Source: Pseudomonadota bacterium | GTDB taxonomy: Bacteria > Desulfobacterota > Desulfobacteria > Desulfobacterales > RPRI01 | Assembly (NCBI GenBank): GCA_018817425.1 | Contig: JAHITX010000131.1 | Span: 1-64,000 of the forward strand | Reading direction: 5' to 3' | DNA: 64,000 bases | Shown here: piece after piece, positions 1 through 64,000 of the stretch | Numbering within the stretch: position 1 is the first letter of the stretch | Layout of the letters: every line of letters starts with the position of its first letter | Program-made: the position numbers and the translations under genes | The notes under the pieces: model-generated | What the model saw: only the letters and a program-made list of their open reading frames with translations | Databases searched by the model: none | Told to the model about the DNA's origin: nothing

Positions 1-78
1 AATACTCAATGTATTCCTGTGGTTGAAATTTTCGCCCGCCTTGAGCTTGACCAAACTGAAACGTTTTGAAAGTGGCTC
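1..78 (+). repeat. MITE-like repeat copy 1 (left end outside window)
   Basis: This is the right-hand part of a repeat seen in three further places (16307-16446, 21149-21337, 27859-28001). It ends in the conserved terminus CGTTTTGAAAGTGGCTC at 62-78. The internal stretch with 'aatactcaatgtattcctg' and 'ccttgagcttgaccaaac' is nearly identical to the copies at 21 and 27.9 kb. The left terminus lies before the window. No coding capacity is seen. Confidence 0.85.
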
Positions 79-178
79 TATCGATAGGTATATTTCTTTT
101 ATTCTATGTAAAAACAGGTTGTTGCGTATAAGCGATTTTTTGTTTGTTCTGCGGGACACTGATGTCTTGTGGTTTGAT

Positions 179-367
179 TTATTGACTTAATGTCGAACAA
201 CTGACAACACGATTAATACTGATTCCGGATTCAGCAGCTCGGATAGCAAGATTGCGATGAACCTTAAGAGAAATTCTGACCATAAACTTGCCACTATACT
301 TCCGACAAGCAATAGGCTCCGATATTGACTCATTGTTGGCTTCCATATCTGCAACAACTTCCGGCAC
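179..367 (-). pseudogene. HicB-type antitoxin remnant (C-terminal half only)
   Basis: The 62-residue frame contains YSGKFMVRISLKVHRNLAIR followed by AAESGISINR, the ribbon-helix-helix C-terminal DNA-binding part of HicB-family antitoxins (YSGKFxxRxxxxxHxxLAxxAxxxGxSxN). Members of the family carry an N-terminal HicB partial RNase-H-like domain of about 60-70 residues. Here the frame reads back only as far as QKLV before the GTG start and is then closed by TAG (at about 377-379), exactly where the family would continue. The last residues (SCSTLSQ) are also degenerate. No HicA toxin gene is seen next to it. I read it as a truncated leftover of a toxin-antitoxin locus; whether the fragment is expressed is unknown. 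Confidence 0.6.
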
Positions 368-460
368 TAATTTTTGCTATATCATAAATACCAAATAATC
401 TGATAAAGGGACTCTTTGGAAGGCGTTGTCGTTGAATCAATCTATAACTGGTAACAAATC

Positions 461-1234
461 ATGGATATGCAAAAAAAGAAAGCTATCGGGATTGCATTAA
501 TATTATTGGTGACCACTGCAACAATCGTCGGGCTTTTGTTTGTTGAACCAATCTCGCAGGATATCAAATATCATCAATTTAAAGATTCAAAATTAATTCT
601 GGCAATACCTAATTTTTTAAATGTTGTTTCTAATATTGCTTTTTTTATAGTAGGTGCTCTGGGAGTAATACAACTAAGAGAACCTGACAGATTAAAAATC
701 ATCCCTGATATTAAATTTGTATATTATTGTTTATTCTCCGGTATGATATTAGTTGCATTCGGCTCTGGTTACTACCATATCCGGCCTGATAACCAGACAT
801 TGGTATGGGATAGATTGCCAATGACGATAGTTTTTATGGCCTTGTTTTCCATTGTCATTAGTGAGTTTATTACAATCCGCATAGGAAAAGCAGTATTTCT
901 GCCACTTATTATATGCGGTATTTCATCCGTACTTTATTGGCATTTTACCGAATTATCAGGAAGGGGTGATTTAAGATTCTATGCAATTATCCAATTTCTT
1001 CCAATGCTGCTGATCCCCATAATACTTATTACATTTATTTCAATATATACTAAAGCTTCCTCCTACTGGTGGTTGCTGACAGCATATATAATCGCCAAAT
1101 TGTTTGAACATTTTGATGGGCAAGTCCTTACTGCAACAGGTTTAATAAGCGGCCATTCCATCAAACATATAGCAGCCGCATTCGGTATTTGCATCTTGTT
1201 GTTTTCATATGAACGACGGAGCAAGCTGCTCTGA
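461..1234 (+). CDS. Ceramidase-like integral membrane hydrolase (alkaline ceramidase / CREST superfamily)
   Basis: A 257-residue polytopic membrane protein with about seven hydrophobic segments. Family signatures are visible: YHQFKDSK near residue 37, then AIPNFLNVVSN, the GSGYYH motif in the first half and the C-terminal GHSIKH (HxxxH). In alkaline ceramidases the three histidines of the latter two motifs bind the catalytic zinc, so the active site looks intact. The eukaryotic relatives cleave the amide bond of ceramides; the substrate of bacterial members is generally not known, and a lipid amide is only an inference. The ATG at 461 follows no strong ribosome site; a second in-frame ATG lies two codons later. 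waaA follows after 159 bases on the same strand. Confidence 0.75.
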   Translation: MDMQKKKAIGIALILLVTTATIVGLLFVEPISQDIKYHQFKDSKLILAIPNFLNVVSNIAFFIVGALGVIQLREPDRLKIIPDIKFVYYCLFSGMILVAFGSGYYHIRPDNQTLVWDRLPMTIVFMALFSIVISEFITIRIGKAVFLPLIICGISSVLYWHFTELSGRGDLRFYAIIQFLPMLLIPIILITFISIYTKASSYWWLLTAYIIAKLFEHFDGQVLTATGLISGHSIKHIAAAFGICILLFSYERRSKLL

Positions 1235-1393
1235 TAATTTTGTCGTTAATATTTATTTCAACAGGAAAAGTTGCCATCGGTGTTTATATATTATCTTATT
1301 GAAATAGGTTGTAGCAGATGATATTTTGCCCCAAAGTAGCTTATAGCTTAAAAGCATAATCATTTTTTTGAGATTTATAGGTAATAAAGGCAT

Positions 1394-2674
1394 ATGCCAT
1401 CTGATTTTCTTATAAAACCGGCTTTTTTTATATATAATATATGCTGGAAGATAATTATTCCCCTGTTGCATTTTAATAAGAGGCTTGCCGAAGGTTTTTT
1501 GCAGCGAACTTTTAAAGAAGAACCGCTAAGAGCAGATCTGTGGATTCAGGCTGCATCAGCAGGAGAAGCATATTTAGCTGTAGAAATTCTTAAAAAATTA
1601 GAATTTAACAAGCCTGTAAATATTTTGCTCACTTCAGGAACAAAACAGGGAATGGATATTCTTGAAAGCTCTATAAAAGAAATCAATGATAAAGATATTG
1701 TTGTAAATACTTCCTTCTTTTTTTTCGATCAACCTAATCTGATGGAAAAAGCAGTAAATAAAATCAGCCCCAAATTGATGATTCTTCTCGAATCCGAGCT
1801 GTGGCCGGGACACCTTCTGGCGCTTAAAAAATCAGGATGTAAAACAATAATTATAAACGGAAGAATAACTGATAAAAGCTTAAATCAGTATCTGATCTTC
1901 AAATCATTCTGGAATGAGATAGCACCCGACAAAATTTATGCAATATCGGATAATGACGCCAAACGTTTTGCAATTCTATTCGGCGATGAATCTGTAGAAG
2001 TTATGCCGAATATTAAATTCGACAGGTTCGGCGGTAATGAAGTCAAATCTGATATCCAAAACCCAATAGAAGTATTGTTTCAGAATAATTCTCCTTTTAT
2101 AGTGCTTGCTTCCATTAGAAAAAAAGAAGAACCTTTAATCGAAAATATTATAACTGATATTCTTAAAAAAAATCCCGAAACAATAATTGGCCTTTTTCCA
2201 CGTCACATGAATAGAATCAGACCTTGGGGCAAAGCACTTGATCGCATGAATATTAAATGGACGTTAAGATCAAAAGCTAAAAACCATGCCCCAAAAGGAA
2301 CAGTTATTTTATGGGATACCTTTGGAGAACTTCTACATGCCTATAAATATGCAAGAGCAGCATTTGTGGGTGGAAGCCTTGTCCCTTTAGGCGGTCAGAA
2401 TTTTATTGAAGCATTAAATTATGGAGTAGTTCCCGTAATAGGGCCACACTGGGATAATTTTTCATGGGTAGGTAAAGAAATTGCTAAAGAGAAATTAGTA
2501 AGAGTTGCAGCAAACTGGCAGGAAGCAGCCGATATATTAAATGAACATATCAGCAATCCACCTTCCCGTGAAAATACAAAATTTGCTGCCAGTCAATATT
2601 TTAAGCATAGGCAAGGCGGTACAGCCTTTGCCGGCAATATAATCAAAGACCTTTTAGACAAGACGGCTTCGTAA
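1394..2674 (+). CDS. waaA: 3-deoxy-D-manno-octulosonic acid (Kdo) transferase
   Basis: A 426-residue protein of the usual length for WaaA/KdtA. It transfers Kdo from CMP-Kdo to lipid A precursor at the inner face of the cytoplasmic membrane. A hydrophobic N-terminal anchor (residues about 9-25) precedes the SAGE motif with the expected catalytic Glu58, then LLESELWPG and an INGRITDKS segment in the N-terminal GT-B half. The C-terminal half carries FVGGSLVPLGGQNFIEAL, typical of the nucleotide-sugar site. It shows the organism makes LPS. The final residues and stop (ACGGCTTCGTAA) fall inside a dispersed motif that also occurs at three other sites, so the C-terminus may have been altered by a repeat. 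Confidence 0.93.
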   Translation: MPSDFLIKPAFFIYNICWKIIIPLLHFNKRLAEGFLQRTFKEEPLRADLWIQAASAGEAYLAVEILKKLEFNKPVNILLTSGTKQGMDILESSIKEINDKDIVVNTSFFFFDQPNLMEKAVNKISPKLMILLESELWPGHLLALKKSGCKTIIINGRITDKSLNQYLIFKSFWNEIAPDKIYAISDNDAKRFAILFGDESVEVMPNIKFDRFGGNEVKSDIQNPIEVLFQNNSPFIVLASIRKKEEPLIENIITDILKKNPETIIGLFPRHMNRIRPWGKALDRMNIKWTLRSKAKNHAPKGTVILWDTFGELLHAYKYARAAFVGGSLVPLGGQNFIEALNYGVVPVIGPHWDNFSWVGKEIAKEKLVRVAANWQEAADILNEHISNPPSRENTKFAASQYFKHRQGGTAFAGNIIKDLLDKTAS

Positions 2675-2679
2675 AAACT
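2662..2679 (+). repeat. IS-end-like motif overlapping the waaA stop codon
   Basis: GACGGCTTCGTAAAAACT resembles the left inverted repeat of the decayed IS at 28261 (GATGGGTTCGTAAAAAGT) and the motifs at 34460 and 60519. It provides the last codons and TAA of waaA. No matching right end was found in the following 500 bases. Confidence 0.5.
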
Positions 2680-3196
2680 CCACAATCAGAATGTTGGGCT
2701 AACTCACCAAAAAACCCAATATTATATACTGCCTTGCATGGCGGAAAACAACCATCCCGCCTGCTTAAATATTACTTGCAGGTTTTATAAAGATTTACTA
2801 TAGAATACAGCTATATGGTTTTACTACGGCAGGACAATTGATAAAACGCTATTCGTTCTGTGTCTACAAAAGGAGGTTAATATACATCCTGTTTTCATCG
2901 TTATTCTGATAGCTTGTGCAGGTTGATCTTTTTTTGTCGCCATTATGGTAGGGAAAGGAATCGGCGTTAGGATTGGGTTCGCAATTTTGGATATTAAGGT
3001 GAACAATGATTTTAAAGAAATATTTTTGTTATCCATAGATTCCGGCAATTACACAACCAGGCGCTTAACTCAGACGGCTAACGCTGGCGGCGTTTTTCCA
3101 AATTCGCAATTAACTGCATTTTGAGCTTTCCATAAGGTCTTGGCAATTAATTTGCCGCTGGTTAGCTTTTAGTTATCCTTCTTAAAAGAGGTTCAA
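2675..3196. other. 522-base intergenic stretch with an attC-like site at its right end
   Basis: No convincing gene is seen here. A 74-codon minus-strand frame at 2824-3048 has no recognisable family features and no ribosome site. The left end holds the stop-codon motif described at 2662-2679, and the right end the attC-like inverted repeat at 3063-3178. Confidence 0.5.
3063..3178 (+). repeat. Integron attC-like imperfect inverted repeat
   Basis: GCTTAAC (3063-3069) followed by GGCTAACGCTGGCGGC (3076-3091) is mirrored by GCCGCTGGTTAGC (3154-3166) and GTTATCC (3172-3178). Inner arms GCTAAC / GTTAGC pair perfectly and the GGCGGC / GCCGCT blocks pair around a roughly 60-base centre, the layout of attC recombination sites (R'' RYYYAAC ... 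R' GTTRRRY). The outer right box GTTATCC does not fully match the GTTRRRY consensus. No integrase gene is visible in the window, so this would be an orphan or fossil site. Confidence 0.35.
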
Positions 3197-3742
3197 ATGA
3201 ATATAATTCTTGCTGTGATCGGCTTAGTTATATCTATCGCAGGTCTTTTAATCACAATATTCACTATATCTCAGAGGCGGAAAAAATCTTGGCGGCAGAT
3301 TTTACGTGAGATTGATCTTTTAAAAGGCAAGCTAGCTGGTAAATTCAATTATATTATCAGTTTTGCTGATGGCGGTTTGATTGCTGCCGATTTATTACAC
3401 ATTAAAGGTGATTCTCAAATTCCAGTGTTATCTCTAAATTTAAAGATTATGAGGAACAATAAAGGGTCCAAATTGGTGAAAGTTCTCACTGGTAAAGATA
3501 GTTTGCTTTTTCTAAAAAACAAAAAAATTCTATTAATCGATGACGTTGTCCAGACAGGAAGGAATATGGAGGCTGTAGTAATCTACTTGACTGATGAAGT
3601 TGGCATCGACCGTGAAAACATTATTACAGCTGTACTTGGAAAACCTAAAGGCATTACAGGCTTTGTAGTTGACTATTACGGGTTTGAATATTCTACTAAT
3701 ACTATAGAACTACCATGGGGTATAGTCCCCCGGCATTCATAA
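3197..3742 (+). CDS. Membrane-anchored phosphoribosyltransferase-like protein
   Basis: A 181-residue protein with one N-terminal transmembrane segment (residues about 3-23) followed by basic residues (SQRRKK) and a type I phosphoribosyltransferase domain. The PRPP-binding loop is ILLIDDVVQTGR at residues 111-122, with the acidic pair D115/D116 and the TG of the loop present. ISFADGGLIAADLL near residue 54 fits the first loop of the fold. Such domains bind PRPP or nucleoside monophosphates; the base or substrate cannot be told from sequence. A ribosome site (AAGAGG, 3184-3189) precedes the ATG. It overlaps or abuts a Nudix gene that is followed by a HAD gene, which suggests a nucleotide or sugar-nucleotide handling module. 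Confidence 0.7.
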   Translation: MNIILAVIGLVISIAGLLITIFTISQRRKKSWRQILREIDLLKGKLAGKFNYIISFADGGLIAADLLHIKGDSQIPVLSLNLKIMRNNKGSKLVKVLTGKDSLLFLKNKKILLIDDVVQTGRNMEAVVIYLTDEVGIDRENIITAVLGKPKGITGFVVDYYGFEYSTNTIELPWGIVPRHS

Positions 3743-4638
3743 AAAGAAAAAATACTGAAAACAACATATCGCCCATGACTATGAGATGGAAAAATATTAT
3801 ACCTTTAGAGTGTATTGCACAGGAAACTTTTTCAAGGAATTCTGTATTTGTTCAATATAAAAATTGTTTTTCACGGCGCTCTACTTTTCCTTTGTCTCAT
3901 TGTATTGAAACAGCATGGGAAAAAGCAATATTAAAGGCTACACAATCGAACCACTGCGTACCCTACGATGCACCAAAATTCAGGTTGGCAAGAGTTGACT
4001 TTGAGGAAAATAAAATTTTCCTAAATATAGGATTGACATCCTATAAAAGCTACATTGCTTATCGAACAGACGTTAATATAAGACGGTTAACAAGATCAAT
4101 TGCAAAAAATATGAAAATACCAGTCCATCAATTCTTACCAAATGTTATTGGTAATGTGGCAATTGTACAAACCACAGATGGGCATGTAGTTGTGATTAAA
4201 AGAAGTCCCAATGTCAGCACTTATAAAAATTACCTTGATCTGCCTGGAGGACATCCTGAACCATCCAATATCAAGGCACTTGCTAATAATAACGGGAGAA
4301 ACATTGAAAGGCAAATTCATAATGAATTATTCGACTCAATTCGACAAGAAGTGCAAGAGGAATTAGAAGTGCCTATCTCCTTCCTTGGCCAACCAAAATT
4401 TCTTACTATACTTGTCAACTTGTGCGACATCATGACGCCTGATATAGTGTTCTTGCTGCAAGTCGATTTGAAAGCTCAGGAGGTTCAAGACGAGTTTCTG
4501 AAAAAGAAAAACCATAAACGAGAAATTAAGAAGGTTCTTTTATATGATCTAAAAAATTTAAATCCTAAAGAACTCAAAAAAAACACACCTATTTTAGAAG
4601 GAGCTTTTACCGTGCTCAAATCAATAAACGGACTGTAA
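3715..4638 (+). CDS. NUDT22-like Nudix hydrolase
   Basis: A protein of up to 307 residues whose centre contains LDLPGGHPEPS (about 174-184) and NELFDSIRQEVQEELEVP (about 203-220). This spacing and wording match the unusual Nudix box of eukaryotic NUDT22, a UDP-glucose/UDP-galactose hydrolase, in which PGGHPEP is separated from the helix by an insertion. The upstream part (FLNIGLTSYKSYIAYRT) also resembles the NUDT22 N-terminal region. The REUXEE Arg is Gln here (QEVQEE), while the metal-binding glutamates are kept. Function as a UDP-sugar or related diphosphatase is inference. Start: the ATG at 3715 overlaps the preceding gene by 28 bases; in-frame ATG codons at 3775 and 3781 avoid overlap. 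Neither has a good ribosome site. Confidence 0.7.
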   Translation: MGYSPPAFIKRKNTENNISPMTMRWKNIIPLECIAQETFSRNSVFVQYKNCFSRRSTFPLSHCIETAWEKAILKATQSNHCVPYDAPKFRLARVDFEENKIFLNIGLTSYKSYIAYRTDVNIRRLTRSIAKNMKIPVHQFLPNVIGNVAIVQTTDGHVVVIKRSPNVSTYKNYLDLPGGHPEPSNIKALANNNGRNIERQIHNELFDSIRQEVQEELEVPISFLGQPKFLTILVNLCDIMTPDIVFLLQVDLKAQEVQDEFLKKKNHKREIKKVLLYDLKNLNPKELKKNTPILEGAFTVLKSINGL

Positions 4639-4655
4639 CCATTAGGATTCATACA

Positions 4656-5327
4656 ATGAAAGCAATTAATCTGATAGTTCAATCTTCCGTCGTTCTTCTG
4701 GATTTCGACGGTGTAATAGTTGATTCTGAAAACTGGCAGATAAAAGCTTGGAACACTGCAATAGAAGAAATGAAGATTTCTATAGAGGGACCAATATCTA
4801 TTGCAGGGATTCTTGATGAAGAAATAGCCCTTTCAATTGCAAAGTCAAAATCTGTGGCAAATCGTTTACTTCAGACCAAAAATAAAATATTTGTGCGACT
4901 TTTTGACGGTCAAAACCCTCCCCTTGTTCCAGGGGTACTTCAGTTTATAAAATTATATAGTAAGATTGGAATTATAGGAGTTACGTCGAATTCTAACAAA
5001 TCGCGTTTGATGACGATATGTGAGTACTATGGTTTAAATAAATATTTAAGTATTGTTGAAGGAGCACGTGGTAAAACCGCTCCAAAGCCATCACCAGAAA
5101 TTTATAATCTTGTACTTAATAAACTTAAAAAGTCTGCTGCCCAAGCGGTTGCTATTGAGGATTCTATACCTGGTCTTATTGCCGCAAAATCTGCAAATGT
5201 TAAGGCAATAGGGCTTCCAACCTCTTGTTTAATATCCGATCTTATACCTAAAGCTGATGCTGTATTTGAATCTTTTGATACTCTTATGCATCAATGGAAA
5301 GAGCTTAAAACAGTAAAATTGGATTGA
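4656..5327 (+). CDS. HAD-superfamily hydrolase (subfamily IA, phosphatase/phosphoglucomutase type)
   Basis: A 223-residue protein with the four HAD motifs: LLDFDGVIVDSE (motif I, nucleophile and acid/base Asp), GVTSNSNKS (motif II), the Lys in KTAPKPSPEIY (motif III) and AIEDSIPGLIAAKSA (motif IV). The helical cap sits between motifs I and II, as in beta-phosphoglucomutase and small-sugar phosphatases. It follows the Nudix gene after 17 bases and is probably cotranscribed with the phosphoribosyltransferase. A phosphatase acting on the product of the Nudix enzyme is plausible but unproven. Confidence 0.8.
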   Translation: MKAINLIVQSSVVLLDFDGVIVDSENWQIKAWNTAIEEMKISIEGPISIAGILDEEIALSIAKSKSVANRLLQTKNKIFVRLFDGQNPPLVPGVLQFIKLYSKIGIIGVTSNSNKSRLMTICEYYGLNKYLSIVEGARGKTAPKPSPEIYNLVLNKLKKSAAQAVAIEDSIPGLIAAKSANVKAIGLPTSCLISDLIPKADAVFESFDTLMHQWKELKTVKLD

Positions 5328-5333
5328 AACGGT

Positions 5334-5434
5334 ATAAAAAAGGAACTCCGGGAACGCTTCGAATGAAAATCAAGTTGCTTTCTTCTGCACTTGAAAACTT
5401 ATCAAACTACGATTTGCCATCTATTAAAACATAA
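5334..5434 (+). pseudogene. Remnant of an addiction-module antitoxin / ParE-RelE-type toxin pair
   Basis: Just after the HAD stop, a frame reads KKELRERFE* (stop 5364-5366), the usual C-terminal end of small addiction-module antitoxins. Overlapping it in the ATGA arrangement is ATG at 5363 starting MKIKLLSSALENLS, the typical beginning of ParE/RelE-type toxins (MKIKxLxSALEDL). The toxin frame loses similarity after about 14 residues and stops at 5432-5434, 23 codons in all. The antitoxin is only about a dozen codons long, because its frame runs into the HAD stop codon. So both genes are fragments and a deletion must have joined the locus to the HAD gene. Confidence 0.5.
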
Positions 5435-5441
5435 TACGACC

Positions 5442-6746
5442 CTATATCTCGCCAACAGCACGTTTCAACCGCAATCCGGCCATACCAGCGTCTAATAAGG
5501 CATGGGTGTTATTGGACTCGCTTTTCGCACGCATGGTCTCGGCATCCAATACTTCCGTATGAATCGCAAGCCCGTTTGCATAGCGGTCCCGCACTACACG
5601 AAGGTTTTCTTCTGCTTCGTCAATAGCTGATTGAGTGACATAAATACGCTTTCGTGTTTCCATAACATCAAGCCATGCCTGGCGCACCTGAAGGGTGATG
5701 ATTGAGGCAAGTTCATCCCGCTGTAAGGATAAGGCAGACGCCTGATGATTCACTTCACTTGCACGATGCCTGACACTACCGCCGTCAAACAGGTTCCATT
5801 TGACGCCAAGTACAACCAACCACTGGTCATTATAAACATGATATTTATTTTCCTGGAAGTCAAAGCCCCCGGAAACGCTTACCTGTGGATAATTTTCTCC
5901 GCGCACGGCATCGGATTTGTGACGCATGGCTTCAACCTGGCGATCCAGCATAGCCAGTTCGCTACGTTTAAAAAGCGCCCGTTCAGTCAATACGGACAAG
6001 TCTTCTTCCACCAGATCAAGAAAGTCTTCTTCCAGGGAAACAGGCCAATCCAGTGGACGCCTCAATCGCCGGTTGTAAGCTGCGTTTGCAAGATCCAGTC
6101 CGTTTGCCGCCTGCAATGCTTTCTGATGCGCATCTGCCAGAGCAACCCTGGCTGAAAGCATGTCACTTTTAGCTACCATACCATCTCTATACAAATTTTC
6201 CACATTGCGGGTGTGTGCCTCCAAACTCCGGACATGGCGCTTAATAACCTTTAATATACGACCGGCACGCAACACATCCACAAAGGAACTGGCTACCCAA
6301 AGCTTGAGGTTCTGAGCCTCAAAGTTTTCATTCAGCTTAGCCGCATGAAATAAAGCATTGGAAGCATCAATAGTACTTTCAATACTTCCGCCGGTATAAA
6401 GCGGCATGGTGGCCATCGTCGAATAACTTCCGCTATTTTGTTGCGACAGTGGGATTTCCAGTGACTGGCCTAATAAATCACTTTTAAGCTTGGTATCTTG
6501 CGACAAAGATGCATAACCCGCTTTAAGCACTACATTGGGAATATAGGCTGACTTTGCAGCCTTTAGCCCACTTTCGGCAGCATTTGTGTTTTCTTTGGAT
6601 GCTTTAAGGCTGCGATCCACAGATATCGCAATATCCCATGCCTCTTGCAGGGTTTCGGATGCAGCATTACCGTTTGATAGCATTACAACCATTACCACAA
6701 GCGGCAGAAGCCAATAGTGTTTTATTGAAAGAATATCTCTTCGCAT
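5442..6746 (-). CDS. TolC-family outer membrane efflux protein
   Basis: A 434-residue protein with an N-terminal signal sequence (hydrophobic residues about 13-26, cleavage probably after NGNAA) followed by two similar alpha-helical/beta-barrel repeats typical of TolC/OprM-type trimeric channels (ETLQEAWDIAISVDRSLKASK at the start and the VRDRYANGLAIHTEVLDAE block near the end). It would form the outer-membrane duct of the tripartite pump encoded just upstream; the ATG lies three bases after the stop of the RND gene. Order of transcription is TetR, MFP, RND, TolC. Substrate unknown. Confidence 0.88.
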   Translation of the reverse strand: MRRDILSIKHYWLLPLVVMVVMLSNGNAASETLQEAWDIAISVDRSLKASKENTNAAESGLKAAKSAYIPNVVLKAGYASLSQDTKLKSDLLGQSLEIPLSQQNSGSYSTMATMPLYTGGSIESTIDASNALFHAAKLNENFEAQNLKLWVASSFVDVLRAGRILKVIKRHVRSLEAHTRNVENLYRDGMVAKSDMLSARVALADAHQKALQAANGLDLANAAYNRRLRRPLDWPVSLEEDFLDLVEEDLSVLTERALFKRSELAMLDRQVEAMRHKSDAVRGENYPQVSVSGGFDFQENKYHVYNDQWLVVLGVKWNLFDGGSVRHRASEVNHQASALSLQRDELASIITLQVRQAWLDVMETRKRIYVTQSAIDEAEENLRVVRDRYANGLAIHTEVLDAETMRAKSESNNTHALLDAGMAGLRLKRAVGEI

Positions 6747-6748
6747 GG

Positions 6749-9700
6749 TTATACCTCTTCTTCTGCTATCTCTGTTTGCGCCGGCACCTGTTGACTTCGT
6801 TTGAGGAACATATACAGAAACAGAGGAACAACAATCATAGTGAGTATGGTAGATGCTATCGTTCCAAAGATTAACGATACTGCCAAACCGCCGAATAACG
6901 GATCACGGAGTATCACCAAAGTGCCGAACACGATGGCCAGAGCAGTCAACAGGATGGGCCTTAACCGAACAGCTCCTGCCTCCAGAACAGCCTGCCGCAA
7001 TTCCATGCCCTGAGTCTGATAGTCCAAAACGAAATCGATAATAAGCAACGAGTTTCGTACAACGATTCCGGCCAGTGCAATAACGCCGACCATGGAAGTA
7101 ACGGAAAACTTTGTATCCATGATCCAGTGACCGGGGAAAATACCTGTTACGGCAAGGGGAATAGCTGCCATGGCAATAATGGGAAGGGCAAATGATTGAT
7201 AATAAGCCACCAGTATCAAAAAAACAAGGATGAGAGCCAATCCCAATGCAATCAGCATATCGCTGTAAGCATCCATCATCATGCGCTGTTCACCGCTCCA
7301 CAAGAGGCGATAGCCATCAATTATATCCGGTTCCTTATCCTGAAATCCCATGTTTGCTGTGGTAAGTCTGCTGCCGTCAGCAAGCATCATTTTGTTTAGC
7401 CTTCGGTTAAGATCGAGCACGGCATAGACCGGGGCAGTACTTCCAAGTTCTCCCCCCACAAAGGTAACCCGCTCACCGTCCTTGTGAAGAATAGGACGAT
7501 CGGTGATTGAGGGCTGAACCGTAACAAGTTCGGAAAACGGTATCCGCTGCCCCTGCATATTGGTCATGGAGATGCGCGAGAGCAGGACAGGATTGACCTC
7601 ATGGCGCCGGGGAGTCTTTAAGCGGATAGGCACCGGATTTTTCTCGCCACGGATATGCGCGACACCCAATATCTCTCCATGGATCAGGCGACTTAGCTTG
7701 GCAGCCACTTCGGCACTGGTAATACCGGATAATGCAGCCTTTTCCCGGTCAACCACGAAATGGTGTTCATATACGTCTTCTGACTCCGAATCGGTTACTT
7801 CAACCATATCGTACGTTTTATGGAATTGTTGTGTCACTTGTCTTGAAAGAGTTCTTAACTGCTTAGTATCCTTCCCGTATATTTCGGCCAGAACAGTTGC
7901 ACGTACCGGCGGCCCCGGCGGATCTTCAACCACTTGCACGGTACTGCCCGGATAGCGGGCGGCTATGCCCGTAACCCGGGGTCGCAGCTCTTTAGCAATA
8001 TCGATAGAAGATTTGCTGCGTTTAGTCTTGTCAGTAAAATTAACACGAATTTCTGCAACAAAAGGGCCTTTCTTGTTTCCCGAACCACGCAGAAGAGCAT
8101 TCAAATCGATAACACCTGCCTCTCCCAACCAGGTCTGGTAGTCGCAGACTTCCGGAATATTACGCAGCATCACACCGATCTCCCTGGCAAGCTGATCCGT
8201 TACTTCCACCGGTGTTGTTTCCGGCATGTCTATGGTTATATTCACTGTGTTCTTGTTATCTTTCGGCAAAAATGTAACCTCAACACCGAACCAGGTCTGG
8301 GGCCCGCTCAGGCCTTTCGCCGGACGTATAAACTGCCACAAAGGCTGTATTACGGAAAGCGTCATAGCAACTGTCACCAAGAGATATAAATACCTCCGAA
8401 GTTTTGGCCTGTCGATCAGCGGCGTCATAACTTTTTGGTAGAAACGATACAAACGGCTTTTTGAATGCTGATCTTTTGTACTGTGGGCTTTACCCGGAAC
8501 CAGCCAGCGCACGGAGGACCAGGGAACAACACTGTAAGCCACCACAAGGGAAGCGGCCATTGCAACTGGCACGGTAAAGGCAACCGGATAAAGATATTGT
8601 CCCGGCATACCTGTCATAACATGTATCGAACCCAGCACCAGCATTATGGCAAGAGTTGCCAGATTTGTCGGGTTGCCAATCTCATTACATGCATATACTG
8701 CGGCCTGCCGTTTATCACTTTCGCCAAGGCCGGAATAATTACGTTGAATATTCTCAATTACTACAATAGCCGCATCCACCAGTAACCCAAGCGATATGAT
8801 CAAAGCAAACAGCGTAACACGATTGATGGTCAGGCCAAACAAGTAATCCGTACCAAGTGTTAATGATAAAATCAGCGGCACGGTAATTACTATTATCAGC
8901 GCTTCTTTCAGCCCCAGAAATACGGCAATCACGATAAACACTGCTATCACGGATAACCCTAAATGGATCATCAAATGGTTTACAGTGTCATTTGCTTTGC
9001 GACCGTCGTTTCGGGTTATAATAACTTCCACATCAGACGGCACAAATTGTTTTTTCATACGCTCAAGACGTTCAAGAACATCGTTTGCTACAAATACAGA
9101 ATTACTACCCTTTTTTTTTGCAACTGCCAGAGTCACAGCCGGTAACTCAGGCAACCGGTATTTGTCAAAGCGGGGATCTGCCGGGCCAAAACCAATACGA
9201 GTTTGCGGACCGATTTCTTCAGGAGGACCATCGACAATATCTGCTATGTCACTTAGATATATAGGCCGACCGGCGTGCTTGCCCACAATCAGCCGTTTGA
9301 GATCTTCATCCGAAACCAGATGGCCGTCTAAAGCAATCTTCTGGTTCTGTCCCTCCTGCACAAAGGTGCCAAGCGGTACAAACACATTAGCCGCTGTAAT
9401 TAGCGAACGCACATTGACCAATGTAACACCGAATGCCTGCATGCGCACCGGATCGATCTCAATACGTATTTCACGGTCCCGACCGCCTTTAACATAGGTC
9501 GTTGAAACCTCTTCCAGGCTTCTCAGACCTTCTATTAAACGATCCGCAAGGCGCTTTAGGGCATAATCATCATATTTATCTGAGGCAAGGGTGACAGTAA
9601 TAATAGGCACATCATCAACGTCCATGCTTCGTATTACCGGAGCCCCTGCCTCTAGAGGTAACCGATCGCGCTCACCTGTCACGCGATCATATAGATTAAC

Positions 9701-10039
9701 CATGGATTCTTCCTTGTCCTGGCCAACCTTGAACTGCACCATCAGTGCTCCCATTGAGTTCACTGCGGTGGCAAAGGTATGATCAACCCCCGGTATCTGC
9801 TTAACGATACTCTCCAGTGGTCGTATCACATGTTCTTCCACTTCCTCAGGCGAAGCTCCCGGCAACAATACCTGAACCGTGGCAGCCGGCATGTTTATTT
9901 GCGGATTTTCTTCCCGTGGCATCATCAAAACAGTAAACACACCAAACAATGCACAGGCCAGAATTAAAAGCATAGTAAGCCTGGAAGTGACAAAAATATC
10001 AGCCAGGTGTCCGGCAATATTAAGTCTGCTGTCAGTCAT
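6749..10039 (-). CDS. RND-family efflux transporter, inner membrane permease
   Basis: A 1096-residue protein of AcrB/HAE type length and architecture: an N-terminal transmembrane helix, a large periplasmic porter domain (LLPGASPEEVEEHVIRPLES near residue 56), a block of transmembrane helices, a second periplasmic domain and a second helix block. The TM4 motif reads GLLVDAAIVVIEN, so only the first of the two proton-relay aspartates of AcrB (VDDA) is kept; the C-terminal counterpart reads VVRNSLLIID. It works with the MFP (8-base overlap upstream) and TolC (3 bases downstream). Drug, lipid or solvent export is possible; no substrate can be assigned. Confidence 0.9.
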   Translation of the reverse strand: MTDSRLNIAGHLADIFVTSRLTMLLILACALFGVFTVLMMPREENPQINMPAATVQVLLPGASPEEVEEHVIRPLESIVKQIPGVDHTFATAVNSMGALMVQFKVGQDKEESMVNLYDRVTGERDRLPLEAGAPVIRSMDVDDVPIITVTLASDKYDDYALKRLADRLIEGLRSLEEVSTTYVKGGRDREIRIEIDPVRMQAFGVTLVNVRSLITAANVFVPLGTFVQEGQNQKIALDGHLVSDEDLKRLIVGKHAGRPIYLSDIADIVDGPPEEIGPQTRIGFGPADPRFDKYRLPELPAVTLAVAKKKGSNSVFVANDVLERLERMKKQFVPSDVEVIITRNDGRKANDTVNHLMIHLGLSVIAVFIVIAVFLGLKEALIIVITVPLILSLTLGTDYLFGLTINRVTLFALIISLGLLVDAAIVVIENIQRNYSGLGESDKRQAAVYACNEIGNPTNLATLAIMLVLGSIHVMTGMPGQYLYPVAFTVPVAMAASLVVAYSVVPWSSVRWLVPGKAHSTKDQHSKSRLYRFYQKVMTPLIDRPKLRRYLYLLVTVAMTLSVIQPLWQFIRPAKGLSGPQTWFGVEVTFLPKDNKNTVNITIDMPETTPVEVTDQLAREIGVMLRNIPEVCDYQTWLGEAGVIDLNALLRGSGNKKGPFVAEIRVNFTDKTKRSKSSIDIAKELRPRVTGIAARYPGSTVQVVEDPPGPPVRATVLAEIYGKDTKQLRTLSRQVTQQFHKTYDMVEVTDSESEDVYEHHFVVDREKAALSGITSAEVAAKLSRLIHGEILGVAHIRGEKNPVPIRLKTPRRHEVNPVLLSRISMTNMQGQRIPFSELVTVQPSITDRPILHKDGERVTFVGGELGSTAPVYAVLDLNRRLNKMMLADGSRLTTANMGFQDKEPDIIDGYRLLWSGEQRMMMDAYSDMLIALGLALILVFLILVAYYQSFALPIIAMAAIPLAVTGIFPGHWIMDTKFSVTSMVGVIALAGIVVRNSLLIIDFVLDYQTQGMELRQAVLEAGAVRLRPILLTALAIVFGTLVILRDPLFGGLAVSLIFGTIASTILTMIVVPLFLYMFLKRSQQVPAQTEIAEEEV

Positions 10040-11117
10040 TTTCAGCCTCTGCGTCTGCTATCTTATCGCCGTCACGCAGCGTGGGATCATTTTTGGCAAC
10101 CAATCTCTCGCCGACATGCAGCCCGGCACTTACTTCAACCCTGTCCGGCCATTCACGCCCGATGCGTAACCAGCGAAAATAGGCTGCATTACTGTTATCT
10201 ACAACGAATACTCCGCGTAATCCGCCACGCTCGACCATGGCCGATCTCGGAACAACCGGAGACTTGCTTTTACCAATCGGGAAAACCGCACGCCCGAACA
10301 TTCCAGGCATCAGTCCTGATGTTTCGGCCATGGCAATTTTAACCTGATAGCTGCGCGTGACCGGATCACCTGATGGTACAACACGGCTTATCGTACCTTT
10401 AACGGGATTAGCCAGGCCATCGATTCTGATTTCCGCCGGATTGCCTTCGGTCATGGAAGTAATTCGGCTTTCCGCCACAAAAGTTTCAAACAGCAGATCC
10501 TTGCCTGATTCCAATGTCAAAAGTGTCTCACCCGGTAGGGCAAGATCGCCGGCCCGTTTGATACGTGCCACAACTATGCCATCCAAAGGACTTTTTATTT
10601 CGGTATAAATCCGTTGGGCAACAGCTGTGTCCAATCCGGCCTGCGCCTGATTGACGGCCTCGCTTGCTGCTTCATACTTAAGCCTGATCTTACGCCACTC
10701 ATTGTCCGATACGCTCCCGCGTTTGAATAAATCCCGGAATTTTTCATAGTCGGTCTGTGCATCGCGAAACCCCGCTTTTGCCGCACTGACAGCCGCTTCT
10801 CCTTTTCGGATCGCACCTTTAACATCCGCTTCATCAAGCCGGACAAGGATCTGCCCACGTCGCACACGGTCACCCTCCTGTACCAAAATATCGCATATAT
10901 AACCGCTCAATCTTGATGCAACATCAATACGTCTGTCCGATACCACCGAACCGATTGTAGCATATTCAATCTGTTCACCTGCTGATGCTGTCAGGATTGG
11001 TAGAAACCGGGTTTCCCGGGCGGGCTGGGCATAAATCGGCTGGTTCGAGTCACATCCGCTCAAAAATATGATAAATGCCAATGGACATAAAAATATTAGA
11101 AATACGCCGGTTTTCAT
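10032..11117 (-). CDS. RND efflux periplasmic adaptor (membrane fusion protein), lipoprotein
   Basis: A 361-residue protein with a lipoprotein signal (hydrophobic core then LSGC, acylated Cys22). The barrel-sandwich half motif SRLSGYICDILVQEGDRVRRGQ is followed by a coiled-coil hairpin (about residues 95-165) and the second lipoyl half IKSPLDGIVVARIKRAGD, then beta-barrel and membrane-proximal domains. It bridges the RND permease and TolC. It lies 23 bases downstream of the TetR gene and overlaps the RND gene by 8 bases, so translation is probably coupled. Confidence 0.9.
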   Translation of the reverse strand: MKTGVFLIFLCPLAFIIFLSGCDSNQPIYAQPARETRFLPILTASAGEQIEYATIGSVVSDRRIDVASRLSGYICDILVQEGDRVRRGQILVRLDEADVKGAIRKGEAAVSAAKAGFRDAQTDYEKFRDLFKRGSVSDNEWRKIRLKYEAASEAVNQAQAGLDTAVAQRIYTEIKSPLDGIVVARIKRAGDLALPGETLLTLESGKDLLFETFVAESRITSMTEGNPAEIRIDGLANPVKGTISRVVPSGDPVTRSYQVKIAMAETSGLMPGMFGRAVFPIGKSKSPVVPRSAMVERGGLRGVFVVDNSNAAYFRWLRIGREWPDRVEVSAGLHVGERLVAKNDPTLRDGDKIADAEAEND

Positions 11118-11140
11118 TAAGCTTTTTCTCCCTGATATCT

Positions 11141-11758
11141 TTACTTATTTATTACACCTTCAATATCTTTCACTCCCATGCGCAGAAAATCAACCACATG
11201 TCTTGCCAGCACAACGGGATCGGTCTGCTCGGGACTATACCCCGGCATGGCCATACGGATTGCGCCCATTTCAACAGGAAAAAATATCATACCGAAAATC
11301 GACATGGACAACATATGGGCGTCATAACGCAAATTCAGTTTGGAAACCAAATCATGTACAGCAAAAAATAAATCTTTAAACACATATTCTGCCAACTTAT
11401 GCTGGCGGTCCGCATTACTGTCCAGCCTTACCCTTTGCATAAGCGCCACAAAACTTTCATCTGTAGCCGCCAGTTGGGCAAGACTTTCAATGAATTTTTT
11501 AAGCCGCTCCCATGCCGATTCGGGCCCGATAAGAGCATCAGTTAGTGCAACCGATTTTCCCTGAAATTCATGTGCCACTACGTCTATATATAACTGTTCC
11601 TTATCCGGGAAATGGTAATAAAGAGCAGCAGGAGTAAGCTCAACGGCAGCAGCAATATCTCTCATGGAAACGCCGTTGTATCCATACTTGGCAAAAAACG
11701 GAACCGACAGTTTCAAAATTAATTCACGCGTTTTTTTCTTTGCAATTGATCTAGCCAT
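11141..11758 (-). CDS. TetR-family transcriptional regulator of the efflux operon
   Basis: A 205-residue protein with the TetR N-terminal helix-turn-helix (VSMRDIAAAVELTPAALYYHF at about residues 30-50, followed by PDKEQLY) and a variable ligand-binding C-terminal part. It is the first gene of the TetR-MFP-RND-TolC operon, a usual arrangement in which the repressor controls its own operon in response to a pump substrate. A perfect interrupted palindrome 51 bases upstream (11809-11820) is the likely operator. Confidence 0.88.
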   Translation of the reverse strand: MARSIAKKKTRELILKLSVPFFAKYGYNGVSMRDIAAAVELTPAALYYHFPDKEQLYIDVVAHEFQGKSVALTDALIGPESAWERLKKFIESLAQLAATDESFVALMQRVRLDSNADRQHKLAEYVFKDLFFAVHDLVSKLNLRYDAHMLSMSIFGMIFFPVEMGAIRMAMPGYSPEQTDPVVLARHVVDFLRMGVKDIEGVINK

Positions 11759-11808
11759 TTGATATCCTTTATGTTTTAATAATTTAATAAAGAGCCTGCA
11801 TCAAATTC

Positions 11809-11820
11809 TAACGAACGTTA
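11809..11820. promoter_or_regulatory. Probable TetR operator
   Basis: TAACGAACGTTA is an inverted repeat (TAACG-AA-CGTTA), in the length range and style of TetR/AcrR half-sites, placed upstream of the TetR gene on the minus strand. Binding by the adjacent regulator is inferred from position and symmetry only. Confidence 0.5.
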
Positions 11821-12098
11821 AGTAAAAAATACGAAACAAGTTCTCCCGTGTCAATAGATATTTTTATATTTCTATAAAAATATTTTTAAAAGACAACCAA
11901 AATATATGAAATAATGATATAAATAAGGAACGGATAAATTTGGGCTGTTTATGGCAATGTAAAACTATGAATCCATTTTGAGTTTTCAAAAAGGTGACCT
12001 GCTATCAAAAGGGTCAGTCGGCCCGGTCATTAGCAACAAGGGTTTCATATTAAACTAAAACAATTTTAAAATTAAATATGCAGCAATTTTTAATTATT

Positions 12099-12132
12099 GG
12101 GGAACTCCGGAGAAATTTCATCCCCTTTTTTT
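12099..12132 (+). terminator. Possible rho-independent terminator or leader hairpin
   Basis: GGGGA (12099-12103) pairs with TCCCC (12121-12125), enclosing the palindrome CTCCGGAG (12105-12112), and is followed by seven T. No plus-strand gene ends here, so it would end an unannotated small transcript or be fortuitous. It sits immediately before the candidate promoter at 12134. Confidence 0.3.
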
Positions 12133-12133
12133 G

Positions 12134-12186
12134 TTGACTAGCAACCCAGAATATATTGTATAAGATATTAAAGTCCGATTCGGACT
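12134..12186 (+). promoter_or_regulatory. Candidate promoter with palindromic operator
   Basis: TTGACT (12134-12139), a 17-base spacer and TGTATA (12157-12162) give a sigma-70-like promoter for the gene at 12253. Ten bases downstream, AGTCCG-ATT-CGGACT (12172-12186) is a perfect 6-bp inverted repeat with a 3-base centre, well placed for a repressor near the transcription start. The regulator is unknown. Confidence 0.45.
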
Positions 12187-12252
12187 AAATTTAAAAAAGG
12201 TGTTATTTGAGACACTAAATATTTAATGATATAAAAAAGAGGAGAAATATTC

Positions 12253-12726
12253 ATGAGAAAATTTAAGTTTTTAGTCGCCGGTGTTATTTTAATGTTTTTT
12301 TTCACCGCGTCATTTATTGTAAATCCGGAAAAAGTTGATGCCGGAGATGTAATAAATGATCAGTGTTTAATTGTGTCTTTACAGGGAAAGATTGATACCG
12401 AGAAACCTGAGAAAATGGATAACGCAATAACAATAACCCCTCAAGATTTGGAAATTTCCGTTGGAGCATGTGCGGTATGGGTTAATTGGATACGAGGAGC
12501 TGAAATCAGTATTAGTTTTAAAGAAGGTAAAGTATGTAAGATATCTACCGATTATTCTACGTTAGGCTTTAGATTAACACCAAATTTAGGTTGCTATGTA
12601 ACTGACTTTTTAAAACAAGGAGAAACAACCAGCTTAAGATTTATGGAGCCTGGTACTTATAAGTATAATATTTATACACAAAGCAGAACAAATCCGCTGG
12701 CTTCCGGTAATATCATTGTTAAATAG
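12253..12726 (+). CDS. Exported cupredoxin-fold-like protein lacking copper ligands
   Basis: A 157-residue protein with a signal peptide (residues 1 to about 31, ending VDAG). The mature part has the layout of a small Greek-key beta sandwich: ITPQDLEISVGACAVWVNW in the first half and TTSLRFMEPGTYKYNIYTQ in the second, matching the strand pattern of plastocyanin-like domains (GTxVxWxN ... F.xPGxYxYxC). The His, Cys and Met copper ligands expected after TYKY are absent. Four cysteines (two in the ACAVW and GKVCKIS areas, one in NLGCYV and one near the N-terminus) could form disulfides instead. A strong ribosome site (AGAGGAG) precedes the ATG. Function unknown; the own promoter and operator suggest regulated expression. 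Confidence 0.5.
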   Translation: MRKFKFLVAGVILMFFFTASFIVNPEKVDAGDVINDQCLIVSLQGKIDTEKPEKMDNAITITPQDLEISVGACAVWVNWIRGAEISISFKEGKVCKISTDYSTLGFRLTPNLGCYVTDFLKQGETTSLRFMEPGTYKYNIYTQSRTNPLASGNIIVK

Positions 12727-12794
12727 TAAATATTAAATGACCGCGGTAATAATTTCACTAAGCTCTGCTTTGTTAAATTAAATGATGCTAAAAT

Positions 12795-12828
12795 AAAAAG
12801 CCTGCTCAGCTTTTATGGCGGGCTTTTT
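12795..12828. terminator. Bidirectional rho-independent terminator
   Basis: AAAAAGCCTGC (12795-12805) pairs with GCGGGCTTTTT (12818-12828) across a 12-base loop, with an A tract on the left and a T tract on the right. It lies between the convergent genes ending at 12726 and 12937 and can serve both. Confidence 0.8.
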
Positions 12829-12936
12829 ATGACTCATACCTCAGAATATATTTTATGGTTTACAAATTCAATGCGTACCTAATTTCCCCCTCTGATTCTT
12901 CCTTTATTTGGCAAGCATACCGTCAGGAAGTTCCTT

Positions 12937-13617
12937 TTACCTGGATTCATAAACGGTCTTGCTTATTAAACCTTTATCGTAATATTCTTTAAGCATACTG
13001 TCTATAAGTTCCTTTTGTTTGGATTCCCAAACAACCTTGCTGATGAGACCTTGATTATAACTTTCCTGAAGCTTACTGAGGCCTCTTTCAAGATCAAGAC
13101 CTTTTGCAGTTGGGGTTTTCGCTGTTGATACTATAGACTCGCTAAAAACTGGCTTCTCGCTGCTTAAAGGGAGTCCTGAAAGGGTTATGGCGGCTAAGGC
13201 AAGATCTGAAAGATTACATTTATGCGGATCAATTTCCAAAGTATCATGGCTGGTTATTCCCAAAAATGAGTTCGCATAGGTAATTTTAATGGACTTTTGT
13301 AAAAGTTGAATGTGTTTTACTTCTGACCATTTGAAGAATTTCTTTCTTTTTAATACTCGAGGATGAGTAGTAGTATCTTTCGGCACATCCATGAAGAAAT
13401 TATCTTTATCCACAATTGATCGGGTTTTATACGTATCACTGGTACATATTCTTATTATTTCAGCAGCCTGGTCCTTAGTCATTTTTCTATAATACTTGCT
13501 TTCGGCAACAAGCTTCGAAGGATCAGGTAAAGATACGGTATCTCCATACGCAAAATTTCCCATGAGAAATATGAGAATAAACACGTTTAAACATTTGAGT
13601 ATACTTAACTGTTTCAT
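12937..13617 (-). CDS. Exported protein of unknown function with SHOCT-like C-terminal repeats, shortened by a stop codon
   Basis: A 226-residue protein with a signal peptide (about residues 1-25, ending AYG). The middle part (KKFFKWSEVKHIQLLQKSIKITY, then HDTLEID) is not recognised. The C-terminus holds two short helical repeats, YNQGLISKVVWESKQKELID and YYDKGLISKTVYESR, of the kind seen in SHOCT domains. Reading past the TAA (12937-12939) in frame gives KELPDGMLAK and then a second stop at 12904-12906. This matches the repeat unit (QKELIDSML), with the stop sitting where a Gln codon is expected. A C-to-T change (CAA to TAA) has therefore probably removed the last 11 residues. Confidence 0.55.
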   Translation of the reverse strand: MKQLSILKCLNVFILIFLMGNFAYGDTVSLPDPSKLVAESKYYRKMTKDQAAEIIRICTSDTYKTRSIVDKDNFFMDVPKDTTTHPRVLKRKKFFKWSEVKHIQLLQKSIKITYANSFLGITSHDTLEIDPHKCNLSDLALAAITLSGLPLSSEKPVFSESIVSTAKTPTAKGLDLERGLSKLQESYNQGLISKVVWESKQKELIDSMLKEYYDKGLISKTVYESR

Positions 13618-13730
13618 AAATTAATTTCCTTTATAGATTTAAATTGTTTAACTCCTGACTATCATTCATTTATTCCTCTGGGATCAAATAAGATTCTATC
13701 TTTCATTGCCGTGTTCTGGGCCTGGTATCA

Positions 13731-13943
13731 TTAATATTGCAATCTGCATCTTTCGCAAACATACATATCCCATAGCGCTTTTTCCCCAAGTTTAACAAAA
13801 TATTGGATATTATAAAGAGCATTTCCGCATCGTCCACATATAAATGGAGAAATAATCATATTAATCCTCGTACACTTTTTTACTGTCCACGCTTTGCCCT
13901 CAACAGCACATTGTAAAGGACCGCTGGTAGTTGTATCATGCAA
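13731..13943 (-). CDS. Small zinc-ribbon-like protein
   Basis: A 70-residue protein with two cysteine pairs, CGRC (about residues 36-39) and CERC near the C-terminus, which would bind one zinc or iron ion. The start is TTG at 13943, supported by AAAGGAG nine bases upstream; no ATG fits as well. Function not recognised. It is isolated on the minus strand between a signal-peptide protein and a region without genes. Confidence 0.45.
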   Translation of the reverse strand: MHDTTTSGPLQCAVEGKAWTVKKCTRINMIISPFICGRCGNALYNIQYFVKLGEKALWDMYVCERCRLQY

Positions 13944-14550
13944 ATATATATTCTCCTTTAATGCCGCATTTTAAACCTGACTTTGTCTTTTTTGGCATTG
14001 TTTGATTTTAAGATCAATACCTTTTATCTGTGAGGCAATAGGAGTTTATGCCAGGCCGCATTCAAATTATCGCTGCGTTGGCTTCGTCGGTTCTGTCTTT
14101 GACGTATTACATATACTCCTATGGGAAAACCTCACGTACGGGTTGAAGTAGCAGGGAATGGAAAAGTGTTATGGAGAGCGCCTAAACTGGCACGAAGCTG
14201 GAAACGGCATATACAGCCAAGGCAACATCTACGGCAACTCGCCATGCCTTTATCCTCCTATAGCTGCTGCAAGGTAGTAATGGGGGCGTCTATGTTTTTA
14301 TGCTTTTTCCCACCTGATTACATATGGAATTTAGCTAAATAAAGCTTGCTAAATTTACAAATTTTTCTTAGCATCACTTACTATTATACAGTAATCGTGT
14401 GTTCTGTTTTGAAGGTAAGTTTACGATAGACAGATTGCTATATCATGTTGGAACCGGTAAATACTATAAAATGGATTATAGTTAACCACTGATTTGTGAT
14501 TAGAGCCGTTTTTATGATCTGATTTACTGATAGAGCCGGGAGTTGATATT
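13944..14550. other. 607-base stretch without a supported gene
   Basis: It contains the hairpin element at 14038-14122 and a 73-codon open frame at 14121-14342 that has no ribosome site, no family features and an irregular composition (many Arg, Lys, Trp in its first half); I do not call it a gene. Confidence 0.45.
14038..14122. repeat. Hairpin repeat element (85 bases)
   Basis: ATAGGAGTTTATG (14038-14050) is mirrored by CATATACTCCTAT (14110-14122), 12 of 13 positions pairing across a 59-base centre. The enclosed sequence has no reading frame of note. The form is that of a small dispersed palindromic element; no second copy is in this window. Confidence 0.4.
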
Positions 14551-15666
14551 TTGGTACTTTTTCTTCTTGTTTCTTCCATAATATACCTTGCATTAAACTA
14601 CTATATTTATAGTCGCATCACGGGTGGTTTGAATCTCTCGATCCGTGCTTCAAAAATTCTGCTGGTTTTCTTTATTCTGGCTACCTTCTCGTTTATTCCG
14701 GCTGAAATTCTTAGTCGCCATTTTGAGCAAGAGTGGATCAGACCGTTTTTATACTTAAGCTTTACCTGGCTTGGGGTGACATCAATCGCTATTGCAGTTT
14801 TTGTAATCGTAGATGTTTTAAGAATATTTATAAGGCTTAAAAAGTTCAGATACTATGCAACCGTTAGTGCTTTGTTTCTGATCGCATTAACATCCGGCTA
14901 TTGCTTATACAATCAAGCAAAAAATCCTGTGATCAAAGAGATTAAGATTCCTGTATCAAAACTGCCGCCTGCTATGAACGGATTTACGGTAGTACAATTG
15001 TCGGATCTTCATTTGGATATGTCAAAATCAGAAAGCTTTCTTAAAGATCTTGTTTTACAAACGCTTGCACTAAAACCGGATCTTATTGTAATAACAGGCG
15101 ATATGATAGATACTGATATTTGCAAACTTAATGATTTCTGCAAAATTCTAAAGAGATTAAAGGCAAAATATGGCGTATATGCGGTTACCGGAAACCACGA
15201 GTTTTATGCCGGCATTCCGCTTTTTATGGAAATAGCGACAAATTCGGATATCAGGGTTCTTAGAAACACAAATGTTTTAATTGCGGATGCTATAGAACTT
15301 GTCGGTATTGATGATGCATTCTCTGTTAAGCGGTTTGAAAAAATTTCGGTAAAAGAAAGTCTTTTGAGCGCATTTAAAAAAGTTGATTTCACAAAGCCGG
15401 TATTGCTTCTTTCGCATCAGCCGGGTGTTTTCGATCTTGCCCGAAGTATGGGGGCGGATATACAGCTTTCAGGACATACACATGCAGGGCAGCTTCCGCC
15501 CGTAGATTTGCTGGTTCAATTTCTATTTAAATATCCCTTCGGCTTATATAAAAAAGATACCTCATATCTTTATACTACATGCGGTTCTGCTTTCTGGGGG
15601 CCTCCCATGCGAATGTTTTCAAAACCGGAAATTGTCAAAGTAATCCTGATCGCAAAAAAGTCATGA
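14551..15666 (+). CDS. Membrane-anchored metallophosphoesterase (YkuE/YaeI-like)
   Basis: A 371-residue protein with four hydrophobic helices in the first 125 residues followed by a calcineurin-like phosphoesterase domain. Metal-binding motifs are all present: QLSDLHLD (DxH), ITGDMIDT (GDxxD), VTGNHEFY (GNHE) and LLSHQP plus SGHTHAGQ (H and GHTH). The family includes periplasm- or membrane-facing phosphodiesterases, with YaeI and relatives reported to act on lipid-linked substrates; the substrate here is not known. The TTG at 14551 is taken as start because GGGAG lies about ten bases upstream and the first helix begins at once. Confidence 0.85.
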   Translation: MVLFLLVSSIIYLALNYYIYSRITGGLNLSIRASKILLVFFILATFSFIPAEILSRHFEQEWIRPFLYLSFTWLGVTSIAIAVFVIVDVLRIFIRLKKFRYYATVSALFLIALTSGYCLYNQAKNPVIKEIKIPVSKLPPAMNGFTVVQLSDLHLDMSKSESFLKDLVLQTLALKPDLIVITGDMIDTDICKLNDFCKILKRLKAKYGVYAVTGNHEFYAGIPLFMEIATNSDIRVLRNTNVLIADAIELVGIDDAFSVKRFEKISVKESLLSAFKKVDFTKPVLLLSHQPGVFDLARSMGADIQLSGHTHAGQLPPVDLLVQFLFKYPFGLYKKDTSYLYTTCGSAFWGPPMRMFSKPEIVKVILIAKKS

Positions 15667-15676
15667 CTCTATTAAA

Positions 15677-16288
15677 TTAATGCCCTGCCTCATCACCCCA
15701 CAATTGCTTAAGACGCTTATCCCGACCGCAACTGTAACGGTAGTATTTATAACGAATCGGATTTTTCTTATAATAGTGTTGATGATATTCTTCGGCAGGG
15801 TAGAACTCGCTGACTTGGACAATCTCTGTTTCAATATTTCCTTTAAAAGGCTTATTCTTCTCAAGCATTTGCTTTGACTGTAATGCCAGCTTTTGTTGTT
15901 TCTCATTATGATAAAAGATTGCACTTCGATACTGATTGCCTGTATCGCAAAACTGCCTGTCTTTAACTGTCGGGTCAATATTGTGCCAAAAGACGTTTAG
16001 CAATTTTTCATAAGTCACTTTTTCCGGATTATAGACAATCTGTATTGATTCGGTATGTCCGGTTCCTCCTGCTGAGACTTCTTTGTATGTCGGGTTATTT
16101 TTATGTCCTCCGGTATAACCCGGAATTACCGAAACCACCCCGTCAAGCTGGTCGAATGGGTGCTCCATACACCAGAAACATCCGCCTGCAAATGTTGCTT
16201 TCTCAATATTATCTTCTACAGCTATACTTGTTCCGGTTGCAAAAAATATGAACGGTAATGTCATCATTGCGATAATTAGTACTTTCAT
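15677..16288 (-). CDS. msrA: Peptide-methionine (S)-S-oxide reductase, exported
   Basis: A 203-residue MsrA with an N-terminal signal sequence (residues 1 to about 23), so it acts outside the cytoplasm. The catalytic motif GCFWCME has Cys37, and PGYTGGHKNNPTYKEVSAGGTGHTE and FWHNIDPT are typical. A Cys near the C-terminus (YSCGRDKRL) could resolve the disulfide. It reduces S-epimers of oxidised methionine in proteins. msrB lies upstream on the same strand, separated by a MITE-like repeat, which suggests that an msrB-msrA operon was split by insertion. Confidence 0.93.
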   Translation of the reverse strand: MKVLIIAMMTLPFIFFATGTSIAVEDNIEKATFAGGCFWCMEHPFDQLDGVVSVIPGYTGGHKNNPTYKEVSAGGTGHTESIQIVYNPEKVTYEKLLNVFWHNIDPTVKDRQFCDTGNQYRSAIFYHNEKQQKLALQSKQMLEKNKPFKGNIETEIVQVSEFYPAEEYHQHYYKKNPIRYKYYRYSCGRDKRLKQLWGDEAGH

Positions 16289-16306
16289 TAAACACCTTCC
16301 TTATAA

Positions 16307-16446
16307 GCCAGCTTCAAAACGTCCCATTTTGGCCGATCTCTGCGTTGGGTGAAAATTTTAATCCTCGAAATACTCCATGTATTCCTGCGGTTAAAATTTC
16401 CCCCCGCCTTGACCTTGACCAAACTGAAACGTTTTGAAAGTGGCTC
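16307..16446 (+). repeat. MITE-like repeat copy 2
   Basis: A 140-base copy lying between msrB and msrA. It begins GCCAGCTTCAAAACG and ends CGTTTTGAAAGTGGCTC, which are inverted copies of each other apart from a short gap at the left end. It is flanked by the direct repeat TTATAA (16301-16306 and 16447-16452), as expected of a target-site duplication. Confidence 0.8.
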
Positions 16447-16458
16447 TTATAAATACGC

Positions 16459-17016
16459 TTATTTGCCTGCTGCTACAAATTGCAATGCAGCAGAATTCAT
16501 ACAGTATCTTAGCCCTGTTGGTTTGGGGCCGTCGTTGAAAACATGACCTAAATGGCTGTCGCACCTGCGGCAGAGTATCTCGGTACGTGTACTAAACAGA
16601 CTGTTATCCGGTGCTTCAATTATGTTTTCCGGTGCAATGGGTGCTGTAAAGCTTGGCCAGCCGGTTTTTGAATCAAATTTATCTTCCGATTTGTACAGAT
16701 CTAAACCGCATGCGGCGCAACGGTAGATGCCGTCTTCGTAAAAATGGTCGTATTGTCCGCTAAAAGCCTGCTCTGTTCCCATTTCCCTCATTATATGGTA
16801 TTGTACAGGTGTGAGCAGCTTTTTCCATTCTTCATCTGTTTTAACCACGGTTTTGCCCATAATATAATCCCCTTTTTCAGCTGAATAGACCTTGATATCT
16901 GACGGTTCTGATATATTAGTGCCTTCTGCCTGCGTTTCCGGGTTGCACGAAAGAATCATGCTGCAAAACATAAAAAATGTTATCATGAATGCCTGAAATA
17001 ATGCCGGGTATTTCAT
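16459..17016 (-). CDS. msrB: Peptide-methionine (R)-S-oxide reductase, exported lipoprotein
   Basis: A 185-residue MsrB with a lipoprotein-like signal (residues 1-24, ILSC). Zinc ligands CAAC and CRRC, TGWPSF and the catalytic RYCMNSAAL Cys near the C-terminus are all in place. It reduces R-epimers of methionine sulfoxide, complementing MsrA downstream. Exported MsrA plus MsrB fits protection of envelope proteins from oxidants and agrees with the oxygen-defence island a few kilobases away. The right end of the gene is only 12 bases from the MITE-like repeat. Confidence 0.93.
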   Translation of the reverse strand: MKYPALFQAFMITFFMFCSMILSCNPETQAEGTNISEPSDIKVYSAEKGDYIMGKTVVKTDEEWKKLLTPVQYHIMREMGTEQAFSGQYDHFYEDGIYRCAACGLDLYKSEDKFDSKTGWPSFTAPIAPENIIEAPDNSLFSTRTEILCRRCDSHLGHVFNDGPKPTGLRYCMNSAALQFVAAGK

Positions 17017-17172
17017 ATGATATCTCCTTTAATGTTTAATGAATTCATCTGACTCGTCAGCTTATTAGAACTGCTTTCCCTTGTTTATGCCTTAATTAAC
17101 GGATGATGCCTTATTTTGATTAAAAGTTTATCATGTTTGCATCTTTTGTAAATATGGTTTATTTATTTCATC

Positions 17173-17201
17173 TTGACACCATAATTTAATAATACTATTC
17201 G
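17173..17201 (+). promoter_or_regulatory. Candidate sigma-70 promoter of the lipoprotein operon
   Basis: TTGACA (17173-17178) is followed by a 17-base spacer and TATTCG (17196-17201), about 100 bases before the CsgG-family start codon. The -10 match is weak. Confidence 0.35.
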
Positions 17202-17297
17202 TAAGCAGTATATTGTTATAAATGAAGGCCGAGCAGACACTTGGAATAAAAATATCTGTTTTGTAGTTAATACGAAATTGTAAAGGAGCTAACTATA

Positions 17298-18023
17298 ATG
17301 AAAGGTTTCCTGAAAAAATATTGGCGCAATAATCTTGCGCCTGATGTAAATATCCCGATAATTGCTTGCACAATAGTTTTGTTTGCAGGAATATTCATGT
17401 TGCTATCATGTGCTACTGAAAGCCATAATGTTTTGGAAACTGAATCGGTGGCAACCTATAAAACCGGTTACATCGGGCCAAAGTATCAACTGGCAGTGGG
17501 TAAATTTGCAAATCGCTCAACATATATGAACGGTATATTTTCAGATGGAACAGACAGGCTTGGGTCTCAGGCAAAAACTATTTTAAAAACACATCTTGCT
17601 CAGACAAATCGTTTTGTTACGATGGACCGCGACAACATGGATGAGATAGCCCAGGAAGCAAAGATTTTAGGGAAAAATCAGGAGCTGACGGGTGCTAAAG
17701 TAATTGTTACCGGTGAAGTAACGGAATTTGGCCGCAAGGTAACAGGGGATGCACAGCTTTTCGGTATTCTCGGCCATGGTAAAAAACAAGTTGCATATTC
17801 AAAAGTTTCAATCAATATCGTTGATGTACATACTTCTCAGATTGTATATGCTATTCAGGGTGCAGGTGAATATGCCTTGAGCAACCGGGAAATTCTTGGT
17901 TTTGGCGGAACGGCAGGATATGATTCAACCCTTACTAGTAAAGTGTTGAATTTAGCTATTATGGATGCTGTGAATAAACTTGTTGCAGGACTAGAGCGCG
18001 GTGAATGGAGCCCGGTTAAATAG
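17298..18023 (+). CDS. CsgG-family outer membrane lipoprotein
   Basis: A 241-residue protein with a long N-terminal basic extension, a hydrophobic signal and the lipobox LLSC (Cys38). The mature part (YQLAVGKFANRS, FVTMDRDNMDEIAQE, GAKVIVTGEVTEFGRK, SINIVDVHTSQIVYAIQG) follows the CsgG periplasmic domain. Curli CsgG forms an oligomeric secretion pore. In this three-gene arrangement with DUF4810 and DUF799 lipoproteins (as in Neisseria, GNA1162 locus) no curlin genes are present and the function is unknown. A ribosome site (AAAGGAG) precedes the ATG. Confidence 0.85.
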   Translation: MKGFLKKYWRNNLAPDVNIPIIACTIVLFAGIFMLLSCATESHNVLETESVATYKTGYIGPKYQLAVGKFANRSTYMNGIFSDGTDRLGSQAKTILKTHLAQTNRFVTMDRDNMDEIAQEAKILGKNQELTGAKVIVTGEVTEFGRKVTGDAQLFGILGHGKKQVAYSKVSINIVDVHTSQIVYAIQGAGEYALSNREILGFGGTAGYDSTLTSKVLNLAIMDAVNKLVAGLERGEWSPVK

Positions 18024-18028
18024 ACATT

Positions 18029-18379
18029 ATGAGACTGCTTGAAAAATTTCTTTGCCTGATAATTGTTTTGCTTCTCACAGGTTGTGCAGGCCCTAGTACT
18101 TTATATGAATGGGGTTATTATGAAGACTCCCTTTTTGATATGTATATTAATCCGGGCAAAACGTCTCTAAGCGATGAAATCAATCGCTTTGAGGAACAAA
18201 TTGAAGAAACAACTGCTTCGGACAGATTTGTTCCTCCTGGATTGCATGCACATCTGGCATATCTTTATTTTTCTGAAGGGGATTATGCTACAGGCATGGT
18301 TCATTTACAGACCGAAAAGAAAAAATTTCCTGAATCATCACATTTCGTTGATGGAATGATAAACCGGATGAAAAAATGA
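18029..18379 (+). CDS. DUF4810 lipoprotein
   Basis: A 116-residue lipoprotein with lipobox LLTGC (Cys19). LYEWGYYEDSLFDMY and the TPR-like tail (HAHLAYLYFSEGDYATGMVHL) are the signature of DUF4810, which is found between CsgG-family and DUF799 genes. It starts six bases after the CsgG stop and its own stop overlaps the next ATG (ATGA). It probably forms an outer-membrane-associated complex with its neighbours. Confidence 0.82.
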   Translation: MRLLEKFLCLIIVLLLTGCAGPSTLYEWGYYEDSLFDMYINPGKTSLSDEINRFEEQIEETTASDRFVPPGLHAHLAYLYFSEGDYATGMVHLQTEKKKFPESSHFVDGMINRMKK

Positions 18380-19089
18380 AAAGATTTTTTTCTTTAACCT
18401 TTTATCTTTTTTTATTACTTTTTGCAGCTTTTTTTGTCCAGGCTTGTGGCACAGCTCCAAAACCGCATGACTATAATGCATATCTGTCTCATATGCCGGT
18501 TTCAATTCTTGTGCTGCCTCCTCGTAATGAATCCACGGAAGTCATGGCGCCGTATATTTATCTTTCCACTGTAACAAGGCCTCTTGCAGAGCGCGGATAT
18601 TATGTTTTCCCGGTTGCGGTAATCGATATGCTGATGAAAGAAAACGGCGTGCCTTCCCCTGATGAAATGGCACAGGTAAGCCTGAAAAAGATTCGTGAAA
18701 TAATTCATCCCGATGCTGTTTTGTACATGACTGTAAAAGAATGGGGAACAAAATATATGGTGCTAAACTCTACTACTACAGTGTGCCTGTCAGGGCAGCT
18801 TGTTGACACTGAAACAGGCATTGTTTTATGGCAGGGAGAATATCGCACAATAAAAAACTCAAACGATGGCCAGCAGGGGATAATTGCCATGCTGGTATCT
18901 GCGGTTATACACCAGATTGTTAATACCATTTCAGATCCTACTCGTGATTTGGCCCAATTGAACAATGGGCGGATGTTTTTAAACGAACGTAATGGCCTTC
19001 TGCTTGGAAAACGTCACAGCCAATTTGAATCTGACCAGCGCAGCCACCGGGAAATCATGAATCGTACAGCTGCTGAAAACAACCCCTGA
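18376..19089 (+). CDS. DUF799 (GNA1162-like) lipoprotein
   Basis: A 237-residue lipoprotein with lipobox VQAC (Cys24). The conserved SILVLPPRNESTEVMAPY and PDAVLYMTVKEWGTKYMVL segments identify the DUF799/GNA1162 family, whose fold is related to TolB/CsgG-type assembly proteins. It overlaps the DUF4810 gene by four bases. Last gene of the three-lipoprotein operon; exact role unknown. Confidence 0.85.
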   Translation: MKRFFSLTFYLFLLLFAAFFVQACGTAPKPHDYNAYLSHMPVSILVLPPRNESTEVMAPYIYLSTVTRPLAERGYYVFPVAVIDMLMKENGVPSPDEMAQVSLKKIREIIHPDAVLYMTVKEWGTKYMVLNSTTTVCLSGQLVDTETGIVLWQGEYRTIKNSNDGQQGIIAMLVSAVIHQIVNTISDPTRDLAQLNNGRMFLNERNGLLLGKRHSQFESDQRSHREIMNRTAAENNP

Positions 19090-19467
19090 TCAAATGCAGG
19101 CAGAAACACACTTTTGAGATAACATACCGAAGCAATTTAAACTGCCCATCACCTGTGGAGGCAATCCACTATCATGATCAAACAATTATAACAAGAACCG
19201 GAACATTTTTTTGACAATCGATATATTTATGTTATTTTAATAAAAGCAATATTAATTATTGTTTTAAATATGACTTAGATACTGCTGTTCATCAACCAAC
19301 TCTAAATTGCTTCTATTATCATTTATCATATATTTTTGTTAGTTATGCTTGGCTTTTAGTTTTTTTAACAAATATAAGAATTTTTCTTGATTATTTCTTG
19401 TTAGTAATTATTATCAATAAAGTATAAAAAAATAATTACTAATACTAATTCAACAGGAGGGTAGGAA
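19090..19467. other. 378-base AT-rich region upstream of the rubrerythrin gene
   Basis: No gene is seen. The right end carries the Fur/PerR-like box and inverted repeat described at 19401-19442. Confidence 0.5.
19401..19442. promoter_or_regulatory. Fur/PerR-like box within a perfect 12-bp inverted repeat
   Basis: TAGTAATTATTATCA (19402-19416) matches 13 of 15 positions of the TGATAATNATTATCA Fur-family consensus. TTAGTAATTATT (19401-19412) is also repeated in perfect inverted orientation as AATAATTACTAA (19431-19442), 18 bases apart. Located 26 bases before the rubrerythrin start, it suggests peroxide- or iron-responsive control of the rubrerythrin / superoxide reductase operon. Confidence 0.55.
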
Positions 19468-20043
19468 ATGGCGTCTATAAGTGGTACGAAAACTGAAAAA
19501 AATCTTCTTACATCATTTGCAGGTGAATCTCAGGCCCGTAATCGATATACATATTTTGCAAGTAAAGCAAAGAAGGAAGGGTATGAGCAGATTTCTTTTA
19601 TTTTTGAAGAAACGGCAAACCAGGAAAAAGAGCATGCCAAACGGTTTTTTAAATTTCTTGAAGGTGGTGATGTTGAAGTTTGTGCTCCATTTCCATCAGG
19701 AGTAGTAGGTACAACTCTTGAAAATTTAAAGGCTGCCGCTGCCGGGGAACATCATGAACATACTGTCTTATATCCTGATGCTGCCAAAACTGCACGGGAA
19801 GAAGGGTTTGATTATATTGCCGAAGTTTTTGAGAAAATATCTATAGCTGAAAAACAGCATGAAAAAAGATACAGAGATCTTATCTCCAATATTGAATCGG
19901 ATCAGGTTTTTAAGAAAAAAGAGGAAACAGTTTGGCGTTGCAGGAACTGCGGTTATCTGCACGAAGGAAAAGATGCTCCGGATGTTTGCCCGGCATGTGA
20001 CCATCCGCAGGCGCACTTTGAGCTCCTTGGTGAAAATTACTGA
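19468..20043 (+). CDS. rbr: Rubrerythrin
   Basis: A 191-residue rubrerythrin: an N-terminal four-helix diiron domain (LTSFAGESQARNRY, ETANQEKEHAKRF, EKISIAEKQHEKRY provide the Glu and His ligands) and a C-terminal rubredoxin-like Fe(Cys)4 domain (CRNCGY ... CPACDHP). It reduces hydrogen peroxide to water with electrons from rubredoxin in anaerobes. A strong ribosome site (AGGAGGG) precedes the ATG. It heads a run of superoxide reductase, rubredoxin-like protein and flavodoxin genes. Confidence 0.96.
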   Translation: MASISGTKTEKNLLTSFAGESQARNRYTYFASKAKKEGYEQISFIFEETANQEKEHAKRFFKFLEGGDVEVCAPFPSGVVGTTLENLKAAAAGEHHEHTVLYPDAAKTAREEGFDYIAEVFEKISIAEKQHEKRYRDLISNIESDQVFKKKEETVWRCRNCGYLHEGKDAPDVCPACDHPQAHFELLGENY

Positions 20044-20096
20044 TTTTAATAAACTAACTTACTTAAAAATTAATCTATCGAAAGGAGAGTAACAAC

Positions 20097-20471
20097 ATGG
20101 CAACAAGACTTGAGGTTTACAAATGTGAAGCATGTGGAAATATAGTAGAAGTGTTGCACGGCAGTAAAGGAGAACTTGTATGTTGTGGAGCACCTATGAA
20201 ACTTATGGCTGAAAATACCGTAGATGCTGCAAAAGAAAAACATGTTCCCGTTATTGAAAAAACATCGGGAGGTATCAAAGTAAAAGTGGGAAGTGTTGCT
20301 CATCCTATGGAAGAAAAACATTATATTGAATGGATTGAAATTATTGCCGATGGCAAACTGTATCGCCAATTCTTAAATCCTGGCCAGGCACCCGAAGCTA
20401 CTTTCGCCATTGAAGCCAAAGAAGTTACCGCCAGAGAATATTGTAATCTTCACGGACATTGGAAAGCATAA
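20097..20471 (+). CDS. dfx: Desulfoferrodoxin (superoxide reductase, two iron centres)
   Basis: A 124-residue protein. The N-terminal desulforedoxin-type centre is provided by Cys10, Cys13, Cys29 and Cys30. The catalytic His4Cys centre is complete: KEKH (His49, with the conserved Glu-Lys before it), His69 in VAHP, His75 in EKHYIEW, and Cys116/His119 in YCNLHGHW. It reduces superoxide to hydrogen peroxide, which rubrerythrin next door can remove. Strong ribosome site AAAGGAG; 53 bases after rbr. Confidence 0.97.
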
Positions 20472-20492
20472 AAGCATTAAGGAGGTAATATT

Positions 20493-20648
20493 ATGTCAAA
20501 CTGGAAATGCCAAAACTGTGGTTACATGTTTGAAGCGGATGCTCCGCCCGATAAATGCCCGTCATGCAAAGAAAAGTGTGAATTTGTTGATAACACATGC
20601 TATACGCCTGACTGTGGGGCTGAAGGTATTGACCCAAGGATAAAATAA
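20493..20648 (+). CDS. Rubredoxin-like small iron protein
   Basis: A 51-residue protein starting [18 protein letters not shown], with CQNCG and CPSCKEK forming a rubredoxin-type Fe(Cys)4 site, followed by an extra cysteine tail ([16 protein letters not shown]). It begins after a perfect GGAGG (20481-20485). The spacing between the cysteine pairs is much shorter than in true rubredoxin and resembles the rubredoxin-like domain of rubrerythrin. Probably an electron donor or a small metal protein serving rubrerythrin and superoxide reductase; this is inferred from context. Confidence 0.75.
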
Positions 20649-20711
20649 AGTATTTGCATTCGAATTAAACATTGTTGTTATTACTTAATAAAAAATTGGA
20701 GAAGGTTTATT

Positions 20712-21149
20712 ATGCCTAAAGCACTTATTGTTTTTGCTACAAGAAGCGGCGGAACAAAAAAAATTGCAGAGTTAATAGCGGAAGGGCTTCGAATTGCAGG
20801 TGCCGAAGTCGATGTCGTAAATGTAAATGAAATAAAAAACGAAAGCGCTCTTACCGGATATGACGCATGTATATTCGGATCAGCGACATACCATGGTGAT
20901 ATGATGCAGGGTATGAAGACGATGCTTTTTCTTGCAGAAAAAGCAAATCTGGATGGGAAAAAAGGAGGCTCCTTCGGAGCTTTTGGTTGGAGTGGCGAAG
21001 CACCTGACCGCATCTATGATACAATGAAAAACATATTTAATATGGATATGGTTAGCGCCTCTCTTCGTTTGAAATCCAGCACTATCGAAGGAGGGATACA
21101 GATGGCCCAGGATTACGGTCGTGAAATAGCTAAAAAGCTTGGACTTTAG
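20712..21149 (+). CDS. Flavodoxin
   Basis: A 145-residue flavodoxin-fold protein with the FMN phosphate loop ATRSGGTKKIAE (residues about 9-20), the YDACIFGSATYHGDM segment and FGAFGWSGEAPD for the isoalloxazine loops. It carries low-potential electrons, and in this setting may feed the superoxide/peroxide reductases or the flavodiiron oxidase. The final G of its TAG stop is the first base of the MITE-like repeat copy 3, so the element inserted right at the end of the gene. Confidence 0.88.
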   Translation: MPKALIVFATRSGGTKKIAELIAEGLRIAGAEVDVVNVNEIKNESALTGYDACIFGSATYHGDMMQGMKTMLFLAEKANLDGKKGGSFGAFGWSGEAPDRIYDTMKNIFNMDMVSASLRLKSSTIEGGIQMAQDYGREIAKKLGL

Positions 21150-21337
21150 AGCCACTTTTAAAACGTTTCAGTTTGGTCAAGCTCAAGGCGGGCGAAAATT
21201 TCAACCACAGGAATACATTAAGTATTTCGAGGATAGCGCTAAAGGTTAGCGCTATGCTTCACTACTACGTGTCACTTCGTGCGAAATTTGAGCCCAACGC
21301 TTAAGATCGGCCAAAATGGGGCGTTTTGAAACAAGTT
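21149..21337 (-). repeat. MITE-like repeat copy 3 (inverted, with internal hairpin insertion)
   Basis: A 189-base copy in the opposite orientation to the others. Its left edge GAGCCACTTTTAAAACG matches the conserved terminus, while the right edge CGTTTTGAAACAAGTTC has diverged. Between 'cgaggat' and 'aaatttgagccc' it carries about 50 extra bases absent from copies 2 and 4. These include the perfect hairpin arms TAGCGCTAA and TTAGCGCTA around AGG, and CACGTAG-like short repeats. Confidence 0.8.
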
Positions 21338-21392
21338 CTGTAATATCTTAAATAATTTGACTTAATATTTCTTAATTATAAGGAGGATACCT

Positions 21393-21578
21393 ATGACTAC
21401 ACCCCAGCATTGCCCCGGTTTTCAAGATTTTAAACATCTTTCATCTTTTATGTGTTCATGTCCTTCCTGCGGGAAAAAAATCGAAATATTTTCCGATGAG
21501 TTTGATAAAAAGCGTAAATGTGACTCTTGCGGCGCTGAAATAGATTTTACTCAATGCACACTTGAGGGTAAAGCCTAA
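21393..21578 (+). CDS. Small zinc-ribbon protein upstream of cydAB
   Basis: A 61-residue protein with CSCPSCGKKIEIFSDEFDKK and CDSCGAEIDF, i.e. two CxxC pairs that should bind one zinc or iron. It has a perfect ribosome site (AAGGAGG) and lies 33 bases before cydA, probably in the same transcript. No specific function is known to me; the placement suggests a role linked to cytochrome bd assembly or regulation. Confidence 0.65.
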   Translation: MTTPQHCPGFQDFKHLSSFMCSCPSCGKKIEIFSDEFDKKRKCDSCGAEIDFTQCTLEGKA

Positions 21579-21611
21579 AAATATCCATATTAAATAGGTC
21601 GGGAGGCGGTC

Positions 21612-22913
21612 ATGGATATAGTAATGCTGTCACGTTTACAGTTTGCAACAGCAACCATATTCCATTTTTTGTTTGTGCCGGTAACGCTTGGGCTTTCTCT
21701 TATTATTGCAATAATGGAAACAAAATATGTGCGAACCGGTGACAAGCTTTACCTTTCCATGACTAAATTTTGGGGAAAGCTTTTTCTCATTAATTTTGCT
21801 CTTGGTGTAGTTACCGGAATAACCCTTGAATTTCAGTTCGGAACGAACTGGTCGAAATATTCGGCGTTTGTGGGAGATATCTTCGGTTCTCTTCTTGCTA
21901 TAGAAGCTACAGCCGCGTTTTTCCTTGAATCTACTCTGATAGGGGTATGGATATTCGGCTGGAGAAAACTTTCCCCCAAAGCTCATGCCGCTGTAATGTG
22001 GCTTATTGCAGGTGCTTCAACTTTATCTGCTGTGTGGATTATTATTGCAAACGCATGGATGCAGCATCCTGTAGGTTATGTTTTAAGAAACGGCAGAGCC
22101 GAACTTAATGACTTTCTTGCCGTTGTAACGCAAAAATTCGCCGTACTGCAATTCTTGCATACAATAAGCGCAGCATATGTTATCAGCGCATTTTTTGTTA
22201 TGGGAATAAGTGCATATCATATATTAAAAAAACAGAATCTTGATTTTTTTGTAAAATCTTTCAGAATCGCTCTTATTCTCGGTTTGATATCTTCTGTTTT
22301 TGTGGTATTTGAAGGAGACTTTCACGCAGCAGATATTGCCCAAAAACAACCCACAAAGCTTGCAGCCATGGAATCATTATGGGAAACAACTACAAGAGCG
22401 CCAGTGTACCTTTTTGCTATTCCGGATGAAGAAAATGAAAAGAATATGATTGAAATAGGTGCATTGCCCGGGGTTTTAAGCTTTCTTGCCTATAAAGATA
22501 TAAATGCCGAAGTAAAAGGTTTAAAAGAATTTCCGAGAGATGAAAGACCTCCGGTATTAATTACCAGTATGGCATTTAAAGGCATGGTTGGCCTTGGAGC
22601 ATATTTTATTTTTGTTACCGGTTATGGGTGGTTAAAAAGAAAGCGGCTTGCCGAAAACAAATTATATCTTAAGATTATGTTGTTATCAATTCCATTACCT
22701 TATATTGCTACGGAATTGGGCTGGGTATTGACTGAGGTAGGCAGGCAACCCTGGATTGTTTATGGTCTTATGAAAACATCTGATGCGGTTTCACCTATTG
22801 CTTCAACGCAGGTTTTAGTTTCTCTGATAGCTTTTATTCTTGTTTACGGGCTTTTGGGTTTTGCAGGATTTTATCTGATAATAAAAAACGCCAAAAAGAA
22901 TCCGGTATTATAG
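21612..22913 (+). CDS. cydA: Cytochrome bd quinol oxidase subunit I
   Basis: A 433-residue polytopic protein with CydA hallmarks: LSRLQFATATIFHFLFVP (His19-type haem b595 region), FGTNWSKYSAFVGDIFG, a short Q-loop and the ELGWVLTEVGRQPW motif. It oxidises quinol and reduces oxygen to water at the cytoplasmic membrane with haems b558, b595 and d. The length (about 430) and short loop point to the bd type with short quinol loop. In this anaerobe it most likely serves oxygen scavenging rather than aerobic growth. cydB follows after 27 bases. Confidence 0.96.
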   Translation: MDIVMLSRLQFATATIFHFLFVPVTLGLSLIIAIMETKYVRTGDKLYLSMTKFWGKLFLINFALGVVTGITLEFQFGTNWSKYSAFVGDIFGSLLAIEATAAFFLESTLIGVWIFGWRKLSPKAHAAVMWLIAGASTLSAVWIIIANAWMQHPVGYVLRNGRAELNDFLAVVTQKFAVLQFLHTISAAYVISAFFVMGISAYHILKKQNLDFFVKSFRIALILGLISSVFVVFEGDFHAADIAQKQPTKLAAMESLWETTTRAPVYLFAIPDEENEKNMIEIGALPGVLSFLAYKDINAEVKGLKEFPRDERPPVLITSMAFKGMVGLGAYFIFVTGYGWLKRKRLAENKLYLKIMLLSIPLPYIATELGWVLTEVGRQPWIVYGLMKTSDAVSPIASTQVLVSLIAFILVYGLLGFAGFYLIIKNAKKNPVL

Positions 22914-22940
22914 GCCGGGTATTTTTCCCATGGAGGTATA

Positions 22941-23969
22941 ATGGATTTACAAACTATTTGGTTTTTTCTATGGGGTTTGTTGTGGGCAGTTTTTTTTATG
23001 ACTGACGGTTTCGATTTCGGAATCGGAATGCTTTATCCTTTTCTTGGAAAAAACGACATCGAAAAACGTTTAATGATAAACTCCATTGGTCCTCTCTGGG
23101 ATGGTAATGAAGTATGGCTGATAGCTGCAGGCGGGGTTACTTTTGCGGCTTTCCCGCTTGCATATGCCGTAATGTTTTCTTCTTTATACTCCTGCCTTAT
23201 GTTTATCCTTTTTGCTCTTATACTTCGTGGAGTAGCATTTGAATTCAGAGGAAAGGTAGATAAAAAGAGCTGGAGATTAATATGGGATATATGTATAACT
23301 GTCGGCAGTCTGACACCGGCTCTTTTGTTCGGAATTACTTTTGCAAATATATTCAAAGGGCTTCCGTTAGATGCCAATGGAGTATTTCAGGGGTCTTTTT
23401 TTGATCTGTTTAACGTGTATGCTATTATCGGCGGAATATTGTTTCTTTTATTGTTTTTGTTTCATGGAGCTTTGTGGCTGTCTATAAAAACAGAAGGAGA
23501 TCTTAATAGAAGATCGATATCAACAGCGATTTGGCTGTGGCCGTTTATGCTGATTTGTGCTGTTGTATTTTTAGCAGCCAGCTGGTTTTATACAAAGCTT
23601 TTCGATAATTATATACAAAACCCGATACTCTTTATAGAGATTTTACTGGTTGTCGCAGCCTTAATTGCTTCAAGATATTTTATTAAACAACAGAGTTTTT
23701 TTAAGGCCTGGTTTTCATCTTCTATTACAATAGTAGGAGCGGTTTTTTTCGGAATAATCGGGTTATACCCGAATATACTTCCTTCAAGTATAAGCACTGA
23801 TTTTAATGTTACGGCCTTTAATGCATCATCTAGCCCGCTTACTTTAAAAATTATGCTGGTTGTTGTAATTATTTTTATTCCGGTGATCATTGCATATCAG
23901 GCATGGACATATAATCTTTTTAAGGGAAAAATAACTGAAGAAGATCTTTCATATGAAGAAGCTTACTAA
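22941..23969 (+). CDS. cydB: Cytochrome bd quinol oxidase subunit II
   Basis: A 342-residue membrane protein with eight hydrophobic helices and the CydB N-terminal signature FFLWGLLWAVFFMTDGFDFG, plus GPLWDGNEVWLIAAGG. It forms the heterodimer with CydA. The ATG follows GGAGG. No cydX-like small frame or cydDC genes are seen nearby. Confidence 0.95.
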   Translation: MDLQTIWFFLWGLLWAVFFMTDGFDFGIGMLYPFLGKNDIEKRLMINSIGPLWDGNEVWLIAAGGVTFAAFPLAYAVMFSSLYSCLMFILFALILRGVAFEFRGKVDKKSWRLIWDICITVGSLTPALLFGITFANIFKGLPLDANGVFQGSFFDLFNVYAIIGGILFLLLFLFHGALWLSIKTEGDLNRRSISTAIWLWPFMLICAVVFLAASWFYTKLFDNYIQNPILFIEILLVVAALIASRYFIKQQSFFKAWFSSSITIVGAVFFGIIGLYPNILPSSISTDFNVTAFNASSSPLTLKIMLVVVIIFIPVIIAYQAWTYNLFKGKITEEDLSYEEAY

Positions 23970-23999
23970 CCGTTGTTATATAAAAACAGTAACAACTTA

Positions 24000-24078
24000 G
24001 GTTCACAGTTCCAGAGTTCACGGTTCAAGGTTAGAAAGCAAGGGGGAGGGCAATCAAATATGAACTGTGAACCGTGAA
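24000..24078. repeat. Overlapping alternative inverted repeats
   Basis: GGTTCACAGTTC (24000-24011) pairs perfectly with GAACTGTGAACC (24062-24073), while TTCACGGTTCA (24017-24027) pairs perfectly with TGAACCGTGAA (24068-24078). The right arms overlap, so the two hairpins are mutually exclusive. The element lies between cydB and the FMN reductase fusion gene. It has no T tract. Confidence 0.5.
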
Positions 24079-24160
24079 TCTGACAAGCTTAGTAGTTATG
24101 AAAAATGAAAATTCGATCTGTGAATTACAGGCTTTTTAATATTAAAATGGAGAAAATAAT

Positions 24161-25126
24161 ATGCTGGCTCTTGGAATTATGGGCAGTCCCAGAAAAAACG
24201 GAAATACCGATTATCTGCTTTCTCTTTTCATGAAAGAAATGGAAAAAGCCGGGGTTAGAACAAATATCGTTGAAGTGGGGAAAAATAATTTTATGCCCTG
24301 CTTTGGAGATGGTGTTTGTGAAAAAAAAGGATTCTGTCACATAGATGATGATATGAATAAAGTTTATCCTCTTTTGCGTGAGGCTGATATTGTAGTACTT
24401 GCTACACCTATGTTTTTTTATAATTCACCGTCCCAGACAAAAGCGGTTATAGACAGAAGTCAGGCTTTATGGTCAAGAAGATACAGATTTAATCTTTCTG
24501 ATCCTGGAAGTAAAATAAAAAAAGGATTTCTTCTTGCTTTGGGTGCTACAAAAGGCAAAAATCTTTTTGAAGGTATAAATCTTACTGCAAAATATTATTT
24601 TGATGCTATAAGTGCATCATTTGAATCAAGTTTGACATATCGGAAAATTGAAAACCGGAAAGATATGGAAAACCATCCGACTGTCGCAGATGATGTGAAA
24701 CAGGCTGTTGAAAACTTGTTAAAACCATTTCTTACAAGAAAAAAAATATTGTTCGCATGCCGTGAAAATGCTTGCCGCAGCCAGATGGCAAGCGCTTTTG
24801 CCCGATATCTTGCAGGAGATAAGATTGATGCATTAAGCGGTGGCAGTGCTCCTTCCGATGAATTAAATAAAATTATGATTGAATCCATGCATGAAAAAGG
24901 AATAGATATGGCTTTTCGCAAACCAAAATCAATTGATGAGGTTTTATCAAAGGAAAAACCGGATATCATTATTACAATGGGTTGTAAAGAAGAATGCCCG
25001 GTTGTTCCGGGCGCTATAGTAAAAGATTGGGAACTTCCCGATCCGGCAGGAAAACCCATAGAGTTTATGCGTGATGTCCGCGATGAAATAGAAAAAAGAA
25101 TTACGGATTTGATAAGTACATTATAA
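24161..25126 (+). CDS. NADPH-dependent FMN reductase fused to an ArsC-type (thioredoxin-linked) arsenate reductase/phosphatase domain
   Basis: A 321-residue two-domain protein. Residues 1 to about 190 are a flavodoxin-fold FMN reductase / iron-sulfur flavoprotein ([32 protein letters not shown]; cysteines at about 47, 53 and 59 could be redox active). Residues about 194-321 are a low-molecular-weight phosphatase fold of arsenate-reductase type: the P-loop CRENACR (Cys200 to Arg206, Cx5R), then [13 protein letters not shown] and [10 protein letters not shown], which are characteristic of the ArsC-like group. The fusion suggests flavin-driven reduction of arsenate or of a protein substrate without separate thioredoxin; this is inference. 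A rubredoxin gene follows after 29 bases. Confidence 0.78.
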
Positions 25127-25155
25127 AAAAACTAACAATAAAAGGAGATGTGAAA

Positions 25156-25314
25156 ATGGAGAAATATGTATGTAATGTATGTGGTTATGTTTATGATCCT
25201 GCAGCAGGAGATCCTGATAATGGTGTAAAAGCCGGAACTAAGTTTGCAGATCTGCCGGATAGCTGGGAATGCCCGGTATGCGGCGCTTCAAAATCCGATT
25301 TTGAAAAAGAATAA
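25156..25314 (+). CDS. rub: Rubredoxin
   Basis: A 52-residue classical rubredoxin: CNVCGY (Cys6, Cys9) and CPVCGA (Cys39, Cys42), with [20 protein letters not shown] between them. It is a one-electron carrier; in sulfate reducers it donates electrons to rubredoxin:oxygen oxidoreductase and rubrerythrin, and the flavodiiron gene is the next gene downstream. A ribosome site (AAAGGAG) lies 9 bases before the ATG. Confidence 0.96.
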
Positions 25315-25325
25315 ATCTTAACCTG

Positions 25326-25371
25326 ACGCCCTTTTTCGTATTAAATCTATCCATGCAAAAAGGGCGTTTTT
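25326..25371 (+). terminator. Rho-independent terminator after rubredoxin
   Basis: ACGCCCTTTTT (25326-25336) pairs perfectly with AAAAAGGGCGT (25357-25367), followed by a T run. It closes the transcript containing the FMN reductase fusion and rubredoxin. Confidence 0.85.
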
Positions 25372-25420
25372 AGTTTAAATCTATCTATAGTAATTATCTA
25401 CCCTAAATAGAGAAAAGAAT

Positions 25421-26617
25421 ATGAAACCTGTACAAATTGCAAAAGATATTTATGATGTTGGAGTTAACGACTGGAACATAAGAGATTTCCACGGCTATTC
25501 CGTTGATTTCGGAACTAGTTATAATTCCTTTTTAATAGTGGATAAAAAAATAGCTCTGATAGATACGGTTAAAGCCGAATTTGCCGATCAATTGATTGAA
25601 AATATATCGCAAATCATAGATCCTAAAAAGATTGATTATGTTATCAGCAATCATACGGAAATGGATCATTCCGGCGGATTGCCCCGTGTGATGCACAGAG
25701 TTGGTGAGGATAAACCGCTGTATTGTTCCAAAATGGGACAAAAAAATCTATCCCGCCATTTCGGGCAGAAATGGAATTATCATCCGGTAGAAAATGGCGA
25801 GGAACTTTCTCTTGGAAATAAAACTCTTACCTTTCTTGAAACAAAAATGCTTCACTGGCCTGACAGCATGTTTTCATACCTTAAAGAAGATAAAATCCTG
25901 TTTTCAAGCGATGCTTTCGGCCAGCATTATGCGGGAAACGAGAAATTTGATGATGTTATCGGACATGTTATTATGCCGCATGCAAAAAAATATTTTGCCA
26001 ATATACTTCTGCTTTATGCTCCGCTGATATTAAAGCTTGTTGAACAGGTTACCGATCTCAAACTTGAGATTAATATGATTTGCCCTGACCATGGCATATT
26101 ATGGCGAAAAGATCCGGGAAAAATAATTAATGCCTATGTTGAATGGAGCAGCCAGAAAGCAAAAAATAAAGCCGTTATTATTTATGATACCATGTGGCAC
26201 AGCACTGAAAAAATGGCAAATGCGATTGTTGCAGGTCTTGTTGAGCAGGGTGTTGCTGCAAAGCCATATCATTTGAGAAAATGGAACAGAAGCGATATCA
26301 TGACCCAGGTTTTGGATGCAAAAGCAATAATAGTCGGTTCGCCTACATTAAATAATGGATTGTTTCCAACGCTAAGTGATTTTCTAACGTATATGAAAGG
26401 CCTTAAGCCCAAAAATAAAATTGGAGCGGCTTTTGGTTCATACGGCTGGAGTGGGGAGTCTGTTAAGCTGCTTAACAATGAGCTTGAATCAATGCATATA
26501 GAACTTGTTGATCCGGGCTTAAAGTTTCAATATGTGCCTGACAATGAATGCATTAAAGCATGCATTGAAATGGGAAAAAAGATAGGTAAATTAATAAATG
26601 AAAGCACCGGTAGTTGA
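25421..26617 (+). CDS. Flavodiiron protein (rubredoxin:oxygen / NO oxidoreductase)
   Basis: A 398-residue class A flavodiiron protein. The beta-lactamase-like domain carries the diiron ligands in NHTEMDHSGG (HxExDH), LHWPDSM, SSDAFGQH and CPDHGILW. The C-terminal flavodoxin domain has DTMWHSTEKMA for FMN and GSYGWSGESV. It reduces oxygen to water (or NO to N2O) with electrons from rubredoxin in the cytoplasm. It overlaps the start of a ferredoxin gene by 20 bases. Confidence 0.95.
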   Translation: MKPVQIAKDIYDVGVNDWNIRDFHGYSVDFGTSYNSFLIVDKKIALIDTVKAEFADQLIENISQIIDPKKIDYVISNHTEMDHSGGLPRVMHRVGEDKPLYCSKMGQKNLSRHFGQKWNYHPVENGEELSLGNKTLTFLETKMLHWPDSMFSYLKEDKILFSSDAFGQHYAGNEKFDDVIGHVIMPHAKKYFANILLLYAPLILKLVEQVTDLKLEINMICPDHGILWRKDPGKIINAYVEWSSQKAKNKAVIIYDTMWHSTEKMANAIVAGLVEQGVAAKPYHLRKWNRSDIMTQVLDAKAIIVGSPTLNNGLFPTLSDFLTYMKGLKPKNKIGAAFGSYGWSGESVKLLNNELESMHIELVDPGLKFQYVPDNECIKACIEMGKKIGKLINESTGS

Positions 26618-26792
26618 ACTTGGCGAATGTATACTATGTGGTATTTGTGTTGATCTGGCGCCTTCCGTTTTTAAACTAAGCAGTGGCGGATATATTGAAG
26701 TCGCCGATCTTTCGGTATATCCCGAAGCTGATGTAGATGACGCAATAAAAAACTGTCCTTCAGACTGCATATTATGGAACGAGAATCAGTAA
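26598..26792 (+). CDS. Single-cluster [4Fe-4S] ferredoxin
   Basis: A 64-residue ferredoxin with CILCGIC (Cys11, Cys14, Cys17) and the fourth ligand in NCPSDCI near residue 53; Cys57 may form a disulfide or be spare. One cluster only, of the Desulfovibrio ferredoxin I / Thermotoga type. It overlaps the flavodiiron gene by 20 bases and the HEAT gene by 19, so translation is coupled and it may deliver electrons to the oxidase. Confidence 0.88.
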   Translation: MKAPVVELGECILCGICVDLAPSVFKLSSGGYIEVADLSVYPEADVDDAIKNCPSDCILWNENQ

Positions 26793-27460
26793 AGCAATTA
26801 GGAGGAAAAAAGCTTAAAAACTACATCAATGACTTATTGTCTGATGCGGATTTTGATCAAAGAATCAGTGAAATTCTTCTTCTGCCCGGAAGAAAGGTAG
26901 TAAACTATCTGTTTTCAAATCTTTACAGCAAAGAAGAGCTGGTAAAATGGCGGTCTGTAACAGCAATGGGAGAAGTAGTTTCGGCTATTGCCGATTCCGA
27001 TATAGAGTCGGCGCGTGTTGTTATGCGCCGGCTTATCTGGAATTTAAACGATGAATCAGGCGGAATCGGCTGGGGATCTCCAGAATCAATGGCGGAAATC
27101 ATTGCAAAACATGATAAGCTCGGAGAAGAATATAATCGTATTTTAATCTCTTATATAAATAAAAATGGAAATTATCTTGAAAATGAAGTGCTTCAGCAGG
27201 GAGTGCTGTGGGGAATAGGAAGAATTGCTGATAAAAAACCGCAACTAGTAAAAGATTCTTTTCCTTTGCTTGAACCTTACATCAAAAGCCGGGATTCCTT
27301 ATCACGCGGCCTTGCGGCAAAGGCAATGGCTGCCATAGATCATGAAAAAGCAAAACCTGCTCTTCTTTTTCTTGAAAATGATAATTCGAAAATTATAATT
27401 TATGAAAACGGCAAACTTGCAGAATTTATGATCAGTCAGATAGTGGCTAATCTTTTATGA
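26774..27460 (+). CDS. HEAT-repeat protein, DVU0298-like
   Basis: A 228-residue all-helical protein without membrane segments. VKWRSVTAMGEVVSAIADSD, GGIGWGSPESMAEIIA and QGVLWGIGRIAD identify the DVU0298 family found in sulfate reducers and other anaerobes. Related HEAT proteins serve as scaffolds; the role is unknown. Its start overlaps the ferredoxin gene and its stop overlaps the spacer before the exported SOR-like gene, so all four appear to form one operon. Confidence 0.75.
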   Translation: MERESVKQLGGKKLKNYINDLLSDADFDQRISEILLLPGRKVVNYLFSNLYSKEELVKWRSVTAMGEVVSAIADSDIESARVVMRRLIWNLNDESGGIGWGSPESMAEIIAKHDKLGEEYNRILISYINKNGNYLENEVLQQGVLWGIGRIADKKPQLVKDSFPLLEPYIKSRDSLSRGLAAKAMAAIDHEKAKPALLFLENDNSKIIIYENGKLAEFMISQIVANLL

Positions 27461-27477
27461 TAAAGGAGAACCTGGTT

Positions 27478-27852
27478 ATGAAAATAAATATCAAACTTAT
27501 ATTATGTATATCCGTTTTCTTTTTTCTTTTAGCAGGAACAGCTTATGCCAATAAATCTTCAGTTACAATTGATGTGCCTGAATCGGTTGCAAAAGGCACA
27601 GAGGTAACTATCAAGTTGAATATTATACATAATGGAAACAATATGTTCCATCATACCGAATGGGTATATGTTAAAGTTAATGGAAATGAAATTGCAAGAT
27701 GGGATTTTTCTACATTAAACAGACCTGAGACGGAAAATTTTACAGAAGAAGTAAAATATACAGTAAATGAACCGGTTCAGATTGAAGCTGAAGCAAGTTG
27801 TAATGTCCATGGAAGTACAGGGCTAAAAAATGCAGCCATTAATGTAAAATAA
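27478..27852 (+). CDS. Exported superoxide-reductase-like (desulfoferrodoxin-fold) protein
   Basis: A 124-residue protein with a signal peptide (residues 1 to about 24, TAYA). The mature part aligns with the neelaredoxin/SOR domain of the Dfx encoded at 20097: IIHNG (His51) corresponds to VAHP, MFHHTEW (His58/59) to EKHYIEW, and ASCNVHG (Cys108, His111) to YCNLHG. Thus four of the five iron ligands are conserved, but the first His-bearing loop (EKH) is missing. It could be a periplasmic superoxide reductase or an iron or other ligand-binding relative. The ATG at 27478 is chosen because AAAGGAG lies 10 bases before it; an earlier ATG at 27457 would add seven residues. Confidence 0.7.
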   Translation: MKINIKLILCISVFFFLLAGTAYANKSSVTIDVPESVAKGTEVTIKLNIIHNGNNMFHHTEWVYVKVNGNEIARWDFSTLNRPETENFTEEVKYTVNEPVQIEAEASCNVHGSTGLKNAAINVK

Positions 27853-27858
27853 ACATTA

Positions 27859-28001
27859 GAGCCAGTTTCAAAACGCCCCATTTTGGCCGATCTTAAGCGT
27901 TGGGCTCAAATTTTAATCCTCGAAATACTCAATGTATTCCTGCGGTTGAAATTTTCTCCCGCCTTGAGCTTGACCAAACTGAAACGTTTTGAAAGTGGCT
28001 C
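27859..28001 (+). repeat. MITE-like repeat copy 4 (most complete)
   Basis: A 143-base element with terminal inverted repeats GAGCCAGTTTCAAAACG (27859-27875) and CGTTTTGAAAGTGGCTC (27985-28001), 16 of 17 positions pairing. It has no gene. It sits six bases after the SOR-like stop codon and 22 bases before a small membrane protein gene. Confidence 0.88.
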
Positions 28002-28023
28002 AATATTTTGGAGATACTGCCTT

Positions 28024-28206
28024 ATGCAAATCGGAGGTGTTTCAATAATTCTGATTGGGGGATTGATAAATTTCGGTTTGCTTTTATTCCAGCTTTTGTC
28101 GGGTCTTCATTATATTAAGGTGCCGATCGGAGTGCATAAAAAAACCGGCATTATTCTTGTAGTTTTTGCCTTTATCCATGGCTTGCTTGGTATTTTTGCA
28201 GATTAA
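28024..28206 (+). CDS. Small two-helix membrane protein
   Basis: A 60-residue protein with two hydrophobic segments (about 5-24 and 40-57) joined by a loop with GLHYIKVPIGVHKK; it resembles small membrane proteins of unknown role. ATG at 28024 is preceded by GGAG at 28012-28015. The reading frame stays open leftward into the MITE-like repeat, but a start inside the repeat is not supported. Function not recognised. Confidence 0.5.
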   Translation: MQIGGVSIILIGGLINFGLLLFQLLSGLHYIKVPIGVHKKTGIILVVFAFIHGLLGIFAD

Positions 28207-28260
28207 AGAAAGTCACTAATTGCTTTCCCCCCTTCCCGTTTTGTTGATTAATCAATATAT

Positions 28261-29404
28261 GATGGGTTCGTAAAAAGTAATATTTTATAACATACGGTTC
28301 AGCAGTATTGTTATAATATACTATGGCATTATGCATTAAATATCACGGAAGAATCGGATAACGCCAAATACGTCAGCACTAAAACATTGTGGAACAACCG
28401 AAACATAATTGTACAAAACAGTCTTGAAGATATAATCTTCAGCTCCGGCACAGCCAAGCGGCTGAAGCTTTCAAGATCAATACCGACAAGCAGCGTCTTG
28501 ACTCAGTGCATATAAAGTCCAATATGCGCAGGCTTGGTAGAATCGGAATTTTTTCCGAAACCATCTATAAATTTATGGCTAATCTTAAACGGCAGCATCC
28601 CGCTTTCTTTGATAATGATACCGATAATCCTGTTTTGATAAAGAAACCCAAAAAGGTTGCTTCCGATTCACTACAGAATCCGTCCGATCCCGATGCAAGT
28701 TACAGCGGCCATAAAGGACAGGGGTATCAAGTTCAGATCATGGAGACATACTCACCATGTGATAACCCCGAGGAGAAACCGCTCAATCTTATTGCCCACG
28801 TTCATGTTGAACAGGCGCATCAAAGCTGCGAATTTTAGATATCCTTTGATGGTAAAGTCTTAGCCTGTCCGCAGGGGCATCCGCCTTGTTGTAGTCAAAA
28901 AGAAAAAGCGCAACAGCGTGGGTTTTGATATGGAGGTTTGCAGCAATTGTCCCAAACAATTACAATGTTCGGTTAAAAAAGGCCGCAAATTTTATTATCT
29001 TCGGTTTACGGAAAAAAACAAACGTATTGCCATGCGCAGGTTGTATGAAAAAACCGATGAGTTCAAAGATCGTTACCGCTGGCGCTCCGGAGTTGAAGCC
29101 ACCATGTCGGAATATGACCGGAGAACCGGGGTCAAGCGTCTTCGGGTTAGAGGACTCAAAGCTGTAAGTGTGCAGTTCTGATAGCTTTGGGAGTTAATAT
29201 CTTTAGAGCTACAGCATTCAGAATGGCACAAATAATGCCAAAACAGGGGTTATGCGCGGTATAACAGCCGCCCCCATTAATATTTTACATATATCAAAGA
29301 ACAATTTATACTTTTTTAACCAAAAATTAACATCAGGTACTAATATTTACTACTGAGTCAGTATCTTTTAAAAAAAGCTATAAACGACTTTTTAAGAGTT
29401 CATC
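28261..29404 (+). mobile_element. Decayed insertion sequence with inverted repeats and 4-bp target duplication
   Basis: Left end GATGGGTTCGTAAAAAGT (28261-28278) and right end GACTTTTTAAGAGTTCATC (29386-29404) are imperfect inverted repeats. Both are directly flanked by ATAT (28257-28260 and 29405-29408), consistent with a 4-bp target-site duplication. The 1144-base interior holds the broken DDE transposase described separately. The length is short for an intact element of this kind (normally about 1.5-1.8 kb), so internal deletion has happened. Confidence 0.75.
28443..29210 (+). pseudogene. DDE transposase remnant (IS1182/IS4-like)
   Basis: Fragments in two frames are recognisable. In 28443-28838, NPSDPDASYSGHKGQGYQVQ and NLIAHVHVEQAHQS match the central catalytic region, with the first DDE residues. 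In 28918-29181, CSNCPKQLQC and FKDRYRWRSGVEATMSEYDRR match the zinc-ribbon-like and C-terminal catalytic Glu region. Stops and frame changes separate them, and the start upstream of 28443 is lost in further frame breaks. The gene cannot make an active transposase. Confidence 0.75.
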
Positions 29405-29417
29405 ATATAAAGAACCC

Positions 29418-29459
29418 TTGACATATGAATATATATTCATTATTTTGAATATATATTCA
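29418..29459 (+). promoter_or_regulatory. Promoter with two identical TetR-type operators
   Basis: TTGACA (29418-29423), a 17-base spacer and TATTTT (29441-29446) form a promoter. The perfect palindrome TGAATATATATTCA occurs twice, at 29426-29439 (inside the spacer) and 29446-29459 (over and after the -10), 20 bases apart, i.e. about two helical turns. Binding there by the TetR protein encoded 19 bases downstream would block the promoter. The promoter starts only 14 bases after the decayed IS. Confidence 0.7.
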
Positions 29460-29477
29460 TACCGGAAGGAAAAAAGC

Positions 29478-30089
29478 ATGGCCAAGTTAGCTGAAACACG
29501 CAAGGCGGAATGGGATTTGGTGATGAAAAATGCCATCTATGAGGCAACCGTAGCGGTTTTAAACCAGCATGGTTTTGATGGTTTGAGAATGGATCGCGTG
29601 GCCAAAAAAGCGGAGGTGGCCACCGGGACATTATATAATTACTTTAAGAACAAAGCCGAACTGTTGCGTCATGTTATAGACACCCGGTTTAAGCCTATCA
29701 ACCATGATTTTCTTGAAATTCTCAAGAGCGCAATTTCTCCTGAAGAAAAGCTGAGGAACTTTGTGCGTATATTTTTGAATTCTATTAAAAAGTACCGAAG
29801 CCTTATGATTATCGTCACTACTGCCGAAAGCTTGTCTTTACCCATAAAGGCTGCAGTTGATGAAAAACGTGAAATCGGTCAAAAATTACTTGCCGATGTT
29901 ATCAAAGAAGGGATTGCTCAAGGCAAATTTCGGCATGTTAACCCCATGCAAACCGCCAGATTAATTTTCGGAGCCCTGTACGGTATTATACAGCCGATGC
30001 TCGACACTAATGAGGAGATTCGAAATGATGATTCTGATCTTTCGGATTGTATGACTTTCTTTTCCTCAGGCCTTTTTAAAATACAATAA
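29478..30089 (+). CDS. TetR-family transcriptional regulator of the second efflux operon
   Basis: A 203-residue protein from the ATG at 29478, chosen because GGAAGG lies about ten bases upstream and the more upstream frame runs through the operator. The N-terminal helix-turn-helix is MDRVAKKAEVATGTLYNYF, followed by NKAELLRHV. The C-terminal half is the usual helical ligand-binding domain. First gene of TetR-MFP-RND; autoregulation through the paired operators is likely. Confidence 0.88.
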   Translation: MAKLAETRKAEWDLVMKNAIYEATVAVLNQHGFDGLRMDRVAKKAEVATGTLYNYFKNKAELLRHVIDTRFKPINHDFLEILKSAISPEEKLRNFVRIFLNSIKKYRSLMIIVTTAESLSLPIKAAVDEKREIGQKLLADVIKEGIAQGKFRHVNPMQTARLIFGALYGIIQPMLDTNEEIRNDDSDLSDCMTFFSSGLFKIQ

Positions 30090-30128
30090 GCTCAAGATAT
30101 CCAAAACCGGTAAACAAAGGAATGATCT

Positions 30129-31343
30129 ATGAGTCGTAAAATCAAAACTTTTACGGTTACGGCAGCTATCATTATTGTGATCATTTTCGGATATGTTTTT
30201 AATTTCCGAACAAACGGTCAATCCAGCACAAAGCCAGGTTCATCCGAAAAAGTAATGGACAGTGTAAAACGTGCGATCCCTGTGGTTTTAACACCTATCT
30301 CCATACGGAATTTCGAGGAACGGATTGTAGTACAGGGCAATCTGGAAGCAAAAAATATCGCTATGGTGCCATCCCGTGTAAATGCCACAATTGAGACTAT
30401 TTTTGTAGATGAAGGAGACCTTGTTCTTGCCGGAAAGACCAGGCTTTTTAAAATAGATGCATTAAAACTTAACAAGGCGGTAGAGATAGAAAGACAGGCT
30501 TTTGCTATTGCCGATTGTACATTAAACGAAAAACACGCAAACTTTGAACGTGTGGAAGCAGACCTTCACAAGGCTAAGATTGATTACAATCGTTTTATGT
30601 TGTTACTCAAAGATCATATCGTAAGCAAGGACGACTTTGAACAGGTTGAATCCCGTTACAAACAGGCGGTTGCATCACTCAAACTTGCACAAACTCTGAT
30701 AGATTTGGCGGAGCAGCAAAAACGTCAGGCCGAGACCTCTTTGGAGATGGCCGAAAAGGATCTTCAGGATGCAATTGTTTATGCCCCAATCAGCGGAAAG
30801 GTCAGTCACCGATTCCAGGAACCCGGAGAGATGGGAGCTACGACAAAACCGGTTTTGGAAATTGTGGACCCAGCAGTAATTGAGGTTTCGGCTTTTTTGC
30901 CGTCGGAATACTACCCGGTCGTTCTCCCGGGTAAAACACCAATGCGTATCCGGGTCTATGGCATTGAACTGAATAATCAGATCATTTCTTACAAGAGCCC
31001 TACCATACATGAAAAAATGCGTACCTTTGAGATTAAATGCGTTATAAAAAACCCCCCTGAAAATGTTGTTCCGGGAGCCATGGCCGAAATAGAAGTACTG
31101 CTAGCGCAACGAAAGGGCCTGGGAGTTCCGAAGGCTTCTCTTCAACAACGCGGGGGTCGCACTATAATCTTTTTGGTTGAAAAAGATGTGGCCCGAATGG
31201 TCGAGGTTGAGACCGGCCTTGAAAGTGATGGATGGATTGAGCTTAAGGGAAATAATCTTCACGAAAAAACCTTTGTGGTGAGCATGGGGCAGTTTCTGCT
31301 TGAAGAAGGAACTCGTGTTACCGTCCAAAAGGAAAGTCTCTAA
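30129..31343 (+). CDS. RND efflux periplasmic adaptor (membrane fusion protein)
   Basis: A 404-residue protein with an N-terminal signal anchor (about residues 9-25, no lipobox), a lipoyl half-motif (VNATIETIFVDEGDLVLAGK), a long coiled-coil hairpin rich in Lys, Glu and Ala (about residues 115-205), the second lipoyl half VYAPISGKVSHRFQEPGEM and C-terminal beta-barrel domains. It would join the RND permease downstream to an outer membrane channel; no TolC gene accompanies this operon. Its stop overlaps the next ATG (TAATG). Confidence 0.88.
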   Translation: MSRKIKTFTVTAAIIIVIIFGYVFNFRTNGQSSTKPGSSEKVMDSVKRAIPVVLTPISIRNFEERIVVQGNLEAKNIAMVPSRVNATIETIFVDEGDLVLAGKTRLFKIDALKLNKAVEIERQAFAIADCTLNEKHANFERVEADLHKAKIDYNRFMLLLKDHIVSKDDFEQVESRYKQAVASLKLAQTLIDLAEQQKRQAETSLEMAEKDLQDAIVYAPISGKVSHRFQEPGEMGATTKPVLEIVDPAVIEVSAFLPSEYYPVVLPGKTPMRIRVYGIELNNQIISYKSPTIHEKMRTFEIKCVIKNPPENVVPGAMAEIEVLLAQRKGLGVPKASLQQRGGRTIIFLVEKDVARMVEVETGLESDGWIELKGNNLHEKTFVVSMGQFLLEEGTRVTVQKESL

Positions 31344-34300
31344 TGCTTCTTCCGGATATTTCAATAAAGCGGCCTGTAGCGATATCTTGTCTTATCATTG
31401 CTTTGATTCTTTTAGGACTAAACGCATACAGAAAGATGCCACTGGAGTTTCTTCCCAAAATGGACTCCCCCTTTATTACAATTGTCACCGTATACCCTGG
31501 CGCCAGCCCTGCTGAAATAGAAACGGATATTGCCAAGAAAATCGAGGATGCAGTGGTTTCCATTGACGGACTCAAGCACTTCACCTCTACGTGTATGGAA
31601 AATGTCAGTCAGACATTTCTTGAGTTCGAACTTGATGTGAATATCGATGAAGCAGCAAATGATGTCAGGGAAAAAATAGATCTTATCATCGAGAAACTGC
31701 CGGTGGATGCCGAAAAACCCAAAGTCTTCAAATTTGACTTAAATGCCAGGCCTATAATTACATTTGCTCTCACAGGAGAACTGTCTGTGGAGGAGTTGTA
31801 CGATTATGCCGACAATACCCTTCGCGATCGTGTTTCGGTGCTTCAGGGTGTTGCCGATGTGCAGTTATTCGGCGGTGCAGAGAGAGAAGTCAATATTTTG
31901 CTGGACAGAGACAAGCTCGCAGCTCGTGGGCTTACGAGCATAGCCGTAGTTAATGCAATAAAACAGGGCATCAGCACTATTCCTTCAGGCCGTGTAAAAC
32001 AGTCGGGAACGGAATATTCCGTCAAATTTGATGCTGAGTACAGAAAAGTGAGCAACATCGGAAACCTGGAGATTTCAAATGAAAAGGGCTCGCGTTGTTA
32101 CCTGAAAGATATCGGTTCGGTGAGCATGGCAACGGAAGAATTGCGCCAGGCCTCATTTATCAACGGCAGAACATGTATCGGCATCCGGGTTGTGAAAAAA
32201 GCAGATGCAAATACCGTTAAGGTAGTAAACCTTGTACATGAGGCCATGGATGATATTAAAGCCACATTGCCCGGAGGTATGGATCTTGTTTGGGTTTCAG
32301 ACGATGGTTCATTTATTCAGGCTTCTGCTGATGCCGCCGCCTCTAACATTGCAGCAGGGGTATTGTTGACAGCAGCAGTTTTGTTTATTTTCCTTCACCA
32401 TTTTCGTCCCACTCTGGTTGTGGCAATAACAATGCCGGTTACAATCGTAATCACTATCCTTTTTATGCACAGCATGCAGTTTAGTTTAAATACTTCAACA
32501 CTTCTTGCTGTGGGTCTTTCAGTGGGTATCCTGGTTACAAACTCGATTGTAGTAATGGAAAGTATTGTCACGCGCATGTCACAGACAAACAACCCGATTG
32601 AGGCGTCCAAATTGGGTGCAACCGATGTAGCCACTGCTGTCATAGCCAGCGCAGGAACCAATGCAGTGGTTCTTCTTCCCATTTCCCTGATGGGGACAAT
32701 GGTTGGGCGTTTTTTTAATCCTTTTGCCTTAACCATGATCGGTGCAACCGCCATTTCTCTTTTCGTATCCTTTACCCTGACCCCAATGCTCTGCTCATTT
32801 TTATTGAAGCAAAACCGGATAAAACCAAACAAGCAATTATCCGGTAGTATTGAAGCCGCCTGGAACCGGATGTTTAACCGTTTATCCGTAATTTATGAGT
32901 CCGTTCTGCGCCAGTTGACGCGCAATCGCTGGGCTGCTGCAGGATTACTGAGCGCGGTGCTTCTTTTGACCTTTTTGTCAATTAAACTGATCCCGTTGGT
33001 CGGTCTGACTTTTTTTGGTGATGTCGACAAGGGAGAGGTGGTTGTAAGGCTTGAATATCCCACAGCATACAATCTTGAACAAACAATAATGAGGGTGAAG
33101 CAGGCTGAAGATTTACTCAAGGACCTGCCAAACGTATCCAATCTATTCACCCTGGTCGGCAAGGTGGAAAATCTTTTGGGCGCATCCTCCGAAGGCGTGC
33201 ATCTCGGCCAGATTCTGATCAAGTTTGTTGACAGGACAAAACGCACTGAGACCATGGAAGATATATTAGTAAAAGTCCGCGGCCGGCTGGCAAATTACCC
33301 GGATAGTATTGTAACTGCGAGCGCAACAGACCCTTTGGGCGGACAAAACATACCCCTTCAAATGGAAATTGCAGGCACGGACCTTTCGGTTTTGGACAGC
33401 GCAGCAGAAAGAGTGCTGAAACTTTGCCGGGAGATTAAGGGCATTGTCGATCCCGATTCATCAGCCCGATCAGGCAAGCCTGAGCTTCGCATTCTGCCAC
33501 GCAGGGCGGTTCTCTCCGATTTGGATACATCAATCTTTGGTTTAGGGACTGTCATAAGAGGTAACCTGGAGGGTATCATTGCGGGTTCCTACAAAGAAGG
33601 CGCACGCACTTACGACATTAGAGTTAAATTTGCAGAAAAAGAAGGTAAAAACCAGGTAAAAGCATTTCTTTTTCCAGGAGGACCGGGACATCCGATTACT
33701 CTTGATAATTTTGCAAAGGTAGAAGAAACTGTTTCACCTGTTCTTATTAACCGAAAAGACAAGAGCCGCGTTTCACTTGTATATGCACATCTAAGCGGCA
33801 ATACGCCACTTGCCACAGTAGTAAAAGACCTGAGCCGGGCTATTGACCAAAAAGGCAATTTGCCTCCAGGCTATACTTATCGCTTCTTCGGCAAAACCGA
33901 GGATATGGAAGAAGCCGGCGAAAAGTTTATGGAAGCCGGAATTATTGCTATCGTACTCACTTATCTGCTTCTTGCAGCCATTCTGGAATCTTTCAAACAA
34001 CCAATTATTATTTTATTTACCATACCGATGGCGCTGATCGGTTTTATCTGGGCGCTCTACATAGCTGGCAAACCCATTGATATTTTTATTCTTTTAGGAG
34101 CTGTTATGCTTATTGGAATTGTGGTTAACAATGCCATTCTTATCATGGGAAAGATGAATCAATATATTGCCCAAGGTTTGCCCCGGCATGAAGCTATGGT
34201 TCAATCCGCAGTTGATGAACTTCGTCCCATCATCATGATCACTTCGGCTGCGATTTTGGGAATGCTGCCTCTGGCTGTCGGCCGGGGGTTGGGAAGTGAA

Positions 34301-34429
34301 TTTCGCTATGGTATCGGCATTGCTTCAGTGGGCGGGATTTTTGTTTCAGGTCTGCTAACTCTTGTTGTGCTGCCTGTTTTGTATAATCTTTTTACCCGTA
34401 ATATTCACCGGGAAACACAAGAGCAATAA
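31343..34429 (+). CDS. RND-family efflux permease lacking the usual proton-relay residues
   Basis: A 1028-residue protein with the RND layout (MLLPDISIKRPVAISCLIIA, VYPGASPAEIETDIAKKIED, two sets of helices and two porter domains). In TM4, where AcrB has LLVDDAIVVVEN with two essential aspartates, this protein reads ILVTNSIVVMES. In TM10 the AcrB Lys940 position falls in IVVNNAILIM, also uncharged. Thus neither Asp407/Asp408 nor Lys940 equivalents are visible. It may use another coupling residue or another energy source, or be an inactive or regulatory pump. It overlaps the MFP gene by one base. Confidence 0.85.
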   Translation: MLLPDISIKRPVAISCLIIALILLGLNAYRKMPLEFLPKMDSPFITIVTVYPGASPAEIETDIAKKIEDAVVSIDGLKHFTSTCMENVSQTFLEFELDVNIDEAANDVREKIDLIIEKLPVDAEKPKVFKFDLNARPIITFALTGELSVEELYDYADNTLRDRVSVLQGVADVQLFGGAEREVNILLDRDKLAARGLTSIAVVNAIKQGISTIPSGRVKQSGTEYSVKFDAEYRKVSNIGNLEISNEKGSRCYLKDIGSVSMATEELRQASFINGRTCIGIRVVKKADANTVKVVNLVHEAMDDIKATLPGGMDLVWVSDDGSFIQASADAAASNIAAGVLLTAAVLFIFLHHFRPTLVVAITMPVTIVITILFMHSMQFSLNTSTLLAVGLSVGILVTNSIVVMESIVTRMSQTNNPIEASKLGATDVATAVIASAGTNAVVLLPISLMGTMVGRFFNPFALTMIGATAISLFVSFTLTPMLCSFLLKQNRIKPNKQLSGSIEAAWNRMFNRLSVIYESVLRQLTRNRWAAAGLLSAVLLLTFLSIKLIPLVGLTFFGDVDKGEVVVRLEYPTAYNLEQTIMRVKQAEDLLKDLPNVSNLFTLVGKVENLLGASSEGVHLGQILIKFVDRTKRTETMEDILVKVRGRLANYPDSIVTASATDPLGGQNIPLQMEIAGTDLSVLDSAAERVLKLCREIKGIVDPDSSARSGKPELRILPRRAVLSDLDTSIFGLGTVIRGNLEGIIAGSYKEGARTYDIRVKFAEKEGKNQVKAFLFPGGPGHPITLDNFAKVEETVSPVLINRKDKSRVSLVYAHLSGNTPLATVVKDLSRAIDQKGNLPPGYTYRFFGKTEDMEEAGEKFMEAGIIAIVLTYLLLAAILESFKQPIIILFTIPMALIGFIWALYIAGKPIDIFILLGAVMLIGIVVNNAILIMGKMNQYIAQGLPRHEAMVQSAVDELRPIIMITSAAILGMLPLAVGRGLGSEFRYGIGIASVGGIFVSGLLTLVVLPVLYNLFTRNIHRETQEQ

Positions 34430-34459
34430 GGATTTTTGACAGTCATAATCTTCTTTTAT

Positions 34460-34470
34460 GATGGCTTCGT
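34460..34470 (+). repeat. IS-end-like motif, solo copy
   Basis: GATGGCTTCGT matches the first 11 bases of the motif at 28261, 2662 and 60519, but the A tract that follows in those copies is absent. Confidence 0.35.
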
Positions 34471-34548
34471 GACTCCCCTTGATGTTTTAAGGCTGTGGTA
34501 GTTTAAAATTGAATTAAAATTTAATAATATCAATCAGGAGATATTAAT

Positions 34549-35307
34549 ATGGCAGGACGATTAGAAAATAAGGTAGTACTTATAACCGGAACAGGCGGTG
34601 GTCAGGGAAAGGCTGCAGCAATCCTGTTTGCAAAGGAAGGTGCTAAGGTCGTTGGCTGTGATTTAAAAGTGGAAGACAATAAGGAAACGGTCCGCATAAT
34701 TCGGGAAGCTGGTGGTGAGATGGTTTCACTGGAGCCTATTGACCTTACAAACGCTGAACACGCCAAACGGCTAGTAGCATTGACGGAAAAGACCTATGGC
34801 CGGCTTGATGTGCTCTATAACAATGCCAGTGCTGCCCGCTTCGCTCCGATGATGGAAATGTCTTTTGAAGATTGGGACTTTACTATCAAAAATGAGCTAA
34901 ATTTGATCTTCGTAATAACAAAAGCAGCACTTCCTCTGATGGTCAAATCCAAAGGAAGCTCCGTCATCAATACCGCTTCTATTGCCGGGATGGTAGCAGC
35001 TCATGGAAATTCAGTATCCCATGCCGCAACAAAAGGAGGCGTAATTGCTTTTAGCAGACAGCTATCTATTGAGGTTGCGTCACATGGAATCCGTGTGAAT
35101 ACAATTTCTCCGGGGGTGATCCGGACACCGGGAACAGAGCATATATTTTCTGATCAAAACCTTGTTGATATGATGGTGAAACAAATACCCATGGGACGCT
35201 ATGGCCTTCCGGAAGATATTGCAAAGGTGGCTTTGTTTCTGGCTTCAGATGATTCAGGGTTTATGACAGGGACAACTATTGTTGTTGATGGCGGTCAAAC
35301 AGCTTAA
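34549..35307 (+). CDS. Short-chain dehydrogenase/reductase with His in place of the catalytic Tyr
   Basis: A 252-residue classical SDR: nucleotide-binding TGTGGGQG (residues about 14-21), NNASA, catalytic Ser in NTASIAG and the C-terminal PEDIAKVALFLASDDSGFMTG with VVDGG. The YxxxK motif reads SHAATKGG, so Tyr is replaced by His while Lys is kept; some SDR groups show this. The substrate is unknown. AGGAG precedes the ATG. It follows the RND gene after 119 bases and may or may not share its transcript. Confidence 0.8.
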   Translation: MAGRLENKVVLITGTGGGQGKAAAILFAKEGAKVVGCDLKVEDNKETVRIIREAGGEMVSLEPIDLTNAEHAKRLVALTEKTYGRLDVLYNNASAARFAPMMEMSFEDWDFTIKNELNLIFVITKAALPLMVKSKGSSVINTASIAGMVAAHGNSVSHAATKGGVIAFSRQLSIEVASHGIRVNTISPGVIRTPGTEHIFSDQNLVDMMVKQIPMGRYGLPEDIAKVALFLASDDSGFMTGTTIVVDGGQTA

Positions 35308-35520
35308 TAGAAAGACAATCTTTTATTATAAATCAAACCCCGGTCTGAACTATGAAAATAATGATATGTCCGATATTTTATTATTTACATTTCATCTGTC
35401 CAAGAACTAAAGTGATAGGTAGTTGATTAAAAAGAAATCTACCATAGATTATCATCCCGTTTCTACAGCAACCAAAGAAGTTTGTCCTGTAAGATAATGA
35501 GGCAGGCAAAGAGTAAGAAG

Positions 35521-36273
35521 ATGATAAATAAAATTTGCGGCAATCTTATCGGAAAATACAAATATACGCTTAAGGTTGGAGTAGTATTTGTTTTTTTATC
35601 ATCATATGCTGCACAGGCTTATTCAGCTGATTTGGATCTTTTCATAAAACAGTGCAGGCAAAGCTATAGCAAAGTATCAGATTTTTCCTGTATGTTTCAC
35701 AAAAAAGAGCGGCTTAAAGATGAACTGGTTGAAGAAAAATATATTATTTTCAAGTTCAAAAAGCCTGCGTCATACTATTATAAGTATACAGAAGGAGTAG
35801 GAGAAGGCGCTGAAGCAATCTATGTTCATGGCAAATACGAAAACAAATTAAAAATACATCTTGGCAAATTTCTTGGATTTATTAATCTTTCATTAGATCC
35901 CGGAGGCTGGTTTTATATGAAGTACAACCGCCACACTGTTTTTGAATCAGATTTTAGTCATATAATTGATCTGATTGAAAATAATTACAACAAAGCCAAA
36001 ACAAATAAGGAAGTATCTATTGAAATAAAGAAAGAATATATATTAGATGGTCGCCAAACATATTTAATTAAAGCAGTTTTCCCCAGGAAACAATGCTATT
36101 ACGGTCATATCATATATATTTATTTAGATAAGCAACTGATGCTGCCGATAAAAATTGAAGTATATGGATGGGATAATGAGCTTTTGGAAATGTACTACTA
36201 TTCAGACATTAAAATTAACAATTGCTTTTCAGATATGGAATTTGACATTAAAAACCCGGCATATGGCTTTTAG
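35521..36273 (+). CDS. DUF1571 (LolA-like fold) exported protein
   Basis: An approximately 250-residue protein with a signal peptide (hydrophobic segment ending AAQAYSA). The mature part (FIKQCRQSYSKVSDFSCMFHKKERL, PASYYYKY, IKIEVYG) fits DUF1571, which is related to the LolA/LppX lipid-carrier fold. TTG (35482) and ATG (35497) codons upstream are in frame; ATG 35521 is preferred because the signal peptide then has normal length. A LolA-like periplasmic carrier is often encoded in specialised fatty-acid clusters such as aryl polyene loci, and here it precedes a radical SAM gene by nine bases. Transport of the lipid product is inference. Confidence 0.7.
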   Translation: MINKICGNLIGKYKYTLKVGVVFVFLSSYAAQAYSADLDLFIKQCRQSYSKVSDFSCMFHKKERLKDELVEEKYIIFKFKKPASYYYKYTEGVGEGAEAIYVHGKYENKLKIHLGKFLGFINLSLDPGGWFYMKYNRHTVFESDFSHIIDLIENNYNKAKTNKEVSIEIKKEYILDGRQTYLIKAVFPRKQCYYGHIIYIYLDKQLMLPIKIEVYGWDNELLEMYYYSDIKINNCFSDMEFDIKNPAYGF

Positions 36274-36282
36274 CTTAAATCT

Positions 36283-37317
36283 ATGGCACGAACCTTATTT
36301 AATGAACACAGTAAAAAAATCAAATATGCTCTTTCATTTATAAGAAAAAGAATAATTCATGTGAATTTGCAGATTTTGTATCAATGCAATTTCAAATGCA
36401 ATATTTGTGATTTCTGGAAGACACCGCATACCCAAAAGCCTCTGTTATCCCTTTCTCAGGTAAAAATAATTACGGAAAAATTAAAAGACATAGGCCCTCA
36501 GGTAATTTCCATCGGTGGTGGCGAACCCCTTTTGCATCCTGAAGTTATCGAAATTGCAAGAGTACTTTCAAAAGATAATTTCGGGGTAATGATAACAAAC
36601 GGATGGTATGTTACAAAAGATATTGCACAAGATCTTTTTAAGGCAGGTCTTTATGAAATCAGTGTTTCTGTGGACTATGCCGATCCAAAAAAACATGACA
36701 AGATGCGCGGTAAAGAAGGAGCATTTGACAGGGCGGTAGAAGCACTTTACATATTAAACAAAAACAGAACACATCCCTATCAGCGCATACATATGATTAC
36801 AACTGTAGGAGATGATAATATAGAAGATATTGAACCATTGATTCACCTTTGCAAGGATATCGGAGTGACTTATCTTATTTCTTACTATTCAAACAATAGG
36901 GGTAATTTTAAACCGGTAGAAAATGAGAAAACAATCAGTGATCATTTGGTATCGCTTCATAACAAATATCGGCACTTTGTGGCACTAAGAGATTACCTGA
37001 CCGGTATTTCCAAGGGAAACGGGAACAATGACAAACCATTATGCTTTACCGGTAAGAATCTTATCAATATTGATTCACAAGGTAGCATATCGCTTTGTAT
37101 AGACAGACTGGATGAATCTGCAGGAAATATTTTTACGGACAATATGTCAACCATCTTGCATAATCTTACCAAAATGCATAAAACGAACACATGCAACAAT
37201 TGCTGGACAAGCTGCCGCGGGTCTATAGAAACAATTTTGTATGGAAAACAGCGGCTGGCCAATCTTTTTGATTATTATCAGATGACAAGAGAAGTTAAAT
37301 TAGGACAGCGTTTTTAA
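36283..37317 (+). CDS. Radical SAM enzyme with SPASM-like C-terminus
   Basis: A 344-residue protein. The SAM cluster motif is CNFKCNIC (Cys35, Cys39, Cys42), followed by ISIGGGEPLLHPE (GGE motif) and MITNGWYV. The C-terminal region has additional cysteines (KPLCFTGKN, ISLCIDRLD, NTCNNCWTSC) that could bind an auxiliary iron-sulfur cluster. No close family is recognised. It begins nine bases after DUF1571 and its 3' end overlaps the convergent radical SAM gene by 18 bases. Confidence 0.8.
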   Translation: MARTLFNEHSKKIKYALSFIRKRIIHVNLQILYQCNFKCNICDFWKTPHTQKPLLSLSQVKIITEKLKDIGPQVISIGGGEPLLHPEVIEIARVLSKDNFGVMITNGWYVTKDIAQDLFKAGLYEISVSVDYADPKKHDKMRGKEGAFDRAVEALYILNKNRTHPYQRIHMITTVGDDNIEDIEPLIHLCKDIGVTYLISYYSNNRGNFKPVENEKTISDHLVSLHNKYRHFVALRDYLTGISKGNGNNDKPLCFTGKNLINIDSQGSISLCIDRLDESAGNIFTDNMSTILHNLTKMHKTNTCNNCWTSCRGSIETILYGKQRLANLFDYYQMTREVKLGQRF

Positions 37318-38325
37318 TTTTTGTTTAAGCATCAAATACAATTCATTAAATATTGAAAAAGGGTAAGTAAGTATAAGGGAAAAGCCAAGAGCGCATGCAG
37401 AATGGCATTGCCTGCCGCAATCGGGCTGAGAGCCAAACTTGTTCTTGGCATTTAATCTGATTTGGTGTAAATAGTTATTTTCCAAAAGGTTTTCGGCAAG
37501 ATTTCCGATTTCAAGGCAGGGATAAAATACATCTCCAGTGGGAGATACAACCAGCATAGTAAAAGGATAACAGGTAAATTTGTTAAAATTTTTCATATAT
37601 TCAAGATAAAGCAAAGAGCCGTAAACCGGACCGCCCTTTTGCTTTTCGGCTATAAGAAAGTCATAAAATTGTTTATAGTCGGGGTTATCGGTTAGTGACG
37701 CATGCGCTTTTACGCCAACAAGTTGCGGGCAGGCAGCAAAAGTACAGTTATTTTGTTTTGCAAAATGATAAACATCATATAGATCATTAATGTTTTCAGG
37801 AGTAACAACGCTGGAAATAAGCATTTCATATTTCCGGCCGGGTTGATTAGCCGCCAGATTTATATTTGAAATAATTTTTTTCAATGAGCCTTTTCCAATA
37901 CCGTACCAGGCATCAGCTTTGGTATGGTCAAGCGCATCAAGGCTGATTACCAGTGAATGAATGTTTGCTGTTATAACTGACAAATAAATATCTAAATCAT
38001 AACCATTTGTTGTAAGTACTATTTGTTTGAAACGAAGTTTTCCGATTCTTTGCATGATATATTCGAAATCCGGATGGTTAAGAGGTTCGCCACCGGTAAT
38101 AACAAGGTAATCACAATGCGAGCGTATTTTTTCAATAAGAGAGATTACGGATTTTCCCGGAAGTACCTCTGCAGGCAGGGCATAGTAAGGACGCTTTGAA
38201 CCATCGCTGCAATATGGACAGCGAAAATCGCATGCATATGTAAGATAATAGACGGATAAAAAAGGATGCCATTTATCGGTATAGTTAAACCATTTATGAT
38301 AAAAATATTTTAATATATCATTCAC
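37300..38325 (-). CDS. Radical SAM enzyme, convergent to its neighbour
   Basis: A 341-residue protein with CDFRCPYC (Cys32, Cys36, Cys39), YLVITGGEPLNHP, LTTNGYD and a C-terminal cysteine region (FTCYPF, DVFYPCLEIGN, DCGRQCHSAC) typical of SPASM-type auxiliary cluster binding. It is the only minus-strand gene in the lipid-like cluster and is divergent from the rhodanese-membrane gene (36 bases between starts). Substrate unknown. Confidence 0.8.
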   Translation of the reverse strand: MNDILKYFYHKWFNYTDKWHPFLSVYYLTYACDFRCPYCSDGSKRPYYALPAEVLPGKSVISLIEKIRSHCDYLVITGGEPLNHPDFEYIMQRIGKLRFKQIVLTTNGYDLDIYLSVITANIHSLVISLDALDHTKADAWYGIGKGSLKKIISNINLAANQPGRKYEMLISSVVTPENINDLYDVYHFAKQNNCTFAACPQLVGVKAHASLTDNPDYKQFYDFLIAEKQKGGPVYGSLLYLEYMKNFNKFTCYPFTMLVVSPTGDVFYPCLEIGNLAENLLENNYLHQIRLNAKNKFGSQPDCGRQCHSACALGFSLILTYPFSIFNELYLMLKQKLKTLS

Positions 38326-38361
38326 TCTTTTATTTGCTCATTTGCATAAGGTAAATACGCC

Positions 38362-39636
38362 ATGACCCGATTTGCAAAAACTGTTTTTATCCTGTTTATC
38401 TCAATCGCCTTAATTATTCCACCGGCATTATATTATATTTTTTCCAATGTTCCAACCATATCCGCACAAGAAGTTATAAAAAAGCTGCAATCAGATCCGG
38501 GAAGCATTACTGTTCTTGATGTAAGAGATAGTATTGATTTTGACAAAGCCCATATACAATCGGCTCAAAACATGCCATATGATGCTTTTTCACAAAAAGA
38601 TCTCTCAAACGGGCAGATAACAAATCTGAAATCCAAAAGAGTTTATATAATTTGTGAGAACGGCCTTGCCAGTATTGATATTACTCGAAAATTAAGAAAA
38701 CTTGATATAAAAGCATTTAATATAAAAGGTGGGATGCAGGCATGGATTGCCGCCGCTGGAAGTATTTGTCAAAAATCAGACTGCGATTTTATAGCTGCTT
38801 CGGGAAAACAAATCCCTATTCCGTTTAAGACCACACCAATTGTTTTACAATGGGTTGCCGTGTTTAACGGTATTGTTATCAAACCTTTGTATACGCTTTT
38901 ATCATTTATAATTATTGTTATCCTTTGGAAGAAGACCGAACCCGAACTGCGCGCAATCAAATACTCCATGTTTTTCTTCTTTAATGGAGAAAACAGTTGT
39001 GCTGCTAATTATATTTTTTTTAATCATGATTCCTATTTGTTTGAATACCTGCATATTGTCGGTATGCTTCTTGGTTTTGGTTTTTTTCTATACGGTCTTT
39101 TTGAAGGTATAGATAAATATCTGCTCCATTATTCCGATCAAAAAAAATCCTGCTCACTGACCGGATTATGCCGCAAATGCATAAAATATGACGATGTTAC
39201 CTGCGGTTTGCAAAGAGTATTAATATTTACAGGAATTGCCTTTTCCGGTATAGCTCTGATGCCTGTTTGCGCTAAATTAAAAATGGTTTCTTATAACACG
39301 ATTATTGTGGATATTGCTTACAATTACAGCCATCCGGTCATTTATCAGTTGTTTGAAATGCAGTATTTACCTGTTGTGGCATCTATTTTAATGTTGGCTG
39401 CTACCTTTATATTATGGAAAAATAAAAATGCCGTGCATACTGCAAAACTTGTTTTTGCCGCAGCAATAGGCACAATGTCTTTTGCTATCTTTCGGTTTGT
39501 TTTGTTTCATTGTTATGATGATTCATTATTTTGGATGGATTTCTGGGAAGAAATAACCGAATTTTGTTTTATACTAAGTATATTGTTTGTGCTGTGGACT
39601 TTCAGACGATCATTTTTTCAAAGACCAGGTAAATAA
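38362..39636 (+). CDS. Membrane protein with periplasmic rhodanese-like domain
   Basis: A 424-residue protein: one N-terminal transmembrane helix (about 9-27), a rhodanese domain (VLDVRDSIDFDKAHIQSAQN to KAFNIKGGMQAW, active-site Cys in YIICENG) and then seven or so hydrophobic helices (from about residue 160). A cysteine-rich cluster (CSLTGLCRKCIKYDDVTC) lies between helices and may bind metal. Sulfur transfer or redox sensing at the membrane is possible. It is followed by the FabZ-like gene after 27 bases. Confidence 0.72.
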   Translation: MTRFAKTVFILFISIALIIPPALYYIFSNVPTISAQEVIKKLQSDPGSITVLDVRDSIDFDKAHIQSAQNMPYDAFSQKDLSNGQITNLKSKRVYIICENGLASIDITRKLRKLDIKAFNIKGGMQAWIAAAGSICQKSDCDFIAASGKQIPIPFKTTPIVLQWVAVFNGIVIKPLYTLLSFIIIVILWKKTEPELRAIKYSMFFFFNGENSCAANYIFFNHDSYLFEYLHIVGMLLGFGFFLYGLFEGIDKYLLHYSDQKKSCSLTGLCRKCIKYDDVTCGLQRVLIFTGIAFSGIALMPVCAKLKMVSYNTIIVDIAYNYSHPVIYQLFEMQYLPVVASILMLAATFILWKNKNAVHTAKLVFAAAIGTMSFAIFRFVLFHCYDDSLFWMDFWEEITEFCFILSILFVLWTFRRSFFQRPGK

Positions 39637-39663
39637 TACCGAAAATTGTCTTACAGGAGAAAA

Positions 39664-40125
39664 ATGCGATTTATACTCATTGACCGGATTACAGACTGGA
39701 AACCCGGCAAGTATGCAAAAGCAACAAAAAATATAAGTTTAAGCGAAGATTTCTTTGATGACCATTTCCCTTTAAAACCTGTCATGCCGGGTGTTCTTAT
39801 TTTAGAAGGGCTCGCTGAGGTAGCCGGGTTGCTTCTTGAAGAAACGGTTCGAAATAATGAAGGCCGAAATGTGAAAGCACTACTTTCTCTGATTGAAAAA
39901 GCCAAATTTCGCGATTTTGTTAAACCGGGCGATTGCCTTGTATATGAAGTCGATATTGAATCTATCAATGAAATAGGTGGAAAAATAAAAGGCCGGATCA
40001 CAAGAAGTGGTAAACAAATCGGCGATGCCCGCCTGGTTTTTTCTTTTCGTGAAATTGAAAATTCATATCTTGATAAAAGGCGAAGTGAAATGCTTGCTTT
40101 TCTTCTGGGTGAAAATAATGCCTGA
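39664..40125 (+). CDS. 3-hydroxyacyl-ACP dehydratase, FabZ-like
   Basis: A 153-residue hot-dog protein. DDHFPLKPVMPGVLILEGLAEVAG carries the catalytic His (HFP) and the conserved acidic residue of FabZ (NxxFFxGHFPxxPVMPGVLxxE); PGDCLVYEVDIE follows as usual. It would dehydrate beta-hydroxyacyl-ACP. The ATG at 39664 is chosen because AGGAG precedes it directly; a TTG at 39646 is less likely. Its last bases overlap the start of the next gene. Confidence 0.85.
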   Translation: MRFILIDRITDWKPGKYAKATKNISLSEDFFDDHFPLKPVMPGVLILEGLAEVAGLLLEETVRNNEGRNVKALLSLIEKAKFRDFVKPGDCLVYEVDIESINEIGGKIKGRITRSGKQIGDARLVFSFREIENSYLDKRRSEMLAFLLGENNA

Positions 40126-41065
40126 AGTTGCAATTACAGGAATTGGTATTGTTTCTCCTTTTGGAATAGGGAAAAATATTTTTTATTCATCTCTTCAAAA
40201 AAAGAAGCCTGTTCATCTCGAACCCTTATCTGAATTTCACGGCACACAATTAGAAAATTATGGTGTTGGCTCTGTTGCCGATTTTAAGGATGCATCAAAA
40301 CAGTTTAATCGTAAACACATCAAATTTATGTCTACAGCCGCTCTTATTGGCTGTCTTGCCGGTAAAGAAGCTGCCGATGAGGCTTGTATCACAGAACGGT
40401 TTGCGCCACATCGCATAGGAATTTTCTCAGCAACCGGACTTACTGCTGCAAATATAAGCGAAAGCAGGGAAATGCTTGAAGAATGTATGGATGAAGATGG
40501 CAATTTCTCAGAAATTTTGTTCGGAGAAAAGGGATTGCCGTCTCTTAATCCGTTAAACTCATTTAAAATACTTCCGAATATTCCACCCTGCATCCTGTCT
40601 TTAATACTAGGCGTAAAAGGTCCCAACATGATATTTAATCCATGGGAGGATCAGGCTGCCTGCGCGATACTTGAAGGTTACAAAGCAGTCAAAGAAGGTG
40701 AAGCCGATTGCGTGCTGGTCGGCGCCGCAGATACTCCCTCTTCCCCGCCAACCGTTGCTTATTTAAAACAACAAAATATTTTGGGAGAAAACAGCTATCC
40801 TTCATCTGCCGGAGCATATCTTGTACTTGAATCTGACGAAACCGCTATAAAACACCACAGAAAAATCTATGGCATTGTAAAAAATATTGAAGTAATCTGT
40901 TCTGCCCAAAAAGTATATGATCCACTTTCAGCGGTTATTGGCAGAACATTTGCTGCAGCGCCTGCTCTTTTTCTTGCAGGGGCCGCGATGGGTATTACTA
41001 ATAATCGGCAGATGATCGGTACGCACGGGACCCGATTTGAATTTTCGCTTGAGATAAATAAATGA
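40118..41065 (+). CDS. Ketosynthase-like chain-length-factor-type protein (no active-site Cys)
   Basis: A 315-residue thiolase-fold protein starting MPEVAITGIGIVSPFGIG. Where ketosynthases have the nucleophile (GPxxxxDTACSSS), this reads GPNMIFNPWEDQAA, i.e. Glu at the Cys position; the HGTGT and GHxxGA histidine motifs of the C-terminal half are also absent and the protein is about 100 residues short. It should be catalytically dead and act as partner of the intact KS encoded next (4-base overlap), as chain-length factors do in type II polyketide and aryl polyene systems. The ATG at 40118 overlaps the dehydratase stop. Confidence 0.72.
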   Translation: MPEVAITGIGIVSPFGIGKNIFYSSLQKKKPVHLEPLSEFHGTQLENYGVGSVADFKDASKQFNRKHIKFMSTAALIGCLAGKEAADEACITERFAPHRIGIFSATGLTAANISESREMLEECMDEDGNFSEILFGEKGLPSLNPLNSFKILPNIPPCILSLILGVKGPNMIFNPWEDQAACAILEGYKAVKEGEADCVLVGAADTPSSPPTVAYLKQQNILGENSYPSSAGAYLVLESDETAIKHHRKIYGIVKNIEVICSAQKVYDPLSAVIGRTFAAAPALFLAGAAMGITNNRQMIGTHGTRFEFSLEINK

Positions 41066-42309
41066 AAAGAAGGGTTGTTATTACAGGTATCGGATGCGTT
41101 TCGCCTTTTGGCGTTGGAATTGATATTTTCTGGTCTTCTATTTCCAAGGATGTATCCGGCATATCAAAAATATCACGTTTTGACAGTAGTAAATTTGAAG
41201 TACACCTTGCAGGCGAAATTAAACATCAAATACCAGGCTTCAGTGAATATGATAAAATATTTAAAGAAGATGTTAAAATATCTTTTGCATTAAATGCCGC
41301 CGATCAGGCTATGAAAGATGCCGGAATAATAAATCTTAACCCCAAAGCACTTTTACATATAGGGACATCACTTGAAACAATCGACCTTCAAAAGATTATT
41401 CAAAACAAAAGTACGCAGCTTAAAGATATTTTACAAAGAAGTTTAAAAGATGGTGCACGGCCACTTCAGATGCCATTAGATATTGCATGTGAACTGATTG
41501 AAGCAGTATATGGTGTTCCCGGATTAAAAATTACAAATGTAAGTGCTTGTGCAGCATCCACTCAGGCAATCGGGCATGCGTTTCGGCGTATCAGGGACGG
41601 TTCTTATGATATGGCTCTATGCGGTGGATTTGACTCCATGATCAATCCATTAGGTATCGGAGGCTTTCAATTACTGGGGGCATTGAATACAAATAGTGAC
41701 CTTGGAGCGCGTGCGTGCAGACCTTTTGATGCCGCCAGAAGCGGAACCGTTATAGGAGAAGGCGCCGCCATGTTTGTGATAGAACCTTTAGATCAGGCAT
41801 TAAAAATGAATAAATTCATTTATGCGGAAATTAAAGGGTATGGCACATCTTTAGATGCTTATAATTTAAGCGCTCCTGATCCGGAAGGAACCGGCGGAGA
41901 ACAAGCTGTTCGAAATGCTTTAAATGATGCAAATATTAAAGCAAATGAAATTGATGCTGTCAGCGCGCATGGTACAGGGACTTATCAAAACGATAAGGTG
42001 GAAGCCACTATGTTACGCAGAATTTTTGGAGATAAATGGAAAAGCATTCCTGTTATATCTACCAAATCTCTTGTCGGACATCTTATCGGTGCCGCCGGGG
42101 CAATTGAAACAGCCGCATGTATTCAGGGTTTTGTTCAACATATACTACATCCCAATGGATCATTACAAAAAACCGGAGATGGATGTGAACTGGATCATAT
42201 TGTGAACAGCCCGAGAGAATTTAACGGCACTAATATTTTAAAAAATTCTTTCGGATTCGGCGGACAAAATGCCGCAATAATTTTAGGTAATGCAAAACAT
42301 GGCAATTAA
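41062..42309 (+). CDS. Beta-ketoacyl-ACP synthase II (FabF-like)
   Basis: A 415-residue KS with full catalytic triad: Cys163 in NVSACAAST, His in AHGTGTYQND and His in SLVGHLIGAAG, plus the C-terminal NSFGFGGQN. It condenses malonyl-ACP with an acyl chain. As a dedicated KS adjacent to a CLF-like protein, a dedicated ACP and reductases, it probably serves the specialised chain made by this cluster rather than housekeeping fatty acid synthesis. It overlaps both neighbours. Confidence 0.92.
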   Translation: MKRRVVITGIGCVSPFGVGIDIFWSSISKDVSGISKISRFDSSKFEVHLAGEIKHQIPGFSEYDKIFKEDVKISFALNAADQAMKDAGIINLNPKALLHIGTSLETIDLQKIIQNKSTQLKDILQRSLKDGARPLQMPLDIACELIEAVYGVPGLKITNVSACAASTQAIGHAFRRIRDGSYDMALCGGFDSMINPLGIGGFQLLGALNTNSDLGARACRPFDAARSGTVIGEGAAMFVIEPLDQALKMNKFIYAEIKGYGTSLDAYNLSAPDPEGTGGEQAVRNALNDANIKANEIDAVSAHGTGTYQNDKVEATMLRRIFGDKWKSIPVISTKSLVGHLIGAAGAIETAACIQGFVQHILHPNGSLQKTGDGCELDHIVNSPREFNGTNILKNSFGFGGQNAAIILGNAKHGN

Positions 42310-43045
42310 TAAGACCCAAAATAATCAAAAAGTTGCACTTGTTGTGGGGGTAAGCAGCGATATCGGACAGGCCATAGCAGAAAAACTGTCACATATGAAT
42401 ATAAAACTTCATCTTACAGCACATAAAAATAAGTCGCGTGCCGAAGAGTTTGCAAAAACACTTTCATCATGCAGCTTGCATTCTCTGGATATAAAAAATT
42501 CAGACCAGACGGATCAGTTGTGTGAATTGATTTTTGAAAAAGAAAAGCGCCTGGATATAATGATAAACTGCGCTTCTGTTAATATAGAACAGCCTGCGCT
42601 TGGAATGAATGATGATGAATGGAAAAATGTAGTTGATGTTAATTTGACCGGGGCTTTTTATTTATGCCGCAGTGTTGCAAAATATATGATAACAAACCGC
42701 TATGGAAGAATTGTAAACATTTCTTCCATAGCTGCAACAAGAGGAGGTCGGGGTCAGATTAATTATGCCGCTTCAAAATCAGGACTTGAATCAATGACAC
42801 GTGTAATGGCTCTCGAACTTGGCCGTAAGGGAGTTCTTGTTAATTGTATTGCTCCAGGCTGTATTGAAACTAAAATGACACAGCGGGTTCGCAATGAATA
42901 CGGAGAAGAAATTCTTAAAAAAATTGCCCTTCGCCGTTTTGGATTACCGGTTGAGGTTGCCGAACTGGTGTGTTTTTTGTGCTCCGATGCCTGTTCTTAT
43001 ATTACAGGCCAGGTTATTCGGATTGACGGAGGATATAGCTTATAA
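42299..43045 (+). CDS. 3-oxoacyl-ACP reductase, FabG-like (first copy)
   Basis: A 248-residue SDR with GVSSDIGQAIAE for NADP(H), NISSIAA, the catalytic INYAASKSG (Tyr and Lys present) and the C-terminal ITGQVIRIDGGYS. It reduces beta-ketoacyl-ACP. Both ATG 42290 and ATG 42299 overlap the KS gene; the latter gives the start MAINKTQ. Its stop shares bases with the next ATG (TAATG). Confidence 0.87.
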   Translation: MAINKTQNNQKVALVVGVSSDIGQAIAEKLSHMNIKLHLTAHKNKSRAEEFAKTLSSCSLHSLDIKNSDQTDQLCELIFEKEKRLDIMINCASVNIEQPALGMNDDEWKNVVDVNLTGAFYLCRSVAKYMITNRYGRIVNISSIAATRGGRGQINYAASKSGLESMTRVMALELGRKGVLVNCIAPGCIETKMTQRVRNEYGEEILKKIALRRFGLPVEVAELVCFLCSDACSYITGQVIRIDGGYSL

Positions 43046-43644
43046 TGGATTTGTTAAAGGCCATAAAAGACCGAAGAAGTGTACACCGCTTTTTAGAAAA
43101 AATACCGGCAAAAGAATTGTTGTTTGAACTTATTGAATATGCCGTTATGGCGCCAAATGCCATGAACCGTCAGGATTGGCGATTTACCATCATCCGCTCT
43201 CATAAAGTAAAACAACAAATTTCTTCTGTGGTGGAAAAGAAATGGTCACAGTCTGGTGATGGAGAATCCGGAATTGATGATCCTATAAAAACATATGCAG
43301 GTAATTTTATTTCTTTTGTAAGCGCACCTGTTTTAATCATGGTAGATATTAAAAAACCACCGCGGTTTTTAATTAAACGATATGATGAAAACGCAGCTAA
43401 AATTACAGGAAGCTACGCATCCGCTTGTATGGCTGTGCAAAATCTTCTTTTGGCATCACACGATAAAGGATTGGGCACATGTGTATATTCCGGATTTCTT
43501 GCGGCTGAAAATGAAGTCAAACAGATTTTAAACATTTCGGATAAAAGAGAACTGGTGTGTCTTATCGCGCTAGGATACCCGGATGAAAACCCGCTGCCAC
43601 CCGGCCGAAATGATATTCAACATATATTAACAATTATAGATTAG
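43045..43644 (+). CDS. Nitroreductase-family flavoprotein
   Basis: A 199-residue FMN protein: DRRSVHRFLEKI at the N-terminus (FMN phosphate), APNAMNRQDWRF, a central dimer region and GLGTCVYSGF with IALGYPDENPLPPGR at the end. The family includes nitro- and ene-reductases and flavin-dependent dehydrogenases. Within a fatty-acid-type cluster without an obvious FabI/FabK enoyl reductase, it could reduce or desaturate an acyl chain; this is inference. The ATG overlaps the FabG stop. Confidence 0.82.
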   Translation: MDLLKAIKDRRSVHRFLEKIPAKELLFELIEYAVMAPNAMNRQDWRFTIIRSHKVKQQISSVVEKKWSQSGDGESGIDDPIKTYAGNFISFVSAPVLIMVDIKKPPRFLIKRYDENAAKITGSYASACMAVQNLLLASHDKGLGTCVYSGFLAAENEVKQILNISDKRELVCLIALGYPDENPLPPGRNDIQHILTIID

Positions 43645-43648
43645 GTAG

Positions 43649-44050
43649 ATGATGACAAGAGAAGATATATTAAATGGTATAAAAGATTGTCTGGTCGAAG
43701 TAGTAGATATCAATCGCGCTGACATACATGAATCATCCAAATTGATTGATGATCTTGGTGCGGATTCGCTGGATTTACTGGATCTGATTTTTCAGCTTGA
43801 ACAATACTTTAAGATCAAGCTTTCTGCCCGTAAATTCGAAAAACAGATTCAAAAAGAACTTGGAGATATCCCGCTTGAAGTAGAAGGCGTATATACTAAA
43901 GAAGCTATTACCTTAATTCGAAAATACATGACGGAAATCCCGGAAGAAGAACTCCAAAATGGCCTTACCATTCAGGATTTTCCGAAAAGATTCAGAGTTT
44001 CAACCATGATAAATCTGGTTGAAAGTACATTGGAGAAAACAAATGAATAG
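43649..44050 (+). CDS. Acyl carrier protein with long C-terminal extension
   Basis: A 133-residue ACP; the phosphopantetheine Ser40 lies in DDLGADSLDLLDLIFQLE. The usual ACP has about 80 residues. Here helix III is followed or interrupted by about 50 extra residues (FEKQIQKELGDIPLEVEGVY ... PKRFRVSTMINLVES), in which the final helix typical of ACP appears only at the very end. The insertion therefore sits between helices II/III and the C-terminal helix. A second ATG directly follows the first. It is the carrier for the local KS, FabG and FabZ enzymes. Confidence 0.85.
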   Translation: MMTREDILNGIKDCLVEVVDINRADIHESSKLIDDLGADSLDLLDLIFQLEQYFKIKLSARKFEKQIQKELGDIPLEVEGVYTKEAITLIRKYMTEIPEEELQNGLTIQDFPKRFRVSTMINLVESTLEKTNE

Positions 44051-44756
44051 AACTGTTTTGATCACTGGTGGAAGCGGTGAATTGGGCCAGGTGCTGGTAG
44101 CACGTTATACTGAGGCAAATGATCGGGTTTTTTTTACATTTCATCAAAATAGCAAAAACGCCGGAAAAATTGCCGAAAAGACTGGGGCTACTCCTATTCA
44201 GGCGGATTTAACCAAGCCGGACCAGGTAGCACAGATGATAGAGCAAATTGAAAAACAAGTCCCTGCTATAGATATTCTGATAAACAATGCCGGTGCAACT
44301 CAGGTTATGCCTTTTGCTCTGATTGAAGAAGAAGACTGGGATTATATTATTAATGCTAATCTGAAATCCATGTTTCTGACAACCAAGGCAGTCGCAAGAG
44401 GCATGATAGCCGCCAAAAAAGGCGTAATTATTAATATCGGATCTATTGCCGGAAAACGACTCCTTGAAGTTCCGGTACATTATGCTACAACAAAAGCAGC
44501 AGTATTCGGTTTTACAGTTTCACTGGCAAAAGAACTTGCCCGGTATAAAATTCGCGTGAATATGGTAACGCCTGGTATGCTGGAATCCGGTGTCAGTAGT
44601 ATGGTCCCGGAAAAAAGAAAAGAGGAATATTTAAAACATTGTACTGCAGGAAGGCCTGGTAAAATGAGCGAAGTCGCTTCTGTTATCTATTTTTTATCAA
44701 GCGAAGATGCAAGCTATATAAATGCTCAGGAAATTATTGTAGATGGCGGATTATAG
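44043..44756 (+). CDS. 3-oxoacyl-ACP reductase, FabG-like (second copy)
   Basis: A 237-residue SDR: GGSGELGQVL, NNAGATQ, NIGSIAG, catalytic VHYATTKAA (Tyr and Lys) and NAQEIIVDGG. It overlaps the ACP gene by eight bases; an upstream in-frame ATG at 44019 would lie deeper in the ACP gene and is less likely. Two FabG-type enzymes in one cluster suggest either heterodimers or two different keto substrates. Confidence 0.87.
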   Translation: MNRTVLITGGSGELGQVLVARYTEANDRVFFTFHQNSKNAGKIAEKTGATPIQADLTKPDQVAQMIEQIEKQVPAIDILINNAGATQVMPFALIEEEDWDYIINANLKSMFLTTKAVARGMIAAKKGVIINIGSIAGKRLLEVPVHYATTKAAVFGFTVSLAKELARYKIRVNMVTPGMLESGVSSMVPEKRKEEYLKHCTAGRPGKMSEVASVIYFLSSEDASYINAQEIIVDGGL

Positions 44757-44770
44757 TAAAAGGAAAGTAA

Positions 44771-45217
44771 ATGAAATTCCGTTTGGTTGACAGTATTATC
44801 CGATATTGCGAAAATACATCCATAAGCACCCGAAAGGCCATTTCATTTGAGGAGTTTTCTCTTTTAAAGCGCTGGGGCAGAAAAGGAGAATTTCCTGAAT
44901 TGCTGATTTTACAACTTGCAGTGGAATCTGCTGCTTTTCTTATGGCGGTATCAAGTCAATTTGAATATATTGGCCTGCTTAAAACAATTGACTATGTAAA
45001 ATATAAAGCACAAACAGCTCCCGGCGATATACTCGAATGCCAAATAACTACAATGCCCGAAACCAATGGCAGTAACAGTTTCAAATATCTTATTAAAACC
45101 GGTAAACAAATTATTTCCGAAGGTGCTTTTACATTAGAACCTGTTAAATTAGAGATGTTTTATGACCCAAAAATTTACATGATGATGTTAGAGGAGATTT
45201 GTGTCCAGACTTTTTGA
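44771..45217 (+). CDS. Hot-dog-fold protein without dehydratase active site
   Basis: A 148-residue protein whose centre (WGRKGEFPELLILQLAVESA) lines up with the FabZ helix region GHFPxxPVMPGVLxxEAMAQ, but Glu replaces the catalytic His and Gln the catalytic Glu, and the PVMPG segment is shortened. DYVKYKAQTAPGDILECQIT matches the following strand. It may pair with the active FabZ-like protein at 39664, as inactive halves do in other hot-dog heterodimers, or bind acyl chains. AAAGGA precedes the ATG. It overlaps the next gene by 17 bases. Confidence 0.6.
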   Translation: MKFRLVDSIIRYCENTSISTRKAISFEEFSLLKRWGRKGEFPELLILQLAVESAAFLMAVSSQFEYIGLLKTIDYVKYKAQTAPGDILECQITTMPETNGSNSFKYLIKTGKQIISEGAFTLEPVKLEMFYDPKIYMMMLEEICVQTF

Positions 45218-46625
45218 TCGCAACTATACATATTTTTCAACTGTTCGCGGCATGTGCCGTCAATGCAAAAAAATTATTCCGGCTCGTATTGTGTTTAAAG
45301 ACAATAAAGTCTGGCAACAACGGCTTTGTCATACATGCGGCACAGATGATTCTGCGTTGATTGCAGGTGATGTAAACTGGTACCTTGAAAGAATAAGCGA
45401 ACCAAGGCATGATCATTCACCGTTAATATCTTCCGGCAATGAAAAAAGCAGCAGAAAGGGATGCCCTCATGACTGCGGCCCATGCAGCTGGCATGCAACA
45501 CCTTGTCAACTGCCGGTTATATCAGTAACCAATGCCTGTAATCTTCGCTGCCCGATATGTTTTACTTATAACCGCTCGGATAAAATTTATAATATTTCCC
45601 TTGAAGAAATGAGGCATCGTGTAGACAATGTGATTGAACAAAGCGGCGAATGCGATCTGTTTAATATTACCGGCGGAGAACCCACGCTTCATCCTGATAT
45701 TTTCGATATAATAAGGATATGCAAACGGCCGGAAATTGGTCGTGTCACTCTTAACAGCAATGGTATTACTTTAGCAAAAGATCAATCTTTCTGTGACCGG
45801 CTGGCTGAGCTTGGTGTATATGTTATATTGTCATTTAATACTTTTTCTTCCGAATCAAGCATCCGGATTCATGGAACAGACCTTGTTGAAACCAAACTTA
45901 AAGCGATTGATAATTTAAAAAAAGCCGGTGTAAGGATGACGTTATTAAATGTCCTTATTCAGGATGAAAACGAAGACCAACTGCCCAAACTTATTGATCT
46001 CATAAGAAACAATGATCACATATTAAGCCTTACAATTCAAACCATGACCTATACCGGACAAGGTGGCGGGAACTTTCAGCGCTCAAGGCATATTCCTGTT
46101 GATGTCGCAACTCAGCTTTTATGTAACGGGATTGAAGGTGAAATAAAACCCGGTGATTTCATTTCCAGACCTTCCGCCCATCCGTTATGCTATTCTCTGT
46201 GTTATCTGTTCAAACTGGATACTTTGTTTTTACCGTTTTCAAATGTATTAAGTACTGCCGAACAACATGACATGCTAAAAGATTCTTATTTGCTGCGGGT
46301 TAAAGATGATCAGGACTTTTTTACAGATATAGTAAATCGTCTGTATGCCCAAAACCGGACGGATATACTGCCCGTATTTAAGCAATTCGTAAAAGAAATA
46401 TTTCCGGCAGGCAAACCGTTGAGCCTTTCCGAACGCAGGGAAAAGACGGAATCAGCCGTACGTATAATTTGTATACATTCGCATATGGATGAAGACACAT
46501 TTGACTGTTCCAGAACTGTTCTATGTCCGGATCAGGTTCCATGTGAAGACGGAAAACTTATTCCAGCCTGTACTTATAATCTTTTTTACCGCCAACAGGA
46601 TGAAAACTTTTATGTCAGCACATAA
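45201..46625 (+). CDS. MJ0619/tetraether-synthase-like radical SAM enzyme (first of tandem pair)
   Basis: A 474-residue radical SAM protein. An N-terminal ribbon (CRQC, Cys19/22; CHTC, Cys43/46) is followed by CPHDCGPC (88-95), the SAM cluster motif CNLRCPIC (Cys113, 117, 120), NITGGEPTLHPD and LNSNGITL. The C-terminus ends with CSRTVLCPDQVPCEDGKLI then PACTYN, the shape of the last cluster-binding region of this family (xCxxxxxxPDGxxIPxCxYN). Archaeal family members join lipid alkyl chains by C-C bond formation (tetraether synthase); bacterial relatives act on fatty acyl tails or are uncharacterised. Assignment to the family is by motif recall. The start at 45201 (GTG/TTG-type) overlaps the hot-dog gene. 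Confidence 0.75.
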   Translation: MSRLFDRNYTYFSTVRGMCRQCKKIIPARIVFKDNKVWQQRLCHTCGTDDSALIAGDVNWYLERISEPRHDHSPLISSGNEKSSRKGCPHDCGPCSWHATPCQLPVISVTNACNLRCPICFTYNRSDKIYNISLEEMRHRVDNVIEQSGECDLFNITGGEPTLHPDIFDIIRICKRPEIGRVTLNSNGITLAKDQSFCDRLAELGVYVILSFNTFSSESSIRIHGTDLVETKLKAIDNLKKAGVRMTLLNVLIQDENEDQLPKLIDLIRNNDHILSLTIQTMTYTGQGGGNFQRSRHIPVDVATQLLCNGIEGEIKPGDFISRPSAHPLCYSLCYLFKLDTLFLPFSNVLSTAEQHDMLKDSYLLRVKDDQDFFTDIVNRLYAQNRTDILPVFKQFVKEIFPAGKPLSLSERREKTESAVRIICIHSHMDEDTFDCSRTVLCPDQVPCEDGKLIPACTYNLFYRQQDENFYVST

Positions 46626-48003
46626 ACTACTTGGTATTACTCAATCCACCTGTCCGGTCTGCAGGGAATTGGTGCCTACAAAACTTCTTAATATAAACAA
46701 TGACCTTTATTTTGAAAAGCTCTGTCCGGTTCATGGTATTAACAAGGTATTTGTAAGAGCGGATGTTAATGACTATATAAAAACGCTTCATTATGTCAAA
46801 CCAGCTTCTCAACCTGTAAAAAGTTATGGAAACGCTGAAATGCCATGCCCAAAAGGGTGTGGTTTTTGTGAACGTCATGAACAACATCTCTGCCTGCCGA
46901 TTATTGAAATCACACAAAACTGCAATCTGAATTGTCCTATATGTCTGGTGGATGCGGGCAGTAATGAGCAACTGTCTGTTGAAGAATTTTCTAACATAAT
47001 AGATCATCTTATTAAAGCGGAAAAACAGATTGATGTCTTGAATTTATCCGGAGGTGAACCGCTCATTCATCCTGACCTTTTGGCCATTATTGATAATGCT
47101 TTAAACCGCCCGGAAATAGTTCGTGTAAGTATTTCAACAAACGGATTGCATCTTCTTAAAAAGCCGGAGCTTCTTTCACAACTAAAGGCGCGCGATGTGG
47201 TTATTTCTCTTCAATTTGACGGATTTGATGATGATATTTACCAAAAGCTTAGAGGCCTGCCACTAGTCAAAGAAAAACAAATGATTCTTGATCGCCTCAT
47301 ATCTGCTGATATTTCAACAAGCCTCACCATGACCGCTATGCGGGATTTAAATGAACACGCATTGCACGATATGATAAACTTGTTGTTTTCAACCGATAAT
47401 ATTATCAGCCTGATGATCCAGCCCATGGTATATGAAGGACGCGCAAGAGATCTTGCGGTTCCCGAAAAGCGGCTTACACTGCCTGAGATAATTCAGTTAT
47501 TAGGAAATACCGGCCAGGTGCAAGTTGATGATTTTACCCCCCTGCCCTGTTCCCACCCGGCCTGTTTTTCACTTGCCTTTTATCTTATGCTTGACGAAGG
47601 TGGGTATGTATCGATTAACCACCTGATGGATGTCCCTGCCTGGCTGGATATTATTGCCAACCAGGGCATTTTCGGTCTTGATGAAGATTCTCATGAACAG
47701 ATCAAAAAAAGTATTTATGAACTCTGGTCAGGACCTGCGGCAAGTAATCCCGAATCCAAAAAAGCATTAAATGCGATCCGGGAATTGTTGCGTCACATCA
47801 GCAGTATTCCGGAATCAGGTTTTAATCCGCAAAAAGTATTTAAAGTCAGTGAAAGAAAAATAAAATCCATTTTCATACATTCATTTCAGGATGTGGACAC
47901 ATTCGATCTTTCAAGGGCAAGACGTTGTTGTAATGGCTACCCCCAGAAAGACGGAACCGTTATTCCGGTATGTGTACATAATGTGCTTGGCAGAAATCGC
48001 TGA
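46612..48003 (+). CDS. MJ0619/tetraether-synthase-like radical SAM enzyme (second of tandem pair)
   Basis: A 463-residue paralogue of the preceding gene. N-terminal CPVC (Cys14/17) and CPVHG (Cys38), then CPKGCGFC (79-86), SAM motif CNLNCPIC (Cys104, 108, 111), NLSGGEPLIHPD, ISTNGLHL and the C-terminal RCCNGYPQKDGTVIPVCVHN. Sequence identity with the first copy looks moderate, so they are likely to have distinct roles or form a heterodimer. ATG 46612 overlaps the upstream gene by 14 bases and has AGGA 11 bases before it; ATG 46600 is an alternative. The stop overlaps the next start. Confidence 0.75.
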   Translation: MSAHKLLGITQSTCPVCRELVPTKLLNINNDLYFEKLCPVHGINKVFVRADVNDYIKTLHYVKPASQPVKSYGNAEMPCPKGCGFCERHEQHLCLPIIEITQNCNLNCPICLVDAGSNEQLSVEEFSNIIDHLIKAEKQIDVLNLSGGEPLIHPDLLAIIDNALNRPEIVRVSISTNGLHLLKKPELLSQLKARDVVISLQFDGFDDDIYQKLRGLPLVKEKQMILDRLISADISTSLTMTAMRDLNEHALHDMINLLFSTDNIISLMIQPMVYEGRARDLAVPEKRLTLPEIIQLLGNTGQVQVDDFTPLPCSHPACFSLAFYLMLDEGGYVSINHLMDVPAWLDIIANQGIFGLDEDSHEQIKKSIYELWSGPAASNPESKKALNAIRELLRHISSIPESGFNPQKVFKVSERKIKSIFIHSFQDVDTFDLSRARRCCNGYPQKDGTVIPVCVHNVLGRNR

Positions 48004-48653
48004 TGGTTGTAAGTAATTTTAAACATAAAACCAGTCCGTGGCTATATCCTTTATTGGGATGGTCGCTGGTTGGTCATTTTATTTACAGTATCGTTTATTG
48101 TATTATAAAACAATCTCCTGAAGAATTATTCTGGATTTCTCATATTGCATCACTTTTAGGAGGCATTGGCATTCTGAAAAACAGCCGGATGCTGATTTCA
48201 GTCTCTCTTATCAGCCTTTTTATTCATCATTTGTTTTGGGTTTTTGAAACCTTGGTCTGGCTGATTGCAGGCAAATTTCCATTCGGCACAACCTACTATC
48301 TTCTAAATGCCGATATCTGGTTATGGCTTCAGGTTGCCAATCATTTCTATGCGGTTCCCGTTTTGCTTTTTGTGGCCTACAAAAAAGGTGGAATTTCAAA
48401 GAATTCATGGATAGGATCGGGGGTACTTTTTGGTATCCTTATATTAATCAGTTACTACTTTCTCCCTCCTGCCGCTAATGTGAATTGCGCCCATGCATTA
48501 TGGCCCGGGCTTGAAAAAACTGTATTTGCCGGTCTGGCAAACCTGCCTTCATGGCAGTATCTGATTTGTATTCTTGCTATAAATATTGTAGCGATTAATC
48601 TTCCGGTGTATGGGGGAATGCGTTTTATCTTTAGAATTTCAAATAAGTATTAA
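48003..48653 (+). CDS. Polytopic membrane protein, last gene of the acyl-chain cluster
   Basis: A 216-residue protein with about six hydrophobic helices. Conserved-looking polar residues within helices are the His and Trp in ISHIASLLGG, FIHHLFWVFE and VANHFYAVP. No family is recognised with certainty. Direct overlap with the radical SAM gene (one base) says it belongs to the same operon; a membrane enzyme or transporter for the lipid product is possible. Confidence 0.6.
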   Translation: MVVSNFKHKTSPWLYPLLGWSLVGHFIYSIVYCIIKQSPEELFWISHIASLLGGIGILKNSRMLISVSLISLFIHHLFWVFETLVWLIAGKFPFGTTYYLLNADIWLWLQVANHFYAVPVLLFVAYKKGGISKNSWIGSGVLFGILILISYYFLPPAANVNCAHALWPGLEKTVFAGLANLPSWQYLICILAINIVAINLPVYGGMRFIFRISNKY

Positions 48654-48663
48654 TGGCAGGATC

Positions 48664-48765
48664 AAGTTTTTGAAATAAGAAATTATAGCATTTCTCAAAA
48701 TAATACCCCTATTGAAAAAGCGATCATGGAGGTATGAGAAATGCTATAATGTTTTCAAAAACCTT
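48664..48765. repeat. Long structured inverted repeat between convergent genes
   Basis: ATTATAGCATTTCTCA (48682-48697) pairs perfectly with TGAGAAATGCTATAAT (48735-48750), 16 bp. Outside, AAGTTTTTGAAA pairs imperfectly with TTTTCAAAAACCTT. Inside, TACCCCTA pairs with TGGAGGTA at six of eight positions. The whole can fold into a hairpin of about 100 bases with small bulges. It lies between the plus-strand membrane protein and the minus-strand mscS gene. It has no classical GC stem plus T tract. Confidence 0.7.
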
Positions 48766-48792
48766 TAAGAAAATAAGAAGCCTGCTATTAAA

Positions 48793-49602
48793 CTATTCCG
48801 TTTTGTGGATATGAATGTCTTGCTGCTGGAATGGAATAGTAATTCCTTCGGTATCAAAACGTTTCTTGATTTTCTCCTGTGTAGCAAAAAAGGTATTCCA
48901 GTAATCTGCTGTATTCACCCAAGCTCTGACTCCAAAATTAATACTGCTGTCGGCAAGTGCCAACACAACAATAGCCGGTGCTGGGTCTTTAAGAAATCTA
49001 TTGTCTTCTTCGATAATTTGTTGCAGCACCTTTCTAACTTTATCCAAATCATCACTATAGCTAACCCCTACTACTATATCGACACGACGCTGTGCCTTTG
49101 CAGTGTGGTTGATGATATTATCGCCTATCGCCTTTGAGTTTGGCACTATGATCTTTTTATTATCCGGAGACTTAAGCTCGGTTGAAAAAACTCCGATAAT
49201 TTCTACGGTACCAGAAGTTCCTCCCGCCTCGATATAATCTCCTACTTTGAAGGGCTTTAAAATGATCATAAGTACGCCAGCTGCAAAATTGGACAATGAA
49301 CCTTGAAGAGACAGCGCAATGGCTAAACCGGCTGCACCAAGTATGGCGATAAAAGAAGTTGTCTGGATGCCAAGCTTGCCAAGAGCTGCCACCACAACAA
49401 AGGTCAGCAAGGAAACATAAGCCAGACTGGAAACAAATGAAACAACAGTTTCTTCCACTTTATGTTTACGAAGAAGTTTTTTCAGCATAGACCTTACTGA
49501 ACCGGCAATGATACGACCCAAGGCCAGAATAACAATCGCTAAAATTACTTTCAGGCCATACAGAACTGCCCATTCCTGTAATTTGCCGACAATCTGTTCC
49601 AT
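48793..49602 (-). CDS. mscS: Small-conductance mechanosensitive channel
   Basis: A 269-residue MscS-type protein with three N-terminal transmembrane helices; the pore helix is GAAGLAIALSLQGSLSNFAAG, followed by the beta domain (VGDYIEAGGTSGTVEIIGVF, VPNSKAIGDNIINH) and the alpha/beta C-terminal domain. It releases solutes on hypo-osmotic shock. AGGAGG precedes the ATG. It is downstream of the molybdenum-hydroxylase maturation operon on the same strand, 44 bases after mocA, but its function is unrelated. Confidence 0.93.
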   Translation of the reverse strand: MEQIVGKLQEWAVLYGLKVILAIVILALGRIIAGSVRSMLKKLLRKHKVEETVVSFVSSLAYVSLLTFVVVAALGKLGIQTTSFIAILGAAGLAIALSLQGSLSNFAAGVLMIILKPFKVGDYIEAGGTSGTVEIIGVFSTELKSPDNKKIIVPNSKAIGDNIINHTAKAQRRVDIVVGVSYSDDLDKVRKVLQQIIEEDNRFLKDPAPAIVVLALADSSINFGVRAWVNTADYWNTFFATQEKIKKRFDTEGITIPFQQQDIHIHKTE

Positions 49603-49646
49603 ATTTTACCTCCTTGTGTTATTTATATATTATATGCTGCAATATC

Positions 49647-50219
49647 TTATCTTATTATTTTTTCATATTCGTTTTGGGTATCAATATCAATTCCGGCTTC
49701 AGTGTTTTCGATTTCAACCAGATTAAGTTTTTTTTTGTGCTCTTCAATTATAATTCTTCCACCGGTATCTCCAGACAAAGCAAGAAGTTCTTGTTTATAT
49801 CTTGCCGGAAAAATAACCGGACTTCCCTTTTTGCCGTTATAAACCGGAACTACAATATTACTCGGGGTTTTTTTAAAATTATCTATCAGGATATTAATTA
49901 TTGTTTCCCTTAAGAATGGCTGGTCACCTACTAAAAACATATAAGCATCCGTTTCTTTATGCGATGCACTGACCCCAAGTTTTACTGCTGCGCTTTGCCC
50001 TTGGTCAGCATGATCATTATATACAATTTTATCCAGATATTTAATTCCAATATCTTTTATGCCCGTATTTCTATAGATAAGTATTACTTCATCAAGATGA
50101 GATGCTTTCGCGGCTCTTATTATATATTCTACCATAGGAATACCTGATAAAGGCAACAGCAGTTTTTCTTTTTTCATCCGCTTTGAAAACCCTGATGCCA
50201 GAATAATGCCTGAAACCAT
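49647..50219 (-). CDS. mocA: Molybdenum cofactor nucleotidyltransferase, MocA-like
   Basis: A protein of about 190 residues with the nucleotidyltransferase motif GIILASGFSKRMKKEKLLLP, FLVGDQPFLRE (metal-binding Asp) and YNGKKGSPVIFP. MocA attaches CMP to molybdopterin for xanthine-dehydrogenase-family hydroxylases. The ATG at 50219 is preferred over the GTG at 50225 because GGAG lies seven bases before it. It follows yqeC in a run of Mo-hydroxylase maturation genes. Confidence 0.85.
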   Translation of the reverse strand: MVSGIILASGFSKRMKKEKLLLPLSGIPMVEYIIRAAKASHLDEVILIYRNTGIKDIGIKYLDKIVYNDHADQGQSAAVKLGVSASHKETDAYMFLVGDQPFLRETIINILIDNFKKTPSNIVVPVYNGKKGSPVIFPARYKQELLALSGDTGGRIIIEEHKKKLNLVEIENTEAGIDIDTQNEYEKIIR

Positions 50220-50233
50220 TTCCACTCTCCAGC

Positions 50234-50995
50234 TTATGTATACAATCTGTTATCAGCCATTGCCGCAATGATGCATTTAGGAAGAAACTTCTTTTCTTTC
50301 AACCTGGCTGAAATGCTTTTTGCATATTTTCTTCTTTGAGCATCATCTGCTTTATTTAACAAAATATACCTTTCGCTTCCATTAGGCACTCCTTTGAAAA
50401 GTCCGGCAGAAGATAATATCAGGTTAACCACTGCTTCTTCGTCAAGTCTTTCTCCCGGAGATCGTTTTGCTACATCACAAAAAAGCTCATTTCGATGCAC
50501 ATGTTCTTCATCAATTGGATTGCCTATTGCATCAAGACCTATAACGCCTATGGTTTTTGTAGCATTGTTAGGCACTACAGGTTCATAATCGGCAGGGGCT
50601 TTAATAGGTTTTCTTTTGGAGCCATCACATTCTACCAGTATGTAATCAAACTTTAATTTTTTGAAAAGATTTTCTATAAATTCTTTGTTTGGTCCTGAGA
50701 GTTTTCTCCCATTGGCAATATCTACAACGTCAGAGCCAAAAACGGTGACTGTACTTTTATCAATACCATTAAAAATACCGATTTCTTCTGAATTATTTAT
50801 TATTATGTTATCGTATTTTTCTTTTACCGGGTCGGGATAGAAAATATGTGTGGAAGTGGTGACAAGCACCTTTTTATTTAAGGATTTGAGTGCTTGTGCT
50901 ATGGCAAACATGGTGGTAGTTTTCCCGCCTCCTCCCACAAAGCAGATAAGTTCTCTTTCATTTAGATCTATATCAAGCGCTTTAAGAATATCCAT
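50234..50995 (-). CDS. yqeC: YqeC-like selenium-dependent hydroxylase accessory protein
   Basis: A 253-residue protein with a P-loop (CFVGGGGKTTTMFAIA), TTSTHIFYP, LVECDGSKRKPIKAPADYEPV and LLNKADDA, the features of the YqeC family. YqeC occurs with selenium-dependent molybdenum hydroxylases and orphan selD in several anaerobes, where it is thought to assist cofactor maturation. Located between an XdhC N-terminal-type protein and mocA. Confidence 0.85.
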   Translation of the reverse strand: MDILKALDIDLNERELICFVGGGGKTTTMFAIAQALKSLNKKVLVTTSTHIFYPDPVKEKYDNIIINNSEEIGIFNGIDKSTVTVFGSDVVDIANGRKLSGPNKEFIENLFKKLKFDYILVECDGSKRKPIKAPADYEPVVPNNATKTIGVIGLDAIGNPIDEEHVHRNELFCDVAKRSPGERLDEEAVVNLILSSAGLFKGVPNGSERYILLNKADDAQRRKYAKSISARLKEKKFLPKCIIAAMADNRLYT

Positions 50996-51006
50996 CAGCT
51001 ACATTA

Positions 51007-51327
51007 TTATAAAAACGGTTCAACAAAAATCAGCATTTTACCGCCGCAAACATCTCCGCCTTTTGTTCCAAGATCATCGGTGAGATCTGCTTCTATAAGC
51101 GCCGGTTTCTTTTCGGTAAGAAGGCAGCGAAGAGATGCACTGCGAACCTGATTCTCACCACATCCGCCACCGATTGACCCATAAGTTTTGCCATCCACGC
51201 AGATGAGCATTTTTGCACCAACCTCGCGCGGCGTTGACCCAGCTGCCTTAACAATAGTTGCAAGGCATACCGGTATATTTTGTTTTTGAAATTGTGCCAA
51301 TTGTTCAAATATTTCCTTATCGGTCAT
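51007..51327 (-). CDS. XdhC/CoxI-family protein, N-terminal domain only
   Basis: A 106-residue protein that consists of the XdhC_CoxI N-terminal domain: VCLATIVKAAGSTPREVGAK, GSIGGGCGENQV and the terminal GGDVCGGKMLIFVEP. It keeps the CGG motif and the GGGC cysteine, residues linked to molybdenum cofactor binding and sulfuration in XdhC. It overlaps the end of the next upstream gene (51324-52103), whose own N-terminal domain has lost those motifs. Together the two may make one functional XdhC. Confidence 0.82.
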   Translation of the reverse strand: MTDKEIFEQLAQFQKQNIPVCLATIVKAAGSTPREVGAKMLICVDGKTYGSIGGGCGENQVRSASLRCLLTEKKPALIEADLTDDLGTKGGDVCGGKMLIFVEPFL

Positions 51328-52103
51328 TTCATACCTCTTACGGCATCACTTAAAGCCTTAGCCTGGCCTACGCCCTTGCGGCGCACACAAACAAGCTCAG
51401 CTGTTATTGAAAGAGCAATTTCTTCCGGTGATTCGGCTCCGATTGGAATTCCTATCGGAGTGCAGACATCTGCAAGCCGCTCTTTTGGTATTCCATTTTT
51501 CACCAGCATTTCCAGAACAAAACCGACTCTTCTGCGGCTTCCGATGAGGCCGATATAAGCTGTTTGTTGCAGTACAATTTCTGCAAGGCATTCTGCATCA
51601 TGTTCATGACCTCTTGTAATGATAACAACAAAAGAAGAGCTGTTTATTGAAATACTACGAAGGGATGTAATAAAATCATCGGCTATAACCTCACATCCGG
51701 GAAAACGAGCCTGGTTGGCAAAATCAGGGCGGTCATCAATCACTGTAACTGCAAAACCTACTTCTTGTGCAAACCGTGCAAGAGGAATTGCTATATGACC
51801 TGCACCACAGATAATAAGTTTTGCACTGGTTGATATAAAATCAAAAAAGACGACCAGTCCGTCTTTAATCTCCAATAACTTCTTTTCTTGTTGCGTATAT
51901 GCTTTTAAGGCAATATCAAGGATTAATCCGTCGGCTTCTTTGTCCCCGATTCCCCCTTCCATTGTGCCGTCTTTATAGATAATAGTCTTTACACCCGGAG
52001 CAATGTGACCATCAGAAGAAGAAATCACGGTTGCAAGACAAAATACTTCCGCTTTGGCAATAAGATCGTTTATTTGTAAAATTATATTCATGGATTCCGC
52101 CAC
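51324..52103 (-). CDS. XdhC-family protein with degenerate N-terminal domain
   Basis: A 259-residue protein. The C-terminal Rossmann domain is well preserved (LIICGAGHIAIPLARFAQ, TVIDDRPDFANQARFP, YIGLIGSRRRVGFVLE, CTPIGIPIGAESPEEIA). The N-terminal domain is recognisable (FCLATVISSSDGHIAPGVK, GTMEGGIG) but lacks the GGGC and CGG motifs; the latter is replaced by DGLVVFFDFI. XdhC proteins bind Moco and hand the sulfurated cofactor to molybdenum hydroxylases. Confidence 0.82.
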   Translation of the reverse strand: MAESMNIILQINDLIAKAEVFCLATVISSSDGHIAPGVKTIIYKDGTMEGGIGDKEADGLILDIALKAYTQQEKKLLEIKDGLVVFFDFISTSAKLIICGAGHIAIPLARFAQEVGFAVTVIDDRPDFANQARFPGCEVIADDFITSLRSISINSSSFVVIITRGHEHDAECLAEIVLQQTAYIGLIGSRRRVGFVLEMLVKNGIPKERLADVCTPIGIPIGAESPEEIALSITAELVCVRRKGVGQAKALSDAVRGMK

Positions 52104-52112
52104 TTTTAGAGG

Positions 52113-52892
52113 TTACAGCTTTTTGCTTAATATGTCATCTGCACTGTTTCTCACAGCAACAATTTGGGCTGCAATGGAAATGGCAATTTCTGCCGGAGTA
52201 TTTGCGCCTATACTTAAGCCCACAGGTGAATGTATGCTTTTTATAATATCCTCATTTACTCCTTTTTCGCGCAATTGCTGAAAAGCTTGAGCCACCTTTG
52301 TACGGCTTCCTATCATTCCGATATACTTGTATGGCTTTTCTATTAGCTTTTCTAAAACCTCATAATCATGAGCATGCCTGTGCGTCAGTATAACCATATA
52401 AGTATTTTCCGAAAAAGCCAGTTTTTCAATTGCCTTTACATAATCATCTGCAATAACATTATCCGTCCAGGGCAGTTTTTCCTTATTTGCAAAATCGGGC
52501 CTGTTATCGATAACTGTTACGTCAAAATCAAGCATTTTCACAATCTGACTTAAAACATTGCCTATGTGCCCTGCACCAAAAACATAAAATTTAGGCTGCT
52601 GTACTATAGATTCAACAAAAACGCTCATTCCCCCGCCGCAGATCATGCCGATATCTTTCAATTCATAGCGAACAAACCTGGAAGCTTTTGAACCCATAAG
52701 AGACATAGCTTCATCAATAATTTTCTTTTCTATAGCTCCGCCACCGATTGTTCCGACTATTGATCCATCGGATTTGATAAGCATTCGGGCACCCTCTTCG
52801 CGTGGTGCCGAACCAAGCGATTCTATAACAGTAGCCAGCACAACCGGCATATTAGACTTTTTTGCGGCTACGATTTCCTCAAAAATATCCAT
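52113..52892 (-). CDS. xdhC: XdhC-family molybdenum cofactor maturation protein (complete)
   Basis: A 259-residue XdhC with both domains: VVLATVIESLGSAPREEGAR, GTIGGGAIEKK and MICGGGMSVFVE in the first, VFGAGHIGNVLSQIVK, VIDNRPDFANKEKLP, YIGMIGSRTKV and IHSPVGLSIGANTPAEIA in the second. GGAG six bases before the ATG at 52892 fixes the start; a TTG four codons upstream lies on the ribosome site itself. It follows a NifU-like gene. Confidence 0.86.
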   Translation of the reverse strand: MDIFEEIVAAKKSNMPVVLATVIESLGSAPREEGARMLIKSDGSIVGTIGGGAIEKKIIDEAMSLMGSKASRFVRYELKDIGMICGGGMSVFVESIVQQPKFYVFGAGHIGNVLSQIVKMLDFDVTVIDNRPDFANKEKLPWTDNVIADDYVKAIEKLAFSENTYMVILTHRHAHDYEVLEKLIEKPYKYIGMIGSRTKVAQAFQQLREKGVNEDIIKSIHSPVGLSIGANTPAEIAISIAAQIVAVRNSADDILSKKL

Positions 52893-52915
52893 AACAATCT
52901 CCAAAAATATAAAAA

Positions 52916-53362
52916 TTAATGATTCTTTTCATATTCCTCAAGAGCCGCCTGTAGAATTTTAATACTGGAAAGAGGACAACCCTGTTCTTTTCCAAGCAAT
53001 CCTTCAAATGGAGCCAGAATATCTTCTTCCGTCAGTTTCTTAGCTTCCTCAATGGTTTTGTCTATCACAAGAGTAGTCATCATGCTCAATTCCGCAACTG
53101 TACTTTTGCACCCATTTGATTGAAAACGCATGGCAAAGATTTTTCCTTCTTCAACAATTATCCAGAGTTCCACCGTGTCACCACATGCCGGATCTTTTGC
53201 CGAAACAAAAACATCTGCAAGCCCTTCACACATATCACCGAAATTGCGCGGGTTTTCAGCATGATCTTTTATAAGCTCAGCAGCATTGGCAAACACTTTT
53301 TCTTCAGGGTTTTCATTAAATTCCCTGTGCATCACACAACCTTTTCCGCAATCATCATCCAT
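52916..53362 (-). CDS. NifU/IscU-like iron-sulfur scaffold protein
   Basis: A 148-residue IscU/NifU N-terminal domain with the three ligand cysteines in DPACGDTVELW, SNGCKSTVAE and EQGCPLSSI, preceded by a short cysteine-containing extension (DDDCGKGC). It assembles Fe-S clusters for transfer. Placement among Mo-hydroxylase maturation genes suggests it serves the [2Fe-2S] clusters of the hydroxylase small subunit; this is inference. Confidence 0.85.
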   Translation of the reverse strand: MDDDCGKGCVMHREFNENPEEKVFANAAELIKDHAENPRNFGDMCEGLADVFVSAKDPACGDTVELWIIVEEGKIFAMRFQSNGCKSTVAELSMMTTLVIDKTIEEAKKLTEEDILAPFEGLLGKEQGCPLSSIKILQAALEEYEKNH

Positions 53363-53397
53363 TTGAAAGAAATTCCCTAAAATAAATTTTCATCGTA

Positions 53398-54639
53398 TTA
53401 TATTTTTTTTATAAGTTCTATAAAAGCTTCCAGAGTTTTTAAATTATGGCATGGAAGAAAATAATCAACATAGGGTATAGCAGCAGACATACCCATGCAA
53501 AGTGGTTCATAATTATCATATTTTAAGTTGGGGTTTAACCAGATAATTTTTTTAAAGCCTTTTTTCAAAATCGACATCTGTTTTTTCAAGAGATCAATAT
53601 CGCCCTTATCCCATCCGTCGCTCAATATCACCAGAATTCTGCTTTTCTTACGAAGCTTTCCGCCATATCTATCATTGAACTCCTCAAAACTTCCGCCCAG
53701 ATTAGTTCCGCCTGACCAGAACAGAACATTATTCGAAAGCATGGAAAGAGCAACCTTTACAGACCGGTAATTTATAAGATCGGTTATCCTTTTTAGTTGT
53801 GCGCCGAAAACAAAGGTTTCTGTATTCCTAAGGTGCTTTTGCAATTCATAGATAAATTTAATCAAAAAGGTACTGTAAACATCCATCGAACCGCTTACAT
53901 CAGCGAAAAGCACCAGTTTTGAGCGTTTAGGCTTTTTTTCTTTTTTAAAAATATTAATTATTTCCCCGCCTTTTTGTCTTGACTGGCGTATAGATTTCTG
54001 AAGATCTATGATTTTACCTTTATTGCTGGATTTGTATCTTCGCCCCTTTTTTTCCTTTATATTAATCCGTAGAGATTTAAATAATTCGTCGTAAAGATAA
54101 AGCTCTTCAGGCTTAACATCTTCAAAGTCCTTCTCCTTAAACGGTGTTGATAAAGAATAACCGGGCAGCGCTTCTTCTTCAGACGGTAGATTATTATCTT
54201 CTTCCGTTGTTTCTTTTGTTATTATTCCTGCAACTTCTTCTTCTCCGTTCTCATCATCGGCATTTTTTGCAGTATTTTTATTTTCAGGAGATTCACCGTG
54301 AATATCATTTTCAGGATCATTGCAACCCATATCGGGAAAATCATCTTCTGTTTTCCAGAAACTATCAAAAAGCTGATTAAAAATGGGAAGATATTTATGG
54401 CTGGCTACCATTGTTGATTTGAGAGCCATATAAAATTCAAAGCGGCTTTCGATATTGACATATTTAAGGGCAGCCATTGAATCCAGTTGTTTTGTCATAT
54501 GAACCGGAACCCGATTTTGACGTAAAAGATTGGCAAACGAAAGAATACTTTTTATCAGGTTCTGGGAGCGTTGTTTATAGTCCTTCTCGCTAAACTCCCT
54601 TTTGACCTTTTTGACAGATGCTATAGGAGGTTGAGCCAA
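53398..54639 (-). CDS. CoxE-like von Willebrand factor A domain protein
   Basis: A 413-residue protein. The N-terminal part resembles CoxE (LANLLRQNRVPVHMTKQLDS), followed by a low-complexity acidic linker (about residues 110-165). The VWA domain begins LVLFADVSGSMDVYSTF (MIDAS DxSxS) and has the other MIDAS residues in SGGTNLGGSF and LSDGWDKGD. CoxE works with a MoxR/CoxD AAA ATPase, encoded three bases upstream, in maturation of molybdenum hydroxylases such as CO dehydrogenase (sulfuration of the active site). Confidence 0.88.
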   Translation of the reverse strand: MAQPPIASVKKVKREFSEKDYKQRSQNLIKSILSFANLLRQNRVPVHMTKQLDSMAALKYVNIESRFEFYMALKSTMVASHKYLPIFNQLFDSFWKTEDDFPDMGCNDPENDIHGESPENKNTAKNADDENGEEEVAGIITKETTEEDNNLPSEEEALPGYSLSTPFKEKDFEDVKPEELYLYDELFKSLRINIKEKKGRRYKSSNKGKIIDLQKSIRQSRQKGGEIINIFKKEKKPKRSKLVLFADVSGSMDVYSTFLIKFIYELQKHLRNTETFVFGAQLKRITDLINYRSVKVALSMLSNNVLFWSGGTNLGGSFEEFNDRYGGKLRKKSRILVILSDGWDKGDIDLLKKQMSILKKGFKKIIWLNPNLKYDNYEPLCMGMSAAIPYVDYFLPCHNLKTLEAFIELIKKI

Positions 54640-54642
54640 TTT

Positions 54643-55539
54643 TCATCCCTCAAGACGGGCGTCAGACCCGATCAACACCTCGCTTTTCATATCCTTAAAA
54701 CGTCTGACGTCTTCTTTGAATTTAAATAAACATCCGCAGGTAAGATCCATAAGCTCTTCATCAATATCGTCTTTTTCGAGAATGGTAAGTGCCTGAGACC
54801 AGTCCAGCGTTTCAGCAACACCCGGGCGCTTATGGAAATCCTGATCCCTCAATTTAGCCATAATAGCGGATATTTTTCTGGCAAGATGATCGTTTATCGC
54901 AGGATTTTTTGCTTTGATAATTTCAATTTCCCTGTCAGGCGTCGGATAGTCAATATAATGATACAGGCATCTACGTTTTAAGGCATCATGAAGTTCACGT
55001 ACCTGGTTTGATGTTATTATAACCACTGGTTTACTTACCGATTTTATAGTTCCCATTTCGGGTATTGTGATTTGAAAATCAGAAAGGATCTCAAGTAAAA
55101 ATGCTTCAAATTCTTCATCGGCACGGTCAATTTCATCGATTAAAAGAACCACTTTTTCTTCACTTCTGATCGCCATAAGCAATGGGCGTGGTATCAGAAA
55201 TTCTTCTGTAAAAATATCGTCAAGCTGATATGAAACCCCGCATACATCCGTGGTCTTTATTTTCAAAAGCTGTTTTGCATAATTCCACTCACTAATGGCG
55301 CTTGTGGCATCAAGACCTTCGTAACACTGCAATCTGATAAGTTTCCGACCAAGAATATTGGAAAGAACTTTAGCGACTTCTGTTTTGCCGACACCAGGTT
55401 CACCTTCAAGCAACAAAGGTTTTTCCATAGCAAGAGAAAGATAAATAACAAAAGCGAGCTGATCATCACAAATATAAGAATCTTCTTTCATTGCCTTTTG
55501 AATTTGTTCAGTTGTCAGAGTTGTCAGCGGTTTTTCCAT
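54643..55539 (-). CDS. MoxR/CoxD-type AAA+ ATPase
   Basis: A 298-residue AAA+ protein with Walker A GEPGVGKTE, Walker B VVLLIDEIDRADEE, sensor IITSNQ and Arg finger region (LKRRCLYHYIDYP). It belongs to the MoxR group that partners VWA proteins as a chaperone; here the CoxD role in Mo-hydroxylase active-site maturation is implied by the neighbouring genes. First gene of the operon running to mocA. Confidence 0.9.
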   Translation of the reverse strand: MEKPLTTLTTEQIQKAMKEDSYICDDQLAFVIYLSLAMEKPLLLEGEPGVGKTEVAKVLSNILGRKLIRLQCYEGLDATSAISEWNYAKQLLKIKTTDVCGVSYQLDDIFTEEFLIPRPLLMAIRSEEKVVLLIDEIDRADEEFEAFLLEILSDFQITIPEMGTIKSVSKPVVIITSNQVRELHDALKRRCLYHYIDYPTPDREIEIIKAKNPAINDHLARKISAIMAKLRDQDFHKRPGVAETLDWSQALTILEKDDIDEELMDLTCGCLFKFKEDVRRFKDMKSEVLIGSDARLEG

Positions 55540-55987
55540 TATAACCTCTATTGTGGCATATCATCTTTAAAATACAAGTATAATATCTTTCTTGATATGT
55601 AACTAATCGTACACACCTTAAAATGTCAACTATTTTTCATTATCACTTATTTTACAATAAAAATTAGGTTACTACCCGATATAGGGTTGATTACAGAGCA
55701 AATAATATTGGTTTTAAAACCCGTGCTATAGTGTTTTTAACAAAAAACACATTCAGGGAGAAAACCGAATAACAAAAGAAAACATTGATATCGAAGCATA
55801 TTGAAAATGACAAAACACGACAAACTTAGGCCTGAAGTAATTTGGAGAATAAAATTAGAAACAGTGAGGTATAATTTGATACAAAAAAGGGCCGATTTTC
55901 TTATTAAGAAACCGGCCCTGCAAAACTTATTTAATATTTACAAAACAACTTCTTGAAAAATTGCAATAAAAACAGATTTACTTTCTT
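55540..55987. other. 448-base intergenic region
   Basis: AT-rich. The left part must contain the promoter of the MoxR operon (minus strand). The right part has the terminator of the cytochrome gene (55883-55919). A short plus-strand frame starting at 55807 runs through that terminator and is not considered real. Confidence 0.5.
55883..55919 (-). terminator. Rho-independent terminator of the cytochrome c gene
   Basis: AGGGCCG (55888-55894) pairs with CGGCCCT (55913-55919), and inner TTTCTTA pairs with TAAGAAA. On the minus strand the stem is followed by a run of T (A tract at 55883-55888). It lies about 70 bases after the cytochrome stop codon. Confidence 0.85.
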
Positions 55988-56440
55988 TTACTTCTTTGGA
56001 TGGCATTTGGTACAGGTAGTAGGTGCTGCTTTTGTCTTGTTTTTCTTGTTGAATTCTTTATGGCAATCTTTACAGTTTTGGTGAAATGCTTCTGCGTTAT
56101 ATTCAAGCGCTTCTTTTTTTGAAAGCTTAGGAGCGTCTTTTCCTTTTGGTTTTTCTCCCGGTTTCTTGTGACATTCTATACAGCTTTGCACCTTATCTGT
56201 TGCCTTAAGATCGGCTAACGGCTTACCTTTTTCGTCATGGTGGCAATCACCACAAGTGGCTTTATATTCTTCAGCATGTTTCTTATGTGAAAAATGAACA
56301 GGTGCCTTTTTCATCTCACAACCCTTTGTTTCAAGGGTTAATATATCCGGAATTGTTGCACCGGCAAATATAGATCCTGAAAGAAACAGGGCTGCGATTC
56401 CCACAATAGATATCAGTAACACTAATGGCTTTATTTTCAT
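55988..56440 (-). CDS. Tetraheme class III cytochrome c (c3/c7-like), periplasmic
   Basis: A 150-residue protein with a signal peptide (residues 1 to about 27, IFAG) and four haem motifs: CGDCH (63-67), CIECH (87-91), CKDCH (123-127) and CTKCH (143-147). The FSHKKHAEEY segment supplies distal histidines, as in class III cytochromes. It is a periplasmic electron shuttle for hydrogenases, formate dehydrogenases or membrane complexes in sulfate reducers. AGGAAGG precedes the ATG; it is monocistronic with its own terminator. Confidence 0.93.
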   Translation of the reverse strand: MKIKPLVLLISIVGIAALFLSGSIFAGATIPDILTLETKGCEMKKAPVHFSHKKHAEEYKATCGDCHHDEKGKPLADLKATDKVQSCIECHKKPGEKPKGKDAPKLSKKEALEYNAEAFHQNCKDCHKEFNKKNKTKAAPTTCTKCHPKK

Positions 56441-56648
56441 ATTCTGCTAACCTTCCTTTCAACTTTATTTGACTAAGACAAATTATCAAACCTTTCTTTT
56501 TTACACGGATATATTTTTACCAATTCAATAAAAACCTGTCAACTATAAAGAAATAAACTTATATATTCAGATGGATATTTATGGTATAAAGATATTTTTA
56601 TAAACTATACAGATAATATTAATCTTACTCTTAAACCGGATAGATAGA

Positions 56649-57914
56649 ATGAATTATGAACCGGAAGTAATATCAAGGATAAAACAGGGAAGATCAAAAT
56701 TTATTGCTATGGCATCCGCCTATTTCTTAGGCGCTTTCAATGATAATTTTTTTAAGCAGGCAGCTATGTTGATGGCTGTTGTTGCCGGAAACAGTGCATT
56801 GCAGGGAAAAGCGACAATTCTTTTTTCTCTTCCTTTTATATTGTTCTCGGCATATTCGGGATGGATGGCTGACCGTTTTTCTAAACGCAAAGTAATTATA
56901 GGCGCAAAACTTCTTGAACTGATAGCAATGATAATCGGAGCATACGGTATTATAAGCGTAAACTGGAACTGCATACTTGCAATGATATTTATTATGGGGC
57001 TTCAATCTGCCATTTTCGGGCCTGCATTAAACGGCTCCATCCCTGAGCTTTATCCGGAAATATATGTCGGCCATGCCAATGCAGTTGTAAAATTTGTAAG
57101 CACAGCAGCCATTTTGGCAGGAATATCTTTAGCCGGTATAGTGCTTGATAAAAAGGGGGATTTTGGGGGTGCCGATTTAGGCCAGGTGCTGGTTGCTGCT
57201 GTAATATTGCTGGTAGCCTTATTGGGAGTTTTGGTAAGCTTTGGAGTAAATAAGCGGGAACCTGTGGGAACTTCGGTATCTTTTCCTTTTACAGGGCCTC
57301 TCGACTCAATATTGGAATTTTTTGCAATACGTAAAGATCCGGCACTATTCTTAGCTATTATCGGCGATGCTTTTTTTTATTTTTTAAGTCTTCTGGCAGT
57401 ACTGCATATCAATACATTCGGCCTTATTCAGCTTGGTCTTACACGGACCATGACAAGTCTTCTTACCGTTTCTCTGATGATAGGTATTTGCGCCGGATCT
57501 TTCTTGGCTGCAAGAATAGTTGCCAAAAAACCATGGTCAAGTGTATTGTTTCCATCTTCTCTTGGTTTGGGCATAGGATTAATATTAACATTTACTACGC
57601 CCATGATGCCGGAAAGTGTCAGACAGATATTTCTTTTTCTTTTCCTTTTTATAACCGGTGCCTGTGGAGGAGTTTTTCTTATTCCGGTAACAAGTTTTAT
57701 CCAGATTCGCCCGTCTCCGGATTCAAAGGGAAGAATAATTTCAGTATCGAATTTCTGCTCTTTTTCTGCAATGCTTATAGCAGGACAGGTGTTTATATTT
57801 ATGGACAACTGCCTTAGCCCATCAGCAAATATAGGAGTTTTGGGAATTTTTTCAGTAATTGCTTCGTTTTGTTTCTTAGCGATACGAAAACGTAAGGAAA
57901 TAAATCATGTTTGA
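56649..57914 (+). CDS. MFS transporter, LplT-like lysophospholipid transporter
   Basis: A 421-residue protein with about twelve transmembrane helices; the N-terminus (SAYFLGAFNDNFFKQAAMLM) and GWMADRFSKRKVIIGAKLLE are typical of LplT and its relatives. In Enterobacteria LplT flips lysophospholipids inward for re-acylation by Aas. Here too the next gene (8-base overlap) encodes an acyltransferase fused to an acyl-activating enzyme, so a lysophospholipid salvage function is likely. Confidence 0.85.
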   Translation: MNYEPEVISRIKQGRSKFIAMASAYFLGAFNDNFFKQAAMLMAVVAGNSALQGKATILFSLPFILFSAYSGWMADRFSKRKVIIGAKLLELIAMIIGAYGIISVNWNCILAMIFIMGLQSAIFGPALNGSIPELYPEIYVGHANAVVKFVSTAAILAGISLAGIVLDKKGDFGGADLGQVLVAAVILLVALLGVLVSFGVNKREPVGTSVSFPFTGPLDSILEFFAIRKDPALFLAIIGDAFFYFLSLLAVLHINTFGLIQLGLTRTMTSLLTVSLMIGICAGSFLAARIVAKKPWSSVLFPSSLGLGIGLILTFTTPMMPESVRQIFLFLFLFITGACGGVFLIPVTSFIQIRPSPDSKGRIISVSNFCSFSAMLIAGQVFIFMDNCLSPSANIGVLGIFSVIASFCFLAIRKRKEINHV

Positions 57915-60531
57915 AATAATTATAAGATTTATCTTAATACAATTACTAAAACTGCGTTATTCACTACAGGTTACAGGTCTTGATGCGATAAATAATCCAA
58001 ACGGCAAAGGGATACTTTTTTTGCCGAACCATCCGGCCTTAATAGATCCCGTGATTGTTATGTCATTACTGCATAAATCATTTAAACCAAGGCCGCTTGG
58101 TGATGAAGTCCAGACCAGCAAACCTGTTGTCCGTCAAATCATGAAACACTTAAGACCCGTTATAATTCCCGATATGGAGAAAAGTGATCGAAGCAAAAGC
58201 GGGCAGATACGTTTGGCCATGAAAGATATCGTTGATGCCATTAAAAACGGTGATAATGTGCTTATATATCCTTCAGGGCATATTTACCGCAGCTATCTGG
58301 AAGATGTGGGAGGAAACGCAATTGTTGAACACATTTTAAAAGAAATTCCCGATATAAAAATAGTACTTGTCAGGACAAAAGGATTATGGGGCAGCAGTTT
58401 TAGTTATGCAGGAGGAAAAGCCCCGGCTGTTTTTAGTTATATCAGTAAATATATTCTTAGCGTTTTTGCAAATGGGATATTTTTTATTCCCAAAAGAAAA
58501 GTTACTGTTGAATTTAAAGAACCGGATGATATCCCAAGGCTTGCCGACAGGCTGACAATAAATCAATATCTGGAAAATTACTATAATGCTGATCCTTTGC
58601 ATAATACCTATGTTCCATATTTCTGGTGGGAAAAAACAGAACAAAAGCTGCTGCCCGAACCAGAAGTTAATAAGATTATCGGTGACCCTTCACTGGTTCC
58701 ATCTGAAACAAAAAAAATTGTTACAAAGTATTTGAATGATATCACAGGAATCTCATCGATAAACGACAACGACAGGCTTTCTAACGATCTGGGATTAGAC
58801 AGTCTGAAAATAGTTGAGCTTATGGGATGGATAGAAAACGAATTCGGTTTTACCATAGATGATGTTGGTGCTCTTAAAACCGTTGGAGATTGTTATCTTG
58901 CCGCATGTGGTCAAATAATCGGAAAAAAGGTGGAAACATTAAAACATGTACCATCCGGATGGTTTAAAGACAAGTCACAAGCGCCCCTTACCCTTCCTGC
59001 CGGAGAATCCATAGCAGATCTTTTTCTGTCACAGGCACGCTTAAATCCGGGGAAAATTATTTTATCCGATCAAATAAGCGGTGCAAAAACATATCGTGAA
59101 CTTGTAATTGCGGTTATGTTATTAAAAACAGAGATGGAAAAAATGCCCGGAAATGTTATCGGAATAATGCTTCCTGCATCCGTAAGCGCTGCTATTGTTT
59201 TTCTTGCTGTAATGTTTAGCGGTAAAATACCTGTTATGATAAACTGGACGGTAGGGACTATTTTTATGCAGCATTGCTTAAATACAGCATCTGTAAAAAA
59301 CATTATTACTGCTAAAGCTTTGCTTGAAAAACTGAAAAATCAGGGTTTGGATTATTCTTCAATAGATGTTAACTGGGTAGAACTTGAAAACATAGCAAAA
59401 AACATATCAACATTTCAAAAAGCATCGGCTTTTATAAAAAGCAGTATTTCCTTAAAGTCTCTTTCAAAGGTAATAATATCGGATACGGCAGCTATTTTGT
59501 TTACAAGCGGCTCGGAAGCAAAACCCAAAGCGGTTCCGCTTTCACACAATAATTTTATAAGTAATTTGAAAGATTTTTCCACGGTTTTACACTTTTTCTC
59601 AAATGATCGCCTGCTTGGAATGCTTCCACCTTTTCATTCACTGGGGCTTGCCGGCACTATTATCCTGCCGTTATGTGCAGGGCTTAAAACCGTGTATCAC
59701 CCAAATCCCACTGAAGCTGTTTCAATTGCAGGCCTGATAGCTGCATATAAAGTTTCCTTACTTTTGGGAACTCCGACTTTTATTAATGGAATAATAAATG
59801 CAGCCAAGGCGCAGGATCTTTCAAGCATAAGACTTGTTTTTACCGGTGCGGAAAAATGCCCTGATCATGTTTATGATCTTTTCAACAAAACCTGCCCCAA
59901 AGCAGTAATGTGTGAAGGCTATGGTATTACTGAATGTTCTCCTGTTGTTAGTGTAAATTCCGATAAAAATCCTTCTCCTGGAACAATCGGCAAAATACTT
60001 CCTTCTATGGAATATGCTATAATTCATCCTGAAAAGAAAACTAAAGTTTTTGCAGATGAACAGGGATTGCTTCTGGTGAAAGGGCCGAATGTTTTTGCAG
60101 GTTACTTGACAGATGATGCCAAATCACCTTTTGTTGAATTTGAAGGCAAATATTTCTTTGACACCGGAGATCTTGTAAAAGAAGATATGTACAAAATATT
60201 AACATTTTGTGGCAGATTAAAACGTTTTATAAAACTTGGCGGAGAAATGGTTTCACTTCCCGCTATAGAGAGCGTTCTTTTAAACGCTTTATCGGATCAA
60301 AACGAAGAAGGGCCTGTGCTTGCTGTTGGAGCTACATCTTCAGAATATCATCCTGAAATAATACTTTATACCGCAAAAGATATTGAACGTGAAGAAGTAA
60401 ATAATATTATTCGCCAAAGCGGTTTATCCGGTTTGCACAATGTTAGAAAGGTAATAAAACTTGATAAGATCCCTGTTCTTGGAAGCGGAAAAACGGATTA
60501 TCAAAGCCTTAAGAATCTGATGGACTCGTAA
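57907..60531 (+). CDS. Trifunctional PlsC acyltransferase - acyl carrier protein - AMP-dependent acyl ligase (Aas-like)
   Basis: An 874-residue protein. Residues 1 to about 235 are a PlsC-type acyltransferase (NHPALID at 41-47 for HxxxxD; LIYPSGHIYRS for the later motif). Residues about 265-335 form an acyl carrier domain (NDLGLDSLKIVEL, phosphopantetheine Ser299). Residues about 365-874 are an AMP-binding ligase (ILFTSGSEAKPKAVPLSH, VMCEGYGITECSPVV, FDTGDLVKED, Lys near GSGKTDYQSL). E. coli Aas has acyltransferase and ligase without the integral ACP. The inserted ACP could carry the activated acyl chain straight to the acyltransferase. The stop codon lies in a repeated motif (60519-60538). 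Confidence 0.88.
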   Translation: MFEIIIRFILIQLLKLRYSLQVTGLDAINNPNGKGILFLPNHPALIDPVIVMSLLHKSFKPRPLGDEVQTSKPVVRQIMKHLRPVIIPDMEKSDRSKSGQIRLAMKDIVDAIKNGDNVLIYPSGHIYRSYLEDVGGNAIVEHILKEIPDIKIVLVRTKGLWGSSFSYAGGKAPAVFSYISKYILSVFANGIFFIPKRKVTVEFKEPDDIPRLADRLTINQYLENYYNADPLHNTYVPYFWWEKTEQKLLPEPEVNKIIGDPSLVPSETKKIVTKYLNDITGISSINDNDRLSNDLGLDSLKIVELMGWIENEFGFTIDDVGALKTVGDCYLAACGQIIGKKVETLKHVPSGWFKDKSQAPLTLPAGESIADLFLSQARLNPGKIILSDQISGAKTYRELVIAVMLLKTEMEKMPGNVIGIMLPASVSAAIVFLAVMFSGKIPVMINWTVGTIFMQHCLNTASVKNIITAKALLEKLKNQGLDYSSIDVNWVELENIAKNISTFQKASAFIKSSISLKSLSKVIISDTAAILFTSGSEAKPKAVPLSHNNFISNLKDFSTVLHFFSNDRLLGMLPPFHSLGLAGTIILPLCAGLKTVYHPNPTEAVSIAGLIAAYKVSLLLGTPTFINGIINAAKAQDLSSIRLVFTGAEKCPDHVYDLFNKTCPKAVMCEGYGITECSPVVSVNSDKNPSPGTIGKILPSMEYAIIHPEKKTKVFADEQGLLLVKGPNVFAGYLTDDAKSPFVEFEGKYFFDTGDLVKEDMYKILTFCGRLKRFIKLGGEMVSLPAIESVLLNALSDQNEEGPVLAVGATSSEYHPEIILYTAKDIEREEVNNIIRQSGLSGLHNVRKVIKLDKIPVLGSGKTDYQSLKNLMDS

Positions 60532-60538
60532 AAAAGTC
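60519..60538 (+). repeat. IS-end-like motif overlapping the ligase stop codon
   Basis: GATGGACTCGTAAAAAAGTC resembles the IS left end at 28261 and the motif over the waaA stop codon at 2662. Here again it supplies the final codons and TAA of the gene. Confidence 0.5.
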
Positions 60539-60886
60539 GGTTCCTCGCTATTTCGTGTGGGTGACTCTCACCCTTGGATGCAATTCGATAAACATAGGGC
60601 CACAACAAAACCTTATCTGACAGGATTTACATGATTAACAGGATGTGATTTGTCAGACCGCTCCAGAAGAGCGGTCTGAAACACGCAGCCGATTACTTTG
60701 TTGGTTACGTCTTCTTTCTCCACCGGATTACCCTCATCGCCGCAGGCGATGGTTTATTGCCTGACCGGCTTCCGGCCGGTCGGCAACATCCTGTCCATCC
60801 TGTTAATCCTGTCTAAAAACCTTGGTTAATAAATGCCTTGCGGCAACTGTTTACCCACACAAAACAGCGAAGAGCCAAAAAGTCCA
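60532..60886. other. 355-base non-coding block rich in hairpins
   Basis: Contains the small palindrome GGGTGACTCTCACCC (60559-60573) and the composite hairpin element at 60619-60813. No gene is supported; open frames over 60833-61029 are shadows of the oxidoreductase end. Confidence 0.55.
60619..60813. repeat. Composite repeat: inverted flanks enclosing three perfect hairpins
   Basis: The flanks are inverted copies built from GACAGGATT and AACAGGATG words (60619-60645 and, reversed, 60787-60813). Between them: TCAGACCGCTC / GAGCGGTCTGA (60653-60679, 11-bp perfect stem, loop CAGAA), CATCGCC / GGCGATG (60735-60751, loop GCA) and GACCGGC / GCCGGTC (60763-60781). The block lies between convergent genes and is more GC-rich than its surroundings. 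Confidence 0.75.
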
Positions 60887-63094
60887 TCAGCCCACACAAC
60901 CCAAACCCGGGTCCTGAACGGCTATCTTCCTGCGTTCCCGTTTCTTTTTTTTTATCTGGCACAAAAGTGTTTTGTAAACCGGAAAACCGGATATTTCATC
61001 AAGCTGTCCCATATCCGTTAATTCATTAACATTGGCCTCTTTCCATTCATCAGGTCCCAACGGGCCGCCACCACCAACCTGTGCATAAGCAAAGCCTTTC
61101 ATTATTTTTTCCGTTACAAGTGCTCTCATCAGCACCGAACCGCGGGCTGTTTTAATACTTACTTTGTTTCCCGTTTCTATACCACGTTCTTTGGCATCTA
61201 TTTTATTCATTTGAACAACAGGAGAAGGATATATCTCTATAAATGCCGGTATGGCGCGCAGACAGGATTTCATGTCGGGTTTTAAAGGACCTGTTCCTAA
61301 AATAAGAGGATATTTTTCTGACAACTTGGGATTAACTGTATACGTTTCAAGAGTTTCTTCATATTTGGGAATACCGCTGTATCCGTATTTTTCAAGAATT
61401 GTGGATTTTATTTCAAATTTACCTGAAGGTGTGTCAAATCCAGGCTTGCCGTCGCTTCGCAAAAGACCTTTTTCCCATTTTCTGTATTCTGTCCGTGTCC
61501 CGGAAATTTTGATCACATTCCTGTCGGCATTCATTAAATCTTCTACCGTAAAGCCTGATTCACTCAATATATATTCGAGAAGTTCTTTCTGATTCTGCGG
61601 ATAGAGATGCCCGTATCCTAAACGTTTGGCCAGCTCCGCAAAAAAATCATAACCGGATCTTGCCTCATAAAGAGGTTCTATTATCTTTTCTCTTAATCTT
61701 AATGAAGACCCATAATAGCAATAAGATGACTGTTCAAATGCCGTTGTTGCAGGAAGTACTATGTCAGCATAGGCAGCGTCTGCTGTAAACTGCAAATCCA
61801 TGGTAACCAGAAAATCCAGCTCCTGCAAAGCTTTTCGCCAAAGGCCCGGATTAGGCCAGGATGTTATAAGCGATGCCCCGTATATAATCATTGCCCTGAT
61901 CTTATACGGATCTGCATCTATTATGGATTTAGGCAAAAGGCTGGCATGGGGCTCTCCGCCGCAATAATAAGAATAAACCGGAAACTTGCCATTGCCGATT
62001 GATTTTTCAAATCCGGGAGTTTCAATCTGTTTGCTTTTGCATATTGGAATGCGATTTTCTTTTCTTGCAAAGCATCTTCCACCTTCAACATCAAGCTGTC
62101 CGGCAAGCGCCCACAATACCATTACTGCACGTATATTCTGAACCCCGCTTTTTGTATATTCCAGACCCGTATACATTACATAGGATGCGCCTTCGGCATC
62201 TGCAATGCTTTTGGCCAGACTTTCAATTCTGTCTTTATCTATTCCTGTAATTTTTGATACATATTCAGGCGTAAAATCTTTTACATACTCACGGAATTCA
62301 TCAAATCCCAAAGTCCAGTTTTCGGCAAAATCTGCATCGTAAAGATTATCTCTTATAAGAATATGAGACAAGCCCAAAGCCAATGCGCCGTCCGACCCAG
62401 GCCTGATAGGAAGCCATTCACTGCCTTCAAGCTCTGTTGCTTTTGTTTTTCTGGGATCTATTACTATAATTTCTGCGCCTTCTTCAGAGGCAATTTTTAA
62501 GCGTTTAAACATCTCAGGTGGCGTGGAAGTAGAGGGATCAGTACCCCATACCAGTATAAGATCCGAATTATCAACATCGGAAAACATATCGATGTGTAAA
62601 CATCCCATTGTAAGTTTTGGGGCAAGAACACCCAATGATGTATAACACGGTGCGCCTACACCAAATGAATTCGGAGAACCGAAAGGAAATAATACGCTTG
62701 ATGCCAGATAAATTTTCGATCCCTTTAACTGGAATACATCCTTAAAAGATCTTTCATAGGAACCTGTACCGGCATAAATACCTACCGTTTCCGGCCCGAA
62801 GTTCTTCTTCAGTTCGTTTAATTTATCGGTAATAGTCTCAAAAGCCTCGTCCCAGGAGATTTCTTCAAATTCATATGTCCCCTTAGGGCCTGTCCTTTTT
62901 AAGGGATGCTTTAGCCTTTTGTCAGAATATACGATTTGTTTTGCACTGCCTGCAATGGGACACAGAATATTACCGGAAGGAGCATCCGGGTCCGGTTCCA
63001 GCCAGTCTATTTTACCTTCTATATCAAAATGTATAATAGCGCCACAGCCAGGGCTATGAAAACATAAACCGCAAATTCCGTATTTTTTATCCAA
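60887..63094 (-). CDS. Molybdopterin-dependent oxidoreductase, catalytic subunit (cytoplasmic, DMSO reductase family)
   Basis: A 735-residue protein. The N-terminal [4Fe-4S] ligands are Cys8, Cys11, Cys17 and Cys45 (CGLCFHSPGC ... ILCP). Then the bis-MGD domains: WDEAFETI, GTGSYERS, GSPNSFGVGAPCYTS, where Cys150 is the probable molybdenum ligand, and VWGTDPSTSTPPEMFKR, ELEGSEWLPIRPGSDGALALGL, and the C-terminal MNKIDAKERGIETGNKVSI. No Tat signal is present, so it is cytoplasmic. The Cys ligand and sequence style fit the thiosulfate/polysulfide reductase and 'anaerobic dehydrogenase' group; substrate unknown. No Fe-S or membrane subunit is adjacent in the window. The last 20 or so residues are lysine/arginine rich. 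Confidence 0.88.
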   Translation of the reverse strand: MDKKYGICGLCFHSPGCGAIIHFDIEGKIDWLEPDPDAPSGNILCPIAGSAKQIVYSDKRLKHPLKRTGPKGTYEFEEISWDEAFETITDKLNELKKNFGPETVGIYAGTGSYERSFKDVFQLKGSKIYLASSVLFPFGSPNSFGVGAPCYTSLGVLAPKLTMGCLHIDMFSDVDNSDLILVWGTDPSTSTPPEMFKRLKIASEEGAEIIVIDPRKTKATELEGSEWLPIRPGSDGALALGLSHILIRDNLYDADFAENWTLGFDEFREYVKDFTPEYVSKITGIDKDRIESLAKSIADAEGASYVMYTGLEYTKSGVQNIRAVMVLWALAGQLDVEGGRCFARKENRIPICKSKQIETPGFEKSIGNGKFPVYSYYCGGEPHASLLPKSIIDADPYKIRAMIIYGASLITSWPNPGLWRKALQELDFLVTMDLQFTADAAYADIVLPATTAFEQSSYCYYGSSLRLREKIIEPLYEARSGYDFFAELAKRLGYGHLYPQNQKELLEYILSESGFTVEDLMNADRNVIKISGTRTEYRKWEKGLLRSDGKPGFDTPSGKFEIKSTILEKYGYSGIPKYEETLETYTVNPKLSEKYPLILGTGPLKPDMKSCLRAIPAFIEIYPSPVVQMNKIDAKERGIETGNKVSIKTARGSVLMRALVTEKIMKGFAYAQVGGGGPLGPDEWKEANVNELTDMGQLDEISGFPVYKTLLCQIKKKKRERRKIAVQDPGLGCVG

Positions 63095-63138
63095 TTTTGA
63101 TAACCTCTTAATACTATTACTGCTGACTTAAAATCATA

Positions 63139-64000
63139 TTATTTTCGCGTACCCACTATAAATTGCGAATTGATATACTCCCACAGATTTTCCGTTTTTC
63201 TTATTTTCCAGGAAACATTGCCTTTATCCATTATTTCCAGGGGCGGATCAAATATGTTGTTTTCCCCCAAAAAGAGGCTTTTTATAGTATCTATACCACG
63301 CTTGTTCCCGTTTCCGTTTTCCACACCGCCCAACCAATGCTTAGGGTCAGATACCGACTCATCCCAGGAAAAGGGATCGGAAAAAACAAGCATTGATTTT
63401 TCATTATTTAAAACCCTGTTTATATCCGCCAAATGCTGTATCGGGCGAGAAACCTTTTCCAGTACGTTTATAGAAGTTACCGTAGAAAAAGTATTTTTGG
63501 TAAACGGCAGCCTTAATGCATCTGCTACAATAAAATCAATTCTGTCATAATTCCAGGTGCTGTCAAAATCACATGAACGTTCTTCGGTAAGCAAGCCTTC
63601 TATGGTCAAATCGAAATTCAGGCTTTTTTTAAACAACAATTCCCGTGCTTTTTTAATAAAAGATATGGAAGTATCAATACCTATTACATTAGAATGAGAT
63701 CTGCTTAATTCAAACGACAATCTCCCGACCGAACATCCGATATCAAGGGCAAAACCGCCTGATTCCCCGAAAAATGAAGACCACACCTTATAAGCGTCGG
63801 TTGCACAGGGGTCATTGAACATATCGGAAAAATGACTCCACAGATACGAAGACAACATGCTTTTTGAATTATATCCCGAAGCATCGGATATAACCTGCAT
63901 TGTTAGTTCAGGTAAAATTACCGCAATACCGTCATGTATTACATAAGATCTTTTGCAGGAAGGGCACAAAAGTTCGCCTTCTATTACATCTTCTTTTTGC
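63139..64000 (-). CDS. SAM-dependent methyltransferase with N-terminal zinc-ribbon (partial, cut by window edge)
   Basis: The frame is open to the right edge, so the N-terminus lies outside. The visible part starts with a Trm112-like ribbon (GELLCPSCKRSYVIHDGI) and continues with a class I methyltransferase domain: ALDIGCSVGRLSFELS (motif I), GIDTSISFIKKAREL, FIVADALRLPFTKNTFS (motif IV region) and a C-terminal part ending SQFIVGTRK. Substrate unknown. A TTG inside the ribbon could be mistaken for the start, but the coding frame clearly extends upstream. It is 44 bases upstream of the oxidoreductase gene on the same strand and probably cotranscribed. Confidence 0.8.
   Translation of the reverse strand, partial: QKEDVIEGELLCPSCKRSYVIHDGIAVILPELTMQVISDASGYNSKSMLSSYLWSHFSDMFNDPCATDAYKVWSSFFGESGGFALDIGCSVGRLSFELSRSHSNVIGIDTSISFIKKARELLFKKSLNFDLTIEGLLTEERSCDFDSTWNYDRIDFIVADALRLPFTKNTFSTVTSINVLEKVSRPIQHLADINRVLNNEKSMLVFSDPFSWDESVSDPKHWLGGVENGNGNKRGIDTIKSLFLGENNIFDPPLEIMDKGNVSWKIRKTENLWEYINSQFIVGTRK

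Follow-up and report, generated by a model that had tools for sequence, protein, structure and literature searches.

Aryl polyene clusters are built from a KS/CLF pair, a KR, a DH with an inactive DH partner, an ACP and a LolA-like protein. Ladderane loci are reported to contain several radical SAM genes alongside type II fatty acid synthesis (FAS II) genes and additional KSs (PMC2649909), and antiSMASH 'ladderane' clusters with no assigned function have also been reported from non-anammox phyla (PMC9902471). The archaeal tetraether synthase Tes is described as coupling saturated lipid chains by way of an S-C intermediate, as giving a thiolated lipid under SAM limitation and as remaining active in its M439A and Y459 variants (PMC9433317). 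Many bacterial homologs of Tes have been reported, with their activity called unconfirmed (PMC8941075, PMC11868695). The bacterial membrane-spanning lipid synthase Mss couples fatty acids, and the consulted passages of PMC11868695 show no link of Mss to a FAS cluster; its likeness to the enzymes analyzed below is one of description, as an enzyme that couples fatty acids.

In this work we analyze a locus at positions 35521-48653 of a 64,000-nucleotide stretch of DNA (hereafter, the window) that combines FAS II-like genes with four radical SAM genes. Two of the latter, rSAM3 and rSAM4, are relatives of Tes, a kinship that the preliminary description of this DNA had not noticed. None of the titles listed in searches of the open-licence PMC literature describes this gene combination. 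A distinct Tes-like pair is now tied to a dedicated chain-building pathway, a link from which the type of substrate can be predicted and growable carriers picked out. Should the pair work as Tes does, the system would reveal how bacteria weld inert lipid carbons, supply lipid biomarkers from a further source and open genetic access to new hydrocarbon skeletons.

Gene content of the locus

All listed genes of the locus are open and full length, and Pfam backs their assignments, in agreement with the preliminary gene list. The near-continuous run of genes reported there also stands, but not as a single operon, because rSAM2 (37300-38325, minus strand) splits two plus-strand runs. The four radical SAM proteins are confirmed by Pfam Radical_SAM matches of 85.7 bits for rSAM1, 61.7 bits for rSAM2, and 98.1 and 80.3 bits for the others. 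On the plus strand, which encodes every other gene of the locus, the first product is a DUF1571 (LolA-like) protein (35482-36273; TTG start at 35482, alternative ATG at 35521) that matches Pfam DUF1571 with 131.6 bits and LolA_like with 21.7 bits, the latter under that model's cut-off; the Aquicultor locus L030 also has a DUF1571 match. It is followed by rSAM1 (36283-37317), which has a cysteine-rich C-terminus, a top NCBIfam match of 109.4 bits against a cut-off of 306.05, and a family present in 11 of 34 compared loci, window included, among the matches listed. Within the same 34 loci and matches, the sole strong relative of rSAM2 lies in L030 (274.7 bits, 40% identity). A rhodanese protein (38362-39636; Rhodanese, 44.8 bits) with a hydrophobic N-terminus and a later hydrophobic part precedes the chain-building genes.

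These genes encode a FabZ-type dehydratase (39646-40125; FabA-like, 83.6 bits), whose DDHFP stretch keeps the catalytic His motif, and two ketoacyl-synthase-type proteins, the first of which matches the N-terminal domain alone (ketoacyl-synt N, 49.1 bits). This first protein is a CLF-like short partner of the KS (40118-41065) from a family in which the active-site Cys is replaced: all 14 rows lack a Cys where the KS carries its own. The KS itself (41062-42309) keeps Cys-His-His and reaches the cut-off of none of the KS models listed, among them FabF. The two SDRs detected by Pfam are FabG-like reductases: KR1 (42290-43045) passes FabG model NF009466 (228.8 bits, cut-off 222) and stays under TIGR01830 (248.3 bits against 297.75), as does KR2 (44043-44756, first ORF start 44019; 194.6 bits), to which the SDR matches of many related loci score best. 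Between them lie a nitroreductase-family flavoprotein (43045-43644; PF00881, 103.1 bits), whose family occurs in 15 of 34 loci, and a long ACP of 133 aa (43649-44050; PP-binding, 37.9 bits) with an insertion ahead of the last helix visible in the alignment and a family of 18 loci, both counts being among the matches listed. The S-Y-K pattern of KR1 and KR2 and the ACP serine are present in the alignment, and KS, KR, DH and ACP all carry the catalytic residues expected of type II FAS-like proteins. Solved-structure searches with FabZ and ACP returned general FabZ and ACP entries. The next gene encodes a hot-dog protein (44771-45217) that has no HFP motif and only a weak FabZ NCBIfam match (37.5 bits, cut-off 113); the missing His motif is consistent with the inactivity first ascribed to it.

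The locus closes with rSAM3 (45201-46625), rSAM4 (46612-48003) and a membrane protein (48003-48653) of a cluster-linked family, detected at E 1.1e-10 with a profile from five other loci and present in nine loci among the matches listed. The hot-dog and last membrane proteins have no Pfam match at E 0.001. The likeliest start codons of the CLF-like protein and rSAM4 are ATG 40118 and ATG 46612, respectively, rather than their first ORF starts. Upstream, the TetR/HlyD/RND genes (29418-34429) fall in no family common to at least three loci, among the matches listed, and the SDR at 34549-35307 fell into a general SDR group; none of these is counted as part of the locus.

Relationship of rSAM3 and rSAM4 to tetraether synthase

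The closest solved relative of both proteins is M. jannaschii Tes (GDGT-MAS, Mj0619), matched as 7tol with E 3e-42 by rSAM3 and E 2.5e-46 by rSAM4. With it they have in common an N-terminal HMPTM zinc ribbon (Pfam) and the metal-site cysteines. The likeness extends, for rSAM3, to a near-full-length predicted fold: its predicted model has the fold of Tes, aligning to 7tom with Z 46.4 and rmsd 2.8 over 441 of 474 residues at 24-25% identity, and the next protein, MoaA, reaches Z 20.5.

At all four Tes metal sites, the aligned cysteines are kept in every row that has letters there. The N-cluster residues C73, C77 and C80 and the aligned His are found in 28/28 rSAM3-family and 26/27 rSAM4-family rows (one gap), and the C-terminal cysteines 338, 455 and 470 in 28/28 and 27/27 rows; we infer which of these would ligate the C-terminal cluster, for which the Tes literature consulted names just Met439. 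Other positions vary. H36 of the rubredoxin site is kept in 16 of 28 rSAM3 rows and 24 of 27 rSAM4 rows, and is Cys in the window rSAM3. Two residues conserved in archaeal Tes have changed to different extents, the labile Met439 being His in 27/28 rSAM3 and 24/27 rSAM4 rows, and Tyr459 being kept in none of the 28 rSAM3 rows and in 23 of the 27 rSAM4 rows.

Unlike Tes, rSAM3 and rSAM4 form a diverged pair inside a FAS II cluster, with Met439 replaced by His and a clade of their own. Membership in Tes proper was rejected on the curated model NF045702 (200.5 and 208.2 bits, respectively, against a cut-off of 450) and on the tree, in which they lie apart from Tes. The radical SAM (seleno)protein TrsS belongs to the same superfamily and matches them over nearly their full length, yet membership in its model NF045646 was rejected as well (189.5 and 256.8 bits against a curated cut-off of 490); true TrsS is encoded elsewhere in the source genome by two genes (547.9 and 671.4 bits). 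In the tree (built from 110 rows, a length cut having removed one of 111, with locus L048 present twice), the rSAM3 clade comprises 28 rows, and M. jannaschii Tes groups with the genome's own TrsS proteins and not with the rSAM3/rSAM4 pair. Inclusion in a superfamily that also contains TrsS and many bacterial proteins of unconfirmed activity (PMC8941075, PMC11868695) leaves room for a radical reaction of another kind, for example one that desaturates or epimerizes the chain or its head group or transfers a methyl or adenosyl group to it, and that forms no C-C bond between chain carbons. We consider this distinctly unlikely, given that the metal-site residues and the predicted fold match those of Tes, an enzyme known for C-C coupling.

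Distribution and co-occurrence of the cluster genes

Related loci were collected by profile search of genome contigs, retaining the best 80 matches, so that counts over loci should not be read as prevalences. Among the matches listed, the Tes-like pair together with the KS occurs in 13 of 34 compared loci, window included, from several phyla. Of the rSAM3/4-clade loci among the matches listed, 16 of 30 have a KS nearby, compared with 1 of 54 for other Tes-like proteins, counted outside the window and the betaproteobacterium GR16-43 locus (L041/L203), and KS genes are therefore found beside this clade above chance. Two carriers, GR16-43 (CP019169) and Massilia mucilaginosa CCM 8733 (L037), have records suggestive of cultured strains; the DNA compared around L037 did not include a KS. 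The proposal that radical SAM genes adjoin FAS genes in other genomes too is thus upheld, yet in 12 of the 30 related loci the surrounding DNA shows no member of a set of five FAS genes, among the matches listed. Of 14 genomes searched, two have only one such Tes-like enzyme, which weighs against the scheme proposed below. The viral contigs searched gave 64 loci, all of them weak partial matches (best E 8e-12).

A tree of KS proteins, from which partial matches of at most 330 aligned columns were left out (including L200:9096, a short KS from anammox, and fragments of large synthases), places 18 cluster KSs, that of the window among them, in one clade (support 98/91) that includes neither anammox KSs nor the remaining KSs of the genomes concerned. 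For the KS, this bears out the expectation that it would not group with the remaining FabF-type proteins encoded by those genomes. Evolutionary distances correlate strongly between rSAM3 and rSAM4 (0.93) and to a lesser degree between KS and either rSAM4 (0.56) or rSAM3 (0.59). The window rSAM3 and rSAM4 are nearest to Verrucomicrobiota and the window KS to L012, L013 and L019; the radical SAM and KS trees are partly discordant, and the modules have therefore been reshuffled. We regard the cluster family as dedicated, sparsely distributed and probably horizontally spread.

These data bear on the two comparisons made at the outset. With aryl polyene clusters, compared at the level of component types, the window has kinds of parts in common, namely KS/CLF, KR, ACP, a LolA-like protein and a DH accompanied by an inactive one, as might be expected if the locus were an aryl polyene or flexirubin variant and the radical SAM genes were bystanders. 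This is very improbable: the window differs from such clusters in its paired Tes-like enzymes, rSAM3 and rSAM4 lie near FAS genes and their distances correlate with those of FAS genes, and a related cluster, L048, encodes a FabI-like enoyl reductase (310.9 bits, cut-off 337) that would not be expected for a polyene. Consistent with the initial reading, no ammonia-lyase was found among 17 window proteins scanned with Pfam. We dropped the argument that a missing enoyl reductase implies a polyene product, because L048 has the FabI-like protein and housekeeping reductases may serve other loci.

The suggested link to ladderanes fails, and we regard a ladderane-type pathway as barely credible. Ladderane loci do resemble the window in pairing FAS II genes with several radical SAM genes and in having extra KSs (PMC2649909), but no Tes-like protein was found in nine genomes taken as anammox, their matches to rSAM4 being weak ones to the radical-SAM core (best 45.1 bits). 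In three KS-bearing regions of one such genome, the Tes N-cluster motif is absent from all five CX3CX2C proteins, whereas 28/28 rSAM3-family and 26/27 rSAM4-family rows carry it; seven KSs of one such genome fall outside the cluster KS clade; and the ACP-like protein of the one region examined is short (86 aa) and lacks the insertion, unlike that of the window. Ladderane-candidate clusters also carry phytoene-desaturase-like genes, for which the 17 window proteins show no Pfam match. The 'ladderane' label hence calls for caution, and antiSMASH cases outside anammox bacteria may partly be clusters of the Tes-like pair.

Proposed pathway and product

The clade of cluster KSs and the presence of radical SAM genes beside FAS genes elsewhere support the original proposal of a dedicated acyl-chain locus with radical chemistry. 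The locus combines its own chain synthesis with two Tes relatives and recurs in scattered phyla; its product is therefore probably a radically re-bonded lipid. We infer the substrate, the type of bond and the destination of the product as follows. To judge from gene identities, a special acyl chain would be made by the KS and its CLF-like partner, the KRs, the long ACP, and FabZ together with a presumably inactive partner. rSAM3 and rSAM4 would bind this greasy chain, and a SAM-derived radical would take hydrogen from unactivated carbons. The substrate radical might then be parked on the C-terminal [4Fe-4S] cluster, as in Tes, before a new carbon-carbon bond closes a ring within one chain or links two chains. 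We assign about an even chance to this scheme, in which a dedicated ACP-bound chain is joined or cyclized by Tes-like radical C-C bond formation. A broader version, which we advance tentatively and with some doubt, is that tetraether-like chemistry is widespread in bacteria, with the pair forming sp3-sp3 C-C bonds on chains from its own ACP-dependent synthase to give cross-linked, bolaform or multi-ring acyl lipids; if true, this lipid class would be made by a route not yet seen in bacteria.

Alternatively, rSAM3 or rSAM4 might halt at the S-C stage and insert sulfur, leaving a thiol or thioether whose sulfur comes from the auxiliary cluster; sulfur-transfer proteins encoded nearby would then rebuild that cluster. 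Tes itself makes a thiolated lipid at limiting SAM (PMC9433317), the labile Met439 site of the C-terminal cluster is occupied by His, and among the matches listed cysteine-desulfurase/rhodanese fusions occur in six loci (that of L012 checked by Pfam) and the rhodanese-membrane family in five others, window included. Desulfurases serve ordinary Fe-S assembly too, however, and the window rhodanese, with its hydrophobic N-terminus, may face the periplasm; we judge sulfur insertion unlikely, yet a serious alternative.

Following C-C bond formation as proposed above, the DUF1571 protein and the last membrane protein could deliver the product to the envelope or attach it there. The best fold match of the latter is TMEM164 (Foldseek E 0.067; Z 12.4 over 183 of 216 residues, against 9.2 for the next protein), an acyltransferase. 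The likeness possibly reflects a common helical arrangement, and acyl transfer is therefore only a hint.

Gene layout and the Tes-like pair

The 13 kb stretch of the window holds 15 genes, and the gene names proposed in the preliminary description are backed by Pfam and NCBIfam. Between 38362 and 48653, neighbouring plus-strand genes either overlap or are spaced by at most 14 bases; rSAM2, one of the four radical SAM proteins, is encoded on the minus strand, so placed that its end and the end of rSAM1 overlap. In alignments of related proteins, the active cysteine is present in all 17 KS rows with letters at that position and both histidines in 18/18, while the short CLF-like partner has no cysteine at the KS active-site place (14/14 rows). 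FabZ retains its His motif, which a second hot-dog protein lacks in the window and in loci L012, L019, L022 and L024. The ACP is 133 aa long, and all 18 rows of its family show an insertion preceding the last helix. The membrane protein at the end of the locus is one of a family present in 9 loci, and its predicted fold weakly matches TMEM164, hinting at acyl transfer. Adjoining the locus, minus-strand genes at 49647-53362 resemble, as judged from translations, a molybdenum-cofactor/XdhC-type maturation set.

The four radical SAM proteins of the preliminary description stand, but the kinship of rSAM3 (45201-46625) and rSAM4 (46612-48003) with archaeal tetraether synthase (Tes) had been missed. 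Each has an HMPTM zinc ribbon at its N-terminus, and among solved structures the best match for both is the M. jannaschii enzyme (7tol; E 3e-42 for rSAM3, 2.5e-46 for rSAM4). Fold data refer to rSAM3 alone, whose AlphaFold2 model (25 rows, mean pLDDT 88.1) matches 7tom with Z 46.4 and rmsd 2.8 over 441/474 residues; MoaA ranks next after two Tes entries, with Z 20.5.

The Tes metal sites, as described in PMC9433317, were aligned with 28 rSAM3-family and 27 rSAM4-family rows. Four of the rSAM4 rows, L045-L047 and a third L027 protein, represent another cluster kind or fall outside the main rSAM4 branch. The N-cluster cysteines C73, C77 and C80 with the aligned His, as well as the cysteines of the radical SAM site, are found in 28/28 rSAM3 and 26/27 rSAM4 rows (one gap). 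Rubredoxin-site cysteines are retained except for gaps, with H36 in only 16/28 rSAM3 and 24/27 rSAM4 rows. Cysteines aligned with 338, 455 and 470, the presumed ligands of the C-terminal cluster, occur in every row of both families (28/28 and 27/27). The Met439 position is His in 27/28 rSAM3 and 24/27 rSAM4 rows, and Tyr459 is present in 23/27 rSAM4 and 0/28 rSAM3 rows; PMC9433317 reports that activity survives in Tes variants at both positions.

Neither protein scores as Tes itself (rSAM3 200.5, rSAM4 208.2 bits; cut-off 450) or as the related protein TrsS (189.5 and 256.8 bits; cut-off 490). Two true TrsS proteins, scoring 547.9 and 671.4 bits against the same cut-off, are encoded elsewhere in the window's genome, at L003:1444-2829 (contig C96) and L004:1033-2478 (contig C25). 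In a 110-row tree of Tes-like proteins, built by a quick method with SH-aLRT support only and containing a few very long branches, these two group with M. jannaschii Tes. The rSAM3 proteins form a single clade of 28 rows (support 99), and rSAM3 and rSAM4 together form one 53-row group (99) that includes L067 and the L048 duplicate. The rSAM4 branch has a support of 91 (not starred), with the long-branched third L027 protein falling outside. Most likely, rSAM3 and rSAM4 stem from an old duplication after which both products were kept together.

Linkage to FAS-type genes and distribution

As the preliminary description anticipated, the radical SAM genes recur beside FAS genes in other genomes. 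Locus DNA contains a KS in 16/30 loci of the rSAM3/4 group versus 1/54 loci of other Tes-like proteins, FabZ in 12/30 versus 0/54, ACP in 9/30 versus 0/54 and nitroreductase in 11/30 versus 0/54. The single KS match outside the group is at L056:2992, where the KS and CLF matches may come from one gene. In 12/30 rSAM3/4-group loci the locus DNA shows no match to any of the five FAS genes tested; seven of the 12 are pieces below 10 kb, and L018, L023, L029, L032 and L044 are longer. The L018 contig, which has none of the five, carries a Gabija defence pair (GajA 600 bits, GajB 694 bits) between desulfurase and rSAM3 genes (L018:3500-7214).

A scan of named genomes yielded at least 79 loci. The comparison covered 34 loci (the window, six further contigs and L022-L048, with L203 replacing L041), their phyla being taken from database records. 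Among these, rSAM3 and rSAM4 each occur in 26 (L045-L047 included for rSAM4), KS and long ACP in 18 each, nitroreductase in 15, CLF in 14 and rSAM1 in 11; rSAM3 and rSAM4 coincide in 18/34 loci, and both with KS in 13/34. The set of rSAM3, rSAM4, KS, CLF, FabZ-type protein, ACP and nitroreductase is found in Verrucomicrobiota (L022), Muiribacteriota (L024), Myxococcota (L027), Actinomycetota (L030, L038) and Pseudomonadota (L203); in Planctomycetota (L026, L040) it occurs with no nitroreductase found in the locus DNA. L030 additionally shares rSAM1, rSAM2 and a DUF1571 match with the window. Campylobacterota L025 has rSAM3 beside FAS genes, and Bdellovibrionota L048 has rSAM4 beside such genes. 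The latter Bacteriovoracaceae cluster (L048:9929-17291) has rSAM4 only, as a single match genome-wide, and carries its own FabI-like enoyl reductase. Among 14 whole genomes chosen from the loci, 12 have at least two rSAM4 matches (1e-30) and two have one.

Relatives of rSAM3 are sparse among sampled genomes, occurring in 3/395 of the window's phylum (E 1e-50) and 2/146 of its order (1e-60), own genome counted in both, and in 5/63 of one class. Relatives of rSAM4 (1e-70) occur in 3/10 genomes of one Planctomycetota order, starting genome counted.

Distance correlations, which ignore shared ancestry of the loci, reach 0.93 for rSAM3-rSAM4 (18 loci), 0.56 for rSAM4-KS and 0.59 for rSAM3-KS; other computed pairs range from 0.36 to 0.82 (permutation p 0.001-0.05). 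Window rSAM3 and rSAM4 are nearest to Verrucomicrobiota proteins in the 110-row tree, and the window KS to those of L012, L013 and L019 (100/99). These trees are not fully congruent, so the history of the cluster apparently includes swaps of modules in addition to changes of host.

KS clade and comparison with ladderane loci

A careful-method tree of 45 KSs, comprising 18 from clusters, 20 others from the same genomes and seven from one anammox-type genome (G672), places the cluster KSs in one clade (98/91), apart from the other 20 and the seven. The window KS thus does not group with other KSs of the same genomes, which supports the proposal of a dedicated acyl-chain locus.

The likeness to ladderane loci, also proposed at the outset, fails. 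The hydrazine synthase family matched 37 of 198 Planctomycetota genomes searched, and nine whose best match fell within an 809-844 aa open frame were taken as anammox; in these nine assemblies, of unstated completeness, rSAM4 gave weak matches only (the strongest, to the radical SAM core, scoring 45.1 bits), and Tes-like proteins were not found. One G672 region, two of whose six genes were assigned by sequence only, runs ACP-like, FabZ, KS, second KS, flavoprotein-like and radical-SAM-like, approximating the kuste3603-3608 order given in PMC4790861. Its ACP-like protein has 86 aa and no insertion, in contrast to the 133-aa cluster ACP. The N-cluster motif is absent from all five CX3CX2C proteins in three KS-bearing G672 regions, and the same pattern recovers 28/28 rSAM3-family rows, 26/27 rSAM4-family rows and both TrsS proteins. 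The KS clade, short ACP-like protein, motif absence and weak rSAM4 matches make a ladderane-type cluster very unlikely.

We rate the locus as a lipid cluster of the FAS type that includes radical SAM enzymes. Its parts are known superfamilies; their combination, with its own enzyme clades and spread, appears undescribed in the open-licence PMC literature searched. Since 'ladderane' clusters of obscure function are reported from several non-anammox phyla in PMC9902471, some members may already bear that automatic label.

Proposed chemistry and products

The synthase genes would build a chain on the long ACP. According to PMC9433317, Tes binds two lipid chains and abstracts hydrogen from an inert carbon; the resulting radical is stored on the C-terminal cluster in the form of an S-C bond and then joined to a second radical carbon. 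Given the match to Tes in predicted fold and metal-site residues, rSAM3 and rSAM4 most likely form C-C bonds within or between acyl chains. C-S bond formation by these enzymes is a real rival, favoured by cysteine-desulfurase/rhodanese fusions in six loci (Pfam run on the L012 fusion) and a rhodanese-membrane family in five. Early divergence and mostly staying together indicate that rSAM3 and rSAM4 probably act at different positions or steps, and loci with rSAM4 alone suggest that a single Tes-like enzyme is enough for some products.

A class III aminotransferase family, assigned by a Pfam run on the L037 member, lies near Tes-like genes in eight other loci (L033, L035, L036, L037, L038, L040, L044 and L203), suggesting that products differ between subfamilies and that these loci make an amine-bearing one. 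A family of membrane proteins resembling PEMT/ICMT accompanies the cluster in L012 (Pfam PEMT, 34.2 bits), L013, L018, L019 and L030; the window has no member that was found.
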